This document shows positions 1-64,000 of a stretch of DNA of 64,000 nucleotides, piece by piece; position 1 is the first letter of the stretch; each line of letters starts with the position of its first letter. The notes below the pieces were generated by a model. The model was not told the origin of the DNA, ran no database searches, and saw nothing but the letters and a program-made list of their open reading frames with translations. A program made the translations under genes and the position numbers. The stretch is from a virus, in the IMG/VR virus record IMGVR_UViG_3300046787_000508, positions 1 through 64,000 of that record, one strand, 5' to 3'.

Positions 1-304
1 TCTGTGACGTTCCCACAACGTGAGTCGGTCTTTCAACGGGAGAATCCCATTGTCCTAATTCTGTGTTTAACACCCAAGATTCGAATGGTTTTGGTGGTAG
101 GAATATATCTAATTCTTCATTGTATATGAACCCGACACCCGCAAACATTTTTCTAAAGTTACCGTTATATGATGTTTGTATCCATGTCCCACCTAAACCT
201 AAATCTTCGGATAAAAATTCTTGTCCCCTATGTTCTTGTTCATTATCAACAACCAACACTCTTAGGACGACATTATTCTCATCGATTTCCGCAAAATGTG
301 CCAT
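1..304 (-). CDS. Partial conserved phage structural protein (3' end outside window)
   Basis: An open frame begins at ATG 304-302 and runs off the left edge with no stop, giving 101 codons. It starts MAHFAEIDENNVVLRVLVV and later has TWIQTSYNGNFRKMFAG and a PPKPFESWVLN motif. I recognise this pattern (MAHFA.xDENNVV, W.QTSYNG..R..FAG, PPKPF.SW) from a small protein that is widespread in marine T4-like cyanophages and other environmental phages, whose function is unknown. It lies one base downstream of the glycine-rich adhesin gene and so belongs to the fibre operon. The missing part probably carries its C-terminal tail. Confidence 0.8.
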   Translation of the reverse strand, partial: MAHFAEIDENNVVLRVLVVDNEQEHRGQEFLSEDLGLGGTWIQTSYNGNFRKMFAGVGFIYNEELDIFLPPKPFESWVLNTELGQWDSPVERPTHVVGTSQ

Positions 305-305
305 A

Positions 306-1958
306 TTATTTATATTTGTATCTAATAACAACGATTCCTGAACCGCCATCTCCACCTTTATTATTTGAGTTGTAGTGTGAACCTCCACCACCTCCTCCAC
401 CTGTATTTGTTCCACCATTACCACCAGGTACGTTGGCCCAACTGTTTGGTGAACCGTTTGTTCCAGGTATTCCCCACATAATTGATTCATCTCCACTTGG
501 GGTTGTGACTCCGAGGGCTCCTCCACCGCCACCACCTTTTCCACCGTAACCTCCGTTACTTAGTGAATATGCCGCACCTCCACCGCCACCGCCCCAATAG
601 AATGGTCGACCTAATATTGTCACTTTTTTACCGATACCACCATCGGCACGTGCCGTTCCTGAAACACCATTACCACCGGCACCTCCACCACCACCTGAGT
701 AGTATTGTCCACCGGCACCTCCACCATTGTATCCTTGTGTTCCTGAACCACCTCTACCGGTGTTACCGTCACTATATCCACTTGCACCACCACCATTTGC
801 ACCTGAACCACCGTAACCATAGTTTGGTGTGTATCCGAAATATGAACTACCTCCATAACCACCTCCGTAGGCTGTTAACCCTAAAGCCGTTGTGTTGGAA
901 CCCGCAACCGCAGACACCGTATATTGGTGTCCACCTGGCTGACCATTTGTGTTCGCTGCAGGTGCACCCGCACCTCCACCACCAACAGTAATGGTATATG
1001 AACCCGGACCTAAAACCATGGAACCGTTAACAACGCCTCCACCGCCTCCTCCACCACCCATATCCATTCCACCTCCTCCACCACCACCTACTAATAGGTA
1101 GTCAACCATGACAGAGTCACCGGCGTAAGATGAAAGAGTAAATGTTCCTGAACTATTAAAACGATGAATTCTCCATTCACCAATATTTGTGATAACACCA
1201 CCTGTTGCAACAATTTTTTGATGCTTAAACGATGCACCTTCAACTGTAACAGTTGTGGAATCTAATTTATTTAATTGATTTGTTAATAACCCACTTATTG
1301 TTGGTTGGGTCCCGTCACATATATCGATTCTTGGATTCCAAAATTGTAATCTTGTTGTATTGTCACCGCAATAATAGTGATAGGTTCTATGGTATGTACT
1401 TGTTGAACTTGCCCCCCATTTAAGGTCACCACCACTTATGTTACATTGATTGATTCCAAAAACTTTACTTCCTGCTGTTGTCCAAAAACCAGTATCGGGA
1501 TGTGGAGTTGTACTTGTGTATGAATTTGGGAAAATATGTCCGACAACTAAGTACCATTGATTTTGTGTTAAACTTCCGGGGCTCCCACAATGCCAATATG
1601 GGTTACACATTGCCGAACTTGTACCTAACGCATATGGACATTCTCCACCTCCGTCAGTACCTAAATAGAATGTACCACCACCTGTGGAACTTGTTCTTCT
1701 AACCCAAACTGAAAATCTATAAAGTTTTGTTCTATCAATTGAGATGGAATCTGAATTCCACCCTCCATCGGCATTTCCATCTCCAGATGCTCTAGTTTCC
1801 CAAACAACTGATTGGTTCCCAAAGGGGTCAGTTGTGATTACTCTTTCATTTTCACCAGTGTTTCCATTTTGACCATAACCTGTAAATCCACCTGAACCTG
1901 TTGCCCATGTTAAACTATCTGTGGGTAATAACCCTTTTTTCTTAAAATATACCGGCAT
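306..1958 (-). CDS. Glycine-rich phage adhesin / tail fibre tip protein
   Basis: 550 residues. The N-terminal part (about 1-220) is beta-rich with a jelly-roll look (ISIDRTKLYRFSVWVRR, YLVVGHIF) and may be a carbohydrate-binding module. From about residue 283 the protein becomes extremely glycine-rich: it starts VDYLLVGGGGGGG and ends GGSGIVVIRYKYK. That start and end are typical of the glycine-rich domain of phage tail proteins, which in T-even-like phages forms polyglycine-II sandwiches that recognise the receptor. The gene follows the LamG genes and overlaps the stop of the upstream 58-codon gene (TAATG), so translation is probably coupled. Receptor binding is inferred from family knowledge. 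Confidence 0.75.
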   Translation of the reverse strand: MPVYFKKKGLLPTDSLTWATGSGGFTGYGQNGNTGENERVITTDPFGNQSVVWETRASGDGNADGGWNSDSISIDRTKLYRFSVWVRRTSSTGGGTFYLGTDGGGECPYALGTSSAMCNPYWHCGSPGSLTQNQWYLVVGHIFPNSYTSTTPHPDTGFWTTAGSKVFGINQCNISGGDLKWGASSTSTYHRTYHYYCGDNTTRLQFWNPRIDICDGTQPTISGLLTNQLNKLDSTTVTVEGASFKHQKIVATGGVITNIGEWRIHRFNSSGTFTLSSYAGDSVMVDYLLVGGGGGGGMDMGGGGGGGGVVNGSMVLGPGSYTITVGGGGAGAPAANTNGQPGGHQYTVSAVAGSNTTALGLTAYGGGYGGSSYFGYTPNYGYGGSGANGGGASGYSDGNTGRGGSGTQGYNGGGAGGQYYSGGGGGAGGNGVSGTARADGGIGKKVTILGRPFYWGGGGGGAAYSLSNGGYGGKGGGGGGALGVTTPSGDESIMWGIPGTNGSPNSWANVPGGNGGTNTGGGGGGGSHYNSNNKGGDGGSGIVVIRYKYK

Positions 1959-2134
1959 TATTGATTATTTAAATGTAATGTTATATAGTTTTCACATTCT
2001 TCACGTGTTTGTGCACCAAACCATCTTGCTCCATTATCGTCTTCCACCATAAATGGAAATGCGTTTATTATACAGTTTGGGTCGTTAGGGTTAATATCCT
2101 CTTCGGGAATTTCTATTATTTTAAAATTTATCAT
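1958..2134 (-). CDS. Small conserved hypothetical protein (58 aa)
   Basis: A 58-codon frame starts MINFKIIEIPEEDINPNDPN and ends TLHLNNQ. Its ATG overlaps the stop of the LamG gene (ATGA at 2131-2134). Its own stop overlaps the start of the glycine-rich adhesin (TAATG at 1956-1960). Coupling on both sides makes it a real gene despite its size. It has a WFGAQTREECENY segment and no membrane segment. I do not recognise the family. It could be a small chaperone or an accessory factor for the neighbouring adhesins, but that rests on position alone. Confidence 0.7.
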   Translation of the reverse strand: MINFKIIEIPEEDINPNDPNCIINAFPFMVEDDNGARWFGAQTREECENYITLHLNNQ

Positions 2135-2898
2135 ACTCCAAATCTTTGTCTTCCAGCGTTAAAATTTTGTACTATCTCTTCGTTAGTTAATCCCCTGTTA
2201 TATATTTTTGCACTTGCAATTCTAACATTACTATGTGAATTATTACTAATATAATAAGTACCTGTTGGGTCGTATAGTGAAAGTCCACTTCCAAATGTGC
2301 TATTGTACATTTCAACACCGTCAATCCATATAATGTAGTCGTTACCTCTTCTAATTCCAACAACATGATGCCAAGTGTCGTAAGATATTGTATATGCCGG
2401 ATGTTGGTAAGTATACGTTCCACCTGTTGCAAATCCAATCATCGTATATATATTTTGACCAATCATAAAAAATCTAAACCAGTATTGTCCGAAAATAGTT
2501 TCACAACACCCTGTATTAATTCCACCAGATACCGGATAAAACCACGTATCAATTGTTCTTTCTGATGTGGTAGCCCAATCTGAAGATGCCGACCTTGATT
2601 GTGATTGACTATTATATGTAAAGTGTGTACTATTATATGTTCCAACTTTACTCCAATCATTTCCATAACCGGAAATATCTTTCCATTGGGTATTACAATT
2701 AGTGCATCCAGGATTTGACGAATAGTATTGACATCCATATCCACAATCGTAGTAGTCTGAAGAATTTTTAAATGACACACTATTTCCCGCATCTAACCAT
2801 AACACTAAACCATTTGTTACTACATTTGGTGTGTTTTGTGATTCTCCTGAATTGTTAAAGTTACCCGATAATGTGTTACCACCTAATATTATTCCCAT
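2131..2898 (-). CDS. LamG / concanavalin A-like lectin domain virion protein
   Basis: 255 residues with a single LamG-like jelly roll. Landmarks are GLVLWLDAGN near residue 31, WKDISGYGNDW near 72, TWHHVVGIRRGNDYIIWIDG near 175-195, and a C-terminal KIYNRGLTNEEIVQNFNAGR motif. This is the Laminin_G_3-type fold used by many phage and bacterial adhesins to bind glycans. An unusual cysteine-rich insertion (residues about 49-70, with six cysteines) lies between the first two strands and is absent from the neighbouring paralogue. The protein is probably a fibre-tip or head-decoration adhesin. The start lies 8 bases after the stop of the upstream paralogue. Confidence 0.8.
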   Translation of the reverse strand: MGIILGGNTLSGNFNNSGESQNTPNVVTNGLVLWLDAGNSVSFKNSSDYYDCGYGCQYYSSNPGCTNCNTQWKDISGYGNDWSKVGTYNSTHFTYNSQSQSRSASSDWATTSERTIDTWFYPVSGGINTGCCETIFGQYWFRFFMIGQNIYTMIGFATGGTYTYQHPAYTISYDTWHHVVGIRRGNDYIIWIDGVEMYNSTFGSGLSLYDPTGTYYISNNSHSNVRIASAKIYNRGLTNEEIVQNFNAGRQRFGV

Positions 2899-2906
2899 AT
2901 TTTTTT

Positions 2907-3617
2907 TTATAAACCGACCCTACCTCTATTTGCTTGAAAATTTTCAGCAATTTCGTATGGATTTAATTCCCTATTATATACTCTAATTAAGTATAAGTGA
3001 CCCGCGAATGGTTCTGCCGTTCCGTTAACGTCAGTACCTATTCTATAATTTTGACTGTTACTTATTGAGGCCGTTAACATACCTGTAGTTGACACCGCAC
3101 CATTTACGTAAGTGGTTGTAAACCCATCCGAATTTCGAGTCGAAACCATATGTCTTGTACCTGTACCTAATGGGTTACCGGCAGCATAGACACCACCATT
3201 TAGATATATACCATATTGACCTGAAAACCATATTGTTCCACTAGTGTAACCTGGTCCGTAATTTACAAATAAGGCACCACCTCCCGTTGCCGTCATTGTG
3301 TACAAAACCTCAATTGTGAACGGTGATAATCCATTTGGGATTATTGTACTACTGTTAGTTTCAACATAATCATTCGAACCATCAAATAATACACTACCCC
3401 CATTCGTGGAAGTGAATGATGCTCCGTTCGTTAACGTTCCGTTATATCCATTACCACTTAAATCATACCAAGTTGAGCCTCCTCCACCAGTGGAGTTAAC
3501 ATCTGCAGCATCATAATATAGTACTAAACCATCTCTATTAACTTTACTGTCAAATACACCGTTATTGGTGATGTCGTTTGAACTAATAACTTTATTATTT
3601 TTTAATACTATTGGCAT
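2907..3617 (-). CDS. LamG / concanavalin A-like lectin domain virion protein (paralogue)
   Basis: 236 residues with a textbook LamG layout: DGLVLYYDAADVNS, WYDLSGNGYNGTLTNG, VLFDGSNDYVET, then a strand with YVNGAVST and the C-terminal LIRVYNRELNPYEIAENFQ. It is a tandem paralogue of the next gene downstream but lacks its cysteine-rich insertion. It starts MPIVLKNNKVISSNDI, a short N-terminal segment that could dock it to a fibre. Two adjacent lectin genes with different surface loops suggest alternative receptor specificity or a duplication followed by divergence. Confidence 0.8.
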   Translation of the reverse strand: MPIVLKNNKVISSNDITNNGVFDSKVNRDGLVLYYDAADVNSTGGGGSTWYDLSGNGYNGTLTNGASFTSTNGGSVLFDGSNDYVETNSSTIIPNGLSPFTIEVLYTMTATGGGALFVNYGPGYTSGTIWFSGQYGIYLNGGVYAAGNPLGTGTRHMVSTRNSDGFTTTYVNGAVSTTGMLTASISNSQNYRIGTDVNGTAEPFAGHLYLIRVYNRELNPYEIAENFQANRGRVGL

Positions 3618-3647
3618 ATGTTAAATGTAATGATTTATTTCTTATTT

Positions 3648-6600
3648 TTATAGTATTTCTTCTAAACTTATTTTAAACTTCTTACCGTTTCTATTGTTTA
3701 TTATATATAAATTCTCAGCACCCTCTTGGATTGTCCACGTACCACTTGTTCCATCAATATCATTTCCTTCAGGTTTATTCATATTACTTAAATGTAAGTC
3801 ATTCGTATAAACGTTTGCCCAACCTAAAGAAGCGGAACCTAAATTATATGAGTTATTTGATGATGGTAATATATCTCCAGATGTTATAAATCGACCATCA
3901 CTAACAAATGTAAATTTAGACGCAGCGACACTGGCAGTTCCAAAGTGAAAACCAATCATATCGGTAGAACCACCATAACCACCTGACCCTTGGAAATAGG
4001 AAAGACCGTAAGCATCCGCATTACCGAAGCTCCAAATACGATTTCGACCCGCAGAGTATGTTGCACTTTGGAAACCACTTTGACTAGCTATTACCGTACC
4101 GTTAACTGTTAACCCTGCAAATGTTGGCGAATTACTTGTTCCAACACTTTGATTGATTGTATATGCGGTAATGTTTGATGCCGTCCCTGTTATATTACCT
4201 TCTAAAGTACCAACAAAATTATAAGGGGCGGAAACTTTTCCACTAACCGCATCGACTTTTAACATTGTAGAGTTAGCACTATCCCACACGTGCCAATAAC
4301 CACCCGTAAAACCATTTCTCGTTATATCGAATGACCATTCTTGATTGTTTGCCGATTGACCTAAAAGTATATTTGTCGATGGTGCCCACGTCGCACCACC
4401 AATGTTAGAGGTGCTAGTAGATGTCGACGCATTACCAGTTAACGCACCTGTAAATGTTGTTGCGGTTACGGTTGAGAATGTTGGTGTGGATGTTGTTAAC
4501 ACTGCTTGATTCAAATACGAACCGAATCCCGTTGTACTTGATAGTGTAATTTGTGACGAACCAGATACTAATCCTGACGGAACACCTGTAATACTACCAT
4601 AAGATATTTGTGACGAACCAGATACCAATCCTGATGGTACTCCTGTAATTCCACCATAAGATATTTGTGATGAACCAGAAACAACACTAATACCATTAAA
4701 GAATGAGCCAGAATGTATTGTTGTTCCAGCCAATACTTGTGAGGAACCTGAAACAGTACCAATAGGTAATAATGCAATCACTTGTGAACTACCACTAACA
4801 ATACCTGAAGGTACTCCGGTTAATGAACCATATGTGATTTGTGACGAACCGGATACTATTCCTGATGGTGTTCCTGTTAATCCACTATATGAAATTTGGG
4901 AAGAACCTGATACTGTACCCGCCGGTAATTGTGCCGACCCTGACCATATTCCCGTACCACCTAATACCTGTGAAGAACCTGACACGGTCCCCGCCGGTAA
5001 TTGTGCCGACCCTGACCAAATACCACTACTTAATAAAACTTGAGAAGAACCCGATACCAATCCTGACGGTACCCCTGTTATTCCACCAAATGATACTTGA
5101 GAAGAACCTGATACTATTCCTGACGGTACACCCGTTAAACCTCCGAATGTGATTTGTGATGAACCTGAAACGACAGTAATTCCATTAAAGAATGACCCCG
5201 AATGAATTGTTGTTCCATTGAGAACTTGTGAAGAACCTGATACGGTTCCAGCCGGTAATTGTGCCGAACCTGACCATATTCCAGTACCACTTAAAACTTG
5301 TGAGGAACCCGATACTAATCCTGATGGAACACCACTTATTGAACCAAATAATATCTGTGAAGAACCTGATACGGTCCCCGCCGGTAATTGTGCCGAACCT
5401 GACCATACACCACTTTCACTTAATACCTGTGAACTACCACTAACAATACCTGATGGTACATCACTTATACTATTAAATGACACTTGAGATGAACCTGACA
5501 CTAATGTTGGTTTGTTTGTGATACCATTAAAAGATATTTGTTCTGACCCCGATACTAAAGGTGTAACTGTAGATAAAATCGAACCTGTAACGATTAAACT
5601 ACCGCTAACACCAATTGCCACTCCACTGTATTCCGTGATGATGGAGTCATTAAGGTGGTCACCACCTGCTGACCTGGCAATCTTACCACTAGTTAATGTT
5701 AACTCATCACCTAACGAACCTGAACTACGAGGGCCGGACATTAATACTCCACCACCATAAGTTGATTCACTTGATTGTTGGTAAACCCATCTATTTTTCT
5801 GACTATCCCATAATAGTGAACCTGTCGCTTCACCAACGGAACCTGAATCATAAACTTGTAACCCACCAAATCTCTCAGCGGGGTTAGATGTGTTTACAGT
5901 AATAACGTTATCTTCAACTCTTAATTGAGATGATGTTGTATATGTAATTGACGATGAACCTAAAACTGTTAAGTTCTCGCGAATTATAACACTACCACTA
6001 ATTGTTTGTGCTCCGACAAATACATTTGAACCAGTCGTCGCATAACTACCTGTTTTATTTTCGATTGAAGTTAATCGACCGTCTTGTAAAAAATCAGTAT
6101 TAGCAATTGAACTACTAAAAGTTGAATACCCATTTACCATCCCCAAACTAATTTGAGATGAACCTGAGATAACTCCTTCAGCATTTAATTTATCTTTAAT
6201 TGTAGTATTGATTGAAGAAGTAAAAGAATTAAGTGAACCTGTACTTGTTTCGATTGAATTTAATCTTCCGTCTTGATTAAAGTTTGTGATTGATATTGAT
6301 GAACTTAGCGAACTTAACGATGCAGATACAACACTAAATCCCGTTGTTCCTGATAAAATTATTTGAGATGAACCTGAAACAACATTTTCAGTGTTCAACT
6401 TAGTTTTAATTGTCGTGTTAATTGACGATGTAAATGAATTCAACGACCCACTACTTGTTTCAAGTGAATCCAATCTATCATCTTGACCTAAATTATCAAC
6501 AATAATGTCACTAATACTTGAAGATATTGATGAGCTAAAAGTAGAATAACCCGTCGTATCAGAAATGGTTACTTGAACTGACCCCGATATAACACCTTCA

Positions 6601-7697
6601 GTATTTAATTTAGTTTTAATTGTTGTACTAATAGATGATGTGAACGAGTTTAAAGAACCCGTACTAACTTCAAGATTACCAACTCTATCTTCAATGTTGT
6701 CAGTTGTTGTCGCAACAGATGATGATAAACTTCCAATCGATGAACTGATAGATGAACTAACAGAACCAATTGAACTACTTAAATTACTTGTTGTTGTGGC
6801 AACTGATGAAGATAATCCACCAATACTCGTGTCAATACTTGAACTGAATGTGGAATACCCTGTCGTTCCCGTGATATCAATTTGTGATGAACCAGAAACT
6901 AATGTTGGTTTGTTTGTGATATTTGTAAAATCAATAGACCCCGTGATACCGTTGGTCACAATTAATGAACCGGTAATCTCAGTTTTACTATTAACTCGTA
7001 AACCATTTGTATTTGAAACTGATGCGGTTACTGAACCGTCAGCTATTTGTGTTAAATTAAGACCTGTAACACCACTTGCAGGGATGTTAAACAAGTTTGT
7101 ACCATCACCTTTAAAAGAACCTGAGAATGACCCCGTAAATGAACCACTAAGGGTCTCTAAAGAATCTAATCTTGAATCTAATGATGTGGACACATTAGTA
7201 TATGACGATGTGAATGTGTTAAAATTGGAACGAATACTTCCACTTTCAGTTTCTAAATTATCTACTCTTCCATCAATAGATGAAGTGAAGGTGTTAATTG
7301 AACCTGAGTAGGTTTGGAATTCCGTTTCAGAAAGGAAAGAGTTATCAAGTGACGAACTAAATGATTCCAAATCACCGACACGAGATTCGAATGAACCCGA
7401 ATCAGAAACATAAGACGCAGTGAAAGAGTTGAATGTTGTTTCATCTAACTTTCCTGTACCTACAGTTGTTCCGTTAAGTAATATTGAACCGGTTACGTTT
7501 AATGAACCCGTAAATTCATGTGAATCATCCAATGAATCGCCGAATCTTGTGGACCCACTTTCATAAAGTACCGAAGATGATACTACCGATATGTGGTATT
7601 CGTCCGCCGTGATTGTTCCACGAACGGTTAAGTTGTTTTCAATTTCTGCAGAGCCGGATACAACGAGTCCGTTCTTAATTTTAAATTCGTTTGCCAT
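3648..7697 (-). CDS. Long tail fibre-like protein with VSGSSQ repeats
   Basis: 1349 residues. The N-terminal 90 residues (MANEFKIKNGLVVSGSAEIE, then TADEYHISVVSSSVLYESGS) match a module also found in the 1252-residue fibre gene. Next come coiled-coil-like repeats built on SLETSSGSLNSFTSSI (about 110-520). A module with RVEDNVITVNTSNPAERFGG and LLWDSQKNRWVYQ follows at about 590-660. Then comes a dense block of about nineteen exact VSGSSQ motifs alternating with GIPSG- or GIWSGSAQLPAG-type spacers (about 725-1050). The C terminus (NSYNLGSASLGWANVYTNDL) is a common fibre-tip motif. The whole looks like a trimeric, repetitive shaft. Attachment and host range are inferred from architecture. Confidence 0.75.
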   Translation of the reverse strand: MANEFKIKNGLVVSGSAEIENNLTVRGTITADEYHISVVSSSVLYESGSTRFGDSLDDSHEFTGSLNVTGSILLNGTTVGTGKLDETTFNSFTASYVSDSGSFESRVGDLESFSSSLDNSFLSETEFQTYSGSINTFTSSIDGRVDNLETESGSIRSNFNTFTSSYTNVSTSLDSRLDSLETLSGSFTGSFSGSFKGDGTNLFNIPASGVTGLNLTQIADGSVTASVSNTNGLRVNSKTEITGSLIVTNGITGSIDFTNITNKPTLVSGSSQIDITGTTGYSTFSSSIDTSIGGLSSSVATTTSNLSSSIGSVSSSISSSIGSLSSSVATTTDNIEDRVGNLEVSTGSLNSFTSSISTTIKTKLNTEGVISGSVQVTISDTTGYSTFSSSISSSISDIIVDNLGQDDRLDSLETSSGSLNSFTSSINTTIKTKLNTENVVSGSSQIILSGTTGFSVVSASLSSLSSSISITNFNQDGRLNSIETSTGSLNSFTSSINTTIKDKLNAEGVISGSSQISLGMVNGYSTFSSSIANTDFLQDGRLTSIENKTGSYATTGSNVFVGAQTISGSVIIRENLTVLGSSSITYTTSSQLRVEDNVITVNTSNPAERFGGLQVYDSGSVGEATGSLLWDSQKNRWVYQQSSESTYGGGVLMSGPRSSGSLGDELTLTSGKIARSAGGDHLNDSIITEYSGVAIGVSGSLIVTGSILSTVTPLVSGSEQISFNGITNKPTLVSGSSQVSFNSISDVPSGIVSGSSQVLSESGVWSGSAQLPAGTVSGSSQILFGSISGVPSGLVSGSSQVLSGTGIWSGSAQLPAGTVSGSSQVLNGTTIHSGSFFNGITVVSGSSQITFGGLTGVPSGIVSGSSQVSFGGITGVPSGLVSGSSQVLLSSGIWSGSAQLPAGTVSGSSQVLGGTGIWSGSAQLPAGTVSGSSQISYSGLTGTPSGIVSGSSQITYGSLTGVPSGIVSGSSQVIALLPIGTVSGSSQVLAGTTIHSGSFFNGISVVSGSSQISYGGITGVPSGLVSGSSQISYGSITGVPSGLVSGSSQITLSSTTGFGSYLNQAVLTTSTPTFSTVTATTFTGALTGNASTSTSTSNIGGATWAPSTNILLGQSANNQEWSFDITRNGFTGGYWHVWDSANSTMLKVDAVSGKVSAPYNFVGTLEGNITGTASNITAYTINQSVGTSNSPTFAGLTVNGTVIASQSGFQSATYSAGRNRIWSFGNADAYGLSYFQGSGGYGGSTDMIGFHFGTASVAASKFTFVSDGRFITSGDILPSSNNSYNLGSASLGWANVYTNDLHLSNMNKPEGNDIDGTSGTWTIQEGAENLYIINNRNGKKFKISLEEIL
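4545..5515 (-). repeat. Degenerate in-frame tandem repeats encoding VSGSSQ units
   Basis: About fifteen degenerate copies of a 45-75 bp unit encode VSGSSQ followed by I or V and a short spacer (GGITGVPSG, GTGIWSGSAQLPAGT, GTTIHSGSFFNGI). Three spacer types recur in varying order. Synonymous sites differ between copies, so the units are old or kept distinct. Codons stay in frame throughout, so this is a coding repeat and not a CRISPR array. Such blocks can expand or contract by recombination and so change fibre length. Confidence 0.85.
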
Positions 7698-7732
7698 ATT
7701 TGATTAGTTTCACTGTCCACTAATGTGTTAAC

Positions 7733-7740
7733 AATAAATA
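7733..7740 (-). promoter_or_regulatory. TATTTATA-type box (TATTTATT variant)
   Basis: On the coding strand TATTTATT lies 35 nt upstream of the start of the 1349-residue fibre gene, in the 82-base gap between two fibre genes. One mismatch to the consensus seen before other virion genes. Confidence 0.4.
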
Positions 7741-7779
7741 CCAAAACAAACGATTATGTTTTAAATAATTAAGTATATT

Positions 7780-10700
7780 TTATGAAGTACAACCCAACGC
7801 CCTATATAAGACTTGGACGGTCCATGTTCCGCCGGCAATTACCGTGTTTAATTCTCCTGTTCCCGATACTTCAAAAGTTATATTTGACGTGTCTCCCAAA
7901 TCTAAAGTTGACGTTTCATTATAACTTGATACCGCACCATCCCAAACACTTACAATTGTACCTGCTCTCATGTTACCACCATTTTTAACAACGTAATCGA
8001 AAGTAGCACCATCGAAATCACTTAAATCGAAAATGGTTGTTCCTGTTGATACAGTTACACATGTTGCGTCTAATTTTGCATTACGAACAGTAAGACTACC
8101 AGTTACGGTTTGATTACCAACAAAACTATTGGAACCTGTTGTTGAGAATCCAAATTCTTCAATTTGTAATGAACCACTAACCATCCCATCTTTCCACATC
8201 GGTCCTCCGTCATTAACGGCTAAAACTCTACCGTTGTAACTACCACTTATAAATGGAATTCCACCACCAACAGTGGCAGTTGCAACCCCTGAAACAGGAG
8301 ATGAGAATATTATAGTTAATGTGTTGTCATCAATGGCTTGTATACTTGTTGGTATAACGACATAGTCATTATTGTCAAATATTTCAATTGCCGGATATTT
8401 CTCACCTAAATTGTGACCAAATGTCCAAGTAGATGATGCCAATGTTTGGTCTAACTTTGCAGTTCTACCTTCGGTTCCACCACCTCCACCATTTAATGCG
8501 TATGAGGCGGTAAGTGCGTATGATGAACTTAGAACCGTCATTGAAGATGTTTGACTTGCTAAGACAACACTTGATGTGAAATTATTATACGATGAGGTAT
8601 AACTTTCGAACGACGACGTAAAACTCATGTACGAAGACGTGTGAGAATTAAAGTTCTCCGTTAAACCTGTAACAGAGCCATATATCGAATCAATCCTTGT
8701 ATCGAATGATGACGATGCACTTGTGTACGATGACGTGAAAGATTCAAATGAATCTGTGGTTGTAAATCCTAAATCAATTACTTGTTGTGAACTTGAAACG
8801 ATACCATTTGGGACATCGGTAATTCCCGTATAAGAAATTTGTGAAGACCCCGAAACAACCCCATTAGGTAATTGAGCCGAACCTGACCAAATCCCTGAAC
8901 CATCTAAAATTTGTGAAGAGCCTGAAACTATTCCATTAGGTACATTAGTAATTCCAGTGTAAGATATCTGTGAAGAACCTGAAACTAAAGTTGGTACATT
9001 CGTTAAATTACTAAAGTCAATAGACCCCGTAATTGAATTCACGTTTAAATTACCATCTATATAAACACTACCAGTAAAATTATGATTATCATCAGAAGTA
9101 TCACCAAATTTAGTGGACCCCGATTGAAATAAAACTGAAGACGTTACATAATCGATATGTAATTCTTTTGCTGTTAATGTACCATCGATGTAAACATCTG
9201 TGTTAATCTGTAAACCATTATCAGGTGAGATTGATGCACTAACACTACCACTAACAATTTTATTTAATTCGATTCCGGTAACACCACTCATTGGTATGTT
9301 ATACAATCTTGAACCGTCACCAATAAATGAACCTGATATATTTGAACCTGTAATATCACCAACAACATTTAAATCATGGTCTGCTTTGATACTACCACTA
9401 AATTCATATTGATAATCATTTGAAACTGAACCCGTGTTAAAACTAATTTGTTTGGAACCACTAATAATAATTTGTGGATTTTCCCATGAATTCTGTGCAA
9501 ATAAATTTAAATTGGATGGGTGTCCACTACCACCTACGGTACCAACATATAAATCCTTACCGGCATTTAAAAGGTACGCATCATTTTCGTATCCAACATA
9601 CCCTGCATTATATGTTGATGAGTTGATACCTAAATCAACATAATGAATATTTTCTGTACCGTTATCTGCTGTGATTACAAAGTCGGAACTTGCACTTGAC
9701 CCACTATTGTGATTTTGTAAATTAATTTGTGCATATGAATAATGATACCCATCAAATCGAGCAATATTATAACTACCACTATTTTCAACGTGTAACTTTT
9801 CTGGTGAAATATTATCTAAACTACCTGTACCAATTAATAATGAATCAGTGATATCTAATGACCCAGTAATTTGGTAACTACCGGTTAATTGTTTACCATG
9901 TTCCCATTTATTTGATGTTGTATTATATGATATAATATCCCCATTCGTTGCACCAGCAACATCAACATCTGTTAAATCAGTTAATCTAGCGGTTGGCACT
10001 GTACCACCACCACCTGAACCGCCGACATTACGGAACACACCGCCAGGTAAAACTAAAAATGTATTTGTATTGGCCCAATCCGCATCTTTTCTAACCGCAA
10101 TGGCACCTAAGTAAACCGCATTTTGTTTTGTATTTTCAACTTCAACGAACGGTTCATATTGAACGTTAGCCGCCGCTTCAGTTGCTGAGGTATAAGTTCT
10201 GTTACCATAATAAACAACAATACCTTTTGTTGCCGAATTTGGGTACCAAAATACTCTTTGAACTGTCCACTCATAATTATTCCCATTATTACCGGGGACA
10301 GTTGTTAACGTACCATTATTATTATAATGTGTAACATCTAATGACGTATAACCCGATGCATTATTTGTATCTTGAACAAATGTTGTTCCTGATACTTGAT
10401 AATACCTAAATATTTTTGACACCGCCGTTCCCGAATCGGTAATATAGCTTGGGTTATTTGGGTCAACTTGATAGTTTCGACCATCTGCCCAAGCGGTTCC
10501 TGAACCAACATTTAACCCCAAAGTGCCCGTTGGCATAATTTCTAAACCACTTAACTTTAATGGACCAAATGCTTTAATAAAGTCGTATGTTCTTTGTTTG
10601 TAACCATACGCCATATTAGGGTAAGTAATTGACGCGTTAACTGTTGATTGGTTTTGGTGTAAAACTGTTCCTAAACTAATCGTTGTATTATATTGACCGT

Positions 10701-11538
10701 CGTTAAATGCCCCTATTTGTTGTATTATTTCACCATTATCGTTAATACCGATAAATGTTTGAATATGTGTCGTTCTATATGTTAAGGTTTGTCCTGTGAA
10801 AGTGTTCCAATTAACATATTTTATTGTCGGGTATGGATTGTCAGTTAAACTTGCATTAAGATTAACAACAATACCACTACCAGCCGCAACATTAAATGTT
10901 GTACCACCAGGTGTTGCGGTAATAATACCACCATTTAATAAACCAGTATAAAGATTACCTTCCAACCAACGTAAACGAGTTACGTTACTATAACCTTTAC
11001 CATTTTGTGCAAAATATAAATCATCAGTTGAACCTGACACGAAGATATATGAACCAGATTTAATGGTATCTAAGTTTGTGTTGACAGGTAGGTATTTTGT
11101 ATAACCATCTTGTTCAATATCACCATATATTTTAACAGTAGGTATTGTTGTACTTTTGGAACCAGATATCGTGATTGAACCTGACAATAATGTTGTTCCA
11201 AATAACGTGTTATTACCAATTTGTGTTGTTGAACCCGAAACAGTTAAAGAACCTGTAAGTTGAGTGTTACCAATTAATTTATTTGAACCACTAGTGTACA
11301 GACTACCAGTAACTATTTTATTACCTTCAAGTGTAATACTACCGCTTAATGAAATTGAACCTGTATTAACCGTGTTTGTTGAGATTAATTCTTCGACAGA
11401 AGGTCCTAATGAACCCGACTTAGCCATATAAACTTTACCATCGGTAGTGTTTAATGCTAATTCTCCTAATTGTAAATTGGTGTTAGTGGGTTTTTGACCG
11501 GATACACTACTCCTACGCAGTTTTACTATTTGTGCCAT
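7780..11538 (-). CDS. Long tail fibre protein with Mtd-like N terminus
   Basis: 1252 residues. The N terminus (MAQIVKLRRSSVSGQKPTNT, then LQLGELALNTTDGKVYMAK) is the pattern of the major-tropism-determinant-type N-terminal domain found at the base of many phage fibres. An SGS-rich shaft follows (to about residue 140), then a large central domain (150-560) without repeats. Then comes the module shared with the 1349-residue fibre (TAKELHIDYVTSSVLFQSGS, three exact VSGSSQ motifs). Near 1024-1090 is a head-like module (WTFGHNLGEKYPAIEIFD, then TIIFSSPVSGVATATV) common in phage fibres. Its order next to three other fibre genes suggests a composite fibre. Confidence 0.75.
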   Translation of the reverse strand: MAQIVKLRRSSVSGQKPTNTNLQLGELALNTTDGKVYMAKSGSLGPSVEELISTNTVNTGSISLSGSITLEGNKIVTGSLYTSGSNKLIGNTQLTGSLTVSGSTTQIGNNTLFGTTLLSGSITISGSKSTTIPTVKIYGDIEQDGYTKYLPVNTNLDTIKSGSYIFVSGSTDDLYFAQNGKGYSNVTRLRWLEGNLYTGLLNGGIITATPGGTTFNVAAGSGIVVNLNASLTDNPYPTIKYVNWNTFTGQTLTYRTTHIQTFIGINDNGEIIQQIGAFNDGQYNTTISLGTVLHQNQSTVNASITYPNMAYGYKQRTYDFIKAFGPLKLSGLEIMPTGTLGLNVGSGTAWADGRNYQVDPNNPSYITDSGTAVSKIFRYYQVSGTTFVQDTNNASGYTSLDVTHYNNNGTLTTVPGNNGNNYEWTVQRVFWYPNSATKGIVVYYGNRTYTSATEAAANVQYEPFVEVENTKQNAVYLGAIAVRKDADWANTNTFLVLPGGVFRNVGGSGGGGTVPTARLTDLTDVDVAGATNGDIISYNTTSNKWEHGKQLTGSYQITGSLDITDSLLIGTGSLDNISPEKLHVENSGSYNIARFDGYHYSYAQINLQNHNSGSSASSDFVITADNGTENIHYVDLGINSSTYNAGYVGYENDAYLLNAGKDLYVGTVGGSGHPSNLNLFAQNSWENPQIIISGSKQISFNTGSVSNDYQYEFSGSIKADHDLNVVGDITGSNISGSFIGDGSRLYNIPMSGVTGIELNKIVSGSVSASISPDNGLQINTDVYIDGTLTAKELHIDYVTSSVLFQSGSTKFGDTSDDNHNFTGSVYIDGNLNVNSITGSIDFSNLTNVPTLVSGSSQISYTGITNVPNGIVSGSSQILDGSGIWSGSAQLPNGVVSGSSQISYTGITDVPNGIVSSSQQVIDLGFTTTDSFESFTSSYTSASSSFDTRIDSIYGSVTGLTENFNSHTSSYMSFTSSFESYTSSYNNFTSSVVLASQTSSMTVLSSSYALTASYALNGGGGGTEGRTAKLDQTLASSTWTFGHNLGEKYPAIEIFDNNDYVVIPTSIQAIDDNTLTIIFSSPVSGVATATVGGGIPFISGSYNGRVLAVNDGGPMWKDGMVSGSLQIEEFGFSTTGSNSFVGNQTVTGSLTVRNAKLDATCVTVSTGTTIFDLSDFDGATFDYVVKNGGNMRAGTIVSVWDGAVSSYNETSTLDLGDTSNITFEVSGTGELNTVIAGGTWTVQVLYRALGCTS

Positions 11539-11560
11539 ATATATGTTCTCTCAATGTATT

Positions 11561-11586
11561 GTGGTATATACCACGGTTAATTAACC
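11561..11586. repeat. Two adjacent perfect palindromes upstream of the 1252-aa fibre gene
   Basis: GTGGTATATACCAC (11561-11574) is a perfect 14-base palindrome, followed immediately by GGTTAATTAACC (11575-11586), a perfect 12-base palindrome. They lie between the start codon of the fibre gene and the TATTTATA box, so in the mRNA leader if that box is a promoter. They could be an operator, an RNA hairpin that controls translation, or chance in AT-rich DNA. Confidence 0.5.
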
Positions 11587-11601
11587 TATTTAGGTTATAA
11601 C

Positions 11602-11609
11602 TATAAATA
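11602..11609 (-). promoter_or_regulatory. TATTTATA box, candidate late promoter
   Basis: A perfect coding-strand TATTTATA lies 63 nt upstream of the 1252-residue fibre gene and about 25 nt behind the intrinsic terminator at 11634-11662. Its place between a terminator and the next gene is what a promoter would require. No conserved -33 box is seen. Confidence 0.5.
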
Positions 11610-11633
11610 CATAAAACTTTGGATTAAATAAAC

Positions 11634-11662
11634 AAAAAAGGGAGGTTTTTTAGACCTCCCTT
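11634..11662 (-). terminator. Rho-independent terminator
   Basis: A 9-bp stem (AAGGGAGGT paired with ACCTCCCTT) with a 7-base loop is followed on the minus strand by TTTTTTG. It starts 18 bases after the stop of the 676-residue fibre gene and so ends that transcript. Confidence 0.85.
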
Positions 11663-11680
11663 ATAATAATAAATTATCTC

Positions 11681-13711
11681 TTAGTATGAACCACCATCAA
11701 TGACAGTTGAGAACTTAAGTTGACCGTCTGAATTACGATAACCTAAAATTCCATCAAGTACATCGGTTGTTTCTGTTGTTGAAACGAATCCTAACACATT
11801 ATTTGAATTTCTGAACGTAATCATAGATGTTTTAGTTCCATTATCCGTACCACCTGAATATGACAATGTTAAGTTACCTGTGATTGTTGTATCACCCGTA
11901 CCAGAATCGATTGTAAATTTATTTGTGTTGTAAGATAATGTTGTACCTGAATATTTTAATAAACTATCACCGATTGTATTGGTTGATGTTGCAATTGGGA
12001 ATGTTCCACTTGTTAAACTAACTTCAGAACCGTATGTTCCTGCAGTTGTTCCAATCAATTTACTTGATTGTGAACTTGAAGAAACGAACATCCAATAGTC
12101 ATTTGTTGAATCCCATACCATAGATGCCGAAACACCTGTTGAACCTGAATCAATTACTTCAAATCCAGCATATCTTTCGAATGGTGAGTAAGCATTTAAT
12201 CTAATGATATTGTCATCTAATTCGATTGTTTGTGATTGGATATGTACTTCAGTTGTAGAACCTAAAACTTCTAATGTTCCTGACACATATAAGTTACCAC
12301 CTAATTGTGTGTTTCCAGTTACGGTTAGAACACCATTAATAATAGCATCGTTATTAATTGTTGTTAAACCACCTATTGTTGTTGTACTTGTAACATCTAA
12401 CGTATCTTTTAAAGTTACCGAACCTGTTACATTCAATGTTGAATTTAAACCTGTGGCTCCTTTAACTTCTAAGGTAGATTTTAGAGTTGCAGAACCTGTT
12501 ACGTCTAATGTTGAATTTAATCCTGTTGCTCCTTTAACTTCTAAGGTAGATTTTAGAGTTGCAGAACCTGTTACGTCTAATGTTGAATTCATTCCAACCG
12601 CACCTTTAAGTTGAGAAGTACTTGTGACAAGTAATGAACCTGAAGTCCTAATATCTCCATCGGTGTCAACCTCAAATGAACCAACACCTACTTGTAATTT
12701 AGAACCATCAAAAGTAAAGTTAGCATCATCTTCTAATAATCCTTGTGAACCAACAATAACCACACGGTCAGTTGTTAATTGGTCATTATAAACTGAACCA
12801 CTAATAACTGTGATATCTCCACCCGCACCTAAGTATGTACTACCACTAACGTATAAATCATTTAAGATTCCTAAGTCAGAGAAGTTTACTTGGTTGGCTT
12901 GTAATGTGTCAACATATGCAGTACCACTAACAAAGATATCTCTCCAATATTTTGAAGAAGACCCTAAGTCAAATGAATTGTTCACATCCGGCACAACAGA
13001 TGAACTAATTTCAGCACCGAATTTAACGGTGTCAGTATCGGCATCACCAACTGTAATGTTACCACCCAAAGTGATGTTACCATCGATAGTTGCATTACCT
13101 GATAGGTACATATTTGAACCTGTGATATTTCCACTAACAATTAATGCCCCTGTGATTTCTGTATTAGTATTAATTCGTAAACCATTTGCTTGTGAAATAG
13201 AGGCAGTTGCAGTACCATCACCAATTTGATTTAATTCTAAACCGGTAATACCACTTGCAGGAATACTATATAAACCTGCACCATTTCCTGTGAAGGAACC
13301 CGATATGTTGGTAATATATGCGTTTGAACCTGTCAAGTTATTGATTGTCACACCACTAATAGTGTTACCCTCAATGTTACCTGTTAAGTTAATTTTTGTG
13401 TTCCCACCTGCACCGTCATTATTTAAGATGTATAATGATTTGTTTCCGGTCGCGTAGAATGGTGTACCATCTAATACTGAACCATAAGTACCCGCAACGA
13501 TTGTTGGGTCACTTGTACCTTGGTAGATTTTAGATACCGTTCTAAATGCTCCAGCAACACCTTCATCACCACTATTTGGTGAACCGATGAATACAAATGG
13601 TCCACTTAAATCAGAAATAGAACCCGAAGCGATGATAAGTTCACCATTTCTAGCTGTAGTTCCTTTTAAGGATGCAATCGAACCTCTCCTGTGTTTAATT
13701 ATTTGTGCCAT
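11681..13711 (-). CDS. Tail fibre-like virion protein with tandem TLDVTGS repeats
   Basis: 676 residues, starting MAQIIKHRRGSIASLKGTTA, a short version of the fibre-base N terminus seen in the 1252-residue protein. It shares the module SGITGLELNQIGDGTATASI with the other fibres. Near residues 370-430 it carries an exact 24-residue tandem repeat (LKSTLEVKGATGLNSTLDV...). Near 490-560 it has the LDDNIIRLNAYSPFERYAGF / SMVWDSTNDYWMFVS module, also found in the 234- and 1349-residue proteins. It is probably a shaft segment of the same fibre complex. It is transcribed from its own TATTTATA box and closed by a terminator, so it may be made in a different amount from its neighbours. Confidence 0.75.
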   Translation of the reverse strand: MAQIIKHRRGSIASLKGTTARNGELIIASGSISDLSGPFVFIGSPNSGDEGVAGAFRTVSKIYQGTSDPTIVAGTYGSVLDGTPFYATGNKSLYILNNDGAGGNTKINLTGNIEGNTISGVTINNLTGSNAYITNISGSFTGNGAGLYSIPASGITGLELNQIGDGTATASISQANGLRINTNTEITGALIVSGNITGSNMYLSGNATIDGNITLGGNITVGDADTDTVKFGAEISSSVVPDVNNSFDLGSSSKYWRDIFVSGTAYVDTLQANQVNFSDLGILNDLYVSGSTYLGAGGDITVISGSVYNDQLTTDRVVIVGSQGLLEDDANFTFDGSKLQVGVGSFEVDTDGDIRTSGSLLVTSTSQLKGAVGMNSTLDVTGSATLKSTLEVKGATGLNSTLDVTGSATLKSTLEVKGATGLNSTLNVTGSVTLKDTLDVTSTTTIGGLTTINNDAIINGVLTVTGNTQLGGNLYVSGTLEVLGSTTEVHIQSQTIELDDNIIRLNAYSPFERYAGFEVIDSGSTGVSASMVWDSTNDYWMFVSSSSQSSKLIGTTAGTYGSEVSLTSGTFPIATSTNTIGDSLLKYSGTTLSYNTNKFTIDSGTGDTTITGNLTLSYSGGTDNGTKTSMITFRNSNNVLGFVSTTETTDVLDGILGYRNSDGQLKFSTVIDGGSY
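12432..12595 (-). repeat. 72-bp direct tandem repeat inside fibre gene
   Basis: The 72-base unit 12504-12575 is preceded by a copy at 12432-12503 with only a few substitutions near its end. A third, partial copy begins at 12576 and then diverges. Each unit encodes 24 residues containing EVKGATGLNSTLDVTGSATL. The stretch TTAACTTCTAAGGTAGATTT is identical in both full copies, pointing to a recent duplication or gene conversion. Confidence 0.85.
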
Positions 13712-13733
13712 ATTTTTGTTTTTACTTGTTTAA

Positions 13734-13741
13734 TATAAATA
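13734..13741 (-). promoter_or_regulatory. TATTTATA box, candidate late promoter
   Basis: Perfect TATTTATA on the coding strand, 22 nt upstream of the 676-residue fibre gene. The following leader is A-rich (AAACAAGTAAAAACAAAAAT), as expected for Shine-Dalgarno-independent initiation in Bacteroidota. Confidence 0.55.
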
Positions 13742-13753
13742 CTTTATTTTTAT

Positions 13754-14458
13754 TTAGAAGAACCCATCCCCACAGTCTAATATTGCCATACTGTTTCTAT
13801 CTGATAACGTACCAAGATTTTGTATTGATAATGATGCCGAAACTATTTGATTGTTTATCTCATTTTTCACTATACTCATTGCCCCTGACACTATTAACGA
13901 TTCGGAATTTGGATTTAATTTTTGTACTAATGTTGTTTGACCTTCGACAATTAAATCCCCCTTAATTCTAAGTGAACCGGTAACTTGTAGGTCATGTGAT
14001 GTTGCGTAGAATGAACCTGTTTCTTGCCAAATACTACTAACGGCATCAAGGTCACTTTGTAAAATAACACGTTCTTCACTACCTAAAGGTCCCGCAATCC
14101 ATATATCATTAACGGAATCCCATATTAAAGAACCTGATATTGTGTTTGGTGCGGTTGGGTCTTTTATTAATAAACCACCGAAAGCTGCCGATGTTCCATT
14201 TAATTCAAGTATATTATCCCCTATTGTAACTACGTTAGATTGGATGGCGGTTGTTGTCCCCTTTACGGTTAAATTACCCCCAATAACAACATCCTCTGTT
14301 GTTTCTATACTACCCGTCACTATTAATGAACCAGATATCCCGAAATTCTTGGCGTATACCGCTTCAAACGGAAATTCCGCACTTGCGAGAGTTACTGTAG
14401 AACCTGATGGTATGTTCTGAGTATCAATCTGTGTCCAATTTATTTGTTGTAATGCCAT
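13754..14458 (-). CDS. Fibre-associated virion protein
   Basis: 234 residues starting MALQQINWTQIDTQNIPSGS. SLIVTGSIETTEDVVIGGNL and VVTIGDNILELNG give a beta-solenoid-like SGS cadence. The segment FGGLLIKDPTAPNTISGSLI followed by WDSVNDIWIAG is the same module that lies inside the 676- and 1349-residue fibres. The protein ends DRNSMAILDCGDGFF. It is the first fibre gene after a bidirectional terminator, preceded by two TATTTATA-type boxes. It may be the proximal or connector piece of the fibre; that role is an inference from size and order. Confidence 0.7.
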   Translation of the reverse strand: MALQQINWTQIDTQNIPSGSTVTLASAEFPFEAVYAKNFGISGSLIVTGSIETTEDVVIGGNLTVKGTTTAIQSNVVTIGDNILELNGTSAAFGGLLIKDPTAPNTISGSLIWDSVNDIWIAGPLGSEERVILQSDLDAVSSIWQETGSFYATSHDLQVTGSLRIKGDLIVEGQTTLVQKLNPNSESLIVSGAMSIVKNEINNQIVSASLSIQNLGTLSDRNSMAILDCGDGFF

Positions 14459-14478
14459 TTAGAAAGTAAAGTCTTTTA

Positions 14479-14486
14479 CATAAATA
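14479..14486 (-). promoter_or_regulatory. TATTTATA-type box (TATTTATG variant)
   Basis: Coding-strand TATTTATG, 20 nt upstream of the 234-residue fibre-associated gene, embedded in AAAGTATTTATGTAAAAG. One mismatch to the consensus; the same variant precedes the gene that starts at 41630. Confidence 0.45.
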
Positions 14487-14530
14487 CTTTTATTTCCTTT
14501 CTTTTATATTTAATCTGAACATTTTTTCGA

Positions 14531-14538
14531 TATAAATA
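14531..14538 (-). promoter_or_regulatory. TATTTATA box directly behind a terminator
   Basis: Perfect TATTTATA on the coding strand, adjoining the T-tract of the 14538-14566 terminator and 72 nt upstream of the 234-residue gene. With the copy at 14479 this gives two boxes for one gene, the same arrangement as at 41636 and 41670. Confidence 0.45.
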
Positions 14539-14566
14539 AAAAAGAGAGGTAAAACCTCTCTTTTTT
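14538..14566. terminator. Bidirectional rho-independent terminator
   Basis: A 13-bp perfect stem (AAAAAAGAGAGGT paired with ACCTCTCTTTTTT) with a 3-base loop. A-tracts and T-tracts on both sides let it work in either direction. It lies 5 bases past the stop of the glutaredoxin gene and separates the redox/ATPase operon from the fibre genes. Confidence 0.9.
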
Positions 14567-14571
14567 AAGTA

Positions 14572-14853
14572 CTAATCCTTTAATAAATGTTCGTTGATGA
14601 TTGTAACAGCCTGTTCGGTTTCAAAAAAATCCTTACCGGGTATGTAAATTGGTCCATTTCCATCTTCATCTTTTTGTATAAAAATAGTTGGTAAAACGTT
14701 ATGTCCGGTTTGTGATACCACTTGGTCCCATATTGTACGATTCTTATTTATTTCAATGTCTTGATACGGAATCTTCAATTCATCTAATCTAATTTTTAAA
14801 TTATGACAATGTCCACATCCGTTAAGACTAAAAACGATAACCTTTATCCCCAT
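14572..14853 (-). CDS. Glutaredoxin-like protein
   Basis: 93 residues with a compact thioredoxin fold. The redox motif is C13-G-H-C16 after the first strand (VIVFSLNGCGHC), and the cis-proline is P55 in NVLPTIFI. Such phage glutaredoxins reduce ribonucleotide reductase or other disulfides in the cytoplasm. The CGHC motif is more like disulfide isomerases than the CPYC of classical glutaredoxins, so its redox potential and partner may differ. It sits two bases from the thioredoxin gene and ends the operon at a strong terminator. No ribonucleotide reductase gene is in this window to name its substrate. Confidence 0.85.
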   Translation of the reverse strand: MGIKVIVFSLNGCGHCHNLKIRLDELKIPYQDIEINKNRTIWDQVVSQTGHNVLPTIFIQKDEDGNGPIYIPGKDFFETEQAVTIINEHLLKD

Positions 14854-14854
14854 A

Positions 14855-15169
14855 TTACAAATTGAACGATTCTGTGATTATTTTTTCGTAGTATCCCTTA
14901 CCGTTTGCACCTGTGGTTCTACTAATTTCTTTTTTACCTTCGAAAAGAATTACTGTTGGTACACTTCTAATTCCCAACTCCTGAGCTAAGGTCATGTTTT
15001 GGTCAACATCCATCTTAACAATCTCGACACCGTCGAAGTCATTTGAGATTGATTCTAAAACTGGTATCAACGCTTTACATGGTCCACACCAAGTGGCGAA
15101 GAAGTCCACCATTACCTTATCACCGTTATTTAATTTTTCCGTTAATTCTTCTGTTGTTAATGTTCTCAT
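14855..15169 (-). CDS. Thioredoxin
   Basis: 104 residues, the normal length. The motif W27-C-G-P-C31 is in VDFFATWCGPCKALIPV, and the cis-proline is P71 in RSVPTVILFEGKK. All catalytic features are intact, so it should be an active dithiol reductant for ribonucleotide reductase or other cytoplasmic targets. Its start overlaps the last base of the AAA+ ATPase stop codon and the glutaredoxin follows two bases later, so the three are probably made together. A role as a polymerase processivity factor, as in T7, is possible but nothing here indicates it. Confidence 0.93.
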   Translation of the reverse strand: MRTLTTEELTEKLNNGDKVMVDFFATWCGPCKALIPVLESISNDFDGVEIVKMDVDQNMTLAQELGIRSVPTVILFEGKKEISRTTGANGKGYYEKIITESFNL

Positions 15170-16236
15170 TAAAATCCTATTTTTTTTGTTTGTTTTGTTA
15201 TTCTGACTACATCGGAGTCAATATTATATATATCGGCTAAGGTTAAACCTTTTTCGGATACAACATCTTTTTTGAGATGTTTTAATAATTTATTTGTTTC
15301 GTCAACTGATAATGCCTCAAATTTATGTTCAGCAATTAATCTACCTTTACGAAGTAATGCTTGGTCAATTCTTTCTCTTTTCATGTTGAAGGTTGCTATA
15401 ACTTGAATGTTTAAACAATCACCCAAAATACCGTCAGTTAAATTAAGAATATTTGAAACTCCTGCAGGTGAACCGTTTCCTTCTCTATCTGCAATTACTC
15501 TTTCAGCGTCTTCAATAATCAATATACTATTTTTTTTCTCCATAAGAAATGGAATAATTGAAGGTTCTGATAACATTTCTGCCATCGATGGTGGTATGAA
15601 CAAAATATCTTTGTCTTTGATATGTTTTGTAAGGTATTTCAAATATGAGGTTTTACCTGTACCTGGGTCCCCATGTAATAAGATAATACCTTTATCATTC
15701 GGGGTGTTTAATCTCTTAACAATGATGTCATGGATTTTTCCAAACTCTTCACCATAGTTTAATGATACATTAAGTTCACCACATTCCAAATCATATTCTT
15801 CGGTGTCCATATGACCCATGTCCGATTTAACAAGTTGGATGTTTGATTTTTTCTTTTCTCTTTTGAACTTAAAAATCTCCTCTAAGTTAATTTGGGTTTC
15901 CAATTCACCAAGAAGTAGATTGTAAAGAAAATCTAAGGTAATTAAATCACTTTTTTTGTTTCCACCTGATTGGTACCTGATAACGATATTCTTTTCATGG
16001 TGTATTAATAACGACTCAAATATGTTATCATCATTTCTTCTTGTAGTTTCCACCTTACAGTCCTCAATAAAACCATTTTCAATTAGAAACTGTTTTACGG
16101 ATTTGTCATAAACGTTTTTGTTGCTGAACTTTGATGGTATATTATCAAATAATATTAAGTAGTATTGGTTATCGGGAAAATCATTTCCATAAACACTATC
16201 ATACAAACTCACATCCACTGGAAATTTTCGACTCAT
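15169..16236 (-). CDS. AAA+ ATPase
   Basis: 355 residues. Residues 1-160 are an uncharacterised N-terminal domain. The ATPase core follows, with Walker A G189DPGTGKT196, Walker B ILIIED (238-243), sensor 1 in VIATFN (279-284) and a likely arginine finger in LLRKGRL (near 296-300). The core resembles the BCS1 / Rubisco-activase branch, single-domain remodelling ATPases often found in large phages. The substrate is unknown. It is the first gene of an operon with thioredoxin and glutaredoxin and has a TATTTATA box 7 nt upstream. Remodelling of a host complex or virion assembly are both possible. Confidence 0.85.
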   Translation of the reverse strand: MSRKFPVDVSLYDSVYGNDFPDNQYYLILFDNIPSKFSNKNVYDKSVKQFLIENGFIEDCKVETTRRNDDNIFESLLIHHEKNIVIRYQSGGNKKSDLITLDFLYNLLLGELETQINLEEIFKFKREKKKSNIQLVKSDMGHMDTEEYDLECGELNVSLNYGEEFGKIHDIIVKRLNTPNDKGIILLHGDPGTGKTSYLKYLTKHIKDKDILFIPPSMAEMLSEPSIIPFLMEKKNSILIIEDAERVIADREGNGSPAGVSNILNLTDGILGDCLNIQVIATFNMKRERIDQALLRKGRLIAEHKFEALSVDETNKLLKHLKKDVVSEKGLTLADIYNIDSDVVRITKQTKKIGF

Positions 16237-16243
16237 AGTAAAA

Positions 16244-16251
16244 TATAAATA
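16244..16251 (-). promoter_or_regulatory. TATTTATA box, candidate promoter
   Basis: Perfect coding-strand TATTTATA ending 7 nt before the ATG of the AAA+ ATPase gene. If it is a -10 or -7 element, the transcript would start at or just before the start codon. Confidence 0.45.
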
Positions 16252-16271
16252 AAATTATTAGTAATTAAAAG

Positions 16272-16553
16272 TTAATTCAAACAAATTGTACCAAAATTTG
16301 GTATCTCCATAAAGATACCATTTTCCTTGTACTTACTTGTTTTTGGTTTTGGGGGTGTTGTTTTTATTTCTTCGAACTGTTCCTTTGATAAAGTTGCATC
16401 ACCTTTACTTTCGTAATTTTTTTCTGCAAATATTGAAAGTCTCTCAAAAAATAAATCGTAATCCATTTCCCCTAAAAAATATGAGTAAGCCTCATCATTC
16501 TTTTTAAGGTAATCTTTTACTTTATTAATGTAAATTAAAATCTCAGGATTCAT
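16272..16553 (-). CDS. Hypothetical protein (93 aa)
   Basis: 93 residues. The helical N-terminal half (VKDYLKKNDEAYSYFLGEMD) resembles small phage proteins of unknown function, with a basic linker (TTPPKPKTSKYKE) and a short hydrophobic end. Its ATG overlaps the stop of the NusG-like gene by one base, so the two are likely co-translated. It could be a partner of that transcription factor, but only position supports this. Confidence 0.65.
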   Translation of the reverse strand: MNPEILIYINKVKDYLKKNDEAYSYFLGEMDYDLFFERLSIFAEKNYESKGDATLSKEQFEEIKTTPPKPKTSKYKENGIFMEIPNFGTICLN

Positions 16554-17080
16554 TAGGGTTTTTCTATTTGGGACAAAGTTAATGAAACTATTGTATTCCT
16601 TCCAAATATTTTTACCTCAACATCGACTTTATTATCACCAATTAATTCTGAAATCACACCATTGAAGGTGTTGAATGGTCCTTCAATGATGTTTACGTTG
16701 TCACCAACTTTATATTTTAATTTCTTAGATTCAATATGGGTATCTAAAGTATCGTCTTTAAGGATACGTCTAACATCCGTCTCTTTTAAGAGTATCGGTG
16801 TTCTATCTCCTCTCATTCCCATTAGATTAGGGAACGCTGCGATTACTTTTAAATCATCGTTAGTCAATTCTCTATCTGATTCGAAATAAAGGTAACCACT
16901 ATATAAAACTTTTTCCCTTAACACCTTTTTGTTTCTAACAACAATTAGATTTTTTTCAGTTGGGCATATAAATCTTATGATATCTTTAATTCGACCCTGT
17001 TCGATGTCTTTATTAAATTGTTCACTAAGTGACCTTTCTTTTCCTGGTAATACTTTTACCACGTACCAACTTTTTTTCAT
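16553..17080 (-). CDS. NusG-like transcription elongation / antitermination factor
   Basis: 175 residues with the two-domain NusG layout. The NGN domain (about 1-105) opens with SWYVVKVLPGKERSLSEQF and contains VLYSGYLYFE, matching the P-G-Y-v-f strand that docks on RNA polymerase. The KOW domain (about 123-175) reads KYKVGDNVNIIEGPFNTFNG and ends VSLTLSQIEKP. NusG proteins bind the clamp of RNA polymerase; specialised paralogues such as RfaH or LoaP act on chosen operons. A phage copy could modify host polymerase for long late operons. It lies with the Dam methylase and upstream of the AAA+/redox genes. KOW residues look intact. Confidence 0.9.
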   Translation of the reverse strand: MKKSWYVVKVLPGKERSLSEQFNKDIEQGRIKDIIRFICPTEKNLIVVRNKKVLREKVLYSGYLYFESDRELTNDDLKVIAAFPNLMGMRGDRTPILLKETDVRRILKDDTLDTHIESKKLKYKVGDNVNIIEGPFNTFNGVISELIGDNKVDVEVKIFGRNTIVSLTLSQIEKP

Positions 17081-17103
17081 GATTTTTTTTAAATAAATAT
17101 GAA

Positions 17104-17946
17104 CTAGTAGTTCATTATTAGGAGTTCGGTTCCCAAGTTCTGTTTACCGTCTTTCCTTGCTGCTGCCGCCTTAGCGAAGTCTTTTTGTTCCCATCTATAT
17201 TCGTCTTTAGGGAACCATTCTTCCAACTTAGGGAACACATAGTAAGATAAACTAAACTTACCTTGGATACCTTTAATACATTCCGATAATCTGATGTGGT
17301 CATTAACATCGAAATCATGATTAGAATAATAATTTTCAGTTTTCCAATACGGTGGGTCCATGTAGAAATATGTTGTTGGTGAGTCATATTGTTTTACAAC
17401 GTCACAAAAATCTTTGTTTTCTACAAATGTTAACTTATCGAAATGTTCTCTAAATTTAGGATTTTTTAATTTATCCATAAAGATAAGAACTTTACAACGA
17501 TATTTTCCCTTATAGTCAGTGTATGCCGCGGTTTCAGGTTTTGACCCTGAGAATACTTGTGTTAACACATAAACGTATTTACCTGCAATGTCTAAACTAT
17601 TTTCTTCTGTAATAACCAAATCGGGATTAAAGACTTCTTTTTGATATTCTCTGAACATTACAGAATACTCTGGTGGTGTGTCTTCTACACCTAATTGTTG
17701 ACATGGGTACTTTGCCAATTCGTCCCATAAAACGTCGTATTGTTTCGCCCATTTCATTAGGTTGGCGTTAAGACGATTGTAGTCATTATAGACCACCGTT
17801 TTTAAATTAGGGAACTTTGATAAGTCCATATTAAAAAATACCCAAAACATACCTGAGAATCCCTCTACGTATGTTTCAATGTCATTTGGGATAAATGGAA
17901 CAATCCACTTACCAATTCTTGCTTTACCTCCGATGTATGATATCAT
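17104..17946 (-). CDS. DNA adenine N6-methyltransferase (Dam / D12 class)
   Basis: 280 residues. The N-terminal G6-G7-K8 (SYIGGKARIGKWIVPFIP) is the class-typical S-adenosylmethionine loop. EGFSGMFWVFF (28-38) stands for motif I, in place of the usual PFxGxG, and DPPY is at 197-200 for base flipping and catalysis. Length is normal for the D12 family. It would methylate adenine in a short site and protect phage DNA from host restriction; no partner endonuclease is visible nearby. The gene faces the plus-strand island across a 76-base divergent promoter region with a host-type TTTG-N20-TATATTTT pair on its side. Confidence 0.88.
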   Translation of the reverse strand: MISYIGGKARIGKWIVPFIPNDIETYVEGFSGMFWVFFNMDLSKFPNLKTVVYNDYNRLNANLMKWAKQYDVLWDELAKYPCQQLGVEDTPPEYSVMFREYQKEVFNPDLVITEENSLDIAGKYVYVLTQVFSGSKPETAAYTDYKGKYRCKVLIFMDKLKNPKFREHFDKLTFVENKDFCDVVKQYDSPTTYFYMDPPYWKTENYYSNHDFDVNDHIRLSECIKGIQGKFSLSYYVFPKLEEWFPKDEYRWEQKDFAKAAAARKDGKQNLGTELLIMNY

Positions 17947-17970
17947 TGTTTTAAATTGTTAGTTATAGTA

Positions 17971-18002
17971 AAAATATAAGTTAAATAATTGAAAAAAACA
18001 AA
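17971..18002 (-). promoter_or_regulatory. Bacteroidota-type promoter for the methylase gene
   Basis: On the minus strand TTTG (17999-18002) is followed after 20 bases by TATATTTT (17971-17978), fitting the published Bacteroidota layout TTTG-N19-21-TAnnTTTG with one mismatch. It ends 24 nt before the ATG. Confidence 0.45.
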
Positions 18003-18019
18003 TTAAATGTATATATTTT
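17988..18019 (+). promoter_or_regulatory. Divergent Bacteroidota-type promoter for the plus-strand island
   Basis: ATTG (17988-17991), 20 bases, then TATATTTT (18012-18019), ending 3 nt before the ATG at 18023. It overlaps the methylase promoter head-on, so only one side can be occupied at a time. The spacing to the ATG is very short, so the true promoter may differ. Confidence 0.35.
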
Positions 18020-18022
18020 ATT

Positions 18023-18172
18023 ATGGCATGTACAAAATGTAAAAAGAAACAACAGGAAGATTACGTTCGTAAAGAATTACAAAAAACCGATAAAACGGTG
18101 GTAATCTTATTAATAGGAGTTGCAATCCTTTCCTTATATGGGATTTATTCTCTGATTAGACAATTCGTATGA
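18023..18172 (+). CDS. Small single-pass membrane protein with CxxC
   Basis: A 49-codon frame (MACTKCKKKQQEDYVRKELQ, then a hydrophobic segment at about 25-46 with VVILLIGVAILSLYGIY). The N terminus has C3-x-x-C6 next to a lysine cluster, so it may bind a metal. The C-terminal half is a clear membrane helix. Its stop overlaps the ATG of the next gene (ATGA at 18169-18172), so it is a real translated unit. With the next gene it forms the only plus-strand transcript in the window. Function unknown; small phage membrane proteins of this kind often act in superinfection exclusion or host take-over. Confidence 0.75.
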   Translation: MACTKCKKKQQEDYVRKELQKTDKTVVILLIGVAILSLYGIYSLIRQFV

Positions 18173-18810
18173 TAAACTACAAATATTTCATCGTATTATT
18201 CTGTAATAAGAAGAGGAAACGTTTGATACATAAATCTGCGAAGAGGTCAACAATACAAGAGGTTTGGTATGAACTTAGGTCCGAGAGAAAACCACGATAT
18301 GTTAAAACTAATTCGGGTAAACAGAGAACACCCCAAAATTACGAATTGGCATTGATTTATCCAAATAATAGATGGGCCGTAAAAACGTACGGTAAAGATG
18401 AATTGGGTAGGAATATCGAACTTAACGTAATCAACGATGGTGAACAGAGAATAAAAGAAATTATTCCGTATTGGGAAGAGGAATTGATATATGACTTTGA
18501 TACCAAATCAAAAATTAGATATCATGAACTATTGGATATTCTATTGTCGGTTGAAGACATTTCACAAATATTCACATTAAATAATAAGATACTTCTTCAG
18601 ATTGAGGATAACTTTAGAATGTTCGGTAATAAGAATATTACGGATGCGTTGAGGTTATTTGACTTGATTAAAGAGGACCTATTAAAAAAGAAAAGAGGTA
18701 ATTTCTTTTTTGTAAAAGACATTACCACTCATCAAAGAAAGTTACTATACAATATGTTAGAAACTAAAGGTTTTAAAAGAACCGAACTGTTTAGACATTA
18801 TTCTTATTAA
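18169..18810 (+). CDS. Hypothetical protein of the plus-strand island
   Basis: 213 residues, basic, starting MINYKYFIVLFCNKKRKRLI. It has SKIRYHELLDILLSVEDISQ in the middle and a C-terminal HQRKLLYNMLETKGFKRTEL motif. No catalytic signature is apparent. It is translationally coupled to the 49-residue membrane protein and ends 20 bases inside the convergent minus-strand gene at 18791-19024, with no terminator between them. Read-through of either transcript would make antisense RNA to the other. I do not recognise the family; host-interaction factors are commonly arranged like this. Confidence 0.8.
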   Translation: MINYKYFIVLFCNKKRKRLIHKSAKRSTIQEVWYELRSERKPRYVKTNSGKQRTPQNYELALIYPNNRWAVKTYGKDELGRNIELNVINDGEQRIKEIIPYWEEELIYDFDTKSKIRYHELLDILLSVEDISQIFTLNNKILLQIEDNFRMFGNKNITDALRLFDLIKEDLLKKKRGNFFFVKDITTHQRKLLYNMLETKGFKRTELFRHYSY

Positions 18811-19024
18811 AAACAAAATCAATTTCTCCAATTCTTAGGGAGAATTTAGAGTTCACGTCTTTACTTGCAATATTCACCTTACTGGTTATCAATTTATAAA
18901 TTTTTTCAAATTCAACTTTGTTTAATTCAATCACCACGGTGCTACCCATCGAGGTTAAATTAATCTTTTCCAATAAATCTGAAATCAAAGCTAATTGATT
19001 TAATATTTCACCTTTTTTTTCCAT
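18791..19024 (-). CDS. Hypothetical protein (77 aa)
   Basis: 77 residues, mixed alpha/beta (LALISDLLEKINL, then TVVIELNKVEFEKIYKLI). It overlaps the 3' end of the plus-strand gene by 20 bases and the upstream minus-strand gene by 25 bases. It has no signal peptide and no recognisable motif. The amphipathic pattern suggests a small cytosolic or virion protein. Kept as real because the frame is intact and follows the dense packing of the operon. Confidence 0.6.
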   Translation of the reverse strand: MEKKGEILNQLALISDLLEKINLTSMGSTVVIELNKVEFEKIYKLITSKVNIASKDVNSKFSLRIGEIDFVFNKNNV

Positions 19025-19212
19025 CCTAATGTAATTAGTATTTTATTTATTGTTGATAGTTTTTCTTTTGGTTTAGACTCGAACATTTTCTCTTTGTCAA
19101 TTGATTTAATTTCCTCAATCAATTTCACTTTGCTCGTCAATATCTCCTTCTTGTCCTTCTCCATCTCCTTCGTCAGCCAATCTAACCCCTGTTGTATCTT
19201 CGAATTGCTCAT
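19000..19212 (-). CDS. Small basic helical protein overlapping its upstream neighbour
   Basis: 70 residues starting MSNSKIQQGLDWLTKEMEKD and ending ILITLGWKKKVKY. It is predicted helical and is rich in lysine and glutamate. Its first 33 codons lie inside the 3' end of the 19115-19570 gene in another frame, a 98-base overlap. The upstream gene in that overlap encodes an acidic tail (ADEGDGEGQEGDIDEQSEID) of low complexity, so the shared stretch is constrained mainly by this frame. I recall similar helix-lysine proteins in other large phages but cannot name a family. Confidence 0.65.
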   Translation of the reverse strand: MSNSKIQQGLDWLTKEMEKDKKEILTSKVKLIEEIKSIDKEKMFESKPKEKLSTINKILITLGWKKKVKY

Positions 19213-19570
19213 CTTGTATAAATGATATGTCTTTTAATTTATCTAAAGATTCTTTTTGGAATAACTGTTGTAATTCCTTTACCTTCTCTTGGAAAAGTTT
19301 CTCTTTATCTTCTTCGTCTTTGTTGATTTTTATAATTTCCACAGCACATGCGGTAACCACTTTATAACCTTCCTCAGTTGCGTTCGATATGATTGATAAT
19401 AAACTAAATTTCTCGTTCTTATCTTGTACTTTAGTTTTAATTGAACGGTAAGGTTTAACAATATTTTCGTATTTCCAATTCAATGGTAACTTAATATCTA
19501 AACTGACGTTACCTTCAATTTCTCTTAATGAAAAGAAATAAGGTCTTAATGATTTTATAATTTCGTACAC
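19115..19570 (-). CDS. Conserved hypothetical phage protein with acidic tail
   Basis: 151 residues. The N-terminal part (MYEIIKSLRPYFFSLREIEG, then VSLDIKLPLNWKYENIV) is beta-rich. Residues 40-75 contain SIISNATEEGYKVVTACAVE and about 80-115 form a charged helix. The last 30 residues are almost all acidic or small and are encoded by the stretch that overlaps the next gene. No enzymatic motif. It sits with other small conserved genes between the virion and methylase blocks. The overlap makes this pair a useful test of dual coding. Confidence 0.7.
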   Translation of the reverse strand: MYEIIKSLRPYFFSLREIEGNVSLDIKLPLNWKYENIVKPYRSIKTKVQDKNEKFSLLSIISNATEEGYKVVTACAVEIIKINKDEEDKEKLFQEKVKELQQLFQKESLDKLKDISFIQDEQFEDTTGVRLADEGDGEGQEGDIDEQSEID

Positions 19571-19582
19571 GTTGTGTTTTTA

Positions 19583-19771
19583 TTAAAATATGTTTATAAT
19601 CAAATAGGTTATTATATAGGACGTTGCCAAATATAAGAATGTTTGATTTTGTTTATCCACCTGCATAGGTGTCGGATTGTCTTCTCTAAGTTTTGATATG
19701 AATTCCACAACGAAACGTATGGAGAAGATTACACTTAGAATGAAAATGTATAACTCAATTTTTTGTATCAT
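19583..19771 (-). CDS. Small two-pass membrane protein
   Basis: 62 residues with two hydrophobic helices: about 4-24 (KIELYIFILSVIFSIRFVV) and about 45-61 (LYLATSYIITYLIINIF). The polar loop between them is conserved-looking (KLREDNPTPMQVDKQNQ). The start overlaps the histone-like gene by 17 bases. The size and topology would fit a holin or antiholin, but also many other phage membrane proteins, and there is no lysin next to it. Function unassigned. Confidence 0.7.
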   Translation of the reverse strand: MIQKIELYIFILSVIFSIRFVVEFISKLREDNPTPMQVDKQNQTFLYLATSYIITYLIINIF

Positions 19772-19943
19772 GTTTTTTAATTTCTTCTAAAATATCCCTT
19801 CTATACGTACCAATCAATTGTTTGATTTCTTGTGCGTATTTTCTGGCTCTTATTGATGCACTTCGATTACCTTTTTCATAAACTTTATGGGTATCTACTG
19901 ACATTTTTTCAACCAGGTCTTTAATTTTTTTTAATGTTTCCAT
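19755..19943 (-). CDS. Histone H1-like DNA-binding protein (Hc1 family)
   Basis: 62 residues. The arrangement METLKKIKDLVEKMSVD, then VYEKGNRSASIRARKYAQEI and YRRDILEEIKK matches the small Hc1-type histone H1-like proteins of Bacteroidota and Chlamydiota, in which a K-G-N-x-x-A-x-x-R-x-R-K segment joins two helices. Such proteins bind DNA without strong sequence preference and compact the nucleoid. In a phage it could package its own genome, silence host DNA or coat replicating DNA. The lysine-rich C-terminal tail of chlamydial Hc1 is missing, as in most Bacteroidota members. Probably acquired from a host. Confidence 0.8.
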   Translation of the reverse strand: METLKKIKDLVEKMSVDTHKVYEKGNRSASIRARKYAQEIKQLIGTYRRDILEEIKKHDTKN

Positions 19944-19984
19944 AATTTTATTCCTGTTTTTAATACCAATATACGAGATTTTTT

Positions 19985-20440
19985 TTACTTTTTCAAGTTT
20001 TGTTCGAATAATTTATAAAGGTCAGTCAACATATCTAACTCAGCACGGGACTTTGTGTAGTTATAATCGAACAATTTATAAAAGTATTCACGTATTAGGT
20101 TCATATTATCTTCTGTTTCAGATAGATAAAACGCCTCATGGAAAAACAACCATAAGTACTCATAGTGATTTCCTTGATTTTTAATGTGGATTTTTTCTTT
20201 TTTGAAGTTTGATGTTACCTTTTCGAAACACCATGTGAAGTGATTTTGGATGTCCTCAGTATCTTTAAGTACGTCAGGACCTAAATAAGTTTCCTCTATT
20301 ATGTTTAGTAGTGAAACCAAAAAGTCATAATATAACTCGGTTTTTTCCCGAGTTATATTATAAGCTTTGTACCATATTTCTGCTTGATTTTTGTAACTTT
20401 CTGAAGTTAAAAATTCAATATATCCCTTTCTGTTTTCCAT
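19985..20440 (-). CDS. Hypothetical all-helical protein (151 aa)
   Basis: 151 residues, helical and rich in aromatic residues (SYKNQAEIWYKAYNITREKT, EYLWLFFHEAFYLSETEDN). No signal peptide, cysteine pair or catalytic motif. It ends in a lysine tail (FEQNLKK). It stands alone between two short A-rich gaps, the upstream one containing only A/T runs. I recognise it only as a type of protein that recurs in large Bacteroidota phages; function unknown. Confidence 0.65.
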   Translation of the reverse strand: MENRKGYIEFLTSESYKNQAEIWYKAYNITREKTELYYDFLVSLLNIIEETYLGPDVLKDTEDIQNHFTWCFEKVTSNFKKEKIHIKNQGNHYEYLWLFFHEAFYLSETEDNMNLIREYFYKLFDYNYTKSRAELDMLTDLYKLFEQNLKK

Positions 20441-20490
20441 ATCTCTAATATTTTAGTAATATACAGATAAAAAGAAATAAAAAAAAGGTT

Positions 20491-21954
20491 TTATTGAGTT
20501 TTCTCGTTGTATGATAACATATCTTTCATTCTTTTCATTTCAGCAAGAATTTCAGATTTTGTTTTTTCTTCACCTTCACTGATAGTTTTAGCTTCAGTTG
20601 ATTTTACATTTTGTACAGGTGCCGGGTCCTTTACATACATTGGAGCCTTTTCATCTTTCTTATGTTTTCTTTCTATTTGTTTAACCATTTCTTTACCTAA
20701 ATCACTTGGGGTAACATTGGCAACATCGTCACCGTCTTGTTTGTTACCTGTAGTTGAATCTCCTGATAAAGATTTCTTTAATCTTTCAACAAATTCTGTA
20801 GATGGTTTTTCATCATATTCTAAATGTTGCATTCCACCACCTCTATTATCTTCAACAAATTCGTTTTCTTCTTCAGTGTTTTTTGATGCCACTTTTTCAC
20901 CTTTTCCGATTTGTTTTGGAAATTCGGGATTATCGTTACCATCAAAAGATAAATAATCTTTTAATTTCTTATCAACTGAACTTAAATATTCTTTTGTTCC
21001 TTTATCTTGACTGTGTGCCGTCTTAACCGCATCTAAACCTGGAATACTTTCCATTACAATTTTAGAAATCATATCAACAAGTTTACTTTCAGTTAATTTA
21101 AATGACTTAGGTTGTTTTGATTCGTTCATACCATTGTAACCACATTCCATACATTCACCTTCACTCATTAAACCTGAACCACATTCTTCACAAACTTCAT
21201 CGTGACCACCTTCATGATTACCTTCAGCCATATCGGTTTCTTCGGTCCCTTGTCCAACTAATGATTGGAAGTGAGATTCTGCGTCTGCAATTGCTGACAT
21301 ATCGAAATCTTCATTAACGGGTCCTTGACACTCGTTACATTCTTCCTTTTCTTCAATGGATTCTTCGTCACCCATCATTTCTTCCTCTTCTAATTGTTTC
21401 CAACACTCTTCAACGTTATGAGTTTCCCCATCAACTGTGAATGTATCTTCACCAGCTTCTCTTGCTTTACTTAATGCGGCAACGAATGCGTTACCTTCCA
21501 TTGGTTCGTTTGTATTTTCTGACATTTCTGTTCCTAATTTTTCTGTATCTTCAGATACTATGTTTATTTTTAAATCCATTACTCCTTCGTTACCAGATAT
21601 GTCAACATCAATGTCGAAATTCTGACCAAGACCCTTTTCCTCTAAATCCAAGTGTAAACCTTGCATTAATTTTTTCTGTGACTCTTCTAAGTTAGACCCA
21701 CCACAAGCACTTAACAATTCTTCTTCTGAAATGTCGTTTATTTCAATTGAAACACCGAATTCGTGTGTCTCATCGCTGATGTCTTGGATATTTGATATTT
21801 TATCAACTAAGTTGGAAAGTGTTTGAAACCCTTTAACGGTATCAAGTATAAGTTTTTTACCTTCATCTTCCATTCCTTGGTCCTCACTTATCAACATTTT
21901 GGTTTGTTCCTCCAAAATTTGATTTATCATATTACCTAATTCTTTTATTTTCAT
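20491..21954 (-). CDS. Large acidic protein with zinc-ribbon-like cysteine pairs
   Basis: 487 residues from the preferred ATG at 21954 (MKIKELGNMINQILEEQTKM). That start lies just past the upstream stop; a start nine codons earlier would overlap it by 26 bases. The protein is strongly acidic. A module with NAFVAALSKAREAGEDTFTV and DGETHNVEECW lies near 153-185. Three CxxC pairs (ECNECQ, CEECGSG, ECMECGY) at about 205-275 look like a zinc ribbon. A later segment, KLTESKLVDMISKIVMES, resembles a motif seen in structural or scaffold genes of marine T4-like phages. The C-terminal third is low-complexity and charged. An internal capsid or scaffold role is a guess. Confidence 0.7.
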   Translation of the reverse strand: MKIKELGNMINQILEEQTKMLISEDQGMEDEGKKLILDTVKGFQTLSNLVDKISNIQDISDETHEFGVSIEINDISEEELLSACGGSNLEESQKKLMQGLHLDLEEKGLGQNFDIDVDISGNEGVMDLKINIVSEDTEKLGTEMSENTNEPMEGNAFVAALSKAREAGEDTFTVDGETHNVEECWKQLEEEEMMGDEESIEEKEECNECQGPVNEDFDMSAIADAESHFQSLVGQGTEETDMAEGNHEGGHDEVCEECGSGLMSEGECMECGYNGMNESKQPKSFKLTESKLVDMISKIVMESIPGLDAVKTAHSQDKGTKEYLSSVDKKLKDYLSFDGNDNPEFPKQIGKGEKVASKNTEEENEFVEDNRGGGMQHLEYDEKPSTEFVERLKKSLSGDSTTGNKQDGDDVANVTPSDLGKEMVKQIERKHKKDEKAPMYVKDPAPVQNVKSTEAKTISEGEEKTKSEILAEMKRMKDMLSYNEKTQ

Positions 21955-21955
21955 A

Positions 21956-22789
21956 TCAAATAAATATCTTCTTAATTTCATTTAATACAATATTTTCCAC
22001 TTCTTTGTATGGTAATCCCATTTCTTTTGAAGTTTCAAGTATTGAATCCTTAATATCAACCATCTCCAATAACTCAATGGCGTTGATGTCACCTTGATTA
22101 CAGTATGGAAATTTTTTACATTTTTCCTTAATCTTAACAAATACTGAATTCGGTCCTCCCCATTTTGGGAATTTCTTATCTTTCACTGCTCTACTGTTAC
22201 CGATACTCTTTGGACCATCGATTTTCAAAGGGTCTTTACGTCCTTTAGGTGACGTACCAAATAAAGGAACATCGTATGCCCCTGATGATGATGAGTCAGT
22301 TGCTTCTGTAAACTCTTCCTCCTCATTTAAATCCATATTCGGTATGTTAGTGATATCTTTTTTAACCATATCCATCGCCGGTGCAAATGAACCTGACGCA
22401 TCTGAAGTAGTTTGTTCGTTTGTCTCCTCTTCACTTTCATTTGAAAGGTCCACAACGTATAATTTTGGATTGATTCCTTTACCGATTAAACCTGATAATC
22501 TTGTGTTACCACCTAAAAGGTCGTAATCGTTGTCACTAAATTTAACAACTATCGGCATTTCAATAGAACCTTCCTCAAAATGTTTTTCGAATCTCTTCTT
22601 TTTGTCGAAATCCAACGTATCGTAGTCTAAATCTACGTTACCTAAAACATTTTTTATTTTTTCGTAATTTGTAATGGTATAGTTCTCCGACGCAAGTTTC
22701 ATCCAACCTTCTTTACCCATTTTTTCAAATTCACGGTAACGTAAGGCTTCCATCCATTCTTTATCTAAATCTGGTTTTGTATACTTCAT
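21956..22789 (-). CDS. ParB-like fold phage protein
   Basis: 277 residues from ATG 22789, whose codon overlaps the upstream stop (TAATG at 22787-22791); an ATG 16 codons earlier is possible but would overlap the upstream gene by 49 bases. It starts MKYTKPDLDKEWMEALRYRE. At about 90-120, MPIVVKFSDNDYDLLGGNTR followed by LSGLIGKGINPKLYVVDL has the look of a ParB / sulfiredoxin-like domain, with GGNTR at the place of the GxHR-type phosphate-binding loop. The middle is acidic linker. The C-terminal KIKEKCKKFPYCNQGDINAI and helical tail are typical of a conserved environmental phage family. Nuclease or CTPase activity is not established. Confidence 0.6.
   Translation of the reverse strand: MKYTKPDLDKEWMEALRYREFEKMGKEGWMKLASENYTITNYEKIKNVLGNVDLDYDTLDFDKKKRFEKHFEEGSIEMPIVVKFSDNDYDLLGGNTRLSGLIGKGINPKLYVVDLSNESEEETNEQTTSDASGSFAPAMDMVKKDITNIPNMDLNEEEEFTEATDSSSSGAYDVPLFGTSPKGRKDPLKIDGPKSIGNSRAVKDKKFPKWGGPNSVFVKIKEKCKKFPYCNQGDINAIELLEMVDIKDSILETSKEMGLPYKEVENIVLNEIKKIFI
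21959..21966 (-). promoter_or_regulatory. TATTTATA-type box (TATTTATT variant)
   Basis: Coding-strand TATTTATT ends 4 nt before the preferred start at 21954 and overlaps the last codons of the ParB-like gene. It is weaker evidence than the intergenic copies because the bases are also coding. Confidence 0.3.
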
Positions 22790-23028
22790 TATCTTACTGA
22801 TTTTAAAGATGTTTCCCAAAATGATTTCCTCTGCCATAAAGTCTTGAACAACTCAACAACAACTTTGGTTGAGAGGTCAACGATTTTATCGTCAATCTTT
22901 TTTGTTCCCAATTCCTTTTGAATAACCTTAATAACAACATTGTGTGCATTGGTTGAATCCAAAAAGTCTTTCATCTCTTTTCTGACGATTTTTTCTATCT
23001 CTTGTTTATCTGAGTTTGAAATTGCCAT
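22789..23028 (-). CDS. Small conserved phage protein (79 aa)
   Basis: 79 residues, helical: MAISNSDKQEIEKIVRKEMK, then KVIQKELGTKKIDDKIVDLS and LFKTLWQRKSFW near the end. I recognise this pattern (DKxEIExIVRKEMKDFL ... LFKxLWxRxxFW) as a small conserved protein of T4-like environmental phages, with no known function. It is coupled to the ParB-like gene through TAATG. Confidence 0.75.
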   Translation of the reverse strand: MAISNSDKQEIEKIVRKEMKDFLDSTNAHNVVIKVIQKELGTKKIDDKIVDLSTKVVVELFKTLWQRKSFWETSLKSVR

Positions 23029-23030
23029 GA

Positions 23031-23567
23031 TTAGTTATCTTTTCTGTTTACAATTAAGTCATTTATTGAACCTGAGAATTTTACCTCAAAGTTTTTCAAT
23101 TTCCCAAGTGTTTCCATCGTTTCATCGTCAATCTTTAACATAGACGCATTTGATAGATAAACTCCATTGTCATCACCGGTTGAAAGGGTGAATTCAATGT
23201 TGTTTTGTGTTATCTTACCGTCTAACTTAACACTATTTGGGTATATTTGTAATTTACCAAAATCTACTAACTCAGATACTTCGTTCTTGAAATCATCGAT
23301 TAATTTAGAGATTAACGCCTTTTCATTGTCATTAACTTTTAAATCGACACTATCCTCAGAATGGATTTCAACGTCAACGTTGTTTATTACTGTCATATCT
23401 TCTCTCTCAGACCCGTTTGTTGGTTCTGTGGGTGGTTGACTCATTTCTTGACCAGGTACCTCAGATTGTTCTCTAAGGTTACTCTTCGATGATGCATTAA
23501 AGTTTCTGATGGTATTCAACATACCTCTAATGTCGTCGGCTGCGTTTTTGTTATTTTCTATCTTCAT
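23031..23567 (-). CDS. Hypothetical protein (178 aa)
   Basis: 178 residues. A helical N terminus (ADDIRGMLNTIRNFNA) and a Pro/Glu-rich linker (EVPGQEMSQPPTEPTNG) lead to a beta-rich domain of about 100 residues (VDVEIHSEDSVDLKVND, KLDGKITQNNIEFTLSTGDD). The N-terminal helix resembles those of small phage proteins that attach to larger assemblies. The gene overlaps the amidase-like gene by 17 bases. No family recognised; a virion accessory role fits the neighbourhood. Confidence 0.65.
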   Translation of the reverse strand: MKIENNKNAADDIRGMLNTIRNFNASSKSNLREQSEVPGQEMSQPPTEPTNGSEREDMTVINNVDVEIHSEDSVDLKVNDNEKALISKLIDDFKNEVSELVDFGKLQIYPNSVKLDGKITQNNIEFTLSTGDDNGVYLSNASMLKIDDETMETLGKLKNFEVKFSGSINDLIVNRKDN

Positions 23568-24183
23568 AAAATGTTGTAAAATCGAATGATGGGTTTATAT
23601 CTGTATAAATATTTAGAAAGTTCGATTTACATACAATTCCGTTGAATTTATCTACATTTTCGAGATATCCTTGTGAGGGTACGGTCTGATATGGGATATT
23701 ATGTTCCTCAGTAAGTGATTTACAGAGGGTTACGAGGGATTTTGTCTGTTCCTCAGTATATTGGTCCCAATAGAAATAACCCCTCCAATTTTTAATATAC
23801 GGTTGGGTTCTATAAACATCACCTATCCAATTGTTATAAATCCCTGTAATGGTATTTTTATTTAACCATCCAAGATTCTCAATTGCAATTTTGATTTGTT
23901 TTCTGTCGATTTCGGGATTACCGAACGTTTTGGAACTGTAGTTGGTATTAAAGACTTTATATACCTTACCTAACTTAGAAACCACATAATGTGGTAATTC
24001 TTCATACTTCCCGTCTAATCTGTACTTTAACTTCATCATGAAGTCATCACATCTTCTTCCGGTATCGTATAGTAATATTTGAGTTTTCTTACTTTTTTTC
24101 TTAGTTACGTTTAATTCTTTCTGATTAAGAATTTCTACGTCGTGAATTTCTAACATTACGTGAGAATGTTTTTTTACTGACAA
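23551..24183 (-). CDS. Amidase_2/PGRP-like protein with degenerate zinc site
   Basis: 210 residues. The fold signature of N-acetylmuramoyl-L-alanine amidases is visible: a strand ending in ILLYDTGRR (36-44), PHYVVSKLGKVYKVFN (64-79), IKIAIENLGWL (97-107) and GIVCKSNFLNIYTDINPSF (182-200). In active members the first of these is an HHT/HCT-type motif and the last reads about vcHSxY...TDxNPaF. Here the first zinc histidine is replaced (Y39-D40) and the last is a lysine (K186). Metal binding and hydrolysis are therefore unlikely unless the site is rearranged. It could bind peptidoglycan or act as a tail component. It overlaps both neighbours. Confidence 0.65.
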   Translation of the reverse strand: MSVKKHSHVMLEIHDVEILNQKELNVTKKKSKKTQILLYDTGRRCDDFMMKLKYRLDGKYEELPHYVVSKLGKVYKVFNTNYSSKTFGNPEIDRKQIKIAIENLGWLNKNTITGIYNNWIGDVYRTQPYIKNWRGYFYWDQYTEEQTKSLVTLCKSLTEEHNIPYQTVPSQGYLENVDKFNGIVCKSNFLNIYTDINPSFDFTTFYEDRK

Positions 24184-24358
24184 AGTTTAAACTTTGCTCC
24201 TCGATGATGTCATCCTCTTCATTTTCGGGAATTATCACTCGATTATTATCCAAATCGTAAAACACTTGGTTCGGATTTACATCATCAGATTCTAAATATA
24301 AATCATCCTCATCGGGTGAAATTATCGGGGTAAACGTCGAAGAAGAAGTGATTTCCAA
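24125..24358 (-). CDS. Small acidic hypothetical protein (77 aa)
   Basis: 77 residues: a very acidic middle (ISPDEDDLYLESDDVNPNQ, IPENEEDDIIEEQSLN) and a basic end (RNVRNSRRRNS). It overlaps the amidase-like gene by 59 bases. No membrane segment. The charge split is typical of nucleic-acid mimics or scaffolding pieces, but no family is recognised. Confidence 0.55.
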   Translation of the reverse strand: MEITSSSTFTPIISPDEDDLYLESDDVNPNQVFYDLDNNRVIIPENEEDDIIEEQSLNFVSKKTFSRNVRNSRRRNS

Positions 24359-24375
24359 TTCTTCTTCTGTGTTTT

Positions 24376-25722
24376 CTAAGAGTTTTTTTTTATGCTCTCA
24401 TCTTCAGACGGAGCCTCTTCTATTTTTGTTTCAACCACTTCCGGTTGTACGGGTTCTTGTATAACCATCTCAGATAAAGGTTCTTCGATATTATCTAAAA
24501 TGTCGTTAGCCTCATCCAATTCTTTTTGTTCAGATTGATAAACAGGTTCATCGTTAACCATTTCCAAGTCGTATTGTGGTACCTCAGTTTGTTCAGCATC
24601 AATTTCGTTGTTTACCTCATCTAACACCTCATTTATAATTTTAACGTCAATACCAAATTCCTCCACTTCTTCAGGTGTTGCAAATGGTTCAGGAACAAAC
24701 CCGTCAAAATCATCATTTTCCAATTTTCTCTCGTACTCATCTTGATTCATTTCCATAATCTCCTCATCAGATAATGATGGTGTTGGTTCTTGTTGGAAAA
24801 TATTTGTCACATTTGGGTCTATAATGGAAAAATTTTGTCTTTCTTCTTCGATTGTTGGTTCTTCTTGGAAAATTTCCTCCTCTTCAACGATTTGATTGTT
24901 TTCTATGATTTCTTCGTTAGGGATTTCAACCACTTCATTAACCGTCTCAATCACTTCAGGTTCGGTTTGTGGTTCAATAACATCTTCCTTAATTAATGGG
25001 TTATCAAACGGTTCGTCATATAGTCCAAGTTCTTCGTCATTTTTCATCATTTCTGATAATAACTCATTTCTTTTTTTATACTCATTTGCTGCTTTAATAA
25101 GTGCTTCGTTTGGTTTAGATGGATTCTCTAAGTGTTTGGTTAATATTTCTAAGTCTTCGTCAGATAAACGTAATCTTGAAACTTCTCCGATTATTTCTTT
25201 TGCGTCAACCTCATTGATTAATTTTTCATCAATGGTAGATTCAACACCTTTCATTCTATCTTCTTCGGTGAACTTAACTAACATGTGTAGGAAAGACAAA
25301 GAAATGATTGGTAACATTCCACCCGCAAATAATGCTAAGAATCTTTTGTGTCCAACAAAATCATTATTATCAACCCCAATAAATTCAACTAACGGTGAAA
25401 CTAAATCAACCCAATCTTTAAATTGTTTTGAATTAATATCAATAAATGAGTAGGCAAAGAAAATGTTACCGATGAATTGAATCAGGGTAACGATTGCAAA
25501 TGGGAAATAAACTTTACTACCCATGTTTGCCGATATCGCAGCCAACGCAGATAACGCAGCAATTTCAATACCAATAGAAAGATAAACGGACCAACTAACG
25601 GGATTAGAAATACCGTACCATTGGGTTACGTGTGAAATTGACACCACCGCCACAGTCAAGATTGGAATCAAGAACGCGGCGATGATTAATGTTTTATAAT
25701 TCTTATTGAACCAATTTTTCAT
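24376..25722 (-). CDS. Four-pass membrane protein with long acidic tail
   Basis: 448 residues. Four hydrophobic segments at about 10-30 (TLIIAAFLIPILTVAVVSI), 44-65, 72-95 (FPFAIVTLIQFIGNIFFAYS) and 129-152 (LALFAGGMLPIISLSFLHML). Residues 160-448 are cytosolic-looking, acidic and of low complexity, with repeated Glu-rich stretches (EEEIFQEEPTIEEE). It follows the 89-residue membrane protein by 3 bases. The membrane part could reorganise the host envelope and the tail could recruit proteins. No transporter or protease motif is seen. Confidence 0.7.
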   Translation of the reverse strand: MKNWFNKNYKTLIIAAFLIPILTVAVVSISHVTQWYGISNPVSWSVYLSIGIEIAALSALAAISANMGSKVYFPFAIVTLIQFIGNIFFAYSFIDINSKQFKDWVDLVSPLVEFIGVDNNDFVGHKRFLALFAGGMLPIISLSFLHMLVKFTEEDRMKGVESTIDEKLINEVDAKEIIGEVSRLRLSDEDLEILTKHLENPSKPNEALIKAANEYKKRNELLSEMMKNDEELGLYDEPFDNPLIKEDVIEPQTEPEVIETVNEVVEIPNEEIIENNQIVEEEEIFQEEPTIEEERQNFSIIDPNVTNIFQQEPTPSLSDEEIMEMNQDEYERKLENDDFDGFVPEPFATPEEVEEFGIDVKIINEVLDEVNNEIDAEQTEVPQYDLEMVNDEPVYQSEQKELDEANDILDNIEEPLSEMVIQEPVQPEVVETKIEEAPSEDESIKKNS

Positions 25723-25725
25723 ATG

Positions 25726-25995
25726 TTATTTTAATTTAGCTTCTTCAGCTTTGATTTCTTCGTCAACTTTAATACCTCGTTCAACGTCGATTAATTTTCT
25801 ATCTGTTGATTGAATCATTCTTTTTTCAGATTTCAACCCTTCAATTTTCATTTTAACCTCTAATCTTTTTTCTAAATCAGTCATTTCTTTCCTAACTTTA
25901 GAAATTTCTCTTGTGTCACCACACCCTTTGAAGAATGTTAACACCGCAATTGCTAATACGATTACTGTAAAATTTTCTTGTACAAATTTTTTCAT
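25726..25995 (-). CDS. Membrane-anchored coiled-coil protein (89 aa)
   Basis: 89 residues. An N-terminal helix at about 10-23 (FTVIVLAIAVLTFF) is followed by KGCGD, which could serve as a weak lipobox, and then by a charged coiled coil (ISKVRKEMTDLEKRLEVKMK). The topology is that of an inner-membrane spanin or of a small lipoprotein. A TATTTATA box lies 12 nt upstream, inside the 3' end of the sigma gene, so it may be expressed independently of sigma. Confidence 0.65.
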   Translation of the reverse strand: MKKFVQENFTVIVLAIAVLTFFKGCGDTREISKVRKEMTDLEKRLEVKMKIEGLKSEKRMIQSTDRKLIDVERGIKVDEEIKAEEAKLK

Positions 25996-26006
25996 AACTT
26001 TTGTTT

Positions 26007-26816
26007 TTATAAATAGTTTATTAACGAATAACTCTCGTTTCTTAATTTTTTTATAGCTTTATCCTTAAGTTGTCGGATTCTTTCCTTGGTACATTCGAAT
26101 TCTTCACCTAAATCTTCGAGGTTACTCTCAACCCCATTTAGTCCGAAATACTTCTCAATGATAACCTTTTCTCTATCATCTAACACACTCAAGATATAAG
26201 ATACCCTTTTTTTAATTTCTTCTGTAGTGTTAAGTATATTTTCAGGGTTATTTTCGTTAGGGTCTCTAATGATATCTATTAATTGGTCGCCCTCATCGTT
26301 GATTTCTTTATAGAGACCAACGCAATATGGTAAGTTAGTAACGGGTTCGTCACTGTAATTGATATGGTATTTTTCAGATTCAGGTAATTCATTTTTCCTG
26401 TTCTTTTGTGCCTCTTGAACTAAATTAGATGGTATACGTATAGTTCTTGAATAGTCATTTAATGATGACATAATTGATTGTTTTACCCACCAAACAGCGT
26501 ATGATATAAATTTTAAACCTGATGCCGGGTCAAATCTGTCGATTGCCTTTAATAAACCAATATTACCTTCTGAGATAATATCTAAAAGGTCTAACCCCTG
26601 ATTTTGGTACATCTTAGCCACAGAAACCACAAAACGTAGGTTACCTGTAACTAATTCACTTTTCATACTATCTTTTACCGATTTAGGGGTCTCGGGGTCT
26701 AATAACGCCTTAAAAATTTCATCTTGTCGTTGATGCGTTACTACCGGAATTTTCTTCAATTCTTTTAAATAGTAATGAAGTTCGTCTGTGTTGACGATAA
26801 TGTGAGACTTAGCCAT
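26007..26816 (-). CDS. Sigma-70 family RNA polymerase sigma factor
   Basis: 269 residues, with regions 1.2 to 4 all present. Region 1.2 is DELHYYLKELKKIPVVTHQR (11-30). Region 2 contains NLRFVVSVAKMYQNQGLDLL and DIISEGNIGLLKAIDRFD (59-96), then SYAVWWVKQSIMSSL (105-119). The region 3 start is SRTIRIPSNLVQEAQ. Region 4 is DDREKVIIEKYFGLNG and CTKERIRQLKDKAIKKLRN (213-260), with the helix-turn-helix intact. This is a complete primary-like (group 2/3) sigma. T4 instead uses gp55, a reduced sigma. The protein should redirect host core polymerase to phage promoters, possibly the TATTTATA class. It lies downstream of the ClpP/envelope block. Confidence 0.93.
   Translation of the reverse strand: MAKSHIIVNTDELHYYLKELKKIPVVTHQRQDEIFKALLDPETPKSVKDSMKSELVTGNLRFVVSVAKMYQNQGLDLLDIISEGNIGLLKAIDRFDPASGLKFISYAVWWVKQSIMSSLNDYSRTIRIPSNLVQEAQKNRKNELPESEKYHINYSDEPVTNLPYCVGLYKEINDEGDQLIDIIRDPNENNPENILNTTEEIKKRVSYILSVLDDREKVIIEKYFGLNGVESNLEDLGEEFECTKERIRQLKDKAIKKLRNESYSLINYL
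26008..26015 (-). promoter_or_regulatory. TATTTATA box overlapping the sigma gene stop
   Basis: Perfect coding-strand TATTTATA, 12 nt upstream of the 89-residue membrane protein. It overlaps the last codons of the sigma-factor gene, whose stop is at 26007-26009. Confidence 0.4.
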
Positions 26817-26853
26817 GTTATGTGTTATTTATTATAAAGGTAACTAAAAAAAA

Positions 26854-27300
26854 TTAGATATCAAAATTATCTAAGAAGTTTTTTTCTTCAGGTGTTAAAC
26901 TATCAACACCATCTTTGTCAATCTTTTCTAAAAGACTGTCTAATAGTAATTCAGGATTCTTATTCATGGTTATAGCTGTGAATTCGATTTTCATCATGTT
27001 ATCTTCACCAGGGTTATAAATGAAATCCTTCATTGTTTTTGGAACGTGTGCAGTGACAATTGATTCTCTTTCAAAAAGAAAATAGAATTTAACATGGTCA
27101 GGGGGTAAACTTTCATACAGTTCCGTAGATACATCATCTTTTTCTTTGTCAGAATCAAAAATGATGATGATATTGTTCATATTCTCAATAATGTATTTTA
27201 CCGACGTAAATGAATTTGACGGGAATACGTCAGTACAGAAATATTCAACCTCATCAGGACCTTCGAATGAACCAAATATAAATAAAATATACGTATTCAT
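26854..27300 (-). CDS. Hypothetical protein (148 aa)
   Basis: 148 residues, alpha/beta: MNTYILFIFGSFEGPDEVEY, a strand NNIIIIFDSDKEKDDV, and a C-terminal helical part (NPELLLDSLLEKIDKDGVDS, then LTPEEKNFLDNF). The last part resembles the short EEKxFLDxF motif of some phage proteins. No catalytic motif recognised. It lies between the sigma gene and the envelope cassette, with short gaps on both sides. Confidence 0.65.
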   Translation of the reverse strand: MNTYILFIFGSFEGPDEVEYFCTDVFPSNSFTSVKYIIENMNNIIIIFDSDKEKDDVSTELYESLPPDHVKFYFLFERESIVTAHVPKTMKDFIYNPGEDNMMKIEFTAITMNKNPELLLDSLLEKIDKDGVDSLTPEEKNFLDNFDI

Positions 27301-27318
27301 TGAGTATTAAGATGTTAG

Positions 27319-27954
27319 TTATTTTTTTAATTTAATTTTCCAATAGACTCCCGCATTAATATACGGAGATAATGTCCCATTTGTTCCGTCAATAACTCTA
27401 TTTGATACTCCGACACCTAATTGGTATATTTTCTCATCTTTTGTTTTCAACATGATACCTAACCCGACATGACTAAAAACGTCCACTTTGTTTAGTCCAC
27501 CATTGAATCCGTAATAAACTTGATTCGTTCGTGGTTCGGGGGTATAAACCGTTTCAACTTTCGTTTTAGGTTTTACATTTGCAGTGAATGTACGTGACAT
27601 CACTTTATTTTCCGTTATCACCTCATTTAGGTTAATAGTTCCTAAATCATTTGGTAACGTTAGTACTTCTTTCAATTCATTTTTCGCATAGTAGTCTTTT
27701 AGTATTGCGGCAGTGTCGACTGGTTGGTAAACCAATCTTTCCACGGGAACCTCGATTTCAACAGGAACTTCAATTTCCACCTCCACTAAACTATCTACCG
27801 TAACGGTATCATGTACGGCGTATGGGATTGAATCGGTTTTAGTTACATACTGAATTCTATTCGGCATAAACCCCTTTGGGTTAAAAAACTCCAAAAGGGA
27901 TATGGCGATTAGTATTACTATGACGATATTACGAACATCAAGAAATTTTTTCAT
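27319..27954 (-). CDS. Membrane-anchored protein with periplasmic and barrel-like parts
   Basis: 211 residues. An N-terminal membrane helix at about 10-24 (IVIVILIAISLLEFF) is followed by a Val/Glu-rich stretch (VEVEIEVPVEIEVPVERLVY) and a helical linker. A C-terminal region (about 145-211) has alternating hydrophobic strands (QVYYGFNGGLNKVDVFSHVG, LSPYINAGVYWKIKLKK) like the last strands of an outer-membrane barrel. This would let it bridge the inner and outer membranes. It starts two bases after the stop of the signal-peptide coiled-coil gene. A lysis or envelope-spanning role is inferred. Confidence 0.65.
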   Translation of the reverse strand: MKKFLDVRNIVIVILIAISLLEFFNPKGFMPNRIQYVTKTDSIPYAVHDTVTVDSLVEVEIEVPVEIEVPVERLVYQPVDTAAILKDYYAKNELKEVLTLPNDLGTINLNEVITENKVMSRTFTANVKPKTKVETVYTPEPRTNQVYYGFNGGLNKVDVFSHVGLGIMLKTKDEKIYQLGVGVSNRVIDGTNGTLSPYINAGVYWKIKLKK

Positions 27955-27955
27955 T

Positions 27956-28375
27956 TTACTTTACTAATAAAAGAGACGTTGAGATTATTGCAACGAATGA
28001 CCCTATTTTATAAAAGAACGTTTTCATTTTCTGTGCCTTTAGTTCTTTTAGTAAACTTTCGGATTTCTGTCTTTCTAAATCAAATTGTTGGTCCTTCTTT
28101 GTTATGATTAACTCCAAGTTACCAATTTTTTGTGTTTTAAGGGTATCCTTCTCTTTGTATAAAGTAATTTGTTGGTCTTTCAAACCGATAACTTTATTTA
28201 ACTCCACAATTTCTAATTTTGCACCGTCGTAACGGATTAAATCTTGGAAAGCTAATCTCGCTATTCTTGTTGGAAGAATAACTTTAGTGGTGTCTTGTTT
28301 AGTTATTGTATCTGTTTGCGAATAACTGTTCAAGCTCAACATTACCAACAGTGGTAATAGTATTAACTTTTTCAT
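27956..28375 (-). CDS. Exported coiled-coil protein with C-terminal membrane segment
   Basis: 139 residues. A clear signal peptide (MKKLILLPLLVMLSLNSYSQ), with no lipobox cysteine, is followed by a long coiled coil (ELNKVIGLKDQQITLYKEKD ... ERQKSESLLKELKAQ) and a C-terminal hydrophobic segment (about 122-138, GSFVAIISTSLLLVK). Its first 26 codons lie within the 3' end of the preceding coiled-coil gene in another frame, as o-spanin genes do inside i-spanin genes. But a C-terminal anchor is not typical of o-spanins. Candidate spanin-like envelope protein. Confidence 0.65.
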   Translation of the reverse strand: MKKLILLPLLVMLSLNSYSQTDTITKQDTTKVILPTRIARLAFQDLIRYDGAKLEIVELNKVIGLKDQQITLYKEKDTLKTQKIGNLELIITKKDQQFDLERQKSESLLKELKAQKMKTFFYKIGSFVAIISTSLLLVK

Positions 28376-28637
28376 CTGTGCTGTTTTTAATAATAGTTAT
28401 GTTTTTAGTCACACTTTCAACGTCTTTTTCAACGTTAACGATATGATTATCAACTTTTTCGATTTGATTGTCAATTTCTTTGTTTACCGTGTAAACTGAG
28501 TCCACCTCTTTTTGGATGGAATCAATCTTTGCGTTGTAACCAGCAACATCAGTTTTTATACTGTTGTTCTGAAAAATGTTGTACGCCGCTAAACAAGCAA
28601 TCAAAACTAATAGGATTGTGGTCTTGTTTGTTTTCAT
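28299..28637 (-). CDS. Inner-membrane coiled-coil protein (i-spanin-like)
   Basis: 112 residues. An N-terminal membrane helix at about 7-20 (TILLVLIACLAAYNIF) is followed by a continuous coiled coil to about residue 90 (DSIQKEVDSVYTVNKEIDNQ, VDNHIVNVEKDVESVTKNI). This is the topology of phage i-spanins (Rz type), which cross the periplasm to an outer-membrane partner. The following gene starts inside it (77-base overlap). A TATTTATA box lies 13 nt upstream. No endolysin with intact catalytic residues is nearby, so the lysis role is unproven. Confidence 0.65.
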   Translation of the reverse strand: MKTNKTTILLVLIACLAAYNIFQNNSIKTDVAGYNAKIDSIQKEVDSVYTVNKEIDNQIEKVDNHIVNVEKDVESVTKNITIIKNSTDEKVNTITTVGNVELEQLFANRYNN

Positions 28638-28650
28638 ATTTAGTTTTTAT

Positions 28651-28658
28651 TATAAATA
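28651..28658 (-). promoter_or_regulatory. TATTTATA box, candidate late promoter
   Basis: Perfect coding-strand TATTTATA (in TCATATTTATAATAAAAAC), 13 nt upstream of the i-spanin-like gene in a 48-base gap behind clpP. Late expression would suit a lysis cassette. Confidence 0.5.
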
Positions 28659-28685
28659 TGAAGACAAACAATTATATACCAAATC

Positions 28686-29360
28686 TTAATTTTTCTTCTT
28701 AACTATTTCATCAATAATCCCGTAAGCTAACGCATCGTTAGCGTCCAACCACAAATCTCTACTTGCGTCTTGTTTTACGATTTCTGAATCCTTACCACAA
28801 TATTCACCTAATAAGTCGAAAAGTGTATTGTTTAATTTTTCCCATTCAATCATATCAATCTTAGCATCTTGGATATTACCTCCAAATCCACCACTTGATT
28901 GATGTAACATTGTTCTTGAGAATCTTAAACTACATCTCTTACCTTTTGTACCCGCACCTAATAAGATTGACCCCATTGATGCTGCCATACCCGTGTTAAT
29001 TGTTCTAATGTCGGAATTAATGTAATCCATAACATCGACCATTGATAATCCTGACTTAACTGAACCACCCGGACTATCAATATGCATGGTAATGTCATTT
29101 GAGTCGATACTATCCAAGAACATTAACTGTGCTTGTACAATAGTTGACATATGGTCATTAACTTCACCCGCCACCCAAATAATACGTTCAAGCATCAATC
29201 TACTAAAAACGTCCATCTGAGCCACATTCATCTGTCTTTCTTCCAAGATATATGGAGTTAAACTACTTTGGATTTTCTTATTATAGTAATCCATTGTCAA
29301 TGAGCTGATTCCACGGTCTTTTGCGTAAAGACCGAAACTTGCGTATTCTTTTGCGTTCAT
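28686..29360 (-). CDS. clpP: ClpP-family serine protease
   Basis: 224 residues with the full ClpP fold. The catalytic triad is intact: S128 in GMAASMGS, H153 in RTMLHQSSGG, and D202 in SRDLWLDANDALAYGIID. The DSPGGSV substrate-binding strand is at 95-101. ClpP forms a tetradecameric chamber fed by ClpX or ClpA; no unfoldase is in this window, so it may use the host one or the nearby AAA+ protein. Phage ClpP homologues also serve as prohead proteases, but no capsid gene is close. It lies between gp46 and the envelope cassette. A somewhat longer N terminus than bacterial ClpP lacks an obvious propeptide cleavage site. Confidence 0.93.
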   Translation of the reverse strand: MNAKEYASFGLYAKDRGISSLTMDYYNKKIQSSLTPYILEERQMNVAQMDVFSRLMLERIIWVAGEVNDHMSTIVQAQLMFLDSIDSNDITMHIDSPGGSVKSGLSMVDVMDYINSDIRTINTGMAASMGSILLGAGTKGKRCSLRFSRTMLHQSSGGFGGNIQDAKIDMIEWEKLNNTLFDLLGEYCGKDSEIVKQDASRDLWLDANDALAYGIIDEIVKKKN

Positions 29361-29416
29361 ATTTAATTTATTTATTTAGACAAATGTAGGTAAAATTTCC
29401 TAACCACCAAAAAATA

Positions 29417-31759
29417 TTATGAAATTTTTGTGTTAATATATTCAATTGATGAGACATTCTCGGTCTTACCAACCATGATAATGTTATCTGACCAGTTTCT
29501 AATCAGTGGGTTATGTGATATAACGAAGATATGTTCAAAGTAATTTTTAATTTTCTTAAAGAATTCCCCAACCATCTCTAAATTATCGTCAGCAACTTTA
29601 CCAAAAACCTCATCCATCACAACAATGTTTGGTTTTGGTAACGATGAAATCTTAGTTAATACACTTCTCAAAGCTAACGATGATATGGTTTTCTCATAAC
29701 CTGAACCACTAATAAGTGTTTTAACCACTCTGGTTTCATTATCAATCATTAAGAATTCCAATTCGTTCTTCTCATTAATGTTTAACTCTAAAGTAAAGTA
29801 ACAACTATCAGATAATAACCTATGTAATTCTTGGTTAATCAACGGAATCATGTTTTTCATGATTACTTTAGATATTCCATTTTTACCGTAGATTGTTAGG
29901 TAAGTCTTAAACACACCGACAAGTTCTTCCTCAGATTTGATTTTAGAAATTAAATCCAAATTAACTTTAATCTTATCATTCATGGTAACAATGTTACCTC
30001 TGTGTCTTTCAATGTTAGTTGTTGACTGTCTAATATCACCATTAGCGGTTTCAATCTTAGTTCTCAATGCCATTACCTCAGCATCTATCTTCTGATTATC
30101 CTCTAATTTCTTTTTGTTGTCATCGTACCTTTCTAATCTTAATTTTTTGGCATCAATTTCAACTTGTTTTTGTTCAACCTCTAACTCATAACGACCTTTA
30201 CGAAGTTTATTTCTTTCATACTCTTCGTATTGAACTTTTAAAGTTTTATAACCCTTTTCTTGTTCAGTTAATTCATCAAGTTTAATTTGTCTTTCTTGTT
30301 GACTCTTTTTAAGAACCTCAATTAATTCTTTAATCTTATTAATTTCGTCTGTGTGGTCAACGTCTTCCAACGCACGATTACAGGTTGGACATATTTCACC
30401 CTTTTCGAATTTTCGAATAAGTTCTTCATTTCTACCAATAGCATCGTAATCAACTTTACCTTCAATTAGATGACCGTTGATTATTTGACTTAGTTTTTCA
30501 TGTTCGTCCTCCAAGTAATATTCTGAAGGTTCAATTACACTAACCGCGTCGGCATTAGTTTTACTTGTTTGTTTTACTCTTTCTAAATCTGCAATTTCTC
30601 TCTCAAGAAGTACGGGATTGGTATTGATTAAATCCTTATCGATGTCGTTATTTCTTGAACCTAAAACTTCATCTCTCCTATCCTCTAATCTTTTTAATTC
30701 CTTTTCGAAATCACTAAGTGCAGTTTCCAATCTTACAATTTCACTTTCAGAGTTAGAAATACTTTCTTGGTGTTCGGTATTGTTTAATTCCAATTGTACA
30801 ATGTTATTTGTATTTGAAATTAATTTTTTACTCCAATCACTATAGATTTCTTTTGCAACCTCCTCTTTTTGTTTAAGACTTTCCAATCCTAAGAATTTAG
30901 TTAGGATTTGTCCACGTGCCGTTGGTTTTGAATCGATTAGTTCTTCAAGGTTATTACCGGTGGTTAGGATTGTTGATAGGAAATCTTCCTCTGTCCCAAT
31001 TGCTGTCGTGATAAATGTTTCAGTCTCACGTCTCTGTTCACCTGATAGGTTATTTACAGTTCCATCCTCTGAAATCTTATAGAATTCCAATTCGTTTTTG
31101 ACTGTGTATTCACCTGCTTTACTCTTCTTTCTACTAACATTACGTTCAATCACATAATCCTCACCATCAATGGTAACATAACCTTTAACCTTAACATAAT
31201 CGGTATCTCTAAATTTATTAAAGACTTCAGCATTTGTTTTAGTTTTGGTTGTTGAATTAAAGAAAAGGAACATTAATAAATCGACAGTTGATGTGGATTT
31301 ACCTCCAAAGTTTTTGGGTGTAGATTCAATAACGGTGATACCATCTAAGTCAGTAAAGTTAATAACGTTATCGTCACCAAAAGAGAGGAAGTTACTAAAC
31401 TCCACTCTTTTAATGAACCATTTGTTATATCTAACTTTATTTTGATTTGATTTGTCAATCTCACCATTAACTCGATTATCTAACCTATCAATCATTTCCC
31501 ATTTAACGTCGATTTTATTCTCTTTGATAAAATCTTTAATTAAATTTTTTTGGTACTGTGGGTCTAATATGTTATCACTCGCATCTAATGATTGTAATTT
31601 TGTGTTGGAATTATTACTAAGGATTTTAGTTACCAACTTTACATTTGTTGAGTTATATTTCTTTTCGAAATAAGTTTTAACTCTTTTAATCCTTTCTTGT
31701 GTAAGATTTTCTGGTGTGTCTTCCCACTCTACTTTAATAAACGGATTGCTGTGTTCCAT
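29417..31759 (-). CDS. 46: Recombination endonuclease subunit, gp46/Rad50-like SMC ATPase
   Basis: 780 residues, longer than T4 gp46 (about 560). The N-terminal ATPase half has FIKRVEFSNFLSFGDDNVIN and the P-loop TPKNFGGKST; the first glycine of the usual GxxxxGKST is a proline here. Two long coiled coils flank a Rad50-type zinc hook CPTC near residue 458 (GEICPTCNRALEDVDH). The C-terminal half has the ABC signature region SGSGYEKTISSLALRSVLTK and Walker B NIVVMDEVFGK, then the switch histidine in FVISHNP. With gp47 it resects DNA ends for recombination-dependent replication. It is separated from gp47 by three small genes, an arrangement also seen in T4. Confidence 0.93.
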   Translation of the reverse strand: MEHSNPFIKVEWEDTPENLTQERIKRVKTYFEKKYNSTNVKLVTKILSNNSNTKLQSLDASDNILDPQYQKNLIKDFIKENKIDVKWEMIDRLDNRVNGEIDKSNQNKVRYNKWFIKRVEFSNFLSFGDDNVINFTDLDGITVIESTPKNFGGKSTSTVDLLMFLFFNSTTKTKTNAEVFNKFRDTDYVKVKGYVTIDGEDYVIERNVSRKKSKAGEYTVKNELEFYKISEDGTVNNLSGEQRRETETFITTAIGTEEDFLSTILTTGNNLEELIDSKPTARGQILTKFLGLESLKQKEEVAKEIYSDWSKKLISNTNNIVQLELNNTEHQESISNSESEIVRLETALSDFEKELKRLEDRRDEVLGSRNNDIDKDLINTNPVLLEREIADLERVKQTSKTNADAVSVIEPSEYYLEDEHEKLSQIINGHLIEGKVDYDAIGRNEELIRKFEKGEICPTCNRALEDVDHTDEINKIKELIEVLKKSQQERQIKLDELTEQEKGYKTLKVQYEEYERNKLRKGRYELEVEQKQVEIDAKKLRLERYDDNKKKLEDNQKIDAEVMALRTKIETANGDIRQSTTNIERHRGNIVTMNDKIKVNLDLISKIKSEEELVGVFKTYLTIYGKNGISKVIMKNMIPLINQELHRLLSDSCYFTLELNINEKNELEFLMIDNETRVVKTLISGSGYEKTISSLALRSVLTKISSLPKPNIVVMDEVFGKVADDNLEMVGEFFKKIKNYFEHIFVISHNPLIRNWSDNIIMVGKTENVSSIEYINTKIS

Positions 31760-32304
31760 AATTTTTTTAATAAATTTTCACTCTCTACCACATCTAAGAT
31801 ATATTGTCCATCAATTAAATTGTATGTCTCAACATCTTCTCTTCTGAAAGATAACCAATTTTCGATTTCGTCGCTGTTTTTTGGTTGAAATTTTGTTCTT
31901 ACTAATTTTTTACTGTTCTTAACAACCTCAGGTCTTATAACAATTATTTGTGTGAAGTCCTTATTTGTTCTCATGAAAATGTTTTTTTCATGACTTGGGT
32001 TATTCTTTTCTTTACCCCTGTACATAAAGTTTTCCAACCAGTACTTTTCTTTTCTGCCGGGAATGTTAATTGTTCTAAATTTTTGTTCTGAAATTAACGA
32101 GTAATTGTCATCTTCCCAAAAATTACCTTTCCATTTACCGTGTTCTACTTCGACCCCAAGTAGTGGGTCATTAATGCCTAATAAATCAATTTTATATAAT
32201 TCATCATTTGATTTTAATTTCATTCCCCATTTTTCGTCACAGAATTTAATTATAAATTCCCTGACAGGTGTGTCGTCGTAACTTGTACCACTTAATTTTG
32301 CCAT
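31729..32304 (-). CDS. Possible PD-(D/E)XK-type nuclease
   Basis: 191 residues. The segment LYKIDLLGINDPLLGVEVEH (about 42-60) has an aspartate, then a strand with E-V-E, the spacing of PD-(D/E)XK nucleases (D...ExK-like, here E-V-E-H-G-K). It is followed by KFRTINIPGRKEKYW and a strand IIVIRPEVV. The stop overlaps the start of gp46 by 31 bases, putting it inside the recombination operon. Restriction-like or resolvase activity is plausible; other functions cannot be excluded. Start chosen at MAKLSGTSYDDTPVREF, 9 bases after the previous gene. Confidence 0.55.
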   Translation of the reverse strand: MAKLSGTSYDDTPVREFIIKFCDEKWGMKLKSNDELYKIDLLGINDPLLGVEVEHGKWKGNFWEDDNYSLISEQKFRTINIPGRKEKYWLENFMYRGKEKNNPSHEKNIFMRTNKDFTQIIVIRPEVVKNSKKLVRTKFQPKNSDEIENWLSFRREDVETYNLIDGQYILDVVESENLLKKLWNTAIRLLK

Positions 32305-32313
32305 TCATAGTTT

Positions 32314-32619
32314 TTATCTTTTCTCTTCGTAATATTCTACAATAGAGTTTATTGCCCAAACCGAGCCAGCCGTAAACATTGCATCAAAGAAGAAGTTGAC
32401 TATCCAATATGTCTCAAAGTAATTTGAAGATAAACTCCCCAATACTAATGACATAAAGAAACCAACCCATGTCGATGTACAAAGTGTACATTGGATAAGG
32501 TCTCCGAAAAACTTAGAATATTGTTTAATTTTTATTCTAGTTGTTTCGAAAATTGAACCCCATACCAAGATTGATGTCATTCCGTATGCCATCAATATCC
32601 ATAAAATTAATTTTTCCAT
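32314..32619 (-). CDS. Small membrane protein, DUF1360-like
   Basis: 101 residues with three hydrophobic segments: about 4-20 (LILWILMAYGMTSILVWG), 48-66 (STWVGFFMSLVLGSL) and 72-92. The motif LIQCTLCTSTWVGFF (about 42-56) is the CxxC...W signature of DUF1360-type membrane proteins, which occur in phages and bacteria and have no known function. It is embedded in the recombination operon without obvious connection to it. Confidence 0.65.
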   Translation of the reverse strand: MEKLILWILMAYGMTSILVWGSIFETTRIKIKQYSKFFGDLIQCTLCTSTWVGFFMSLVLGSLSSNYFETYWIVNFFFDAMFTAGSVWAINSIVEYYEEKR

Positions 32620-32669
32620 GTTGTTTTATTTTACTTATAATATAACTAAAATTATTGATAAAAGGAAAT

Positions 32670-33245
32670 TTATTCCTCATAAAGGTTACTTAGATTACTA
32701 TCTTTAAGGTACGTTGCTCGATTCATTTTACTTAGTGAACTTGTGATTTTATCCAACTCTTCAGTAAGTTCCTTATTTTTTAATTTAAGTTCGTCAATGA
32801 TTTTATCCTTGGCATCTTCAGAATCCTTGTTAATAACAATTTTTTCCACAATTCTTTCGATTGGTACTTCCTTTATAATTTCTTTGGTTATTATTTGAGT
32901 GTCGCCTTTAACTTGAATTGGTACTTCTTTTATCACCTCAACGATTTTCTCAACCTCAATTTCTTTAATAACCTCCACTGGTACCTCTTTAATCACTTCA
33001 ACGTTGATTATCTTATCTACCTCAACAATAACCTCTTTAATGACCTCTTTGACCACTTCCTTTTCGATTATAGTTTCTTTCCCAACTCCACCTGAAGGTG
33101 TCTCACCATATTTTAGTATGGTGAATCCACGTTGGAAGGTTTCCTTTCCTATCTTCTCAATGTCATCTATGTTGTTTAATCTACAATACTCAAGAAATTC
33201 ATCACCCAGGGTTAACAAGTTTCTCTTTTTCATTTTCAATGTCAT
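32670..33245 (-). CDS. KEV-repeat protein within the recombination operon
   Basis: 191 residues. The N-terminal part (LLTLGDEFLEYCRLNNID, then GKETFQRGFTILKYG) resembles short phage proteins. Residues about 58-135 are a charged repeat of E-V-I-K-E-V-P/I-V type units (VEVIKEVPVEVIKEIEVEK) with a period near 8-12. A C-terminal coiled coil follows (DELKLKNKELTEELDKITSS). The repeat would make an extended beta or fibrous rod, with multimerisation at the end. It overlaps gp47 by 44 bases. In T4 the same slot between 46 and 47 holds small unrelated genes. Function unknown. Confidence 0.7.
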   Translation of the reverse strand: MTLKMKKRNLLTLGDEFLEYCRLNNIDDIEKIGKETFQRGFTILKYGETPSGGVGKETIIEKEVVKEVIKEVIVEVDKIINVEVIKEVPVEVIKEIEVEKIVEVIKEVPIQVKGDTQIITKEIIKEVPIERIVEKIVINKDSEDAKDKIIDELKLKNKELTEELDKITSSLSKMNRATYLKDSNLSNLYEE

Positions 33246-34020
33246 TTATGTCTTTTATTTTAAAATGTAGAAAGGGTTGGTTATTTGGTAAGTCATGAAA
33301 CGTGTACGTGTCTGTTCCCATATCGTACACACCATATCCATGGTGTTTTACGGTCTCTCCAAAGTTCTGTTGAATTAATGAACCCACCATAATCCCCTTA
33401 CCACCTTCAGGTAATGTAAATGTTTGTCTTTTATGGATGTCCCCACAAAGGAGTAAATCCAACCCAACAAAATTCAATTGGTCGTAAGCATCTTCAAATT
33501 GAAATCCAACATCTGTTGAAAGTCCTTGGATTGGTCCATGGAATAAACCAATGTGAAACTTACCTGATTCCTTTTCAAATTCAGGTTTAACATTGTGTTG
33601 GTATAGTGAATAAACAACCCAATTAATATTATCATCAGGATATAACCCACTATCTTTATAATAAGATATGTGTGGACTATCAAGTAGTTCAACCACAGGT
33701 GTGATACTATCCATACGTTGCACGTTGTTCTCTAAGAAATCGTGATTGCCAGGTATAATAACAACTTTACCAAAACGAGTTAATTCTTTTAAGAACCAAC
33801 TTGTTAAAAGTAATTGTTCATTTGATATGTTAATTTTTTGATGTGCGATGTCACCCGCAATAACAATTCGTATCTCATCATGTTCAATGTTTTCACCTGA
33901 CCATTCAGAAACTTTTTCACTTACCTCATCTAATAATTTTTGAAATTGCTCTTTATATAAATCGTGCATTTGTATTGTACGAATATGTAAGTCTGCGATG
34001 TGTACTATTTTTTTTACCAT
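33202..34020 (-). CDS. 47: Recombination endonuclease subunit, gp47/Mre11-like phosphoesterase
   Basis: 272 residues. Metallophosphoesterase motifs in order: D10-L-H12 (HIADLHIR), AGD57IAHQ, GNHD (91-94), LFHGP and CGDIHKRQ near the end of the core. All metal ligands look present. It is shorter than T4 gp47 (about 340) and lacks most of the C-terminal capping and Rad50-binding region. It forms the nuclease of the gp46/gp47 complex, which makes 3' ends for recombination. It overlaps the RecB-like nuclease by 7 bases. Confidence 0.92.
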   Translation of the reverse strand: MVKKIVHIADLHIRTIQMHDLYKEQFQKLLDEVSEKVSEWSGENIEHDEIRIVIAGDIAHQKINISNEQLLLTSWFLKELTRFGKVVIIPGNHDFLENNVQRMDSITPVVELLDSPHISYYKDSGLYPDDNINWVVYSLYQHNVKPEFEKESGKFHIGLFHGPIQGLSTDVGFQFEDAYDQLNFVGLDLLLCGDIHKRQTFTLPEGGKGIMVGSLIQQNFGETVKHHGYGVYDMGTDTYTFHDLPNNQPFLHFKIKDINDIENEKEKLVNPG

Positions 34021-34874
34021 CTTTTAATGTATTTTGTTAAGTCCATTGTTAAAATTGCACTACTGATTGCTGGTGGAACTTTATATTCGGTAAAGGTACC
34101 ATCTTCTTTTAATAAAACGACAACATTTCCCAATAACTTTGTGTTACTAAATTTTGTACCCTCTAACATTTTCTTCAATAACCTACCGTACAATGGAAGT
34201 TGTAAATAATAATGTCCAAGTGCATTGTCGTGATAATTGTTAAATGGTGGATATAATTTACCCGTATAATGTTGAACCTCGAAGTTTTTGGGTTGATTTG
34301 TTTTCCAATCGGTAATAACAAAACCAAATCCGTTTTTCTCTTTGTTCATCATCAACCATGTTTTATCTGGTTGTCCTGTGTATTGTTCGTTAGGGTCACC
34401 CAAAACAATTTCCGTATCCAAAAGAATTGCACCACGTTCTAACATTAAGTCAAGGAACTGTTTACCCGCAGCAATCATGTTATCACTCTTACGTTGTTGT
34501 TCTTCATTAATCTCAAAGATGGGTTTTCTCACTTCTTTGTAATTGTCAAAACGTCCAATTAAATCACTCTCTAATTCAAAGTGAACTCTACTACCCATGT
34601 TGGTGGATAAGTCGCCAGCTTTTTTCCATTCTGCAAGTAATTGTGCCTGACCTTCAGGGTCTCCTTTTGACATTCTAAGTGCCATCCCATCGGCATCGAA
34701 AGGTTTATGGAATTTTTTAATAATTTTAGAAACCGATGGGAAGTTTTTCTTCACCACACCATCGACATCTTTCATGAAATAAATGTGTTCCTCCTCAATA
34801 AAGGTCAATTCAATTTCTTTTCTTCTTTGGTCTAATAAGTCCTTAATCTCTAATGAGATGTCGTTTAAATTCAT
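34014..34874 (-). CDS. RecB/Cas4-like PD-(D/E)XK exonuclease
   Basis: 286 residues with the complete RecB-family nuclease signature: H98 in MGSRVHFELE, D170 in TGQPDKTWL, D189-W-K191 in VITDWKTNQP, and Q225...Y229 in YYLQLPLYGRLL. These are the residues that bind the two metals and the DNA end in AddB, Cas4 and PDDEXK_1 proteins. The four-cysteine iron-sulfur cluster of Cas4 is absent. It lies between primase and gp47, so a role in processing ends during replication or in degrading host DNA is likely. Confidence 0.85.
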   Translation of the reverse strand: MNLNDISLEIKDLLDQRRKEIELTFIEEEHIYFMKDVDGVVKKNFPSVSKIIKKFHKPFDADGMALRMSKGDPEGQAQLLAEWKKAGDLSTNMGSRVHFELESDLIGRFDNYKEVRKPIFEINEEQQRKSDNMIAAGKQFLDLMLERGAILLDTEIVLGDPNEQYTGQPDKTWLMMNKEKNGFGFVITDWKTNQPKNFEVQHYTGKLYPPFNNYHDNALGHYYLQLPLYGRLLKKMLEGTKFSNTKLLGNVVVLLKEDGTFTEYKVPPAISSAILTMDLTKYIKRW

Positions 34875-34875
34875 T

Positions 34876-35817
34876 TTAATCTATTTGGTAAATTTTATAA
34901 TTCGTTAGGTCTCCCTGTAAATCCGCTATATCCTTGTCGTTTGGTAATCTTGTAATCCAAATTTTACCAAATAACTTCCCACCGTTTAATTTATGATATA
35001 GGAGTTGTGCATTGTCCCACGCGTCTCCGTCTAACACTATTAATATTTTCTTCGCCTTTTCATATAAAGTTTCAAATAGTTTTTCACTCATCACCTTACC
35101 TAACATTGGTATTGCATTTGGTAAGAATATACTATCGAAAGCACCTTCAACAATATGAATTGTTTCGTCCCAATTAATAAGATACTCATTGAATATAATG
35201 ATTTCTTTTTGAGCTTCGGGATTTTTATATTTTAATTTTGTTCTTGTTTCATACGACCTAGCGATAAAGTAATTTAACTTATTGTCGTTATCATATGATG
35301 GTATTATGATTCTATTGGCATATTCCCCACTATAACAAAATCCAATATTAAATTTCTCTAACATTTCATCTGATATGTTTCTACGTTTAACGTAATTAAA
35401 TGCGTAACGGTAGTGATGTGTTAATTTCAAACCGGCACTCGCATCTTTAAATGAAACAAATTCCTTTGGGAGTTTTACCTCTTTATAAAATCTTTTAGGG
35501 GTTTCTTCGTTTTCGTCAGGTCTTAAAAGTTTATATTTTTTTAATAAACGAGGTGACCCGTGTTTTTTAATTAGTTTATATATCGACCCGTGTGTGTCGT
35601 GAGTTTCACCACAAGACCAACATTTAAACACATTATATTTGTAGTTAACCTCTAAATTACCTTTACCGTCTCCCTCATCTAAACCCTTAATATCGTGTGA
35701 ACAAACGGGACAATCGAATGATATCTGTCCCTTATAGTCATTGTGCATGTGTGGTTCCCCAAGAATATCTTCAAGGATATCAATTATCGGTGCATAATCT
35801 ATTATTGTCTCAGTCAT
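34876..35817 (-). CDS. DnaG-type DNA primase
   Basis: 313 residues. The N-terminal zinc ribbon has C36-P-V-C39 and C66-W-S-C69 (FDCPVCSHDIKG, NVFKCWSCGETHDT). The primase core contains NISDEMLEKFNIGFCYSG and RIIIPSYDNDNKLNYFIARS. The TOPRIM domain has E224 in VEGAFDS and D263-G-D265 in VLDGDAWD, the metal-binding acidic residues. It is the functional counterpart of T4 gp61 and makes RNA primers for lagging-strand synthesis. No helicase or polymerase lies in this window. It is the first gene after an intrinsic terminator and has a TATATTTT box, not TATTTATA. Confidence 0.9.
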   Translation of the reverse strand: MTETIIDYAPIIDILEDILGEPHMHNDYKGQISFDCPVCSHDIKGLDEGDGKGNLEVNYKYNVFKCWSCGETHDTHGSIYKLIKKHGSPRLLKKYKLLRPDENEETPKRFYKEVKLPKEFVSFKDASAGLKLTHHYRYAFNYVKRRNISDEMLEKFNIGFCYSGEYANRIIIPSYDNDNKLNYFIARSYETRTKLKYKNPEAQKEIIIFNEYLINWDETIHIVEGAFDSIFLPNAIPMLGKVMSEKLFETLYEKAKKILIVLDGDAWDNAQLLYHKLNGGKLFGKIWITRLPNDKDIADLQGDLTNYKIYQID

Positions 35818-35821
35818 ATTG

Positions 35822-35829
35822 AAAATATA
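35822..35829 (-). promoter_or_regulatory. TATATTTT box upstream of the primase, early-type candidate
   Basis: TATATTTT on the coding strand, 4 nt before the primase ATG and directly behind the 35845-35879 terminator. The same box occurs in the methylase divergent region. No clear TTTG partner is seen at -33, where the terminator T-tract lies. Confidence 0.35.
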
Positions 35830-35844
35830 AGAAAAAAAAATGAT

Positions 35845-35879
35845 AAAAAAAAATCCCCAAGGACACCACTCCTCGGGGA
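35845..35879 (-). terminator. Rho-independent terminator
   Basis: A 9-bp stem (TCCCCaAGG paired with CCTcGGGGA, one mismatch) with an 8-base loop is followed on the minus strand by nine T. It lies about 85 bases after the stop of the RuvC-like gene and separates it from the primase operon. Confidence 0.85.
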
Positions 35880-35890
35880 AACACCAACTT

Positions 35891-35910
35891 AATGTATATT
35901 GCTATACATT
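35891..35910. repeat. Perfect inverted repeat between the RuvC-like gene and its terminator
   Basis: AATGTATA (35891-35898), a 4-base loop TTGC, then TATACATT (35903-35910). It sits in the 145-base gap 35818-35962, in the 3' untranslated part of the RuvC-like transcript. Together with the terminator hairpin it forms a two-stem 3' end. It could be an RNA-stabilising element or an operator for a repressor; nothing else is seen in the gap. Confidence 0.6.
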
Positions 35911-35962
35911 CCGTCCTATTTTAAATATACATTTTTTATTTCTAAAAAAGAAATAATTTGAT

Positions 35963-36565
35963 TTATTTTTCTGATTTTGTCATATTAACATAACCAATCA
36001 CACAACACGCAGCATCTGCCATGTCATAATTCTCTTTTCTAAGATTTCCCGATTTACCGTATAACCACTCAATATCTGGACAAACTTCATTGACGTGTTC
36101 CCAAATAACGTGTTTTTTATCGATATCTTTTGGGTATCCACCAAATAAAACATTACGACCCTTTTCATTTGGTCTAACCAAATCAGGGAAAGCATATTTT
36201 CTTGAGTTATATGTGGAAATAAATGTTGGTAACACTCCTAAAATATCATAACAATTCTTTAAAATTAAAGTGTTGTAACGTAATAGAGTTCCTACCGTGT
36301 AAATGTTATTAGATTGAAGTAATGGTTCCTCAATAATTACACGGGTGATTCCCATGTCTTTATACCCTTCCAAGTGTTTCTTGAAAGCATCGGCTTTTTT
36401 AATCAATTCTTCTATTTTTTCCTCGGGTTGAGGTTTAATCATTGGAGAGAAATGTGTTAACTCTAATAATTTGGACCCTGATATATCAAACAGTGCCCAC
36501 CCAATTGTTTTAGTGGAAATATCTAACCCTAAAATCTTTGGCTTGTTCTTAAATTGTTTATCCAT
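35963..36565 (-). CDS. RuvC-like Holliday junction resolvase
   Basis: 200 residues with an RNase H fold. Acidic residues are D15 in ILGLDISTKTIGWALFD, E79/E80 in RVIIEEPLLQSNN, and D181/D184 in NYDMADAACCVIGYV. The pattern of LDxS, IIEEP and DxADA is that of phage RuvC-like resolvases. It would cut branched DNA before packaging, the job of T4 gp49, a different fold. It is expressed from its own TATTTATA box 9 nt upstream and ends at a terminator, so it may be a late, single-gene unit. Confidence 0.88.
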   Translation of the reverse strand: MDKQFKNKPKILGLDISTKTIGWALFDISGSKLLELTHFSPMIKPQPEEKIEELIKKADAFKKHLEGYKDMGITRVIIEEPLLQSNNIYTVGTLLRYNTLILKNCYDILGVLPTFISTYNSRKYAFPDLVRPNEKGRNVLFGGYPKDIDKKHVIWEHVNEVCPDIEWLYGKSGNLRKENYDMADAACCVIGYVNMTKSEK

Positions 36566-36574
36566 AAAACAATA

Positions 36575-36582
36575 TATAAATA
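36575..36582 (-). promoter_or_regulatory. TATTTATA box, candidate late promoter
   Basis: Perfect TATTTATA (in ATTATTTATATATTG) on the coding strand, 9 nt upstream of the RuvC-like gene in a 39-base gap. Late expression would suit a resolvase that trims DNA for packaging. Confidence 0.5.
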
Positions 36583-36604
36583 ATATTTTCTGTTTAGTAA
36601 AGAG

Positions 36605-38776
36605 TTATATGTCGATTTTAACCGCAAATACTTGAGTTCCCGTTCTTACGATTGGTTTCGGTACTTTAGCTATAACTAATACTTCTTTATTTTCATTTAA
36701 AAGTGCAACTTCAGTGATTCGTTTTGGTTTACCTGTAATGAACGATGGGTTTTGAGTTGTTGTAAATTCACCTGAAGGAAGATTAATTAAAAATCTCATA
36801 ACCTCTAAGTCAATTGCTCTTACCAATCGAATACTACCTGTAAATGGTTGTTCGTCACCAAACTCAGGAGTCGTCAATAAATGAGTACTACCAGGGTATT
36901 CATTAGGGAAATCTATCGAAGGTTGTAGATAAGTTTCCAAATCATACCTACTTGCGTTTTCATAATCACTATTTGATATTACAAAACGTTTGTTTCTTAG
37001 ATTAACAGGGTCAATGTTACTACCAACTGTGTGTCCAGGTATTTCGGGTGTAAAATCAATAATTTTCCACATAGTTGGGTCAGGTTGATTTCCCGTATCT
37101 ACTTTCTGTACTAATATTTCAAATTTGTTTGCTATGAATCCTGTTGTACTACCTAATAGTGTTGTTTTCATGTGTCTAAATTCAGTTTCACTGAACTTTA
37201 TTGACACGTCTCCCGGTGTTGTTGTTCCTGTTATTTTAGTATAGTAATTACAGTGTAATCCGTTCAATCTTGTATCACCCGTATATTCTAAAATGTATGT
37301 TACAAAAATTGTTTGTCCTGTTGTACCTGACATTAATGGTGTCAATGGTTCACCATCCGTACCACATTTAGTGTCAGTTGGTACCATAGCAATTCTTGGT
37401 GCCGGTAATGTGTAACGTCTGTTTGATTTGTAATCTAACGCAGCAACAATTTCTTCGTCATCAAAAATAATAACTTTATGGTTGTAAAAAACCTTACCAA
37501 CTTTGTGACCATCCTCATCTATTAGATAACGATATTTCATTTGGTTAAGTTTAGTATCAATTGCTGTTGAATCAATTGACATGTCCATTGTACCCATGAA
37601 AAATCTCGCACCTACAGTTGTCCCTGTGGTTCTGTGATAATAAATGAACGGAATATAAATTTCAAAATATTCTAAATCCGTCAACGGGTCACCAAAACTG
37701 TCATCTAAAAGTGCATCGTCAGTTACATTATTCGTACTGATATAATCTTCATATTTAAACCCTAAATCAGGGTCTCTTAGAATGTCCCCAACTTTAGAAT
37801 AGTGAATCACACTAATACATTTTTGTTCTTCAGGTAAAACAATCACAGTATCTCCAAATGAGTTTGTTATTGTCGTTCCTGTATTTGATGTTTGTCCCGA
37901 TGATGTGTTATATCCAAAGAATTCTTTAGTTGACACAAATACGTTACTTGTGTAACCCGATAATCTCTCGTCCTCAACTAAACCATACATATCGGAACCA
38001 TAATCCATACCTGCCGGTTTCTTACTCCATACTGTGTTTAATGTCCATGGGTCTTGTTGGTCCTCAGGCATCGGTGGTATAGGTAAACATACCTTTGTCT
38101 CATCATGTGCACCGGGATATTGTGGTGAACATTCATTACATATGATGGTAATGTCTTTTGATTCTAAATCCGAATAATCGGGCATCGGTCTATCTAACGT
38201 TAATATGTTAGTTGTTTCTCCTGTAACTAAGTTAGTGATTCTATAAACTAAACTTGACGCGTCGTCTTGGATAGTATCGTTTGAACAATATAATACATCG
38301 AAATATATGGTTATGTATTTACAATTATTAAATGTTGTTCCCGCCGGTACAACTAAAGAAGATGTTCCGTTAACTACACTAATATCTACTTGTTCCCATC
38401 CACATTCTACCGTTGTTCCTTCACATAATTCAGAATCATATTCAATGTAATTTGACACATATCCTGCAGGTCCCATCACATTTCTAATTGTTTCAGTTTG
38501 TGAAACTTGAATTGGATTACCAAATGTTGTTCCCGTTAATGACGATTCTGAAATCTTATATGGATATTTTACTTGATTATCTTTATCTAAAGGTGTGAAA
38601 ACTTTTTGAGCTGGTCTTGTTGATGTTCCATCGAATTCAGAAAACGCATAATCAAACTCAGAATCTCCAAGTTGGAAATAGTGAATGTTAAAATCACCTT
38701 GCGCAATTTTTTTTCTACCTTTATTGGTTATTCTTGCCGCTAAGTGTTCTGAATTTATTTCATTTAAAAAGCTCAT
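36605..38776 (-). CDS. Large virion structural protein (723 aa)
   Basis: 723 residues, beta-rich throughout. It opens MSFLNEINSEHLAARITNKG, then RKKIAQGDFNIHYFQLGDSE, a motif I associate with tail or baseplate proteins of large environmental phages. Several cysteine pairs (ICNECS near residue 212) hint at metal or disulfide sites. No enzymatic motif. The C-terminal EVALLNENKEVLVIAKVPKP is an ordinary beta domain. It is the last gene of the tail block and follows a fibronectin-III protein. Location and length suggest a baseplate component; the exact role is unknown. Confidence 0.7.
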   Translation of the reverse strand: MSFLNEINSEHLAARITNKGRKKIAQGDFNIHYFQLGDSEFDYAFSEFDGTSTRPAQKVFTPLDKDNQVKYPYKISESSLTGTTFGNPIQVSQTETIRNVMGPAGYVSNYIEYDSELCEGTTVECGWEQVDISVVNGTSSLVVPAGTTFNNCKYITIYFDVLYCSNDTIQDDASSLVYRITNLVTGETTNILTLDRPMPDYSDLESKDITIICNECSPQYPGAHDETKVCLPIPPMPEDQQDPWTLNTVWSKKPAGMDYGSDMYGLVEDERLSGYTSNVFVSTKEFFGYNTSSGQTSNTGTTITNSFGDTVIVLPEEQKCISVIHYSKVGDILRDPDLGFKYEDYISTNNVTDDALLDDSFGDPLTDLEYFEIYIPFIYYHRTTGTTVGARFFMGTMDMSIDSTAIDTKLNQMKYRYLIDEDGHKVGKVFYNHKVIIFDDEEIVAALDYKSNRRYTLPAPRIAMVPTDTKCGTDGEPLTPLMSGTTGQTIFVTYILEYTGDTRLNGLHCNYYTKITGTTTPGDVSIKFSETEFRHMKTTLLGSTTGFIANKFEILVQKVDTGNQPDPTMWKIIDFTPEIPGHTVGSNIDPVNLRNKRFVISNSDYENASRYDLETYLQPSIDFPNEYPGSTHLLTTPEFGDEQPFTGSIRLVRAIDLEVMRFLINLPSGEFTTTQNPSFITGKPKRITEVALLNENKEVLVIAKVPKPIVRTGTQVFAVKIDI

Positions 38777-38807
38777 ATTTTAATTTTTTTTTAATCTCAT
38801 ATCGTTA

Positions 38808-39572
38808 TTAAGAACAACCACCTATCATTGGCCAAAATGAACTATGTGATATGTTTATCGGGGTCGTGTCTAATAATGTTCCACCACTACTGTATAATTT
38901 TAAATCACCGGATACATTTCCAAAACCATTTGTCTCAGTGTATGTTAATAAACCTTGACCTTGTGAATATAATGGGGTACCACTGTATGTTGCCGTTGCC
39001 GACGAAGATATTGAAGGTGTATATGTTACATAATATCCAACTGGTGCATTGTAAACATATACAGGGAAATACATAGTACATTGTGCGTTATCATTACAAT
39101 TTCCTGACCTACAAATAGGACTAGTGCCCAAACTAACAGATGGTTCTGCCACTGCCGTCGGTGTTGGGGTTGGTGTAGGTGTTGGTGTCGGAGTTGGTGT
39201 TTGAACAACCTCAGTAGGTGTTGGTGTAGGGGTTGGTGTTTGAACAACTGCGGTAGGTGTTGGTGTAGGTGTTTGAACAACCGCTGTAGGGGTTGGTGTT
39301 GGGGTATCTACAGGTGGTGTATCACATACCACCGTTGTACCGTAAGACCATTTACTTTGTACCGGCCCACATATAGTTCTAACCGCATAATGATATGATT
39401 CACCATTAACCAAACCTGGTATGGTAACACTTAATGTTCCAAAAGAAACAGGTGTAGGTGTTATACCATCCAACGACGTTGCGTTCAATGCGTACTTATA
39501 TTCAAATGAACAATCGGTACACGACGCCAATGAAGTTGGTTTAGACCATGAAAATGTTAATGTTGCACTCAT
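38808..39572 (-). CDS. Fibronectin III domain virion protein with Pro-Thr linker
   Basis: 254 residues in three parts. A fibronectin type III domain comes first (about 1-85: LTFSWSKPTSLASCTD, VTIPGLVNGESYHYAVRT). A linker made almost only of Pro and Thr, with AVV or EVV breaks, covers about 88-141. A C-terminal beta domain with cysteines (SPICRSGNCNDNAQCTMYFP) completes it. Such layouts make a bead-on-a-string adhesin projecting from the virion. A TATTTATA box ends only 4 nt before the ATG. The linker is encoded by GGTGTTGG-type repeats when read on the plus strand. Confidence 0.75.
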   Translation of the reverse strand: MSATLTFSWSKPTSLASCTDCSFEYKYALNATSLDGITPTPVSFGTLSVTIPGLVNGESYHYAVRTICGPVQSKWSYGTTVVCDTPPVDTPTPTPTAVVQTPTPTPTAVVQTPTPTPTPTEVVQTPTPTPTPTPTPTPTAVAEPSVSLGTSPICRSGNCNDNAQCTMYFPVYVYNAPVGYYVTYTPSISSSATATYSGTPLYSQGQGLLTYTETNGFGNVSGDLKLYSSGGTLLDTTPINISHSSFWPMIGGCS

Positions 39573-39576
39573 GTTT

Positions 39577-39584
39577 TATAAATA
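39577..39584 (-). promoter_or_regulatory. TATTTATA box 4 nt before a start codon
   Basis: Perfect coding-strand TATTTATA followed by AAAC and the ATG. If this is a -10 or -7 element, the transcript would be leaderless or nearly so. Confidence 0.45.
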
Positions 39585-39596
39585 TTCTTGTTTGAC

Positions 39597-40238
39597 TTAT
39601 CTATTAGTGTTATTTAAGAAATGATTCTCATCTGTCTCTAAAAATTCATTAACACTAAATGTTGTTATTGTTATTGGATTTGGATTATTTTGTACTTTAC
39701 TAATCATTTTATCCGTATCCTTAATTGTTCCGTAATTTCTTTGTATCAAATGTTCAGTTAATAATGTTGCATCACTATATGTCCTTAAATCTGATTCCTG
39801 TATATCGTCACCAATTTGTTTTTTAACATAACCAATTTTTTTATGGTTAACATCTTGTTGGAAGAAATTACTTTCCTCCATTTCAGAATATGTTAAATTT
39901 TTAGGTCTACTTTCATACCAACTAACATCAACTAATAAATTATAAGTGTTAAGTGCTAAATCGGTTAAATAATTTAAATCCTCTTCTATTTTTTCGTTAG
40001 TTTGTGAACCACCAACTAAACATATGTCAACATCCCAAGTTGTATTAAAATCAAACAGAACTCCACCCATTACATAAACATCATAATCAGTTAAAATACT
40101 TGTATTAGTTTGAATATGTGTTAAAAATGTTTTTAATTTTTCGTATGTTGGTCTACCCCAAGGTGTTGTTGTTGAAACCACACCTCTTTGGTATAAGAAA
40201 TATTGACCGTGTATTGATTCCCTATTAAATGTTGTCAT
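39597..40238 (-). CDS. Nucleotidyltransferase-fold-like protein in tail block
   Basis: 213 residues. The segment YVMGGVLFDFNTTWDVDICL (about 55-74) matches the nucleotidyltransferase signature: a strand, G58-G59, a gap of about ten residues, then D69-x-D71. A further acid would be expected after the next strand (LVDVSWYESRP, D at about 112). The N-terminal RESIHGQYFLYQRGVVST is not typical of tRNA nucleotidyltransferases. Enzymes of this fold attach nucleotides to RNA, protein or small molecules, and also act as toxins. Its place between tail adhesins is unexpected; a modified virion protein is one possibility. Confidence 0.6.
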   Translation of the reverse strand: MTTFNRESIHGQYFLYQRGVVSTTTPWGRPTYEKLKTFLTHIQTNTSILTDYDVYVMGGVLFDFNTTWDVDICLVGGSQTNEKIEEDLNYLTDLALNTYNLLVDVSWYESRPKNLTYSEMEESNFFQQDVNHKKIGYVKKQIGDDIQESDLRTYSDATLLTEHLIQRNYGTIKDTDKMISKVQNNPNPITITTFSVNEFLETDENHFLNNTNR

Positions 40239-40256
40239 AATTAATTAATTAAAATT

Positions 40257-41630
40257 TTAATATCCTCCTCCGCTACCTCCTCCGCTAGGGCAGTTAGCGA
40301 TACATGTTGCTTCGTCAGCATACGCTCCGTTTAACACATATGAACAATTACCTAATCCATCACAATCCCAACCATATGTTCCAACAGGTGTTGCAGTTGG
40401 AGTTGGGGTAGGTGTCGGTGTAATTGGGTTATTAACACAATTATGTTCCGCATCACAACTACCGTATTGTATTACGTCAAATGAAGTTACGGCATATTGT
40501 CCATCATAGAAAATTGGGTTACTTTTTGAACAAATATAATAAGTGTATGTACCATCTTGATTATCATACGCCTCAACACCTCCTGTCGCGTTCACCGTTA
40601 CTGTTGTGTTAGAACCTAGTGGTGTGTATACCACAGTTAAACCACTATTTAATTGTATTTCACTTGTATTTAAGGTGTAACTATAACATAAACCGCTATC
40701 ACCCACTATCGGTGTAGGGGTTGGTGTAGGTGGTGTTGGTGTAGGGTCTACACCTCCACAATCCGCACTTGTTGTACACTCACCATTTACGGTTTCAGTA
40801 ATATTAGCATCTGCATTAATTAAATCCATTCCATTATACGTGTAATAGATATTTGTATTATCTTTTATACAAATGTTAAATTCGACTCCGAGTTCATTTC
40901 CACCACTATCTGGAAATTCGGTATATACTGCATTGACCTGTACATCATTTGGTGTTGTGTAAAGTATTCGTAGGTTTTGACCTTCAAATGAAAGTGCAGA
41001 ACTATTAATTGTTAAAATATAACATGTACCCGCTAAAGGTACCACTGTTGGCGTCGGAGTAGGTGTTTGAGCAACTGCAGTTGGTGTAGGGGTTGGTGTA
41101 TCTCCTACAGCCGTTGGTGTTGGAGTTGGTGTTTGAACGACTTCGGTAGGGGTTGGGGTTGGTGTAGGTGTTGAAGTTGGAGTTGGTGTAGGGGTAGCAT
41201 CCGAAACACATGCTGCCGTTAATGAAAATGGTGGGTAACAATCGTGATAACAAATTGCAGTTAATGCTTCAGGTTGTGGGCAACATGATTGATACGCAAT
41301 TGGGTCGTGTAAATAAATGTTCTCAATAATGTATCTTGGTATTTCTGTACCATCTGATAACATAGTTTTTGTTACAGTATCTTCAATTTTAACCCAACAA
41401 TTACTATTGAAGTCTAATCCATTACTTGATATTTCAATACTTGTAGTGCCGGCAGGATACGTTGGACACGTATTATAACTTGAATAGTCAGTACCGTTAT
41501 GGTAATACGTGTAACCTGTTGTAACTGTGAATCCTCCGTAGGCACTATCGTCACCAATAACCGATTTAAAGGAAACCTTAAACGGATTTGGTGAAACAAT
41601 GTTCGTAATATTAACTCTTAAATAACCCAT
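40257..41630 (-). CDS. Virion protein with three Pro-Thr linkers and cysteine modules
   Basis: 457 residues. Residues 1-145 are a beta domain with many cysteines (YQSCCPQPEALTAICYHDC). Pro-Thr linkers follow at about 147-196, 299-314 and 402-416. The domains between them are paralogous: GTCYILTINSSALSFEGQNL and GLCYSYTLNTSEIQLNSGLT, each about 95 residues with TTPNDV/VYTPLG strands. The C terminus (WDCDGLGNCSYVLNGAYADE, then ATCIANCPSGGG) is a small cysteine-knot-like repeat. It is a modular adhesin with duplicated domains. Two TATTTATA-type boxes and an upstream terminator mark it as the start of a transcript. Confidence 0.75.
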   Translation of the reverse strand: MGYLRVNITNIVSPNPFKVSFKSVIGDDSAYGGFTVTTGYTYYHNGTDYSSYNTCPTYPAGTTSIEISSNGLDFNSNCWVKIEDTVTKTMLSDGTEIPRYIIENIYLHDPIAYQSCCPQPEALTAICYHDCYPPFSLTAACVSDATPTPTPTSTPTPTPTPTEVVQTPTPTPTAVGDTPTPTPTAVAQTPTPTPTVVPLAGTCYILTINSSALSFEGQNLRILYTTPNDVQVNAVYTEFPDSGGNELGVEFNICIKDNTNIYYTYNGMDLINADANITETVNGECTTSADCGGVDPTPTPPTPTPTPIVGDSGLCYSYTLNTSEIQLNSGLTVVYTPLGSNTTVTVNATGGVEAYDNQDGTYTYYICSKSNPIFYDGQYAVTSFDVIQYGSCDAEHNCVNNPITPTPTPTPTATPVGTYGWDCDGLGNCSYVLNGAYADEATCIANCPSGGGSGGGY

Positions 41631-41635
41631 ATCTA

Positions 41636-41643
41636 CATAAATA
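41636..41643 (-). promoter_or_regulatory. TATTTATA-type box (TATTTATG variant)
   Basis: TATTTATG on the coding strand, 5 nt before the ATG of the 457-residue adhesin gene. One mismatch to the consensus. Confidence 0.4.
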
Positions 41644-41669
41644 CTTTATGGAAAGTTTAGTGTTAATAA

Positions 41670-41677
41670 TATAAATA
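41670..41677 (-). promoter_or_regulatory. TATTTATA box directly behind a terminator
   Basis: Perfect TATTTATA, adjoining the T-rich tail of the 41681-41703 terminator, 39 nt upstream of the 457-residue adhesin. A second box at 41636 follows. Confidence 0.45.
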
Positions 41678-41680
41678 AAA

Positions 41681-41703
41681 AAACCCCTTTTGTGAAGGGG
41701 TTT
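41681..41703 (-). terminator. Rho-independent terminator
   Basis: A 9-bp perfect stem (AAACCCCTT paired with AAGGGGTTT) with a 5-base loop is followed on the minus strand by TTTTATTTAT. It starts 24 bases after the stop of the 160-residue virion protein. Confidence 0.88.
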
Positions 41704-41726
41704 ATTGTGTTATTATAAAATGTTAA

Positions 41727-42209
41727 TTATATGATTCCACCGTCACAACTAAAATCCTGTGCGGTCACTTGTTCAAGGAATGTGTGAGACGTTTCAGATT
41801 CACCTATTGTTCCCTCAAATACAAAGATGTAATCCACATTTCCACTTCCACTGATTCTGATGAATTCTCCACCTATAGGTGAGAATCCTAATTCGGTACC
41901 TGTAAAGACAACAGCCGCAGGTGCATTTCCAATTGGATGTGCCGTTGCGTTTTGTGAACAATAAGGTATAAATGTGTAAGTTTGATTCGCCGATACTGGT
42001 ACGTTTATGGAATTGATGCACGCACCGTCACTTGTTATGTCAAAACTTGTTACGGTATCGGGAATATTAATGTATTCTTGTCCTGCAGCCAAATCGGCTC
42101 TTGACACATTGGTCGCTACCGAGTATGAACCTGGTTGCCCTACGATGTCAAATGGTCCAACGTTTACTGATGAACCTACTGTTAATGTGAATGTTGCTGA
42201 AAATGACAT
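41727..42209 (-). CDS. Small beta-rich virion protein (160 aa)
   Basis: 160 residues, all-beta: MSFSATFTLTVGSSVNVGPF, INIPDTVTSFDITSDGACIN, then EFIRISGSGNVDYIFVFEG. The N-terminal 25 residues resemble the opening of neighbouring adhesin domains. No catalytic motif. It has its own TATTTATA box 25 nt upstream and a terminator behind it, so it forms a single-gene transcript and may be needed in high copy number, as decoration or minor tail proteins are. Confidence 0.7.
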   Translation of the reverse strand: MSFSATFTLTVGSSVNVGPFDIVGQPGSYSVATNVSRADLAAGQEYINIPDTVTSFDITSDGACINSINVPVSANQTYTFIPYCSQNATAHPIGNAPAAVVFTGTELGFSPIGGEFIRISGSGNVDYIFVFEGTIGESETSHTFLEQVTAQDFSCDGGII

Positions 42210-42234
42210 ATCTTTTTGTTTTAAATTTGTTTAT

Positions 42235-42242
42235 TATAAATA
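42235..42242 (-). promoter_or_regulatory. TATTTATA box, candidate late promoter
   Basis: Perfect coding-strand TATTTATA followed by ATAAACAAATTTAAAACAAA, 25 nt before the ATG of the 160-residue virion protein. The A-rich leader lacks a Shine-Dalgarno sequence. Confidence 0.55.
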
Positions 42243-42274
42243 TCTGTTTATTTTGTTTTATTTGTTTTTTTTAT

Positions 42275-43954
42275 TTACACTTGTTCATCAAATTCATTAC
42301 AAGGAATTTGGAAGTTACTACAAGGTACTACTTGTTCAATACAAGGTGATGACACATTATCTCTACAGAAATAACCTCCACTTGGCGGTACAGGTGTTGG
42401 GGTTGGAGCGATATAAGGGTCGGCACCTCCACACCATTCACTATTATCACATTTTCCATTTGTTACCACATCAAGACCTGCGTCTATAAATCCACTACCA
42501 TTAACACCATATTTAAATGATGGGTATTGTGTTGAACATATGTGTATGATGTAATCATTAATTGGTGAGAAATCAGTGGGGAAACTATAATATGGTTCAG
42601 ATACGTACGTTGTGTCAGTTTTCCTATAAGTGACATATAAACTTTCACCATTATAAGTTAACATGCTCGATGGAATTGTTATCGTGTAACAAGTACCAGT
42701 ACATGAAGTAGTGTCAACCACTCCACTATATGTAACACATCCATTTGCATCTGTCACTTCAACACAGTAACCATATTCATCAATACCTGTTACGGTAACC
42801 GATGGAGAACCTGAAGTTATATTTGTGTAAGTACCAATTAAATCTCCACTTCCACAAGAAACATAAGGTGCCGTTGTGTCGGCATATAGTTTATATGTTT
42901 TAGGGAACACCCCACCTAAAGATGATAATGTAATAACACCATCTGCAGTACCGTTACATGTGGCATATGTGTTTACCACAATACTCGCCGATTGTTCAGA
43001 TGGTTGTGTAAGTGTTACGTTATAAGTAGTAACATAACCATCTGAATCAGTAACATATACATCGTAATTTCCTTGTGTTAAGTTAGAATAAGTCCTACTT
43101 GTTGTTGTTAATTGGTACGTTCCTCCGGCACCTAATTTAACATAATAAGGTGAACCTATTCCACCTGAAATATTTGAAACCACAATGGTTCCATTACTAC
43201 CACCGTAACAATTAACGTTAGTGACATCAACATTTGCAGATACCGGAGGCACTGGTGTAGGTGTTGGGGTCGATGTATTAGTTGGTGTAGGGGTCGGCGT
43301 ATTAGTTGGTGTAGGTGTTGGGGTATTAGTTGGTGTTGGGGTATTAGTTGGCGTATTAGTTGGCGTTGGGGTAGGTGTAGGTGTTGGTGTTGGTACAAAT
43401 GTTGTTAGTACCACATCAAAACTACAGTTCAATGTCGGTGTAGGTGTTGGTGTTGCAGTTGGTGTAGGTGTAGGAGTTGGTGTCACAGTGGTAATATCAA
43501 CATCAAAACTACAATCTAATGTTGGAGTTGGTGTAGGTGTTGCCGTTGGTGTATTAGTTGGAGTTGGGGTTGGTGTAGGGGTAATAATGTTCACATCCAC
43601 GTCAAAACCACAATCTAATGTTGGGGTCGGTGTAGGTGTTGGTGTAGGTGTTGGCACAAACGTTGATAATATCACATCGAAACTACAATCCAAAGTAGGT
43701 GTTGGGGTTGGCGTCGGAGTGGCGGTATTTGTCGGTGTCGGCGTTGGTGTTGGTGTGTTAGTAGGTGTTGGAGTCGGCGTTGGTGGTGGGCAATCGATAA
43801 CTGATAATAATAGTCCGTTTAGTTGTTGTCTATATATGTTATTAAATGAATAATACCCATCTGGTGCCAAAGTTGTACGAGGACTATCAATCCATATTTT
43901 GGTTGCGGTCTCGAATGATGACGTATCGATAAAGTATGTTCCTGTAGTTGCCAT
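42275..43954 (-). CDS. Tail adhesin with LDC-x-FDV/Pro-Thr repeats and SprB-like modules
   Basis: 559 residues. A short N-terminal domain (1-54; [17 protein letters not shown]) leads into a repeat region (about 57-236) of Pro-Thr runs interrupted by four modules with L-D/N-C-x-F-D-V. Two SprB-like repeats follow at about 240-415: [20 protein letters not shown] with [20 protein letters not shown], and [20 protein letters not shown] with [15 protein letters not shown]. These resemble the gliding-adhesin repeats of flavobacteria. [21 protein letters not shown] domain paralogous to those of the 457-residue protein closes it. It is probably a projecting adhesin that mimics or binds the same surface as its host's adhesins. 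Confidence 0.75.
43221..43800 (-). repeat. Coding Pro-Thr / LDC-x-FDV repeat block
   Basis: Tandem CCNAC(N) codons for Pro-Thr read on the minus strand, giving GGTGTAGGTGTTGGGGT-like G-rich sequence on the plus strand, with four interspersed modules of about 15 residues. Synonymous variation is high, which limits slippage. Confidence 0.85.
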
Positions 43955-43960
43955 GTATGT

Positions 43961-43968
43961 TATAAATA
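43961..43968 (-). promoter_or_regulatory. TATTTATA box, candidate late promoter
   Basis: Perfect coding-strand TATTTATA (in GTCTATTTATAACATAC), 6 nt before the ATG of the 559-residue adhesin gene. Confidence 0.5.
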
Positions 43969-43986
43969 GACTATTTTTATTTTATT

Positions 43987-44817
43987 TTAAAGAATACAGT
44001 CGCCGCCCAATTCAACTATTTTTCCTGCACTATCTAATCTTATTGAATTATAAATTCCAATGAATGACGCACTTATTGAATACCATCCAGGGGCACCAGT
44101 TACAGCAGATGTTTCACCCAATATTGGGTTCGAATATACAATAGAATTGACTTCGATAGTACCATTTGTTACCGTATATGTTCCCATAACGGCACCTGTT
44201 TGGTTACCTGCAACACACGCATCATATGATGTACTATATGGTCCAACTAAGACATAATATTGTGTCGGAGTTGACGTTGGGGTAGGTGTAGGTGTAGGTA
44301 CGATTTCACATTCGCAAGCTAATGATGGTAAATTCTCGTCATAACACAATTCAAGAGTTGTTGATTGACAACCTGATATCGATGTTACCTCAAGTTCACC
44401 CGCATTAACGGTATTGTATAATGCACAAAAAGTATGTTCCACTTGACCGTTAGTACCGTCAATAGTTCTCGTTATTTCATTACATTCACAGTCAGTATAG
44501 TAATAATTGAATATTCCAATATTTGAAGTTACGGTATAAGTGTAACAACCAATCGGTATTGTGTAACTATCGTTATTAACATTACTATCAATAGAACAGA
44601 AAGAATCGGGGTCACTCGATACAACGATACTTGTTGATTCGTCTGGAACCGAAACAATTACCCCATCAGTTGTAGATAATTCACTGAAGGTTAACCCTGT
44701 TGCCGGTAGTCCATTTGAATGTAACGTTGCTCTTTTATTTGAGTCAATGTTGTCATAGTATATATCAAATACACCATTTGATGACCCGATGACTATTCTA
44801 ACTTTTATGTATTTCAT
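43987..44817 (-). CDS. Virion adhesin-like protein with short Pro-Thr hinge (276 aa)
   Basis: 276 residues: an N-terminal beta domain (MKYIKVRIVIGSSNGVFDIY; VPDESTSIVVSSDPDSFCS), a second cysteine-containing domain (GCYTYTVTSNIGIFNYYYTD), a short Pro-Thr hinge at about 175-184, and a C-terminal domain with SYDACVAGNQTGAVMGTY and APGWYSISASFIGIYNSIR. The last type of domain recurs in Bacteroidota secreted proteins and their phages as far as I recall, with unknown ligand. It precedes the 559-residue adhesin and probably belongs to the same appendage. Confidence 0.7.
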   Translation of the reverse strand: MKYIKVRIVIGSSNGVFDIYYDNIDSNKRATLHSNGLPATGLTFSELSTTDGVIVSVPDESTSIVVSSDPDSFCSIDSNVNNDSYTIPIGCYTYTVTSNIGIFNYYYTDCECNEITRTIDGTNGQVEHTFCALYNTVNAGELEVTSISGCQSTTLELCYDENLPSLACECEIVPTPTPTPTSTPTQYYVLVGPYSTSYDACVAGNQTGAVMGTYTVTNGTIEVNSIVYSNPILGETSAVTGAPGWYSISASFIGIYNSIRLDSAGKIVELGGDCIL

Positions 44818-44829
44818 TTTATGTTATTA

Positions 44830-45045
44830 TTAATTTACATTAATCCAATCGTAACAATCAGTTATTGTCGTTAAAACATCACTATGTGAATTATTTAACT
44901 CTTGACCTAATTTACAAACCATATACTCTTCAGTATTTGCATTTTTAAAAATACAATAATTAACATCGTTAATTATTTTCGTCTCAATACGTCCGGCACT
45001 TTCTAATGTTTGGTATAAAATTGCCGTTACTTCTTTTTCTTTCAT
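44830..45045 (-). CDS. Small hypothetical protein (71 aa)
   Basis: 71 residues: KEKEVTAILYQTLESAGRIE, then a strand VNYCIFKNANTEEYMVCKLG and an acidic end. It lies between two virion genes with 11-12-base gaps, so it is in the same transcript. Size and place would fit an assembly chaperone for the adjoining adhesins. Not recognised. Confidence 0.6.
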   Translation of the reverse strand: MKEKEVTAILYQTLESAGRIETKIINDVNYCIFKNANTEEYMVCKLGQELNNSHSDVLTTITDCYDWINVN

Positions 45046-45056
45046 TTTATATTATT

Positions 45057-48000
45057 TTATACTGTTGGTGTTGTTGTGTCATTATTATTAAGTAATCCCG
45101 AACCTGTTGTTAAATTATAGGTTAACGTGGCAATTCTTTGTCCCGATGTTGACGATTGACTTGTGATTTTTTTACCTACAGAATCTATATTATAAGTGCC
45201 TGTTGCTGTTGAATTAACCCACACGAATCCACTTTTTGTTGGTGTACCGCCTTTCCATAAAGTAGCTGCCACATTAACATTGTTATTACCAACTGTACCG
45301 AACCAAAACCCTCTTAAATCCATTACTAACTCCGTTGACGATGGATATGCGGTTTTAAATACATTTAAATTAACCAATACCGATTCAAATCCAGTACCGG
45401 TATTATCACCACCCCACGTTAAATATGGGGTACCACTCATTGGCCATTGTGATTTATAAGACCAACCAATATATTCAATTGGTGTGTCTTGACCCACAAA
45501 TGGTGTGACTATTCTTGTTCTTGTATCTAAATCATCTCCATCGGTAAATTCATAAGTTAACATCATATAATCAGCGTCAAATGTAAAGATTGACGTACCT
45601 AAAGTAAATGTAACATCGTCGGTACATTCTGAAGAATCACTTATAATTACGGTGTATTCTGTATTTGCACTTAAACCCGTTATAACAAACGGTGAAGAAC
45701 ACGAACCTTTGGAAACGCCGTTTAATGAATATGATGTTTGTCCATTTGAACCTGCGAATGTAATAGTTGCACTACCTAAAGTACCGCCCGAAACATCAAC
45801 CGTTTCCGTGGAAACTATGGTTAAATAACATGATGATGGTGGTGGTGTGTAACAAGTGGTTGATGTCCCAATTGCATATGTGGTTTTATTAAATGGATTC
45901 GGTGTTGTTATACTATTAATTGTTATACCTGTAACAACTTCACCACCACTTATTTGATTACCATATTGGACAAACGTTGATGGGGAATTGTTTGACGTTT
46001 TTACATTATATGTTCCACTAAGTCCCACGTTTTCTGTGTATACCTTAACAACCATACTAATCGGATTTGTAGTTGTTGTTGGGACGCCATCTAATACACT
46101 ATTAATGTAAAACCCACGATTAAATAACGAACCACAACGTTCTTCAACGTTCAATGTTATAGTTTGTTCTTTATAGTAATAGAAAGGTTTATTACCTATC
46201 CAATCAATTAAAGGTCGATACCAACCGGTATTTGCTTGTGAATGTGACGTGGTGTTAAAATTATTATAAACTTGGAAATCGTCCAAAGTTTCTAAATTAT
46301 TTATGAATCCCTTTTTTAAATTACCATCAGTGTATAAACTATTCGGGTCAAAACTCATGTCATTATCATACCCATTTGTTAGATATGTTAAGGTCATGGC
46401 ATTTGCGTTTGTTAAAAACCAGTTACTTGAATAATCTAAGTTCGTAGTTACTATCTGTTCTCCCGTAGTTGTTGTTGTACTATTAGATGATGACATATAA
46501 TATATTCCATCAATTACACCATTTGTTGTATGATAAAATGTACAGTATGTAGTGGTTCCCGTTACACCGTAGTATCCGTTCAAAACTTTTTGACAACCTG
46601 ATGCGTCAAAATATAGACTCTTACCGATAGTTGCGCCACCATTGTCTCTATCATCATAAAATAACGTTGCTCGGGTTGGTGTATTTTCTACTTTTAATTC
46701 ATGTGTGAAATTTACGTCCAACTCACCTATCTCCTCGTCAGCTATAACTTGACAATAATTTGCATAATTTTCAGCGTAGTCAACAGCGGCGTTAAACACG
46801 GCCAAAGCTTTATTATTAGCGTCTTGTTGACTCACACAACTAAATTCGCTTCCGTTTTCAACTGTAATAGTAGTTGAAGTTGCGGTTTCTAAATCACAAC
46901 AATTTGGAGTTACATTATGTGTTAAATTGTTATTATTATAATAAACAATTCCCGTCCCACAATAAGGTAATGGTTTTCCTGATGTGTATGATAAAACAAT
47001 CAATGAATTGTAATCAGTTACAGTTGTTGGTTCATCAGCTTTAATTGAATATTGAAATTGGAATTTAAGTGGGTCTTCATTAATCATTGCATTGGTGAAT
47101 GATAATTCTTTTGACACAATTTTATTTCCTGTTTGTGTGTAATAATAAACACCGTCACAATAATAACCATTGTTTATTGTTGTAAGTGTGGGATTTCTAT
47201 AAAGAACGGTATCGTGAGATTCGTTACTAACTTCAATATATGGACCATCTGTAAAGTGGTGTAAAAATTGTCTACAATCCTCTCTATATCTTTTTGTTTT
47301 TTTACCGAAAATAATTACTAAAAGAGCAATTAAAACTATAGCACCTAACACCCATGGATTTACTAACGCCGCACTAATCCACTGTCCAACATTTGAAAAT
47401 AAAGTTATACCCCATGGTGAAAATGGTCCAATACCACCGGCAAACCATGCTGATATGGTTGTTCCAATGGCACTTGTAGATATTGCCGAACCAATTGGAC
47501 CAATTAGAGCTAACCCTAATATAGTAGCACCTTGTGCCCAATCATTTGCGTCCCAACTTCTATCATAACCTTTTGCCACACCTAACAATAATTTACTCAA
47601 TGCATGTGTTGAACCGACAACAGGATTATGTTGACCGTTTGACATGGTATATTTAGTAAAGACACTATCATTCGATGTTTTAATGTCAGTAGAATGGTAC
47701 CCCATGTAATATCTATATTGTTCTGGTTTAGATAATGAGGATACACTTGTTATACTTCTTAGTCTCCCAACACCCTCAATAAATGGCATTGTACATGCAT
47801 CTGAAGTTTGTGCACCTGAATCGAACCACATCCTTGGTCCGAAAGTTTCGTATGTTGTTTTTGGACTTCTAAATAATTTTTTAGTAACAGTCACTTCCGT
47901 TTGTGTACCATAAGACCTATCAAAAATACCACCAACTTTATAAACGTTACTACCATAACCATAATAATAAGGTAGTGCCGGATTATTAAATCCTTTAGCG

Positions 48001-48599
48001 GCATATATCGGTGTATTATCAGTCCAAGATTCGATAGGAACTTTAGAATATAATTTAGTTCTTAACTTGGCTGTACTATCTATTGCGTCATATGGAGAAT
48101 ATACGTGTAAACCTGTACTATATTCATATAATGGTGTTGGACAATTGTACGAAATGGTGGCACTTGATGTTGTCGGAGGAGTACCTCTTTTACCCATTGA
48201 CACACACACATTTAAAATGTTACTTTTTACAGTGTCCTCAACATTAACAATTACATAAAAAACATTACTTGTATTTACAAAATCGTCATTTTTTAATTTA
48301 TATTCATCAAGGATTAACGATGTTTTTACTGGTCTATATAATCCATCTTCAGTTTGTGATATTGAAACGAAACCTCCGTTTGGGTCAAAGAAACCTACTG
48401 AAACGTAATCTAACGTACCGGTATATGTAACTTGAAAAACAGTAATACCGTAATCGGTACTTCCCAAATCTAAAGTCACAGTTTTATTTGCGAACCTCAT
48501 CGATTTGTCATATGCGTCATTGGTACCTATTGATGGTCTCGCTGACGTATAATCACTTTGTGTAAAATTTATTGTTGATGAATTATTAAATGTTGGCAT
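45057..48599 (-). CDS. Giant virion protein with internal membrane segment and SprB-like domain
   Basis: 1180 residues. Residues 1-340 are beta-rich tail-type domains. A hydrophobic stretch at about 360-435 contains ATILGLALIGPIGSAISTSA and a strong membrane helix, VLGAIVLIALLVIIFGKKTK, followed by positive charges. Near 600 SCVSQQDANNKALAVFNAA with a following YAENYAN resembles the DUF5977 motif of Bacteroidota surface proteins. About 935-1010 is SprB-like (CYLTIVSTETVDVSGGTLGS, then YTVIISDSSECTDDVTF). A membrane helix inside a tail protein suggests membrane insertion during DNA entry, or a tape-measure-like segment. The function is inferred. Confidence 0.7.
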   Translation of the reverse strand: MPTFNNSSTINFTQSDYTSARPSIGTNDAYDKSMRFANKTVTLDLGSTDYGITVFQVTYTGTLDYVSVGFFDPNGGFVSISQTEDGLYRPVKTSLILDEYKLKNDDFVNTSNVFYVIVNVEDTVKSNILNVCVSMGKRGTPPTTSSATISYNCPTPLYEYSTGLHVYSPYDAIDSTAKLRTKLYSKVPIESWTDNTPIYAAKGFNNPALPYYYGYGSNVYKVGGIFDRSYGTQTEVTVTKKLFRSPKTTYETFGPRMWFDSGAQTSDACTMPFIEGVGRLRSITSVSSLSKPEQYRYYMGYHSTDIKTSNDSVFTKYTMSNGQHNPVVGSTHALSKLLLGVAKGYDRSWDANDWAQGATILGLALIGPIGSAISTSAIGTTISAWFAGGIGPFSPWGITLFSNVGQWISAALVNPWVLGAIVLIALLVIIFGKKTKRYREDCRQFLHHFTDGPYIEVSNESHDTVLYRNPTLTTINNGYYCDGVYYYTQTGNKIVSKELSFTNAMINEDPLKFQFQYSIKADEPTTVTDYNSLIVLSYTSGKPLPYCGTGIVYYNNNNLTHNVTPNCCDLETATSTTITVENGSEFSCVSQQDANNKALAVFNAAVDYAENYANYCQVIADEEIGELDVNFTHELKVENTPTRATLFYDDRDNGGATIGKSLYFDASGCQKVLNGYYGVTGTTTYCTFYHTTNGVIDGIYYMSSSNSTTTTTGEQIVTTNLDYSSNWFLTNANAMTLTYLTNGYDNDMSFDPNSLYTDGNLKKGFINNLETLDDFQVYNNFNTTSHSQANTGWYRPLIDWIGNKPFYYYKEQTITLNVEERCGSLFNRGFYINSVLDGVPTTTTNPISMVVKVYTENVGLSGTYNVKTSNNSPSTFVQYGNQISGGEVVTGITINSITTPNPFNKTTYAIGTSTTCYTPPPSSCYLTIVSTETVDVSGGTLGSATITFAGSNGQTSYSLNGVSKGSCSSPFVITGLSANTEYTVIISDSSECTDDVTFTLGTSIFTFDADYMMLTYEFTDGDDLDTRTRIVTPFVGQDTPIEYIGWSYKSQWPMSGTPYLTWGGDNTGTGFESVLVNLNVFKTAYPSSTELVMDLRGFWFGTVGNNNVNVAATLWKGGTPTKSGFVWVNSTATGTYNIDSVGKKITSQSSTSGQRIATLTYNLTTGSGLLNNNDTTTPTV

Positions 48600-48614
48600 C
48601 TTTTATATCTTAAT

Positions 48615-51600
48615 TTATACTTGACAAGTTATTGGTTCCGAACCACAAACACCCAAAGATGTTGCGATACCATTAGTTAATGAGTAAATTACTGGTTCGT
48701 TAATCCACGATTGATTTAATTTATATAAACCATCCGCAGTTGGTGTGGTTAAACCTTCGTCAAAATACCATGTTGTATTTTCCAACCCATTATTATTTAA
48801 ATCATTTTCATTAAAGAATACGTTTATTGTGTTTTCACATCCAATACAAGCATCTTCTTTAGTTGCACCATCTTGGTAATAACAGAATTGTTTAGATGTA
48901 ACACCTTGTTTATCAACAATAGCGTAATATGTAATATCATAGTTAGCGGTATGTGTTAATGTACCATTATTTGTTATGATGTTATTAATTCCAGGTGCCA
49001 TACCCCATCCAATAAAGTTAGAACTATTAGTTGCCGTTGCAGTTGCTGTTAAACTAGTTCCAATCGCAACTGTTTTTGTTTTTGTATTAAAGTTAACACC
49101 ACTACCATCATCAATATGTCCACTTGCTAATGGATTTATTGGTGATAATATGTATGTAACGTTAACATTATCAGGGTCACATATTTGAACCGCCTCAACT
49201 AAGCTAACACATTCTATTGGTGTACCAGTAGGTGTGGGTGTTGGAGTAGGTGTCGGCGTGTCCGTAGGTGTTGGAGTCGGCTCCGAAGTTGGGGTCGGTG
49301 TAGGGGTTGGGTTAACTATCTCAACTATTACATCAAAACCACAATCTAACGTCGCGGTAGGTGTAGGAGTTGGTGTAGGTTCACCTGTCGGTGTAGGAGT
49401 TGGCGTCGGAGTAATAATATTTACATCGACATCGAAACTACAGTCTAACGTTGCCGTTGGTGTCGGTGTAGGTGTAGGTGTTGGTTCCGAAGTTGGAGTT
49501 GGTGTCGGAGTGTTTGTTGGACCCGCAGTCGGTGTTGGTGTAGGAGTTGGTGTTACCACATCAACTATTACATCAAAATTACAATCTAATGTTGGTTCCG
49601 GCGTTGGAGTATTTGTTGGCGTAGGTGTTGGAGTGGGTGTTACTACATTTATATCCACGTCAAAATTACAATCCAATGTTGGAGTAGGTGTTGGCGTAGG
49701 TGTAGGTTCACCTGTCGGTGTTGGGGTTGGTGTAGGTGTGATAATATTCACGTCAACATCGAAACTACAATCTAATGTAGGTGTCGGTGTTGGGGTCGGC
49801 TCCTGTGTAGGAGTCGGTGTTGGTGTAACAATATTTACATCAACATCAAAACTACAATCTAATGTTGGTTCTGGTGTAGGTGTAGGGGTTGGTGTGGGTA
49901 CAAATGTCGATAATACCACATCGAAACCACAGTCTAAAGTTGCGGTCGGTGTGGGAGTTGGTGTAGGTTCACCTGTCGGTGTTGGAGTTGGTGTCGGTCC
50001 TTCAGTTGGTGTTGGTGTAGGTGTTGGTCCCTCAGTCGGAGTATTAGTCGGCGTAGGGGTCGGCTCCGAAGTTGGTGTTGGGGTCGGAGTTGGTTCAACG
50101 GTTGGTGTTGGCGTTGGTGTAGGTTCAACGGTAGGTGTTGGCGTGTTTGTTGGAGTCGGAGTATTAGTCGGCGTAGGTGTTGGAGTACCCGTAGGTGTTG
50201 GGGTATTAGTCGGAGTTGGTGTATTTGTAGGTGTAGGTGTTGGTGTCGGAGTTGGTGGGATACATTCAGGATAATAAATTGGTCCACATGTCTCACCAAC
50301 TTGGTCATTAGTACAAACAGGTAATCCTGTTGCATCTCTAACCATATCATTAACGTCAGAATTACTACTACAATCAAATCCAATGAATTGTTGTGATAGA
50401 TATTCGTCCATAAATTTGAACTTCTCTTCTTTATAAGAAACAACGATAGTATTAACATCAGTTGATTGACCATTTAATAATACTATGTTTTGTGTGTTTC
50501 CCGTTACATTAAAATGATAAAATATTTTTTTGTGATTAAATGTATTACAGTCAATTAACTCAACACTTGTAACTTCAATTAATTCACCATTTTCACTAAC
50601 CAATAAATCACCTTTTTGATAGTAATCTTCATTAACATCACAACAAGGTATTTCTGTAATTTCAGGTTTAATGAATAAATCTTCAGGATATTTGTATATA
50701 AATTGATATGGTATACTTTCTAAATTGATACCAATGTTAGTATACACCAAAACTTTACTTGTTGGTAATATCTCGTAAGTGTCATTGATTAAACTTGTTT
50801 TAACCGTAGAAAGACATTCCTTATTTTCAACTGTTACACCTGTGTATTCATATGCGAAACTATAATCATTGTTAATTTCCGCGTCTCTAAATTCTTGTGA
50901 GGTTAGGAAGTTACAATTTTTTAAATCAATTGAAATAAGAACATCACCTATTGATACGTTTTGAGTTGTTACACCACTAATTGAATTATCGTTTAATTTA
51001 CTAATAAATTCATCTTTTGATGTTGGTACATTACCACTAATTAATTTGTAAACAATACTACCTTTTTTTACACCGTAATCAAACGATGGTCTATATTGTA
51101 CTCTTGGGTTGATTGTGTATCCAGTAACGTCGTCAGCAATTTTAACAATTTTTTGTTGTAGTCCCTCAATTTTTACTCTTTGTTCACAGTTCGCAGCGTC
51201 TGAAAATATTAAATCTATAGTATCACTCTCCAAGAAGCTTGGGATAATGTACTTACATCTAACTATATTGTCATCAATAACACTAACCGCCTCACATATT
51301 GGTGAAGCATTAACATCATCGTCACATTCTTGATGAACGTAAATTGGCCATCTATAAGGGTCTCCACTTTCGTCACCCACAGCACCACTAACAGTAAAGT
51401 ATATGTCACTCTGTAATTGACAATTAGTAGTGTCACCAGTAAAAACTCTACATGGAGTACTAACGTCAACTCTTAAACTACATTCTTGTTTTGCAATACT
51501 ATAGTTAGGTGTAAAGTAAAAATCAACTAACTCATCAACTCTACATTCATTGTAGTCACTTGAGTGTGAAATAAATCTAACTTTTTCAATCCCATCAATA

Positions 51601-54485
51601 TCAATGAAGTAATCAGCGGATATTGTTTTCTTTGGTGATTGAGTACAAGATTCAACACCCGTGAATTCAACGTACGGTTCGTAATCAATCAAACAACCCG
51701 CAGAGTCTTGTGTTAATGAATTAATGTCATTAATTAAACCATTTAATGTTGTTTTCCAAAGTGTTTTTACCGTATCAATCGTTGTTGACCCAGTAAAATT
51801 CACCACCCATGATTGATTATTAAGGTACGTACCTCTATAATCACAGATTAACGGAATACTCGTTGTTGATGATGTAAGTTTTGTACATTCATTTGTTGGG
51901 GTAAAAGGTCCAAATGGTCTTATTAATGACGTATTCTTGTTATAAACCGTACCATTAATGTCCAACGACAATGTATATGTTAATCCACCAAATACGTGTA
52001 ATCCTCTGAATTTAGCGTGGTTTTCATAATCTATATTTCCATTACCGTCATAACCCCCACCAATGTAAGTTTCTAAATCCTCTTCAATTACATTTTCAAA
52101 ATTTGGATAAAGAACTTCAATAAATTCTTTTGGTGTACACGGTTGTCTATGTTGGTATTTCGACCTGTTTAAAACTCCGTTCTCAATTAAATTACCACCT
52201 AACCATTGTGTGGTTGCCGGAATAAATTGTTGAATAACTTCAACCCAATATGGACTCATTCTTTCAATGAACTCATTGATTGTAACAAAGTTATAAGGTG
52301 TAAACCCAACACTTGTCATGTAATCTTTGTAAATTTCCTTTAAGACTCTATATTCCTTTTTGTACTTAATAATATGTGAGTTCTTAATATTTTGACTTAC
52401 AATATTATTTAAGAATTGTGAAAACGTGACACCTGTTTGTGGTGTCATTGTGTGGAAACTTAAAGATAAATCTCTAGATTTTCTGTATATGTCATAATCA
52501 ATTGCTCTATCTGAAGATAGGAACACATTGATATTTTTTCTATTTAAAGTTAATTTGGAATCGTCGTCATTTACAACAACTTCCGTTTTTCTATTATCGA
52601 TTTCAGATGATATATCAAAACCGTAATCTAAACCAGGTAATTTTCTATAAACATTAAAGTAATCCTCACCATATGTGAAAGGTGCGGATTTTGTTTTTAA
52701 TACTTTTACTCTACCTGTTAAGTTAGATGTGTAAGTATCTAATATGTCTGAAGACCTATGGTCTAATGTTTTTCTATACCAACCTGAACCTTTAGCAAAG
52801 AAATAATCCCCGTTGGTTGTTTGTATTTTTCTTGGTAACCCACTATCCTCACTAACAGGATATTCACTTCTTGTTAGGGTTGTACTTCCGGTCGTTGTAA
52901 CAAGTCTATATGAATATGCAGGATATTCAACACCATCAATGGTAGTGTCAAATGGAACGAATTCCATATGATTAAATTCTTTTACCCCTTGGATAACATT
53001 ACGAATGTCATCTTCGAAAGTTTTAGTTGGTAATAAACTATCAACCTTGTAAACATACTCATCCAATCTAATCATTGGTTCAGGTGCCCCGATGAATTTT
53101 AGGAAGAACTCAATTGCCAATCTTGTACCTTTTGATTTGTAAAGATGTGCTAAGTTTGAGATTAATCTTCTATAAAATTCGTATTCGGCCTCAACTAAAT
53201 TAGGACCTAATGAAACACCTTCATATTGTGATGTGTGTCTCGTATATAGTGAATCTTGTAATGTCTTTTCATCGAATAGATTTACCGTCGATAAACCTAA
53301 CGTTTCAGATAAGTTTTTTAATAATAAATCGGGAACATTGTTAATACCATCATAACTTACATTTCTCATGTAAGCGATATTATCAATGAATTTTTTTATT
53401 TTATCAAAACTTTGTCCATATATTTGGAAAATTGCTTCCGCTTTTTTCTCTTCAGTATCAAATTCAAAAAGTTGTGGTGCCGTTAAAAACCTAACTAATA
53501 AATTAGATTTATAGTCATCAATTTCATCACCTAATGAACTTAATTTTTCAACGTAATATTCAAACTCTAAACCAACAATTTGGATGTTCCACCCATCTCT
53601 AGCAATTGGCCAATTGATTTGTTCACTGGTTAATTCTGTTGAATAACCGTCACTTGAATCTCTCGGAACCGTAAAATTAGCTTGGAATTTTGGTAACGTC
53701 TCTCTGTTTAATAAAACAGTTTGTAAATCATCTAATTGTTTGTAGAACTCCTCAGTTATCCCGTCATTCGGTCTAATGATATATGAGTCGGTATATGTAC
53801 TGTTATTGTTGAAACAATTTCCCTCAACTTTCATCGAGATTAGATTGTTAACGTCCGGTTCACTATAAACTAAGATATTATGTGTTGTACCACTAAAGTC
53901 TAACACATATTTTGTATATGACGAGAAAAAGTTTTTAAAGTCGTTCTCTGTCTGAGGTAAGGTATTACTTTTTGGTTCAATAAGTACAACACCCATTGGG
54001 TTATAAATTGCACTGTATTGGAATTTAAATTCTGTTGTATTTGTTAATCTATCGTAAACCGCAGATTCTGCCGTTAAGTTCGATGCTAAACCAGGTGTTG
54101 TTCCGTCCACCATAATTCCCGATGGGAATTTCTTAATGATATCTGTAACTGCGGTTCCTAATCTTTGTTTTAGTGAACCATATAATGATTTACCCGCATC
54201 AGATTTTGAATTTTTAAATTTAATTTTCTGTTTTTGACCGCTAAAAGGTAAAGTATCAACAACCGGACTCTCCTCTTCTTTTAAATCATCTAAAGTGATG
54301 AAATCAGAAAAGGGAACTGTTCTAAATTCTTTACTATCCTTTTCAGGAATAACTCTATCAATTGCAAAATTGGTGTTAGTCAGTTGACTTGACCCATCGG
54401 TAATTTGATTACCGACAAGACTATCACTAAACGTTTCCGCTCCACTTGCAGCCTGACTTGGTACCTTGTATCTTATTTTTGCCAT
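48615..54485 (-). CDS. Giant tail/baseplate protein with gpI-like core and LDC-x-FDV repeats
   Basis: 1956 residues, the largest gene here. At about 430-480, [20 protein letters not shown] followed by [17 protein letters not shown] matches the P2 gpI-type tail motif (xxKGTxxAIxxxLxxxG) that places proteins at the baseplate periphery. Several beta domains with cysteines follow. Residues about 1408-1753 form the longest Pro-Thr region, with seven LDC-x-FDV modules. A C-terminal domain (about 1755-1956) with [15 protein letters not shown] and [16 protein letters not shown] is a likely distal adhesin. So one chain joins a baseplate base to a distal receptor-type head through a flexible stalk. Its start overlaps the upstream stop (TAATG). 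Confidence 0.75.
49225..50262 (-). repeat. Long coding Pro-Thr block with seven LDC-x-FDV modules
   Basis: About 345 codons of Pro-Thr-rich repeat with G/N/E-containing breaks (GEPTPTP, NTPTPTN) and seven modules with T-L-D-C-S/G/N-F-D-V. On the plus strand it is rich in GGTGTTGG and GGGGTCGG-like runs and leaves a spurious open frame of Gly-Val repeats. Confidence 0.88.
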
Positions 54486-55396
54486 TATTCGGTAATAACA
54501 TTAAAGTTTAAATTTTCATCAATATCTGTTTTTCTTTCTCTAACCTCGTATAACGTTTCGTTATATTGGTCTTTAACCTCATAAAGGTTATATTGTCTGT
54601 AGATACTGTTATTGTTATCGTAGATAGTGTATACACCATCAGAAACAGATTTACTTTGATTACCGTACAATGCATGTGCTAATGTAGTTGCATCATGTTC
54701 AACCATTTCAACCTCAACAGTTGTTGGGTTAAAATATGTATTTGTTAATATAATGTTTTGGTTTGGTTGACCAATAAATGGTACCGTAGTTGCTCTTGTT
54801 GATGGAGCCGCACTTGGTGTGATGGTTAAAAACATAAAGTTTGTTGCCGCATCAGTATATCTATACCTAATTGATTTTTGATTTGTGTTGGTTGTGTTTG
54901 ATATTACCGGTTCACAATAAAAATTAGATGTTACTACTCTATAAAAATTTGGTATTTTTTTATTATCCGTAGGGTTAATGTATTCAATTCTGTAACCAAC
55001 AACTCCTTGAGGTGAAAATTTACCTCTATCCGCTGAAGGTACTGTACTTAAATCAATAATTAAACCTCTAACTGAAGGAAGAGACGCTAAAATTCCACAA
55101 TCAGCAATTGTTGTTCTGATTTGTTTAGGTCTCATATGAAGTGTGTAAATTCCAAGTTCTGAGAAATCGGCAGCGGCAAGTTTTAGGTTATATAACCCAC
55201 CAAGTACTTCTACGTCCTCTGTTCCACCTGTTTCTCCATTATGTAAAACCGGAGTCAAATAATCAGAGGCTGGACTTAATTTTTTAAATGTAACTGGAGA
55301 CGTTGCCGTTCTACCTGAAACGTAGTGATAAAAGATATCAACATCGTCAGGAGATACATCCGCAGGTCTCACAATACCGTAACTACCAATTGCCAT
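54485..55396 (-). CDS. Virion structural protein (303 aa)
   Basis: 303 residues, beta-rich. It opens [20 protein letters not shown] and has [37 protein letters not shown] and a C-terminal charged helix ([20 protein letters not shown]). Similar proteins are found near baseplate genes in large phages. Its stop overlaps the start of the 1956-residue baseplate protein, so the two are coupled and may be partners. A TATTTATA box lies 11 nt upstream. Confidence 0.7.
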
Positions 55397-55407
55397 GTTT
55401 TTTTATT

Positions 55408-55415
55408 TATAAATA
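55408..55415 (-). promoter_or_regulatory. TATTTATA box, candidate late promoter
   Basis: Perfect TATTTATA (in ATCATATTTATAAATAAA) on the coding strand, 11 nt before the ATG of the 303-residue structural protein. It would drive the giant baseplate gene as well. Confidence 0.55.
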
Positions 55416-55421
55416 TGATTT

Positions 55422-56342
55422 TTATTGTTTTTTTACATTAAAATATCCACTTCCGTACACACTTATTTCTCCAACACTGTCCATTTCACCTAATCTTAGG
55501 TTCCTTTCCATGATTCCTTGTTTACCTCTCTCAACAAAAATGTCAGAAAAAATCTGTGGTTCGTCAATGAAACCAAGTAAATGTTCGTTTCTAGTTACCA
55601 TTCCTTGGTACACTTCTTCGTTTTGATATGAAGCGGTTGTTCCTGTAATATGTGTGTAACCATCTGCGTAATCCATATAATATAACTCATTTATTGTATA
55701 TCCTGTATAGTTATCTGTAATTGTTAACCCACTATACGCATTTACTGTACCATATTTTCTAACTTCATCAATTCTACTCTTACCAATTGCCATAAAAGAT
55801 ATATTGGTATTTTCGGTTTGACCCGTTAATGTTCTGTAGTTTTGTAAATAATTTTGACTGTGGGTTATTTCAGGGGAACTATAGGGAACACTAAATGTTA
55901 ATGTACCTAAATCTGTTGGTATTCCATATGAACTCGTAAATGGAACAGTTAATGTTTTTTTTACTTTATTTATTCTCCACGGAGAATCTACAGTAATTTC
56001 AATAGTCTTTACACCATTTGTCGAATATGTGTGACTTGCGGATGTTAGATTTGCATCGTATACTGTCGGCATGGTAATGGTACTCGTTGTACCGTCCCCC
56101 CATGATACTCTAAAAACCGCATTAACTAAATCTTTTAATTTGGTTGTGTTGGTTGTGTTATAAACTGTAATTGTATTGCCATTACCTCTATATGTGAAGT
56201 TACAAAATTGTTCTACCTGTTCAATGTCACCGTCAAATGAAACCATAACACCCATTTCATCTACACTACTTTCTAAGAAAATCGGTAAATTAAATGTCAA
56301 CCCCGTTGAGGGTCTCAATATTTGATGTTTTATTCTTTTCAT
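55422..56342 (-). CDS. Virion protein with PKD-like domain (306 aa)
   Basis: 306 residues. At about 83-135, VFRVSWGDGTTSTITMPTVY, then SASHTYSTNGVKTIEITVDS, is a PKD-type beta sandwich (xWGDGt ... HtYxxxGxxxIxitv). The N-terminal part begins MKRIKHQILRPSTGLTFNLP and has FDGDIEQVEQFCNFTYRGNG. The C-terminal YQGMVTRNEHLLGFIDEPQI, then SDIFVERGKQGIMERNLR and GEMDSVGEISVYGSGYFNVK, resembles tail proteins that bind neighbouring units. A structural role in the baseplate region is likely. Confidence 0.7.
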   Translation of the reverse strand: MKRIKHQILRPSTGLTFNLPIFLESSVDEMGVMVSFDGDIEQVEQFCNFTYRGNGNTITVYNTTNTTKLKDLVNAVFRVSWGDGTTSTITMPTVYDANLTSASHTYSTNGVKTIEITVDSPWRINKVKKTLTVPFTSSYGIPTDLGTLTFSVPYSSPEITHSQNYLQNYRTLTGQTENTNISFMAIGKSRIDEVRKYGTVNAYSGLTITDNYTGYTINELYYMDYADGYTHITGTTASYQNEEVYQGMVTRNEHLLGFIDEPQIFSDIFVERGKQGIMERNLRLGEMDSVGEISVYGSGYFNVKKQ

Positions 56343-56347
56343 AATTC

Positions 56348-57154
56348 TTAAATGGTTCCATTAATTGCCTCGTAAAAGTTTATTGGGTCACCTGATTCCC
56401 CAATTCTACTTCCGGTAGTCCCATTATATCTAAATACTTGGTAGGTGTAATCTGTCTTATCCATTACCAATTTATAATACACGTCTTGAGACTCATTTAC
56501 CGTAGTTGTTGGGGATACCGATTTATTATTAAAATTTAAAATCGACCCATCTTTAGCATCAAAGAATCTTGCCGTCATGTAAAAAGTGTCACCTGACATT
56601 GTTGTACCGTTAAGTACCGTATCATCTTGGAACCAATATAGATACATGTTTTCTTTGTTTCTATAATTTGAACCGGTGAATACAGGTACATGGATATAGT
56701 CGTATAATTTTGTGTAATAAATTTTTTCACCTAATGGAATTGAAAGGTTTTTAGAAAGAACTAATTTTCTATTTCCTCTAGTTGGTCTTTCATCGTTAGG
56801 TGTTTTATATAATTCAAGTCTGAAAAAACTTTCTGAAGATTCTCTCGACATTTTATTATTTTCATCACTTGTAATGCCGATATGTTCGTAATCTAAACCA
56901 CCAACGTGTGTGTTAGAACCATTATAAAAAAAGAATTGGAACCAAATATCAGTTTGTTCCACACTATTTTCTGAACTTGTATATGGTTTATGGATGTATC
57001 TAACCGTTTCAAAATTTTCAGTTGGGTTTATGATATCTTTAAGGACTTCCTTTTCATATTCTTCAATACCCTCTTGCCATCCCAAGTCCAATCTAAAGTT
57101 GGTCTCTGAATTAAGTAATAAATTACCGTCTAAATCACTTTGTATTATTTTCAT
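56348..57154 (-). CDS. Virion structural protein (268 aa)
   Basis: 268 residues. It opens MKIIQSDLDGNLLLNSETNF and has HIGITSDENNKMSRESSESF, LVLSKNLSIPLGEKIYYTKL, YLYWFQDDTVLNGTTMSGDT and a C-terminal KTDYTYQVFRYNGTTGSRIG. All beta, no catalytic motif. Its ATG overlaps the stop of the preceding gene (one base), and five bases separate it from the PKD-domain gene. Probably a baseplate wedge-type component; not recognised more closely. Confidence 0.65.
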   Translation of the reverse strand: MKIIQSDLDGNLLLNSETNFRLDLGWQEGIEEYEKEVLKDIINPTENFETVRYIHKPYTSSENSVEQTDIWFQFFFYNGSNTHVGGLDYEHIGITSDENNKMSRESSESFFRLELYKTPNDERPTRGNRKLVLSKNLSIPLGEKIYYTKLYDYIHVPVFTGSNYRNKENMYLYWFQDDTVLNGTTMSGDTFYMTARFFDAKDGSILNFNNKSVSPTTTVNESQDVYYKLVMDKTDYTYQVFRYNGTTGSRIGESGDPINFYEAINGTI

Positions 57155-58923
57155 TAACAGTTAGGATTAGTTTTTCCACCATTTTTATTTTTATCGTTTG
57201 TTAAGTTGAAATTAATAATTCCATCTTTTTTGGTTGTGAACGCCTTTTCATTTCTAAGGTAGAAGTTTATATTATTCTGAATATAATGTGTATCATTCAT
57301 ATACGGATAATCAACACCGTAACCATCTACGTCAGTATATCCTAATTCATAAACATCTCTCCATTTCCATAATTTTCCATCGGGGAAAAATTTAGCATTG
57401 TCAGGTAAAAATAGAATATCGTTTGTATCTGAAGTTTCAATATATGGTGATAACTCTCTAATTTTAACACGATAGTGTGGTTGGTAATATAATCCTGTTG
57501 GGTTAGTGGTGGTACTACCTGGATATTCTATATTTGACGTTTGGTCATGGTCGAATACTAATGGATTACTTACAATTTTATGGAAAGCTTCGGAAATAAT
57601 TCTTTCTTTCATCATTAATGGGTCATATTCAACATACGCACCTGTGACGATATCACCTTTTGATAGTGTATTACCCGTATAAAACGTTATCCCACTTTTT
57701 GTCATTGGTGTTGATGTCATCCCCACTTCATTTGTTCCTGTACCATCAAAATGATTATCTATCCAATAATCGTGTATATGGAACGAATAACCGACCTTTG
57801 GTGGGTAATTGAAGTATCCGTTACCATTACGAAATATCGTCGTTACATAGACCTCAGTTGGGGTGTAATTAAGATTGTTTGTCATCCCCGTTAATGTAAC
57901 AGGTACCTTGAAATCAAATAAAACCGATTCCATCCTATTTCTTTCAACTAATGGGTCAACATCTCCGTTTTTATTTTGAAATAATAGTTTTCTTTCTTCC
58001 TCGAATATTGCTGATTCAAACCCAACTTTATCTAATATATAATCACTTGTTTCCGTTAATATTCTATGTTTATGTACATAATACTCACTTGTAGAACCTG
58101 TTATATTACTAATATTTGTACAACGTTTACCCATAACCAACTGATTAAGGGTTGTACCTGATTCAAATTGAGTTTTATATAAATTAATTACATAACTTGA
58201 TGAATCATAATATTCGTCACCAACTGAACTTATGTAATAAGGTACGTCTTCAATAATGACATATTCACCTTGTGACATACCGTGTTTGATTGGACTTGTT
58301 AATTTATATGAATTAGTTGTACTTGATACTCTAAATGGTATACCATCTCCACTTGTAAATGTTATTAAATTTACACCTTCAGTTTTAGTTACACCACTTA
58401 AGGTATACTTCATTGGGAAAGTTTTAGTGTGAGATGAAACATGTGATAAATAAATGTTCCAATTGTGATATGGTGCCGTGATTGGTGTTACTTTTTGATG
58501 TGTAGTATCTCCGGTAGTAATGATTGAGAATCCCGTAAATCCAGATAATGAATTTGTCGACACGTCTTGAGTTATTTCTCTAAACACGTCTTTTCTTAGG
58601 AACGCAAATTCATCATAGGGTAAGTAACCTGTAAAGTCTAAGTTTTCACCGTTACCCTCTAATGCTAATTTATTTTCTAAATAATCATAAGGAGAAGTTC
58701 CAAGATATAAATTTCTAAAAACCACTTTTAATTTACCAAAAATTTTATACCTAACACAAGCTTCTCTTTCTGTTTTAAATTGTTCAGCAAGGTCAAGAAT
58801 AACGTCTCTATCGTCAATTCTTAAAAGAGATTTCTCTTCATCTAAACCAATACGAATTTGTAACTCCTCAGTTGGGGAATTTTCGTATTTTAGAGTTGGT
58901 AATATTATTTGTTTTTTTTCCAT
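57154..58923 (-). CDS. Virion structural protein (589 aa)
   Basis: 589 residues from ATG 58923, which overlaps the upstream stop as TAATG (58921-58925). An upstream ATG at 58995 would add 24 residues of unlikely composition and overlap the previous gene, so it was rejected. It starts MEKKQIILPTLKYENSPTEE and has FKTEREACVRYKIFGKLKVV, then FRNLYLGTSPYDYLENKLAL, an architecture typical of the first part of baseplate wedge proteins. The remainder is beta-rich. The C-terminal KNGGKTNPNC ends with cysteine. Confidence 0.7.
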   Translation of the reverse strand: MEKKQIILPTLKYENSPTEELQIRIGLDEEKSLLRIDDRDVILDLAEQFKTEREACVRYKIFGKLKVVFRNLYLGTSPYDYLENKLALEGNGENLDFTGYLPYDEFAFLRKDVFREITQDVSTNSLSGFTGFSIITTGDTTHQKVTPITAPYHNWNIYLSHVSSHTKTFPMKYTLSGVTKTEGVNLITFTSGDGIPFRVSSTTNSYKLTSPIKHGMSQGEYVIIEDVPYYISSVGDEYYDSSSYVINLYKTQFESGTTLNQLVMGKRCTNISNITGSTSEYYVHKHRILTETSDYILDKVGFESAIFEEERKLLFQNKNGDVDPLVERNRMESVLFDFKVPVTLTGMTNNLNYTPTEVYVTTIFRNGNGYFNYPPKVGYSFHIHDYWIDNHFDGTGTNEVGMTSTPMTKSGITFYTGNTLSKGDIVTGAYVEYDPLMMKERIISEAFHKIVSNPLVFDHDQTSNIEYPGSTTTNPTGLYYQPHYRVKIRELSPYIETSDTNDILFLPDNAKFFPDGKLWKWRDVYELGYTDVDGYGVDYPYMNDTHYIQNNINFYLRNEKAFTTKKDGIINFNLTNDKNKNGGKTNPNC

Positions 58924-59615
58924 TAATCTTGTGTATTGAAAATGTAATTTCTTATAGATTTGAATAACGTGTATGGTTGTTTTCCAACATAACACACTCC
59001 GTCTTCAGTGACTAATCTATTATATTCGTATGCCATTCCTGCACTTACCCAATTTATTTCTTCACCCATGTCACGTCTAACTAAATCTGCAATTTTGTTT
59101 TCGTCATATCTCATACCATTTTTACTTAATGGTAATTTACTCACAACGTAATCACTATATCCCTTTTCCTTACATGAACATCTTGTCATTTCTACGTTTG
59201 ATTTGTATTCACCTCTAATTGCCGAAACTTCAATACCATCAAGATATTCCGACATCTCAACAATTTTTCTATATGATAACCCACTAAAACAAGTTGTGAA
59301 CATTAATTTAGTGTCTTTAGTCATAATCGGTTTTAACGCGTCGATAACTTCCTTTATCTTTTCGTAATTTTCATCAGTCTGTACTAATTTTTTTCCGGTA
59401 CCATAACTTGTTAAATTTATCTGATTAAGGACATAAGGATATTTTGTTATAAATTTCTTTATACCTTCTATCGTTTCATCTAAACTTTTATATGGACCAA
59501 CACTGTGTGTAAATTTTGACAAAAAACTATATAAATTAAATTCTTCTTTTTTATAGTTTATGTAAATTATTAAGTGTGTCGGTCTTCTTCTTTTAAATAA
59601 ATCTTTTATCCACAT
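58923..59615 (-). CDS. Caspase-like fold protein in tail block (degenerate)
   Basis: 230 residues from ATG 59615, one base past the upstream stop; an ATG 8 codons earlier would overlap it. A strand LIIYINYKK, then INLTSYGTGKKLVQTDENY (about 67-85), a helix IKEVIDALKPIMTKDT and the strand LMFTTCFSGLSYRKIV (about 105-120) give the order of the caspase/C80/DUF4347 fold. In that fold a His after the first long strand (SHGxG) and a Cys after the second (TTC) form the dyad. Here the Cys is present but the His is a tyrosine (TSYGTG). A C-terminal segment RCSCKEKGYSDYVV adds two cysteines. Protease or autoprocessing activity cannot be claimed. Confidence 0.5.
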   Translation of the reverse strand: MWIKDLFKRRRPTHLIIYINYKKEEFNLYSFLSKFTHSVGPYKSLDETIEGIKKFITKYPYVLNQINLTSYGTGKKLVQTDENYEKIKEVIDALKPIMTKDTKLMFTTCFSGLSYRKIVEMSEYLDGIEVSAIRGEYKSNVEMTRCSCKEKGYSDYVVSKLPLSKNGMRYDENKIADLVRRDMGEEINWVSAGMAYEYNRLVTEDGVCYVGKQPYTLFKSIRNYIFNTQD

Positions 59616-59616
59616 A

Positions 59617-62600
59617 TTAATTTGGTCCAAACATTTCAATAAATTTATCGAAGGCAGTTTTACCTTTTCTTAATCCAAACGTATAATGGAACGGGACCCC
59701 AATTTCCATTAAGTGTCTTATCTGACCATTTACAGTATATTCTTTATAGTTGTCGTTACTTTTTGATTTAACCCCATTTACCTCAATACAATCTCTTATC
59801 GGTGGTAATATATTTGGATTAAAGAAATTATCATCAATAGTCAATGAGTTAGGGTCAGGATTTAAATTGGCAGTAAACTCTTGAATACGTTGATTGAAGA
59901 TTCTACCTGTATAATAACTTTGTACCTCACCATCTCCTTGTACCTCACCAAATCCGTGTCCGTGTGTGTCCCACATGTAATATGGTACTCTTTGTGAATT
60001 GTCACCTAATCTACCCGGCGTGTTAATGCATTTTCTTATTAATGAACCATCATATTCTATTGTTGGTGTTGTTGTGTCGTCTTCACTGAAAACAAAATCC
60101 AAACCAACTGCACCTTTACCATCGAAAAGATTAGCGTATAATGATGTGTATGGTGAATTTGATTGTTCAGATTCAAATGGGTAAATTCCTGTTTGTGTGT
60201 TAAAATTTAACAACTGAGCAATGTCACCATCAATTTGTCCTTTACCTCTTCTATCGAATAAATCTTGAACATCTAATCTTCCCTTTTCTTTTATTTCTTT
60301 CGATTGGATGATGTATTCCATTAAATCATCAACACCCTTAAACGATGTGGCACCGATACTTCTAGAAACTGAACAGTTTACATCTAACGCGGCATCAATA
60401 CACACTTCATTAATCCATGTCAATCTTGGTCCTAAGTCAACAATAGTTGTTGGGAAATTAATTTCTCGTTTGTATGTTGACCCTCCGATAAGGTCTGTTA
60501 GTTTACTTACCCAAGCCTTACCTGACACACTTGGGTCAAATGACATAATTCTTCTTGTACCATAAAACCCTTGCGTTTTTCCACTGTACACCTCGTCATA
60601 TGTTTTTGTTGTATTTGGGACAATATCAGTACCGTTGTATTGAGTTTCAAAATTACTATACTCTTGGTGGTATGGTGTTGACCTGTAATAATAATGTATT
60701 GAACCATCGGTATCCACTTTTTTGTATACACAGTCTTTACAGAAGTTATTTTCCCCTCTTCTTTTAAATTGGAAGAAATACAATACTCCGTTTATCCATG
60801 AGTCAGTGAAAATGTACGATACGACTCCACCGCACATTAATTTACCGAATAATTTTCTTCTTCTATATGAACTTAATAATTCTCCGTTTTTTCCTGCTAA
60901 CGGTATTATTGTGTAAACACCGTCTCTAAATTCTGACCATCCTGTTAATGTTCCACCGTTAGTTTGTTCGGGTTCAACATAATATGGTCCCTTTTTCTTA
61001 ACTTGCCCATAATATGTTCCTCTGTATATACATCTTGAGTCTTCATTTCTGAAATCTCCTCTATTTTCCGTTGGCCACTTTGCAAACTCCGATGCAACTC
61101 CACCTAAATTATAAGGTGGTCTTGTTTCACATTCTCCAATATTAAGACCTAAAATTGTGTCGTTATAACCATAATCAATTTGATTATATATTGGATTAAC
61201 ACCTAAAGCGGCATTTGGTGCTCTATAAAGTTTTAATCTATCAAGACCTTCAACATATGTATCGACTGTTCCTCCCGTTGAACCTGTTAAAGGTAATACA
61301 ATACCTCTCAATCTCATGTCACCCGTTCTTCCTAACTCGTCTTCGATAATTGCATCGTATTTTTGACAACCACTTTCAACTTCGTTAATGGTTACACTAC
61401 TATAAGGTACATTACCTGCTGGGTCGAACCATACATTTTTAATTTTTACCCTACCGTCAATTTCGTGACACGTTCCTGCAACAGGATGGTCTAATGGAGT
61501 GTTAAACGCCTCTGAAATTTGGCTTATGATTGATGAATAGATTAATTGTATTTTCCATTGTGAATACTCATTATCCCACACTATAGGAAATTGTTGACCA
61601 ACACCGACAGTGATGTAATCAGATTGTCCTGAAAATAATTCAATCTCAAACACATATCTTTGGTAAAGGAAGTCACCATCTGCATTAACTCCTGAATTGT
61701 TTGTTGGTAATGGTGTTACAGGTGTAAATGTATCAAAATACAAAGACCCGTCTGGGTCGAATCCCGATACACCGGAACAACCATTAACTGTTTCAACTGA
61801 AGTTATTGTTCCACTTGATAGAGATTGTCCAGGTTTACCACAAACGTTATCAAGTGTTCCATTTGCGGGAACCGTAGCCGTTGTGGAATTATTATCACAA
61901 TCTAAATAGGTTACCGTATATCCACTTGTTGGTGATGAATTTGTAAATGTATATTTGCTACATGTTCCATCCTCCCTAGCAATTTGATATCTCTCCTTCA
62001 TAGTAACATTACTAAAAGTTGCAGTAGTACCTGTAACGGCATCAAACTCTAATTTTGGGACGTTTACGGTTATTTCGTTTGCTTGAGTATCCTCATTACA
62101 ATCATAACAATCAGGATAAGTAATAAGTGATAATTTGAATATATTTCTAAATTGGAATTCTTTTGCTCTTTGGAACATTTTAGCGGAAGCTCTTGACGAT
62201 ACACCCGTACTTTCAAGAAGTTCTGCAATTGCAAATAAACTTTGTGCTGTTATCTCTTTAAAGAATAATTGAATGAATAATCCAATATATTCGATATAAC
62301 TTATAATGGTTAAAATGAAAAAATTAAATCTGTGATTTCTAACCGCATCGTTTATTGGGAAAAAGTTATTTGTTCCTGAGCAATCCGCTCCCTGTTCTGG
62401 CCAAATTTCTTTTATACCGATGAATGATTCGTTTCTATCTTTTACTAAGAAACTAAAAAGTTTTTCTAAAGCACTTGCTTTATAATATTTGTTAACAAAT
62501 TGGGAAACACTATAAACCCTATTATATCTTAATTGGAAGAAGTAATCTTGAGGTACTTTAGTTTTTCCCTCACTAATAGCTTCAATACTTGTTCCTGTTA

Positions 62601-63888
62601 TTTCCCCTAACGCCTCTGATGGGTAGTCATCAATAGATGTACTAAAAGAGTATGATTTTGGGTTTATGGTGCCGTATGCACCAACTCTACTTGTATCATT
62701 TGTATGATACTCTCTAATATTTGGAACTAAGAACTTACCGGTAAACACATTTCTTGCACCCGCATCTTCACCTAAAGAAAATCTAAATCTATAATTTCCT
62801 TGTGTTGGTATGCCGACATTCGGATTTTTAGATTCAACTAAATTACCGAATTCATCTGTGGTAAGGTAGGTCATGTTCATCGGTACTCTAAAAAAGAATG
62901 TACCATTGTCATCAATAACACTATCAATTTTAACAGATTCCAAAATTGGTCTATCAATTATTGGGTTACCATTAATATCTTTTTCGTAATTACCGCTGAA
63001 TCTTATAGCCTCAATATCACCTTTATGTGTGGTAAGTCTACATTTTTCACCCATTTGGTTGTCCACGTTACAATTTTGGGTTAACGCATCTTTTCCTGTA
63101 TCGGTAAAAGTTCCTCCCATTAATAACGCGTAAGGTTCGATTCTGATACCTTTTTCTTTTAAATCGAAATCGGTTCTTGTAATACCAATTTCACATAATT
63201 CTTCATTACCCCAAAAAGGATAAACCTCAATTGTTCTATCAAAAGAAACAATTTGTGGAAGGTCCGATAAATTATTTGAATCTCTATAAGTGTAACCGTT
63301 TATGAATTTTTCAGGTGAAACACCTTCGTACATTAAATCGTAAGGAATTAATGATTGACATCCAATGTCCGATAAATCTACATCACAATGAATAATTTGT
63401 TGACCTAGTGGTACGCCCCATATCATGAAGTCACCTGCATCGTTTGTTTTTACCGTGTATTTGTAATATTTCTCAAAAACCTCCATATACTCTTCTCTTG
63501 AAAGAATATCCTCTTGGTCAAAAAACTTACCTGTCGGTGTGTGTCCTGTGTGTTGTTTTCTTGAAGGTAATAAGTGATAACGATATCCATCTTCGGATGT
63601 ATCGTTAATTTCTTTGTACGGGTAAAGAGCCGCAACTACTGGGTCGTTTTCGTCAACATCACTTAACGGGATAAAAATTGAAATCCTTGCATTTGGTACT
63701 CCAAATCCATTGTTAACTGAAACACGACCAACAACTACACCATAATCGGAACAAAGTCCCGTGGCATATACATCTTTTTGTGTGAATTTCAAAGATAATA
63801 TCTCCAACAAATCAAAATCTTGTTTGAGTTCGATATTAATCTTTTGGTCACGACCGATATCTGTATGAATTCTATGCTTTTGTATCAT
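59617..63888 (-). CDS. Giant virion protein (1423 aa), tail/baseplate hub-type
   Basis: 1423 residues. Near the N terminus LCSDYGVVVGRVSVNNGFGV, then PNARISIFIPLSDVDENDPV, is a carboxypeptidase-regulatory-like (Cna-B type) strand pair, common in structural proteins. A hydrophobic stretch at about 519-545 (FNFFILTIISYIEYIGLFIQ) could insert in a membrane. CYDCNEDTQANEI and several other cysteine pairs follow. No enzyme motif is seen. It is the first complete gene of this tail block, has a TATTTATA box 4 nt before its ATG and precedes the caspase-like gene by one base. It probably forms a large part of the baseplate or tail tip. Confidence 0.7.
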   Translation of the reverse strand: MIQKHRIHTDIGRDQKINIELKQDFDLLEILSLKFTQKDVYATGLCSDYGVVVGRVSVNNGFGVPNARISIFIPLSDVDENDPVVAALYPYKEINDTSEDGYRYHLLPSRKQHTGHTPTGKFFDQEDILSREEYMEVFEKYYKYTVKTNDAGDFMIWGVPLGQQIIHCDVDLSDIGCQSLIPYDLMYEGVSPEKFINGYTYRDSNNLSDLPQIVSFDRTIEVYPFWGNEELCEIGITRTDFDLKEKGIRIEPYALLMGGTFTDTGKDALTQNCNVDNQMGEKCRLTTHKGDIEAIRFSGNYEKDINGNPIIDRPILESVKIDSVIDDNGTFFFRVPMNMTYLTTDEFGNLVESKNPNVGIPTQGNYRFRFSLGEDAGARNVFTGKFLVPNIREYHTNDTSRVGAYGTINPKSYSFSTSIDDYPSEALGEITGTSIEAISEGKTKVPQDYFFQLRYNRVYSVSQFVNKYYKASALEKLFSFLVKDRNESFIGIKEIWPEQGADCSGTNNFFPINDAVRNHRFNFFILTIISYIEYIGLFIQLFFKEITAQSLFAIAELLESTGVSSRASAKMFQRAKEFQFRNIFKLSLITYPDCYDCNEDTQANEITVNVPKLEFDAVTGTTATFSNVTMKERYQIAREDGTCSKYTFTNSSPTSGYTVTYLDCDNNSTTATVPANGTLDNVCGKPGQSLSSGTITSVETVNGCSGVSGFDPDGSLYFDTFTPVTPLPTNNSGVNADGDFLYQRYVFEIELFSGQSDYITVGVGQQFPIVWDNEYSQWKIQLIYSSIISQISEAFNTPLDHPVAGTCHEIDGRVKIKNVWFDPAGNVPYSSVTINEVESGCQKYDAIIEDELGRTGDMRLRGIVLPLTGSTGGTVDTYVEGLDRLKLYRAPNAALGVNPIYNQIDYGYNDTILGLNIGECETRPPYNLGGVASEFAKWPTENRGDFRNEDSRCIYRGTYYGQVKKKGPYYVEPEQTNGGTLTGWSEFRDGVYTIIPLAGKNGELLSSYRRRKLFGKLMCGGVVSYIFTDSWINGVLYFFQFKRRGENNFCKDCVYKKVDTDGSIHYYYRSTPYHQEYSNFETQYNGTDIVPNTTKTYDEVYSGKTQGFYGTRRIMSFDPSVSGKAWVSKLTDLIGGSTYKREINFPTTIVDLGPRLTWINEVCIDAALDVNCSVSRSIGATSFKGVDDLMEYIIQSKEIKEKGRLDVQDLFDRRGKGQIDGDIAQLLNFNTQTGIYPFESEQSNSPYTSLYANLFDGKGAVGLDFVFSEDDTTTPTIEYDGSLIRKCINTPGRLGDNSQRVPYYMWDTHGHGFGEVQGDGEVQSYYTGRIFNQRIQEFTANLNPDPNSLTIDDNFFNPNILPPIRDCIEVNGVKSKSNDNYKEYTVNGQIRHLMEIGVPFHYTFGLRKGKTAFDKFIEMFGPN

Positions 63889-63892
63889 CTTA

Positions 63893-63900
63893 TATAAATA
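63893..63900 (-). promoter_or_regulatory. TATTTATA box 4 nt before a start codon
   Basis: Perfect coding-strand TATTTATA followed by TAAG and the ATG of the 1423-residue gene, as before the fibronectin-III gene. Confidence 0.5.
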
Positions 63901-63939
63901 GAAACTCCTTAGTTTTCTATAAGATAAGAAAAAAACAAA

Positions 63940-64000
63940 TTAATATGTAGTCGAAGTGAGAGTTTTAATCCTAACTTTAATATCTGTGTTCGGAACCCTT
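63940..64000 (-). CDS. Partial gene, C-terminal end only (5' part outside window)
   Basis: In one minus-strand frame the last 61 bases read RVPNTDIKVRIKTLTSTTY then stop at 63940-63942. The composition fits a beta-rich structural protein. The other two frames are worse: one stops at once and the other reads on with unlikely composition. A 51-base gap with a TATTTATA box separates it from the next gene. Confidence 0.4.
   Translation of the reverse strand, partial: RVPNTDIKVRIKTLTSTTY

What the first reader, a model, noticed from the sequence alone, without database searches (positions are those of the whole stretch)
16553..26816. Phage carries both a full sigma-70 factor and a NusG paralogue
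The sigma (26007-26816) has regions 1.2 to 4 intact, unlike the reduced gp55 sigma of T4. The NusG-like protein (16553-17080) has NGN and KOW domains. Together with the TATTTATA boxes they suggest a self-made initiation and elongation programme on host core polymerase, with the NusG paralogue possibly favouring the very long tail operons.
Basis: partly seen in the sequence, partly recalled or inferred. Interest (0 to 1): 0.7.

Follow-up and report, generated by a model that had tools for sequence, protein, structure and literature searches.

The report
T4-type phage with two sigma factors
This virus of (probably) Bacteroidota bacteria carries two of its own promoter-reading proteins and a copy of the elongation factor NusG; sequence evidence suggests that the T4-type one, not the full-looking one first noticed, reads the repeated TATTTATA start signals of its late genes.

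Summary
Both genes exist at the stated coordinates (minus strand). The sigma (26007-26816) is a conserved phage branch of Bacteroidota RpoD. It has regions 1.2, 2, the finger and 4, but region 3.1 is deleted, so '1.2 to 4 intact' is wrong. The NusG (16553-17080) groups with housekeeping NusG, away from RfaH/UpxY-type paralogues.

TATTTATA is strongly enriched just upstream of genes in this phage and three relatives, has no -35 partner, and matches T4's TATAAATA at 6 of 8 positions. Flavobacterium phage immuto has the box and a gp55-like sigma but neither the RpoD-like sigma nor NusG. The gp55-like protein is therefore the better candidate reader of the box.

The RpoD-like gene is never preceded by the box (0 of 29 relatives) but by host-type -33/-7 motifs, so it probably acts early or middle. 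NusG often has a late-type box. Relatives without NusG have equally long box-headed tail runs.

New variant of a known kind; promoter specificities are inferred, not measured.

The parts
26007..26816 (-). RpoD-like phage sigma factor (P0001, 269 aa): regions 1.2, 2, finger and 4; region 3.1 absent
26835..26864 (-). candidate host-type promoter of the sigma gene: TTG-N19-TACCTTTA, 18 nt before the ATG
   Evidence: similar TAnnTTT motifs precede most of 29 distinct relatives, none has TATTTATA
16553..17080 (-). NusG-like protein (P0002, 175 aa): NGN plus KOW
17092..17099 (-). box variant TATTTATT, 11 nt before the nusG ATG
   Evidence: exact TATTTATA at this place in 6 of 24 distinct relatives, TATTTAT in further ones
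13734..13741 (-). TATTTATA box before gene 11681-13711
16244..16251 (-). TATTTATA box before gene 15169-16236 (AAA ATPase)
26008..26015 (-). TATTTATA box before gene 25726-25995, overlapping the 3' end of the sigma gene
28651..28658 (-). TATTTATA box before gene 28299-28637
36575..36582 (-). TATTTATA box before gene 35963-36565 (RuvC-like resolvase)
39577..39584 (-). TATTTATA box before gene 38808-39572
41670..41677 (-). TATTTATA box before gene 40257-41630
42235..42242 (-). TATTTATA box before gene 41727-42209
43961..43968 (-). TATTTATA box before gene 42275-43954
55408..55415 (-). TATTTATA box heading an 11.4-kb run of five genes (longest 1956 aa)
63893..63900 (-). TATTTATA box before gene 59617-63888 (1423 aa)

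Best explanation
A T4-type myovirus, probably of a Bacteroidota host, transcribes its genome with the host core polymerase through two phage-made sigma factors. Early genes, including the RpoD-like sigma gene itself, start from host-type -33/-7 promoters (TTG-N18-20-TATnTTTR). The RpoD-like sigma (P0001), derived from Bacteroidota RpoD and lacking region 3.1, then competes with or replaces the host vegetative sigma at early or middle promoters. Late genes start from TATTTATA boxes without a -35 element, read by a separate gp55-like sigma (P0003, record position 121148-121846 +). The box often lies so close to the ATG that the mRNA would be leaderless or nearly so. NusG, a phage copy of housekeeping NusG with late-type boxes in many relatives, binds elongating polymerase and supports late elongation or stands in for host NusG; it is an optional add-on. 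Shown by sequence: the genes, their families, their co-occurrence, and the enrichment of both promoter motifs. Inferred: which sigma reads which promoter, the timing, leaderless mRNAs, the action of NusG, and the host.
For: gp55-like sigma in the same record: region-2 match, late-sigma PHROG E 2e-4, PDB gp55 E 0.01, profile against T4/cyanophage gp55 prob 92%, E 6e-7, named fold matches mostly sigma factors. Box top upstream 8-mer, enriched in four related phages with no -35 signal in 126 boxes, as in T4 late promoters (PMC2988020, PMC1524935). Immuto has box and gp55-like gene, no RpoD-like sigma, no NusG. Box before prohead protease, portal and gp25 genes. Sigma gene without box in 29 of 29, with host-type -7 motifs instead; gp55-like gene without box in 15 of 15. 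Host-type -33/-7 class enriched in all five phages. Sigma and NusG trees.
Against: No promoter, transcript or protein was measured. Immuto is the only complete genome that uncouples box and RpoD-like sigma. The P0001 target class is not distinguished from that of the host sigma: immuto has the -33/-7 class without P0001, so P0001 may read something not found here. G000 has only 7 such promoters. No gp45 clamp was found with Pfam PF02916, and gp33 was not tested, so the T4 clamp coupling is unproven. Some boxed genes are not known late genes. Start codons are computed ATGs, so short box-ATG distances may partly be start-calling errors.
Confidence: 0.6

Rival explanations
1. One reading: the RpoD-like sigma itself reads TATTTATA and drives the late genes; the gp55-like protein is a helper or a relic.
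For: The sigma is strongly conserved (mean column identity 76%) and is found in 20 of 23 records searched, as the box is enriched in those tested. It keeps the region 2.4 motif FISYAVWW and the region 4.2 helix.
Against: Immuto has the box but no such sigma. No -35 partner at the box. The sigma keeps Bacteroidota RpoD-like reading helices, whose known target is TAnnTTTG with a -33 element (PMC7366714). The gp55-like family is also strongly conserved and the box resembles the T4 gp55 target.
Confidence: 0.15
2. Both sigmas work together at late promoters, or at overlapping sets, for example P0001 through its region 4 on the beta flap (like gp33) and P0003 through its region 2 at the box.
For: The two genes occur together in 12 of 23 records and in G000. 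T4 late sigma is split into a sigma-2-like gp55 and a sigma-4-like gp33 (PMC2988020).
Against: P0001 has its own complete region 2, which would compete for the same polymerase site. Immuto manages with the gp55-like protein alone.
Confidence: 0.1
3. The box is a translation signal in the mRNA leader, not a promoter.
For: It lies very close to start codons, often at 3-7 nt; Bacteroidota make little use of Shine-Dalgarno pairing (general knowledge).
Against: Spacing to the ATG varies from 3 to about 40 nt with a sharp floor at 3 (only two of 132 at 2 nt, none closer), which fits a start site a few nt downstream rather than a ribosome contact at fixed distance. The T4 late box is a close match in register, and the downstream A-richness is as in T4.
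Confidence: 0.06

Closest known systems
Phage T4 late transcription (gp55, gp33, gp45; TATAAATA late promoters)
   Same: T4-type virion genes; gp55-related small sigma; 8-bp AT-rich box without -35 element upstream of virion genes, A-rich downstream.
   Different: Box is TATTTATA (6 of 8 in register); sigma has about 90 further C-terminal residues predicted helical; no gp45 match in Pfam; an additional RpoD-like sigma and NusG; very short box-to-ATG distances.
Flavobacterium phage immuto (NC_055915, Immutovirus)
   Same: gp55-like gene (30% identity), TATTTATA before virion genes, host-type -33/-7 promoters before other genes.
   Different: No RpoD-like sigma and no NusG found in its complete genome.
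Bacteroidota primary sigma factor (RpoD, sigma ABfr type)
   Same: Closest cellular relatives (36-42% identity), same region 2.3-2.4 core FISYAVWW.
   Different: Phage clade on a long stem; region 3.0 changed, region 3.1 deleted.
Housekeeping NusG of Bacteroidota
   Same: Full-length NGN plus KOW, phage clade placed on this side of the tree.
   Different: FPGY motif is YSGY in all phage copies; below the NCBIfam NusG cut-off.
NusG of cyanophages S-CRM01 and S-CREM2 and of huge uncultured phages
   Same: Other phages carrying NusG, so phage NusG is not new in itself.
   Different: Separate branches in the tree; the NusG here is its own clade with 100/100 support.

Membership tests
sigma-70 family, RpoD-like (P0001) | region 2 (core binding, -10 reading) | tested here: met
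   Pfam r2 E 1.3e-16; FISYAVWW(V/I)(K/R)QS shared with Bacteroidota RpoD
sigma-70 family, RpoD-like (P0001) | region 4 with -35 helix | tested here: met
   Pfam r4 E 3e-11; TKERIRQ against TRERVRQ
sigma-70 family, RpoD-like (P0001) | region 3.1 as in primary sigma factors | tested here: not met
   no Pfam r3 hit; stretch absent in the alignment. It is filed as RpoD-derived, not as a primary sigma factor
NusG (P0002) | NGN and KOW domains over the full length | tested here: met
   KOW alone is weak in Pfam (E 0.046)
NusG (P0002) | NCBIfam TIGR00922 equivalog cut-off (135.7 bits) | tested here: not met
   110.9 bits; NusG-derived phage homologue rather than certified NusG equivalog
NusG (P0002) | binding to polymerase, S10 and Rho | not testable with these tools
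   F159, G160 and R161 of the KOW domain are invariant in phage copies; no binding measured
RfaH / LoaP / UpxY specialised paralogues (P0002) | grouping with the paralogues in a tree and in family scores | tested here: not met
   LoaP 52, UpxY 52, RfaH 29 bits against NusG 111; branch 96/94 separates it from RfaH and Bacteroidota paralogues; LoaP itself was not in the tree
T4 gp55 late sigma (P0003) | homologous sigma-2-type domain | tested here: met
   profile-profile prob 92%, E 6e-7 over 118 columns
T4 gp55 late sigma (P0003) | similarity to sigma confined to domain 2, no domain 4 | tested here: inconclusive
   about 90 extra residues; full-length sigma fold matches, but region-4 sequence comparison E 0.11-0.4
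T4 gp55 late sigma (P0003) | coupling to sliding clamp gp45 and co-activator gp33 | tested here: inconclusive
   no PF02916 match in the record, which may be divergence; gp33 not tested
T4-type late promoter | consensus TATAAATA | tested here: not met
   TATTTATA is enriched instead; TATAAATA is upstream of only 10 genes against 36
T4-type late promoter | 8-bp AT box without -35 conservation, before virion genes | tested here: met
T4-type late promoter | transcription start about one helical turn downstream | not testable with these tools
   needs 5'-end mapping

The most novel reading that the evidence does not exclude
The gp55-like protein carries its own sigma-4-like domain: a one-piece late sigma of the kind that a T4 review (PMC2988020) noted had not been found. 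Together with the RpoD-derived sigma it would form a two-step, all-phage sigma cascade giving largely leaderless late mRNAs on Bacteroidota polymerase.
Probability: 0.25. Interest if true: 0.75.

Novelty: new variant of a known kind. Interest (0 to 1): 0.55.

Why it matters
It points to a T4-type late promoter system in phages of probable Bacteroidota hosts, with a changed box and a gp55-like sigma that is annotated 'hypothetical' in the isolate immuto, and shows that a group of aquatic phages adds an RpoD-derived sigma and often a NusG. Immuto and its Flavobacterium host give a cultured system in which the box reader can be tested directly.

Tried and rejected
A first guess for the major capsid gene (L005:8081-9247) found nothing; the gp23-like gene is 130314-132047. 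A weak signal 12-14 bp upstream of the box in G000 faded with 126 boxes from four phages. Sequence comparison of the P0003 C-terminus with sigma region 4 gave E 0.11-0.4; a first run used a wrong option and was discarded. gp33: the T4 stretch fetched for it did not contain the gene. Paper searches for phage NusG, or for sigma plus NusG in jumbo phages, found nothing in the held library. Many hits for sigma and NusG in the 'phages' collection look like bacterial contigs and were not used. NusG-for-long-tail-operons was tested and not supported. A translational role of the box was considered and judged unlikely because its spacing is variable.

Full report
What is there. The window is bases 1-64000 of a 202,894-bp virus record. 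The record encodes T4-type virion and replication proteins: gp23, gp20 portal, gp25, sheath, prohead protease, PhoH, DnaB-like helicase and others.

The sigma. P0001 hits Pfam sigma regions 2 and 4 but not 3. It matches RpoD- and RpoS-type chains in the PDB over nearly its full length. Forty-five IMG/VR loci encode relatives at 47-80% identity. Its nearest cellular relatives are mostly Bacteroidota RpoDs at 36-42%. In a tree, 24 phage sequences form one clade (100/100) on a long stem next to RpoDs of Bacteroidota and allied phyla. The alignment shows regions 1.2, 2.1-2.4, finger and 4, but region 3.1 is missing.

The NusG. P0002 aligns with NusG over its whole length. Nineteen phage sequences form one clade (100/100) on the housekeeping side, separated from RfaH and Bacteroidota paralogues (96/94). 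The AF2 model (pLDDT 82.5) has an NGN and an all-beta C-terminal domain, and its best PDB matches are NusG. NusG seems optional: no match was found in five large contigs that carry the sigma (G014-G017, G022), although such records may be incomplete.

A second sigma. A search for sigma region 2 in the whole record found a weak extra match at 121283-121468 +. The 232-aa ORF around it (121148-121846) matches the late-sigma PHROG (E 2e-4) and T4 gp55 in the PDB (E 0.01). Its family profile, including immuto and Mel-JY01, matches a T4/cyanophage gp55 profile at E 6e-7. The fold matches of its model (pLDDT 79) are mostly sigma factors, though nearly all at E above 0.001. In 22 large contigs plus immuto, the gp55-like gene is in 15, the RpoD-like gene in 20 and NusG in 15; both sigmas occur together in 12 of them and in G000.

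The box. TATTTATA is not clearly over-represented overall in the window but is the top 8-mer in the 60 bp upstream of genes (36 against 4.25 expected). In G000, G001, G017 and G022 it is enriched at z 7-21 against shuffles; in G017 another 8-mer, the host-type TATCTTTG, ranks higher. Over 126 boxes no -35 signal is seen and the stretch just downstream is A-rich. T4 late promoters likewise lack -35 conservation and are AT-rich downstream (PMC2988020). T4's consensus is TATAAATA at -13 to -6 (PMC1524935); six of eight positions are shared. Box-to-ATG distances start sharply at 3 nt, which fits starts a few nt downstream and hence leaderless or near-leaderless mRNAs (inference).

Which sigma reads it. 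Immuto is the key comparison: a complete genome with a gp55-like gene, no RpoD-like sigma and no NusG, and TATTTATA upstream of tail spike, terminase, portal and other genes (13 against 1.9 expected in the 80 kb read). The RpoD-like gene itself is never behind the box (0 of 29 distinct relatives) but mostly behind TAnnTTT-type -7 motifs, the kind described for Bacteroidota sigma ABfr (PMC7366714). That promoter class, TTG-N18-20-TATnTTTR, is enriched in all five phages. NusG has TATTTATA in 6 of 24 distinct relatives and the shorter TATTTAT in further ones. The simplest model is host-type promoters early, gp55-like sigma late, RpoD-like sigma early or middle, NusG late. One complete genome carries the uncoupling argument, so this remains an inference.

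NusG and long operons. Box-headed runs are as long in G017 and G022, where no NusG was found, as in G000 and G001. This simple run measure gives no support to a special role for tail operons.

Verdict. A new variant of a known kind: T4-type late transcription in phages of probable Bacteroidota hosts, with a changed box and an added RpoD-derived sigma and often a NusG. The host is inferred from the sigma and NusG trees only. Promoter assignments need biochemistry.

Noticed in passing
L006:12712-19974 and L007:70-232 (record 156.7-164.2 kb): Array of 25 tRNA genes, one with a CTA (amber-reading) anticodon that ARAGORN labels Pyl, while 15 of 159 genes of 100 aa or more end in TAG.
   Followed up: partly
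L004:17148-17846 (P0003), C-terminal 90 residues: Possible sigma-4-like helix-turn-helix (LREMTSLSTKEIRVSIKKFKKMY) fused to the gp55-like domain; sequence comparison not significant.
   Followed up: partly
window 24376-25722: 448-aa gene downstream of the sigma gene with a stretch like the TacA1 antitoxin family (Pfam PF08681, E 3.1e-7).
   Followed up: no
window 14572-15169: Two small thioredoxin-domain genes side by side near the NusG gene.
   Followed up: no
L136 (immuto 63-94 kb): Many genes share an upstream motif TTTAGGTATCAATAATT, a repeated host-type -7 promoter block.
   Followed up: partly
L165-L180 (G017, 310 kb): TATCTTTG is the top upstream 8-mer (15 against 0.86 expected), a very clean host-type -7 class.
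   Followed up: partly

Follow-up and report, generated by a model that had tools for sequence, protein, structure and literature searches.

Two proteins of 559 and 1956 residues, encoded on the same strand of the IMG/VR virus record IMGVR_UViG_3300046787_000508, carry a short motif that recurs between long runs of proline and threonine, which raises the question of whether the motif is a genuine protein element or a by-product of low-complexity sequence and, if genuine, what it might do in a stalk of this kind. The window analysed here is the stretch of 64,000 bases at positions 1–64,000 of that record, which is 202,894 bases long as a whole. The motif (hereafter the module) has the consensus TL[DN]C[SGN]FDV-x5-[TVN] and spans 14 residues, and its copies, four in the shorter protein and seven in the longer one, all framed by Pro-Thr runs, were found exactly as the preliminary description had claimed (Table 1). 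A degenerate DNA pattern for the module, run over the entire record, returned 11 sites, all of which were these copies, and the reversed pattern, used as a control on the same 202,894 bases, returned none. The cysteine and the phenylalanine two residues after it are present in 11 of the 11 copies.

Table 1. Module-bearing and neighbouring Pro-Thr features, in window positions
Feature	Position	Strand	Length or content
1956-aa protein	48615..54485	-	~1400-aa N-terminal region conserved in relatives, 7-module Pro-Thr stalk, ~195-aa C-terminal region
Pro-Thr stalk, 1956-aa protein	49203..50273	-	~356 residues
module 1, 1956-aa protein	49899..49940	-	14 residues
module 2, 1956-aa protein	49824..49865	-	14 residues
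module 3, 1956-aa protein	49737..49778	-	14 residues
module 4, 1956-aa protein	49638..49679	-	14 residues
module 5, 1956-aa protein	49551..49592	-	14 residues
module 6, 1956-aa protein	49410..49451	-	14 residues
module 7, 1956-aa protein	49311..49352	-	14 residues
559-aa protein	42275..43954	-	short N-terminal segment, 4-module Pro-Thr stalk, C-terminal part
Pro-Thr stalk, 559-aa protein	43226..43798	-	~190 residues
module, 559-aa protein	43655..43696	-	14 residues
module, 559-aa protein	43580..43621	-	14 residues
module, 559-aa protein	43481..43522	-	14 residues
module, 559-aa protein	43394..43435	-	14 residues
276-aa protein	43987..44817	-	short module-free Pro-Thr stretch

The Pro-Thr tracts of both genes are written in mixed codons and are therefore not DNA microsatellites. 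Two open reading frames of the other strand, 43221–43853 (+) and 49234–50274 (+), were rejected as genes, being by eye an antisense GVGV mirror of these tracts. Pro-Thr stretches without the module also occur in window proteins of 254 (38808–39572), 276 (Table 1) and 457 residues (40257–41630).

Module variants ending in LSTFV and in VNIIT are common to the two genes, an earlier observation that was confirmed in protein. The recombination between the genes that had been proposed from it was not borne out: the DNA identity of the shared variants between genes is 0.79–0.82, against 0.76–0.83 expected from random codon choice (p 0.16–0.84), so that they are no closer in DNA than chance would make them, and an old common origin or similar selection is possible instead. 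Within the window array, neither neighbouring copies nor all copies together rise above a codon-shuffle null.

Conservation of the module and database searches

About 250 further copies, 0–22 per protein, were found in relatives, which are uncultivated phage contigs from IMG/VR scans (given L numbers below), the family being defined as x[DN]CxF[DG][VI]x[VIL]xx[TVI] within stalks rich in Pro, Thr and Ser (P/T/S). The 259 regular modules used for counting were chosen by a pattern that requires Cys and Phe; the conservation of these two residues rests instead on the atypical cases and on the islands between stalk runs, which were gathered without requiring Cys. Cysteine is present in 249 of these islands; the 45 without it are linker variants of P/T/S type, and every island that is not of this type has the cysteine. 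In the list of atypical cases, Phe is missing only in single copies of L026 and L027.

Across the 259 modules the residues alternate as C-x-F-D-[VI]-D-[VI]-D-[VIL]-[VAT]-T, with positions +4, +6 and +8 nearly always V, I or L, so that one face reads C-F-V-V-V and the other Asp/Asn, which is the pattern of an amphipathic beta-strand. The acidic face could be read as a site for Ca2+ or Mg2+, the module then being a metal-dependent switch or clamp, and the Asp at alternate positions in most of the relatives' copies would suit this (of 259, D+1 in 230, D+3 in 246, D+5 in 245 and D+7 in 201). The window copies fit it badly: in 11 of 11, D+1 has given way to S, G or N, and V, I, N, S, T or E often stands in place of D+5 and D+7. 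The known Ca2+ loop signature (DxDxDG) is also absent, which leaves the metal clamp quite improbable.

Copies within a gene have pS of 0.56–0.87 and pN of 0.02–0.24 (pN/pS 0.03–0.34). The window copies, which differ at nearly every synonymous position (pS about 0.7), have pN/pS of 0.338 in the 559-residue protein, 0.293 in the 1956-residue protein and 0.334 between the genes, while most relatives lie at 0.03–0.16. Synonymous sites near saturation together with a conserved protein point to selection on the protein sequence, and the strong synonymous divergence indicates that recent DNA duplication did not produce most of the copies. The outcome that had been named in advance as fatal to the module, a low-complexity artefact with neither Cys nor FDV conserved in relatives, was not what was found: both are conserved, and the artefact is rejected by the cysteine-bearing islands, the alternating pattern and the pN/pS values.

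The module arrays gave no family above cut-off in Pfam, PHROGs or NCBIfam, and the module alignment had no match in the PDB at E up to 10; nor did the 1956-residue protein have a PDB sequence match, and the 559-residue protein had only a sub-threshold Ig-like match in Pfam. Matches of both proteins to PHROG 15511 were set aside as composition, since they span the Pro-Thr tract and no stretch passes alone. Sub-threshold NCBIfam matches to FDLD/FxLD lanthipeptide leaders (E 0.002–0.005; the best 18.7 against a cut-off of 20) brought up the idea that the modules serve as leader boxes (FxLD/FDLD) like those of RiPPs, by which an enzyme that modifies the Thr-rich tracts would be recruited to them. 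For a short motif, matches this large are to be expected by chance; a PqqD/RRE match was absent from the record with the control working, and a LanB match was likewise absent, the LanB control also going undetected; this reading is extremely improbable.

Among 50,697 cultured-phage records, tblastn found no match to the module arrays, and tblastn of the N-terminal region against cultured phages also found none. Blastn against cultured phages gave weak scattered matches, apparently to the Pro-Thr tract only. The sole match in a pattern scan of bacterial genomes (genome_contigs) falls on the strand opposite a gene for a sigma-54-type regulator and was therefore rejected as chance. No description of the module was found in open-access papers. 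The earlier suggestion of an undescribed family is thus upheld: the arrays are without a Pfam, PHROGs, NCBIfam or PDB match, Cys and FDV are conserved in relatives, and it is supported that the module is a real family with no earlier description in the libraries and open-access literature searched.

Gene context, copy number and spacing

A Baseplate_J domain (PF04865; 23.3 bits against a cut-off of 21.1) is encoded at 64195–64704 (-), just beyond the window and on the same strand, upstream of the gene run that leads to the 1956-residue ORF, and a sheath domain (PF04984; 50.7 bits) at 91809–92333 (-). Since both occur in one record, it most likely belongs to a contractile-tailed phage. The module genes had been called tail genes, and what stands of this is the context, namely a single gene run downstream of Baseplate_J, in a record with a sheath gene; judged by that context, they are probably fibre or adhesin genes of the baseplate region. 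A KSKGTR motif had suggested that the N-terminal region is Tail_P2_I (gpI-like), an identity that was dropped, PF09684 having no match in the record at E up to 10 with the control detected.

Homologues of the 1956-residue protein are 51–63% identical over the first ~830 residues and then continue into a P/T/S stalk in which, as a comparison among related phages proposed earlier now shows, the copy number varies widely and the module is kept. These stalks carry one atypical module each in L026 and L027, two back-to-back modules in L041, at least five in L019 (which runs to the contig end and whose N-terminal region is 86% identical to that of the window), and 11–22 in L028, L029, L031, L036, L038, L043, L051, L058 and L060. 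The module is present in two or three genes of one phage: L018 has three module-bearing genes, with 6, 3 and 5 copies, and in L028, L039, L043 and L058 an array is also found in a second protein, whose N-terminus is like that of the 276-residue window protein and which goes on into cadherin and SprB repeats. The L018 relative of the 276-residue protein (homology by eye, from N-terminal sequences) has 358 residues and three modules. The SprB and cadherin repeats after the stalk pass the Pfam cut-off in L018 and L028; in the 559- and 1956-residue proteins Pfam matched neither SprB nor Cadherin.

In arrays with at least four modules, the distance from module to module increases from the N- to the C-terminus in 20 of 22 (positive rank correlation), and the two arrays without a positive correlation are both truncated by contig ends. 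For the window array of the 1956-residue protein, with spacings of 25, 29, 33, 29, 47 and 33 (rho 0.77, permutation p 0.047), the gradient is suggestive. It is clearer in long arrays, those with ten or more modules having rho of 0.79–0.96 and p from ~0.003 down to 5e-5; the spacings in L028, for instance, run 29, 23, 23, 29, 29, 39, 41, 41, 39, 45, 45, 51, 57, 55, 61, 51, 61, 67, and those in L072 run 25, 25, 27, 29, 37, 41, 41. Because related phages do not count as independent cases, what gives the gradient weight is its recurrence with different linker units: linkers step by 6 residues in the L028 group and by 10 residues (27, 37, 47, 57) in the L039/L058/L060 group, and a gradient from 20 to 63 residues occurs in L050 in a different gene. 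L018 shows the gradient too, as does L072.

One way to obtain such arrays would be neutral, an insert that arose by chance in a Pro-Thr repeat being multiplied by slippage, and linkers growing longer with age. Local duplication does occur in L028, L029, L050, L060 and L062, where neighbouring copies are modestly above the codon-shuffle null. If longer linkers were older, however, the identity of neighbours should fall toward the C-terminal, long-linker end, and it does not (mean rho +0.20), on which ground the age idea was rejected. Together with near-saturated synonymous change in a conserved protein, an invariant cysteine and codon-mixed tracts, this makes a neutral array very improbable, and for the module itself a neutral origin is already refuted.

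Possible roles of the module

The reading that we favour, tentatively and as something short of probable, is that each module is a strand that joins the same strand of neighbouring chains, forming a node along a polyproline-type rod. Both ORFs would specify fibres or adhesins, anchored, as the gene context suggests, in the baseplate region, and the Pro-Thr tracts, judged by their composition, would form stiff, extended, polyproline-II-like rods. As a short amphipathic beta-strand, the module would have one face made up of Cys, Phe, Val/Ile, Val/Ile and Val/Leu, opposite a face of Asp/Asn; where two or more chains run in parallel, their strands might come together by the hydrophobic faces in a small beta node and so zip one chain to the next. 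The invariant cysteine would be buried in the node and, in what is the weakest step, may form a disulfide once the phage exits the reducing cytoplasm. With nodes lying closer together by the N-terminal anchor than farther out, the tether would presumably have a stiff base and a flexible tip.

The node reading draws support from the alternating pattern, the invariant cysteine, the selection on the protein, the gradient of spacing with its different linker units and the Baseplate_J and sheath genes, as well as from the variable copy number (0–22) with the module retained, from its occurrence in several genes per phage, and from the last module in relatives leading into cadherin/SprB repeats, an adhesin-like architecture. 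Against it, one cysteine per module is awkward, as the three cysteines of a trimer cannot all pair; the back-to-back module pairs of L041, L060 and L064, at a distance of 11 residues, are unexplained by a simple picture of one node per module; and the thioredoxin and glutaredoxin that the phage encodes favour reduced thiols during assembly. Disulfide bonding at the module cysteine is possible and fits its invariance, but a cysteine on the hydrophobic face could simply be buried.

The same strand might act outward instead, the modules being multivalent binding epitopes that add to a beta-sheet of a host-surface or virion protein, with the Pro-Thr tracts spacing them. Short amphipathic strands on flexible linkers are a usual form of strand-addition ligand, the copy number varies freely, which would suit avidity, and the module is retained in several genes of one phage. 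Receptor-binding parts usually diversify, however, whereas the core C, F and D are nearly constant across differing stalks and copy numbers, and a rising spacing has no obvious avidity role; such epitopes are on balance unlikely. Still less likely is an intramolecular sheet or solenoid, in which the modules of one chain stack, the Pro-Thr linkers are loops and the stalk is a compact, extensible spring. The shortest linkers (~11 residues) would be about enough to run back along one strand, and graded loop length would give graded unfolding, but linkers of up to ~80 residues would be very large loops. AlphaFold applied to a single chain with four modules (mean pLDDT 38.5, so that no fold is shown) gave short, low-confidence strands only, within module regions, and built no such stack; for the N-terminal region the mean pLDDT was 38.3, and neither model speaks for or against the node reading.

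The node reading can be extended to a class of fibre, a polyproline-type rod cross-joined at cysteine-bearing beta-strand nodes, with spacing graded from base to tip, and forming a tapered tether of at most ~300 nm whose length and stiffness evolve by gain and loss of module-linker units; we regard this larger proposal as doubtful, though worth stating. At 0.31 nm per residue, assuming polyproline II, the stalk of the 1956-residue protein would measure ~110 nm when fully extended. The shafts of the very long adhesive fibres that large environmental phages carry have mostly gone without annotation, since low-complexity filters remove Pro-Thr and Pro-Ser tracts, and a Cys-x-Phe-Asp-Val strand in a P/T/S stalk offers a searchable signature for a shaft family missing from the family libraries tested. 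The growth of spacing toward the tip is a quantitative regularity open to mechanical and microscopic tests and, if the proposal is true, the fibre would be a graded protein tether that can be adjusted genetically.

Short repeated beta elements are already known as the building units of fibres. In the adenovirus fibre shaft and in T4-type and pyocin fibres, parallel chains are joined through a short beta-strand motif that recurs, as the node reading would have it here. In triple beta-spiral and beta-helical shafts, however, the repeats are directly consecutive, whereas the phage modules are isolated in a Pro-Thr rod, have an invariant cysteine and are spaced at variable distances that grow along the chain, and in the PDB (E up to 10) the module showed no sequence similarity to a solved shaft of these kinds. 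The delta fibre of Orsay virus, a nematode RNA virus, is described as a pentameric beta-bracelet, and would share with the module stalks the character of a virion fibre whose short repeated beta elements assemble between chains; the abstract of its description mentions no Pro-Thr rods (PMC7565637), and the PDB search showed no sequence relation. Linkers rich in Pro/Thr or Pro/Ser occur in phage and extracellular proteins, the (SPTPTPTI) repeats of Borg proteins among them, and resemble the stalks as P/T/S-rich repeats under selection in outward-facing proteins, but the Borg repeats are nucleotide tandem repeats, near-perfect in protein, whereas the phage tracts are codon-mixed and hold a conserved, structured-looking module (PMC9879509). 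The likeness to SprB/cadherin adhesins lies in the L018 and L028 stalks, which run on into SprB and cadherin repeats, the module itself standing outside either repeat and placed before them in the Pro-Thr stalk. Matched by eye, the C-terminal part of the 559-residue protein resembles that of the SprB/cadherin protein of L018.

Module spacing along the stalks

In the Pro-Thr stalks of thirteen related uncultivated phages (L028, L031, L036, L038, L039, L043, L050, L051, L058, L060, L062, L069 and L072), the distance from one Cys-strand module to the next was found to increase from the N- to the C-terminal end, with an increment of 6 residues in one phage group (values 23, 29, 39, 45, 51, 61 and 67) and of 10 residues in another (values 27, 37, 47, 57, 63, 73, 83 and 93).

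At the stalk start, L041 (in a 2708-aa frame that begins at 9986), L060 and L064 carry a module pair that lies back to back, with a spacing of 11 residues and no Pro-Thr linker between its members.

A different repeat, and an insert in a relative

The 1621-aa protein encoded in L009 (L009:2935-7800; genome about 106934-111799) has Pro-Thr stalks that are devoid of modules, and contains a different short repeat, an IPxNDxxYxxIP-like decapeptide in about ten copies, together with a Laminin_G_3 domain. At L018:10630-11565, the protein related to the 160-aa protein of the window (41727-42209) has an insert whose Hint/intein-type matches were weak and below the cut-off.

Further features of the window

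Both GVGVGV frames mirror the Pro-Thr tracts, and may be called as genes by annotation pipelines. The large phages XacN1, CM1, RAS14 and Synechococcus phage Sf-FS3 also carry the C-terminal domain of the 1180-aa protein.

Additional features located in the window
Feature	Position	Strand	Description
Adjacent glutaredoxin and thioredoxin genes	14662-15163
448-aa protein	24376-25722		TacA1 antitoxin-like segment, residues 173-216 (PF08681, 30.7 bits; cut-off 21)
Long antisense open frame	43221-43853	plus	GVGVGV
1180-aa protein	45057-48599		DUF5977 segment and C-terminal domain (PHROG 24956)
Long antisense open frame	49234-50274	plus	GVGVGV
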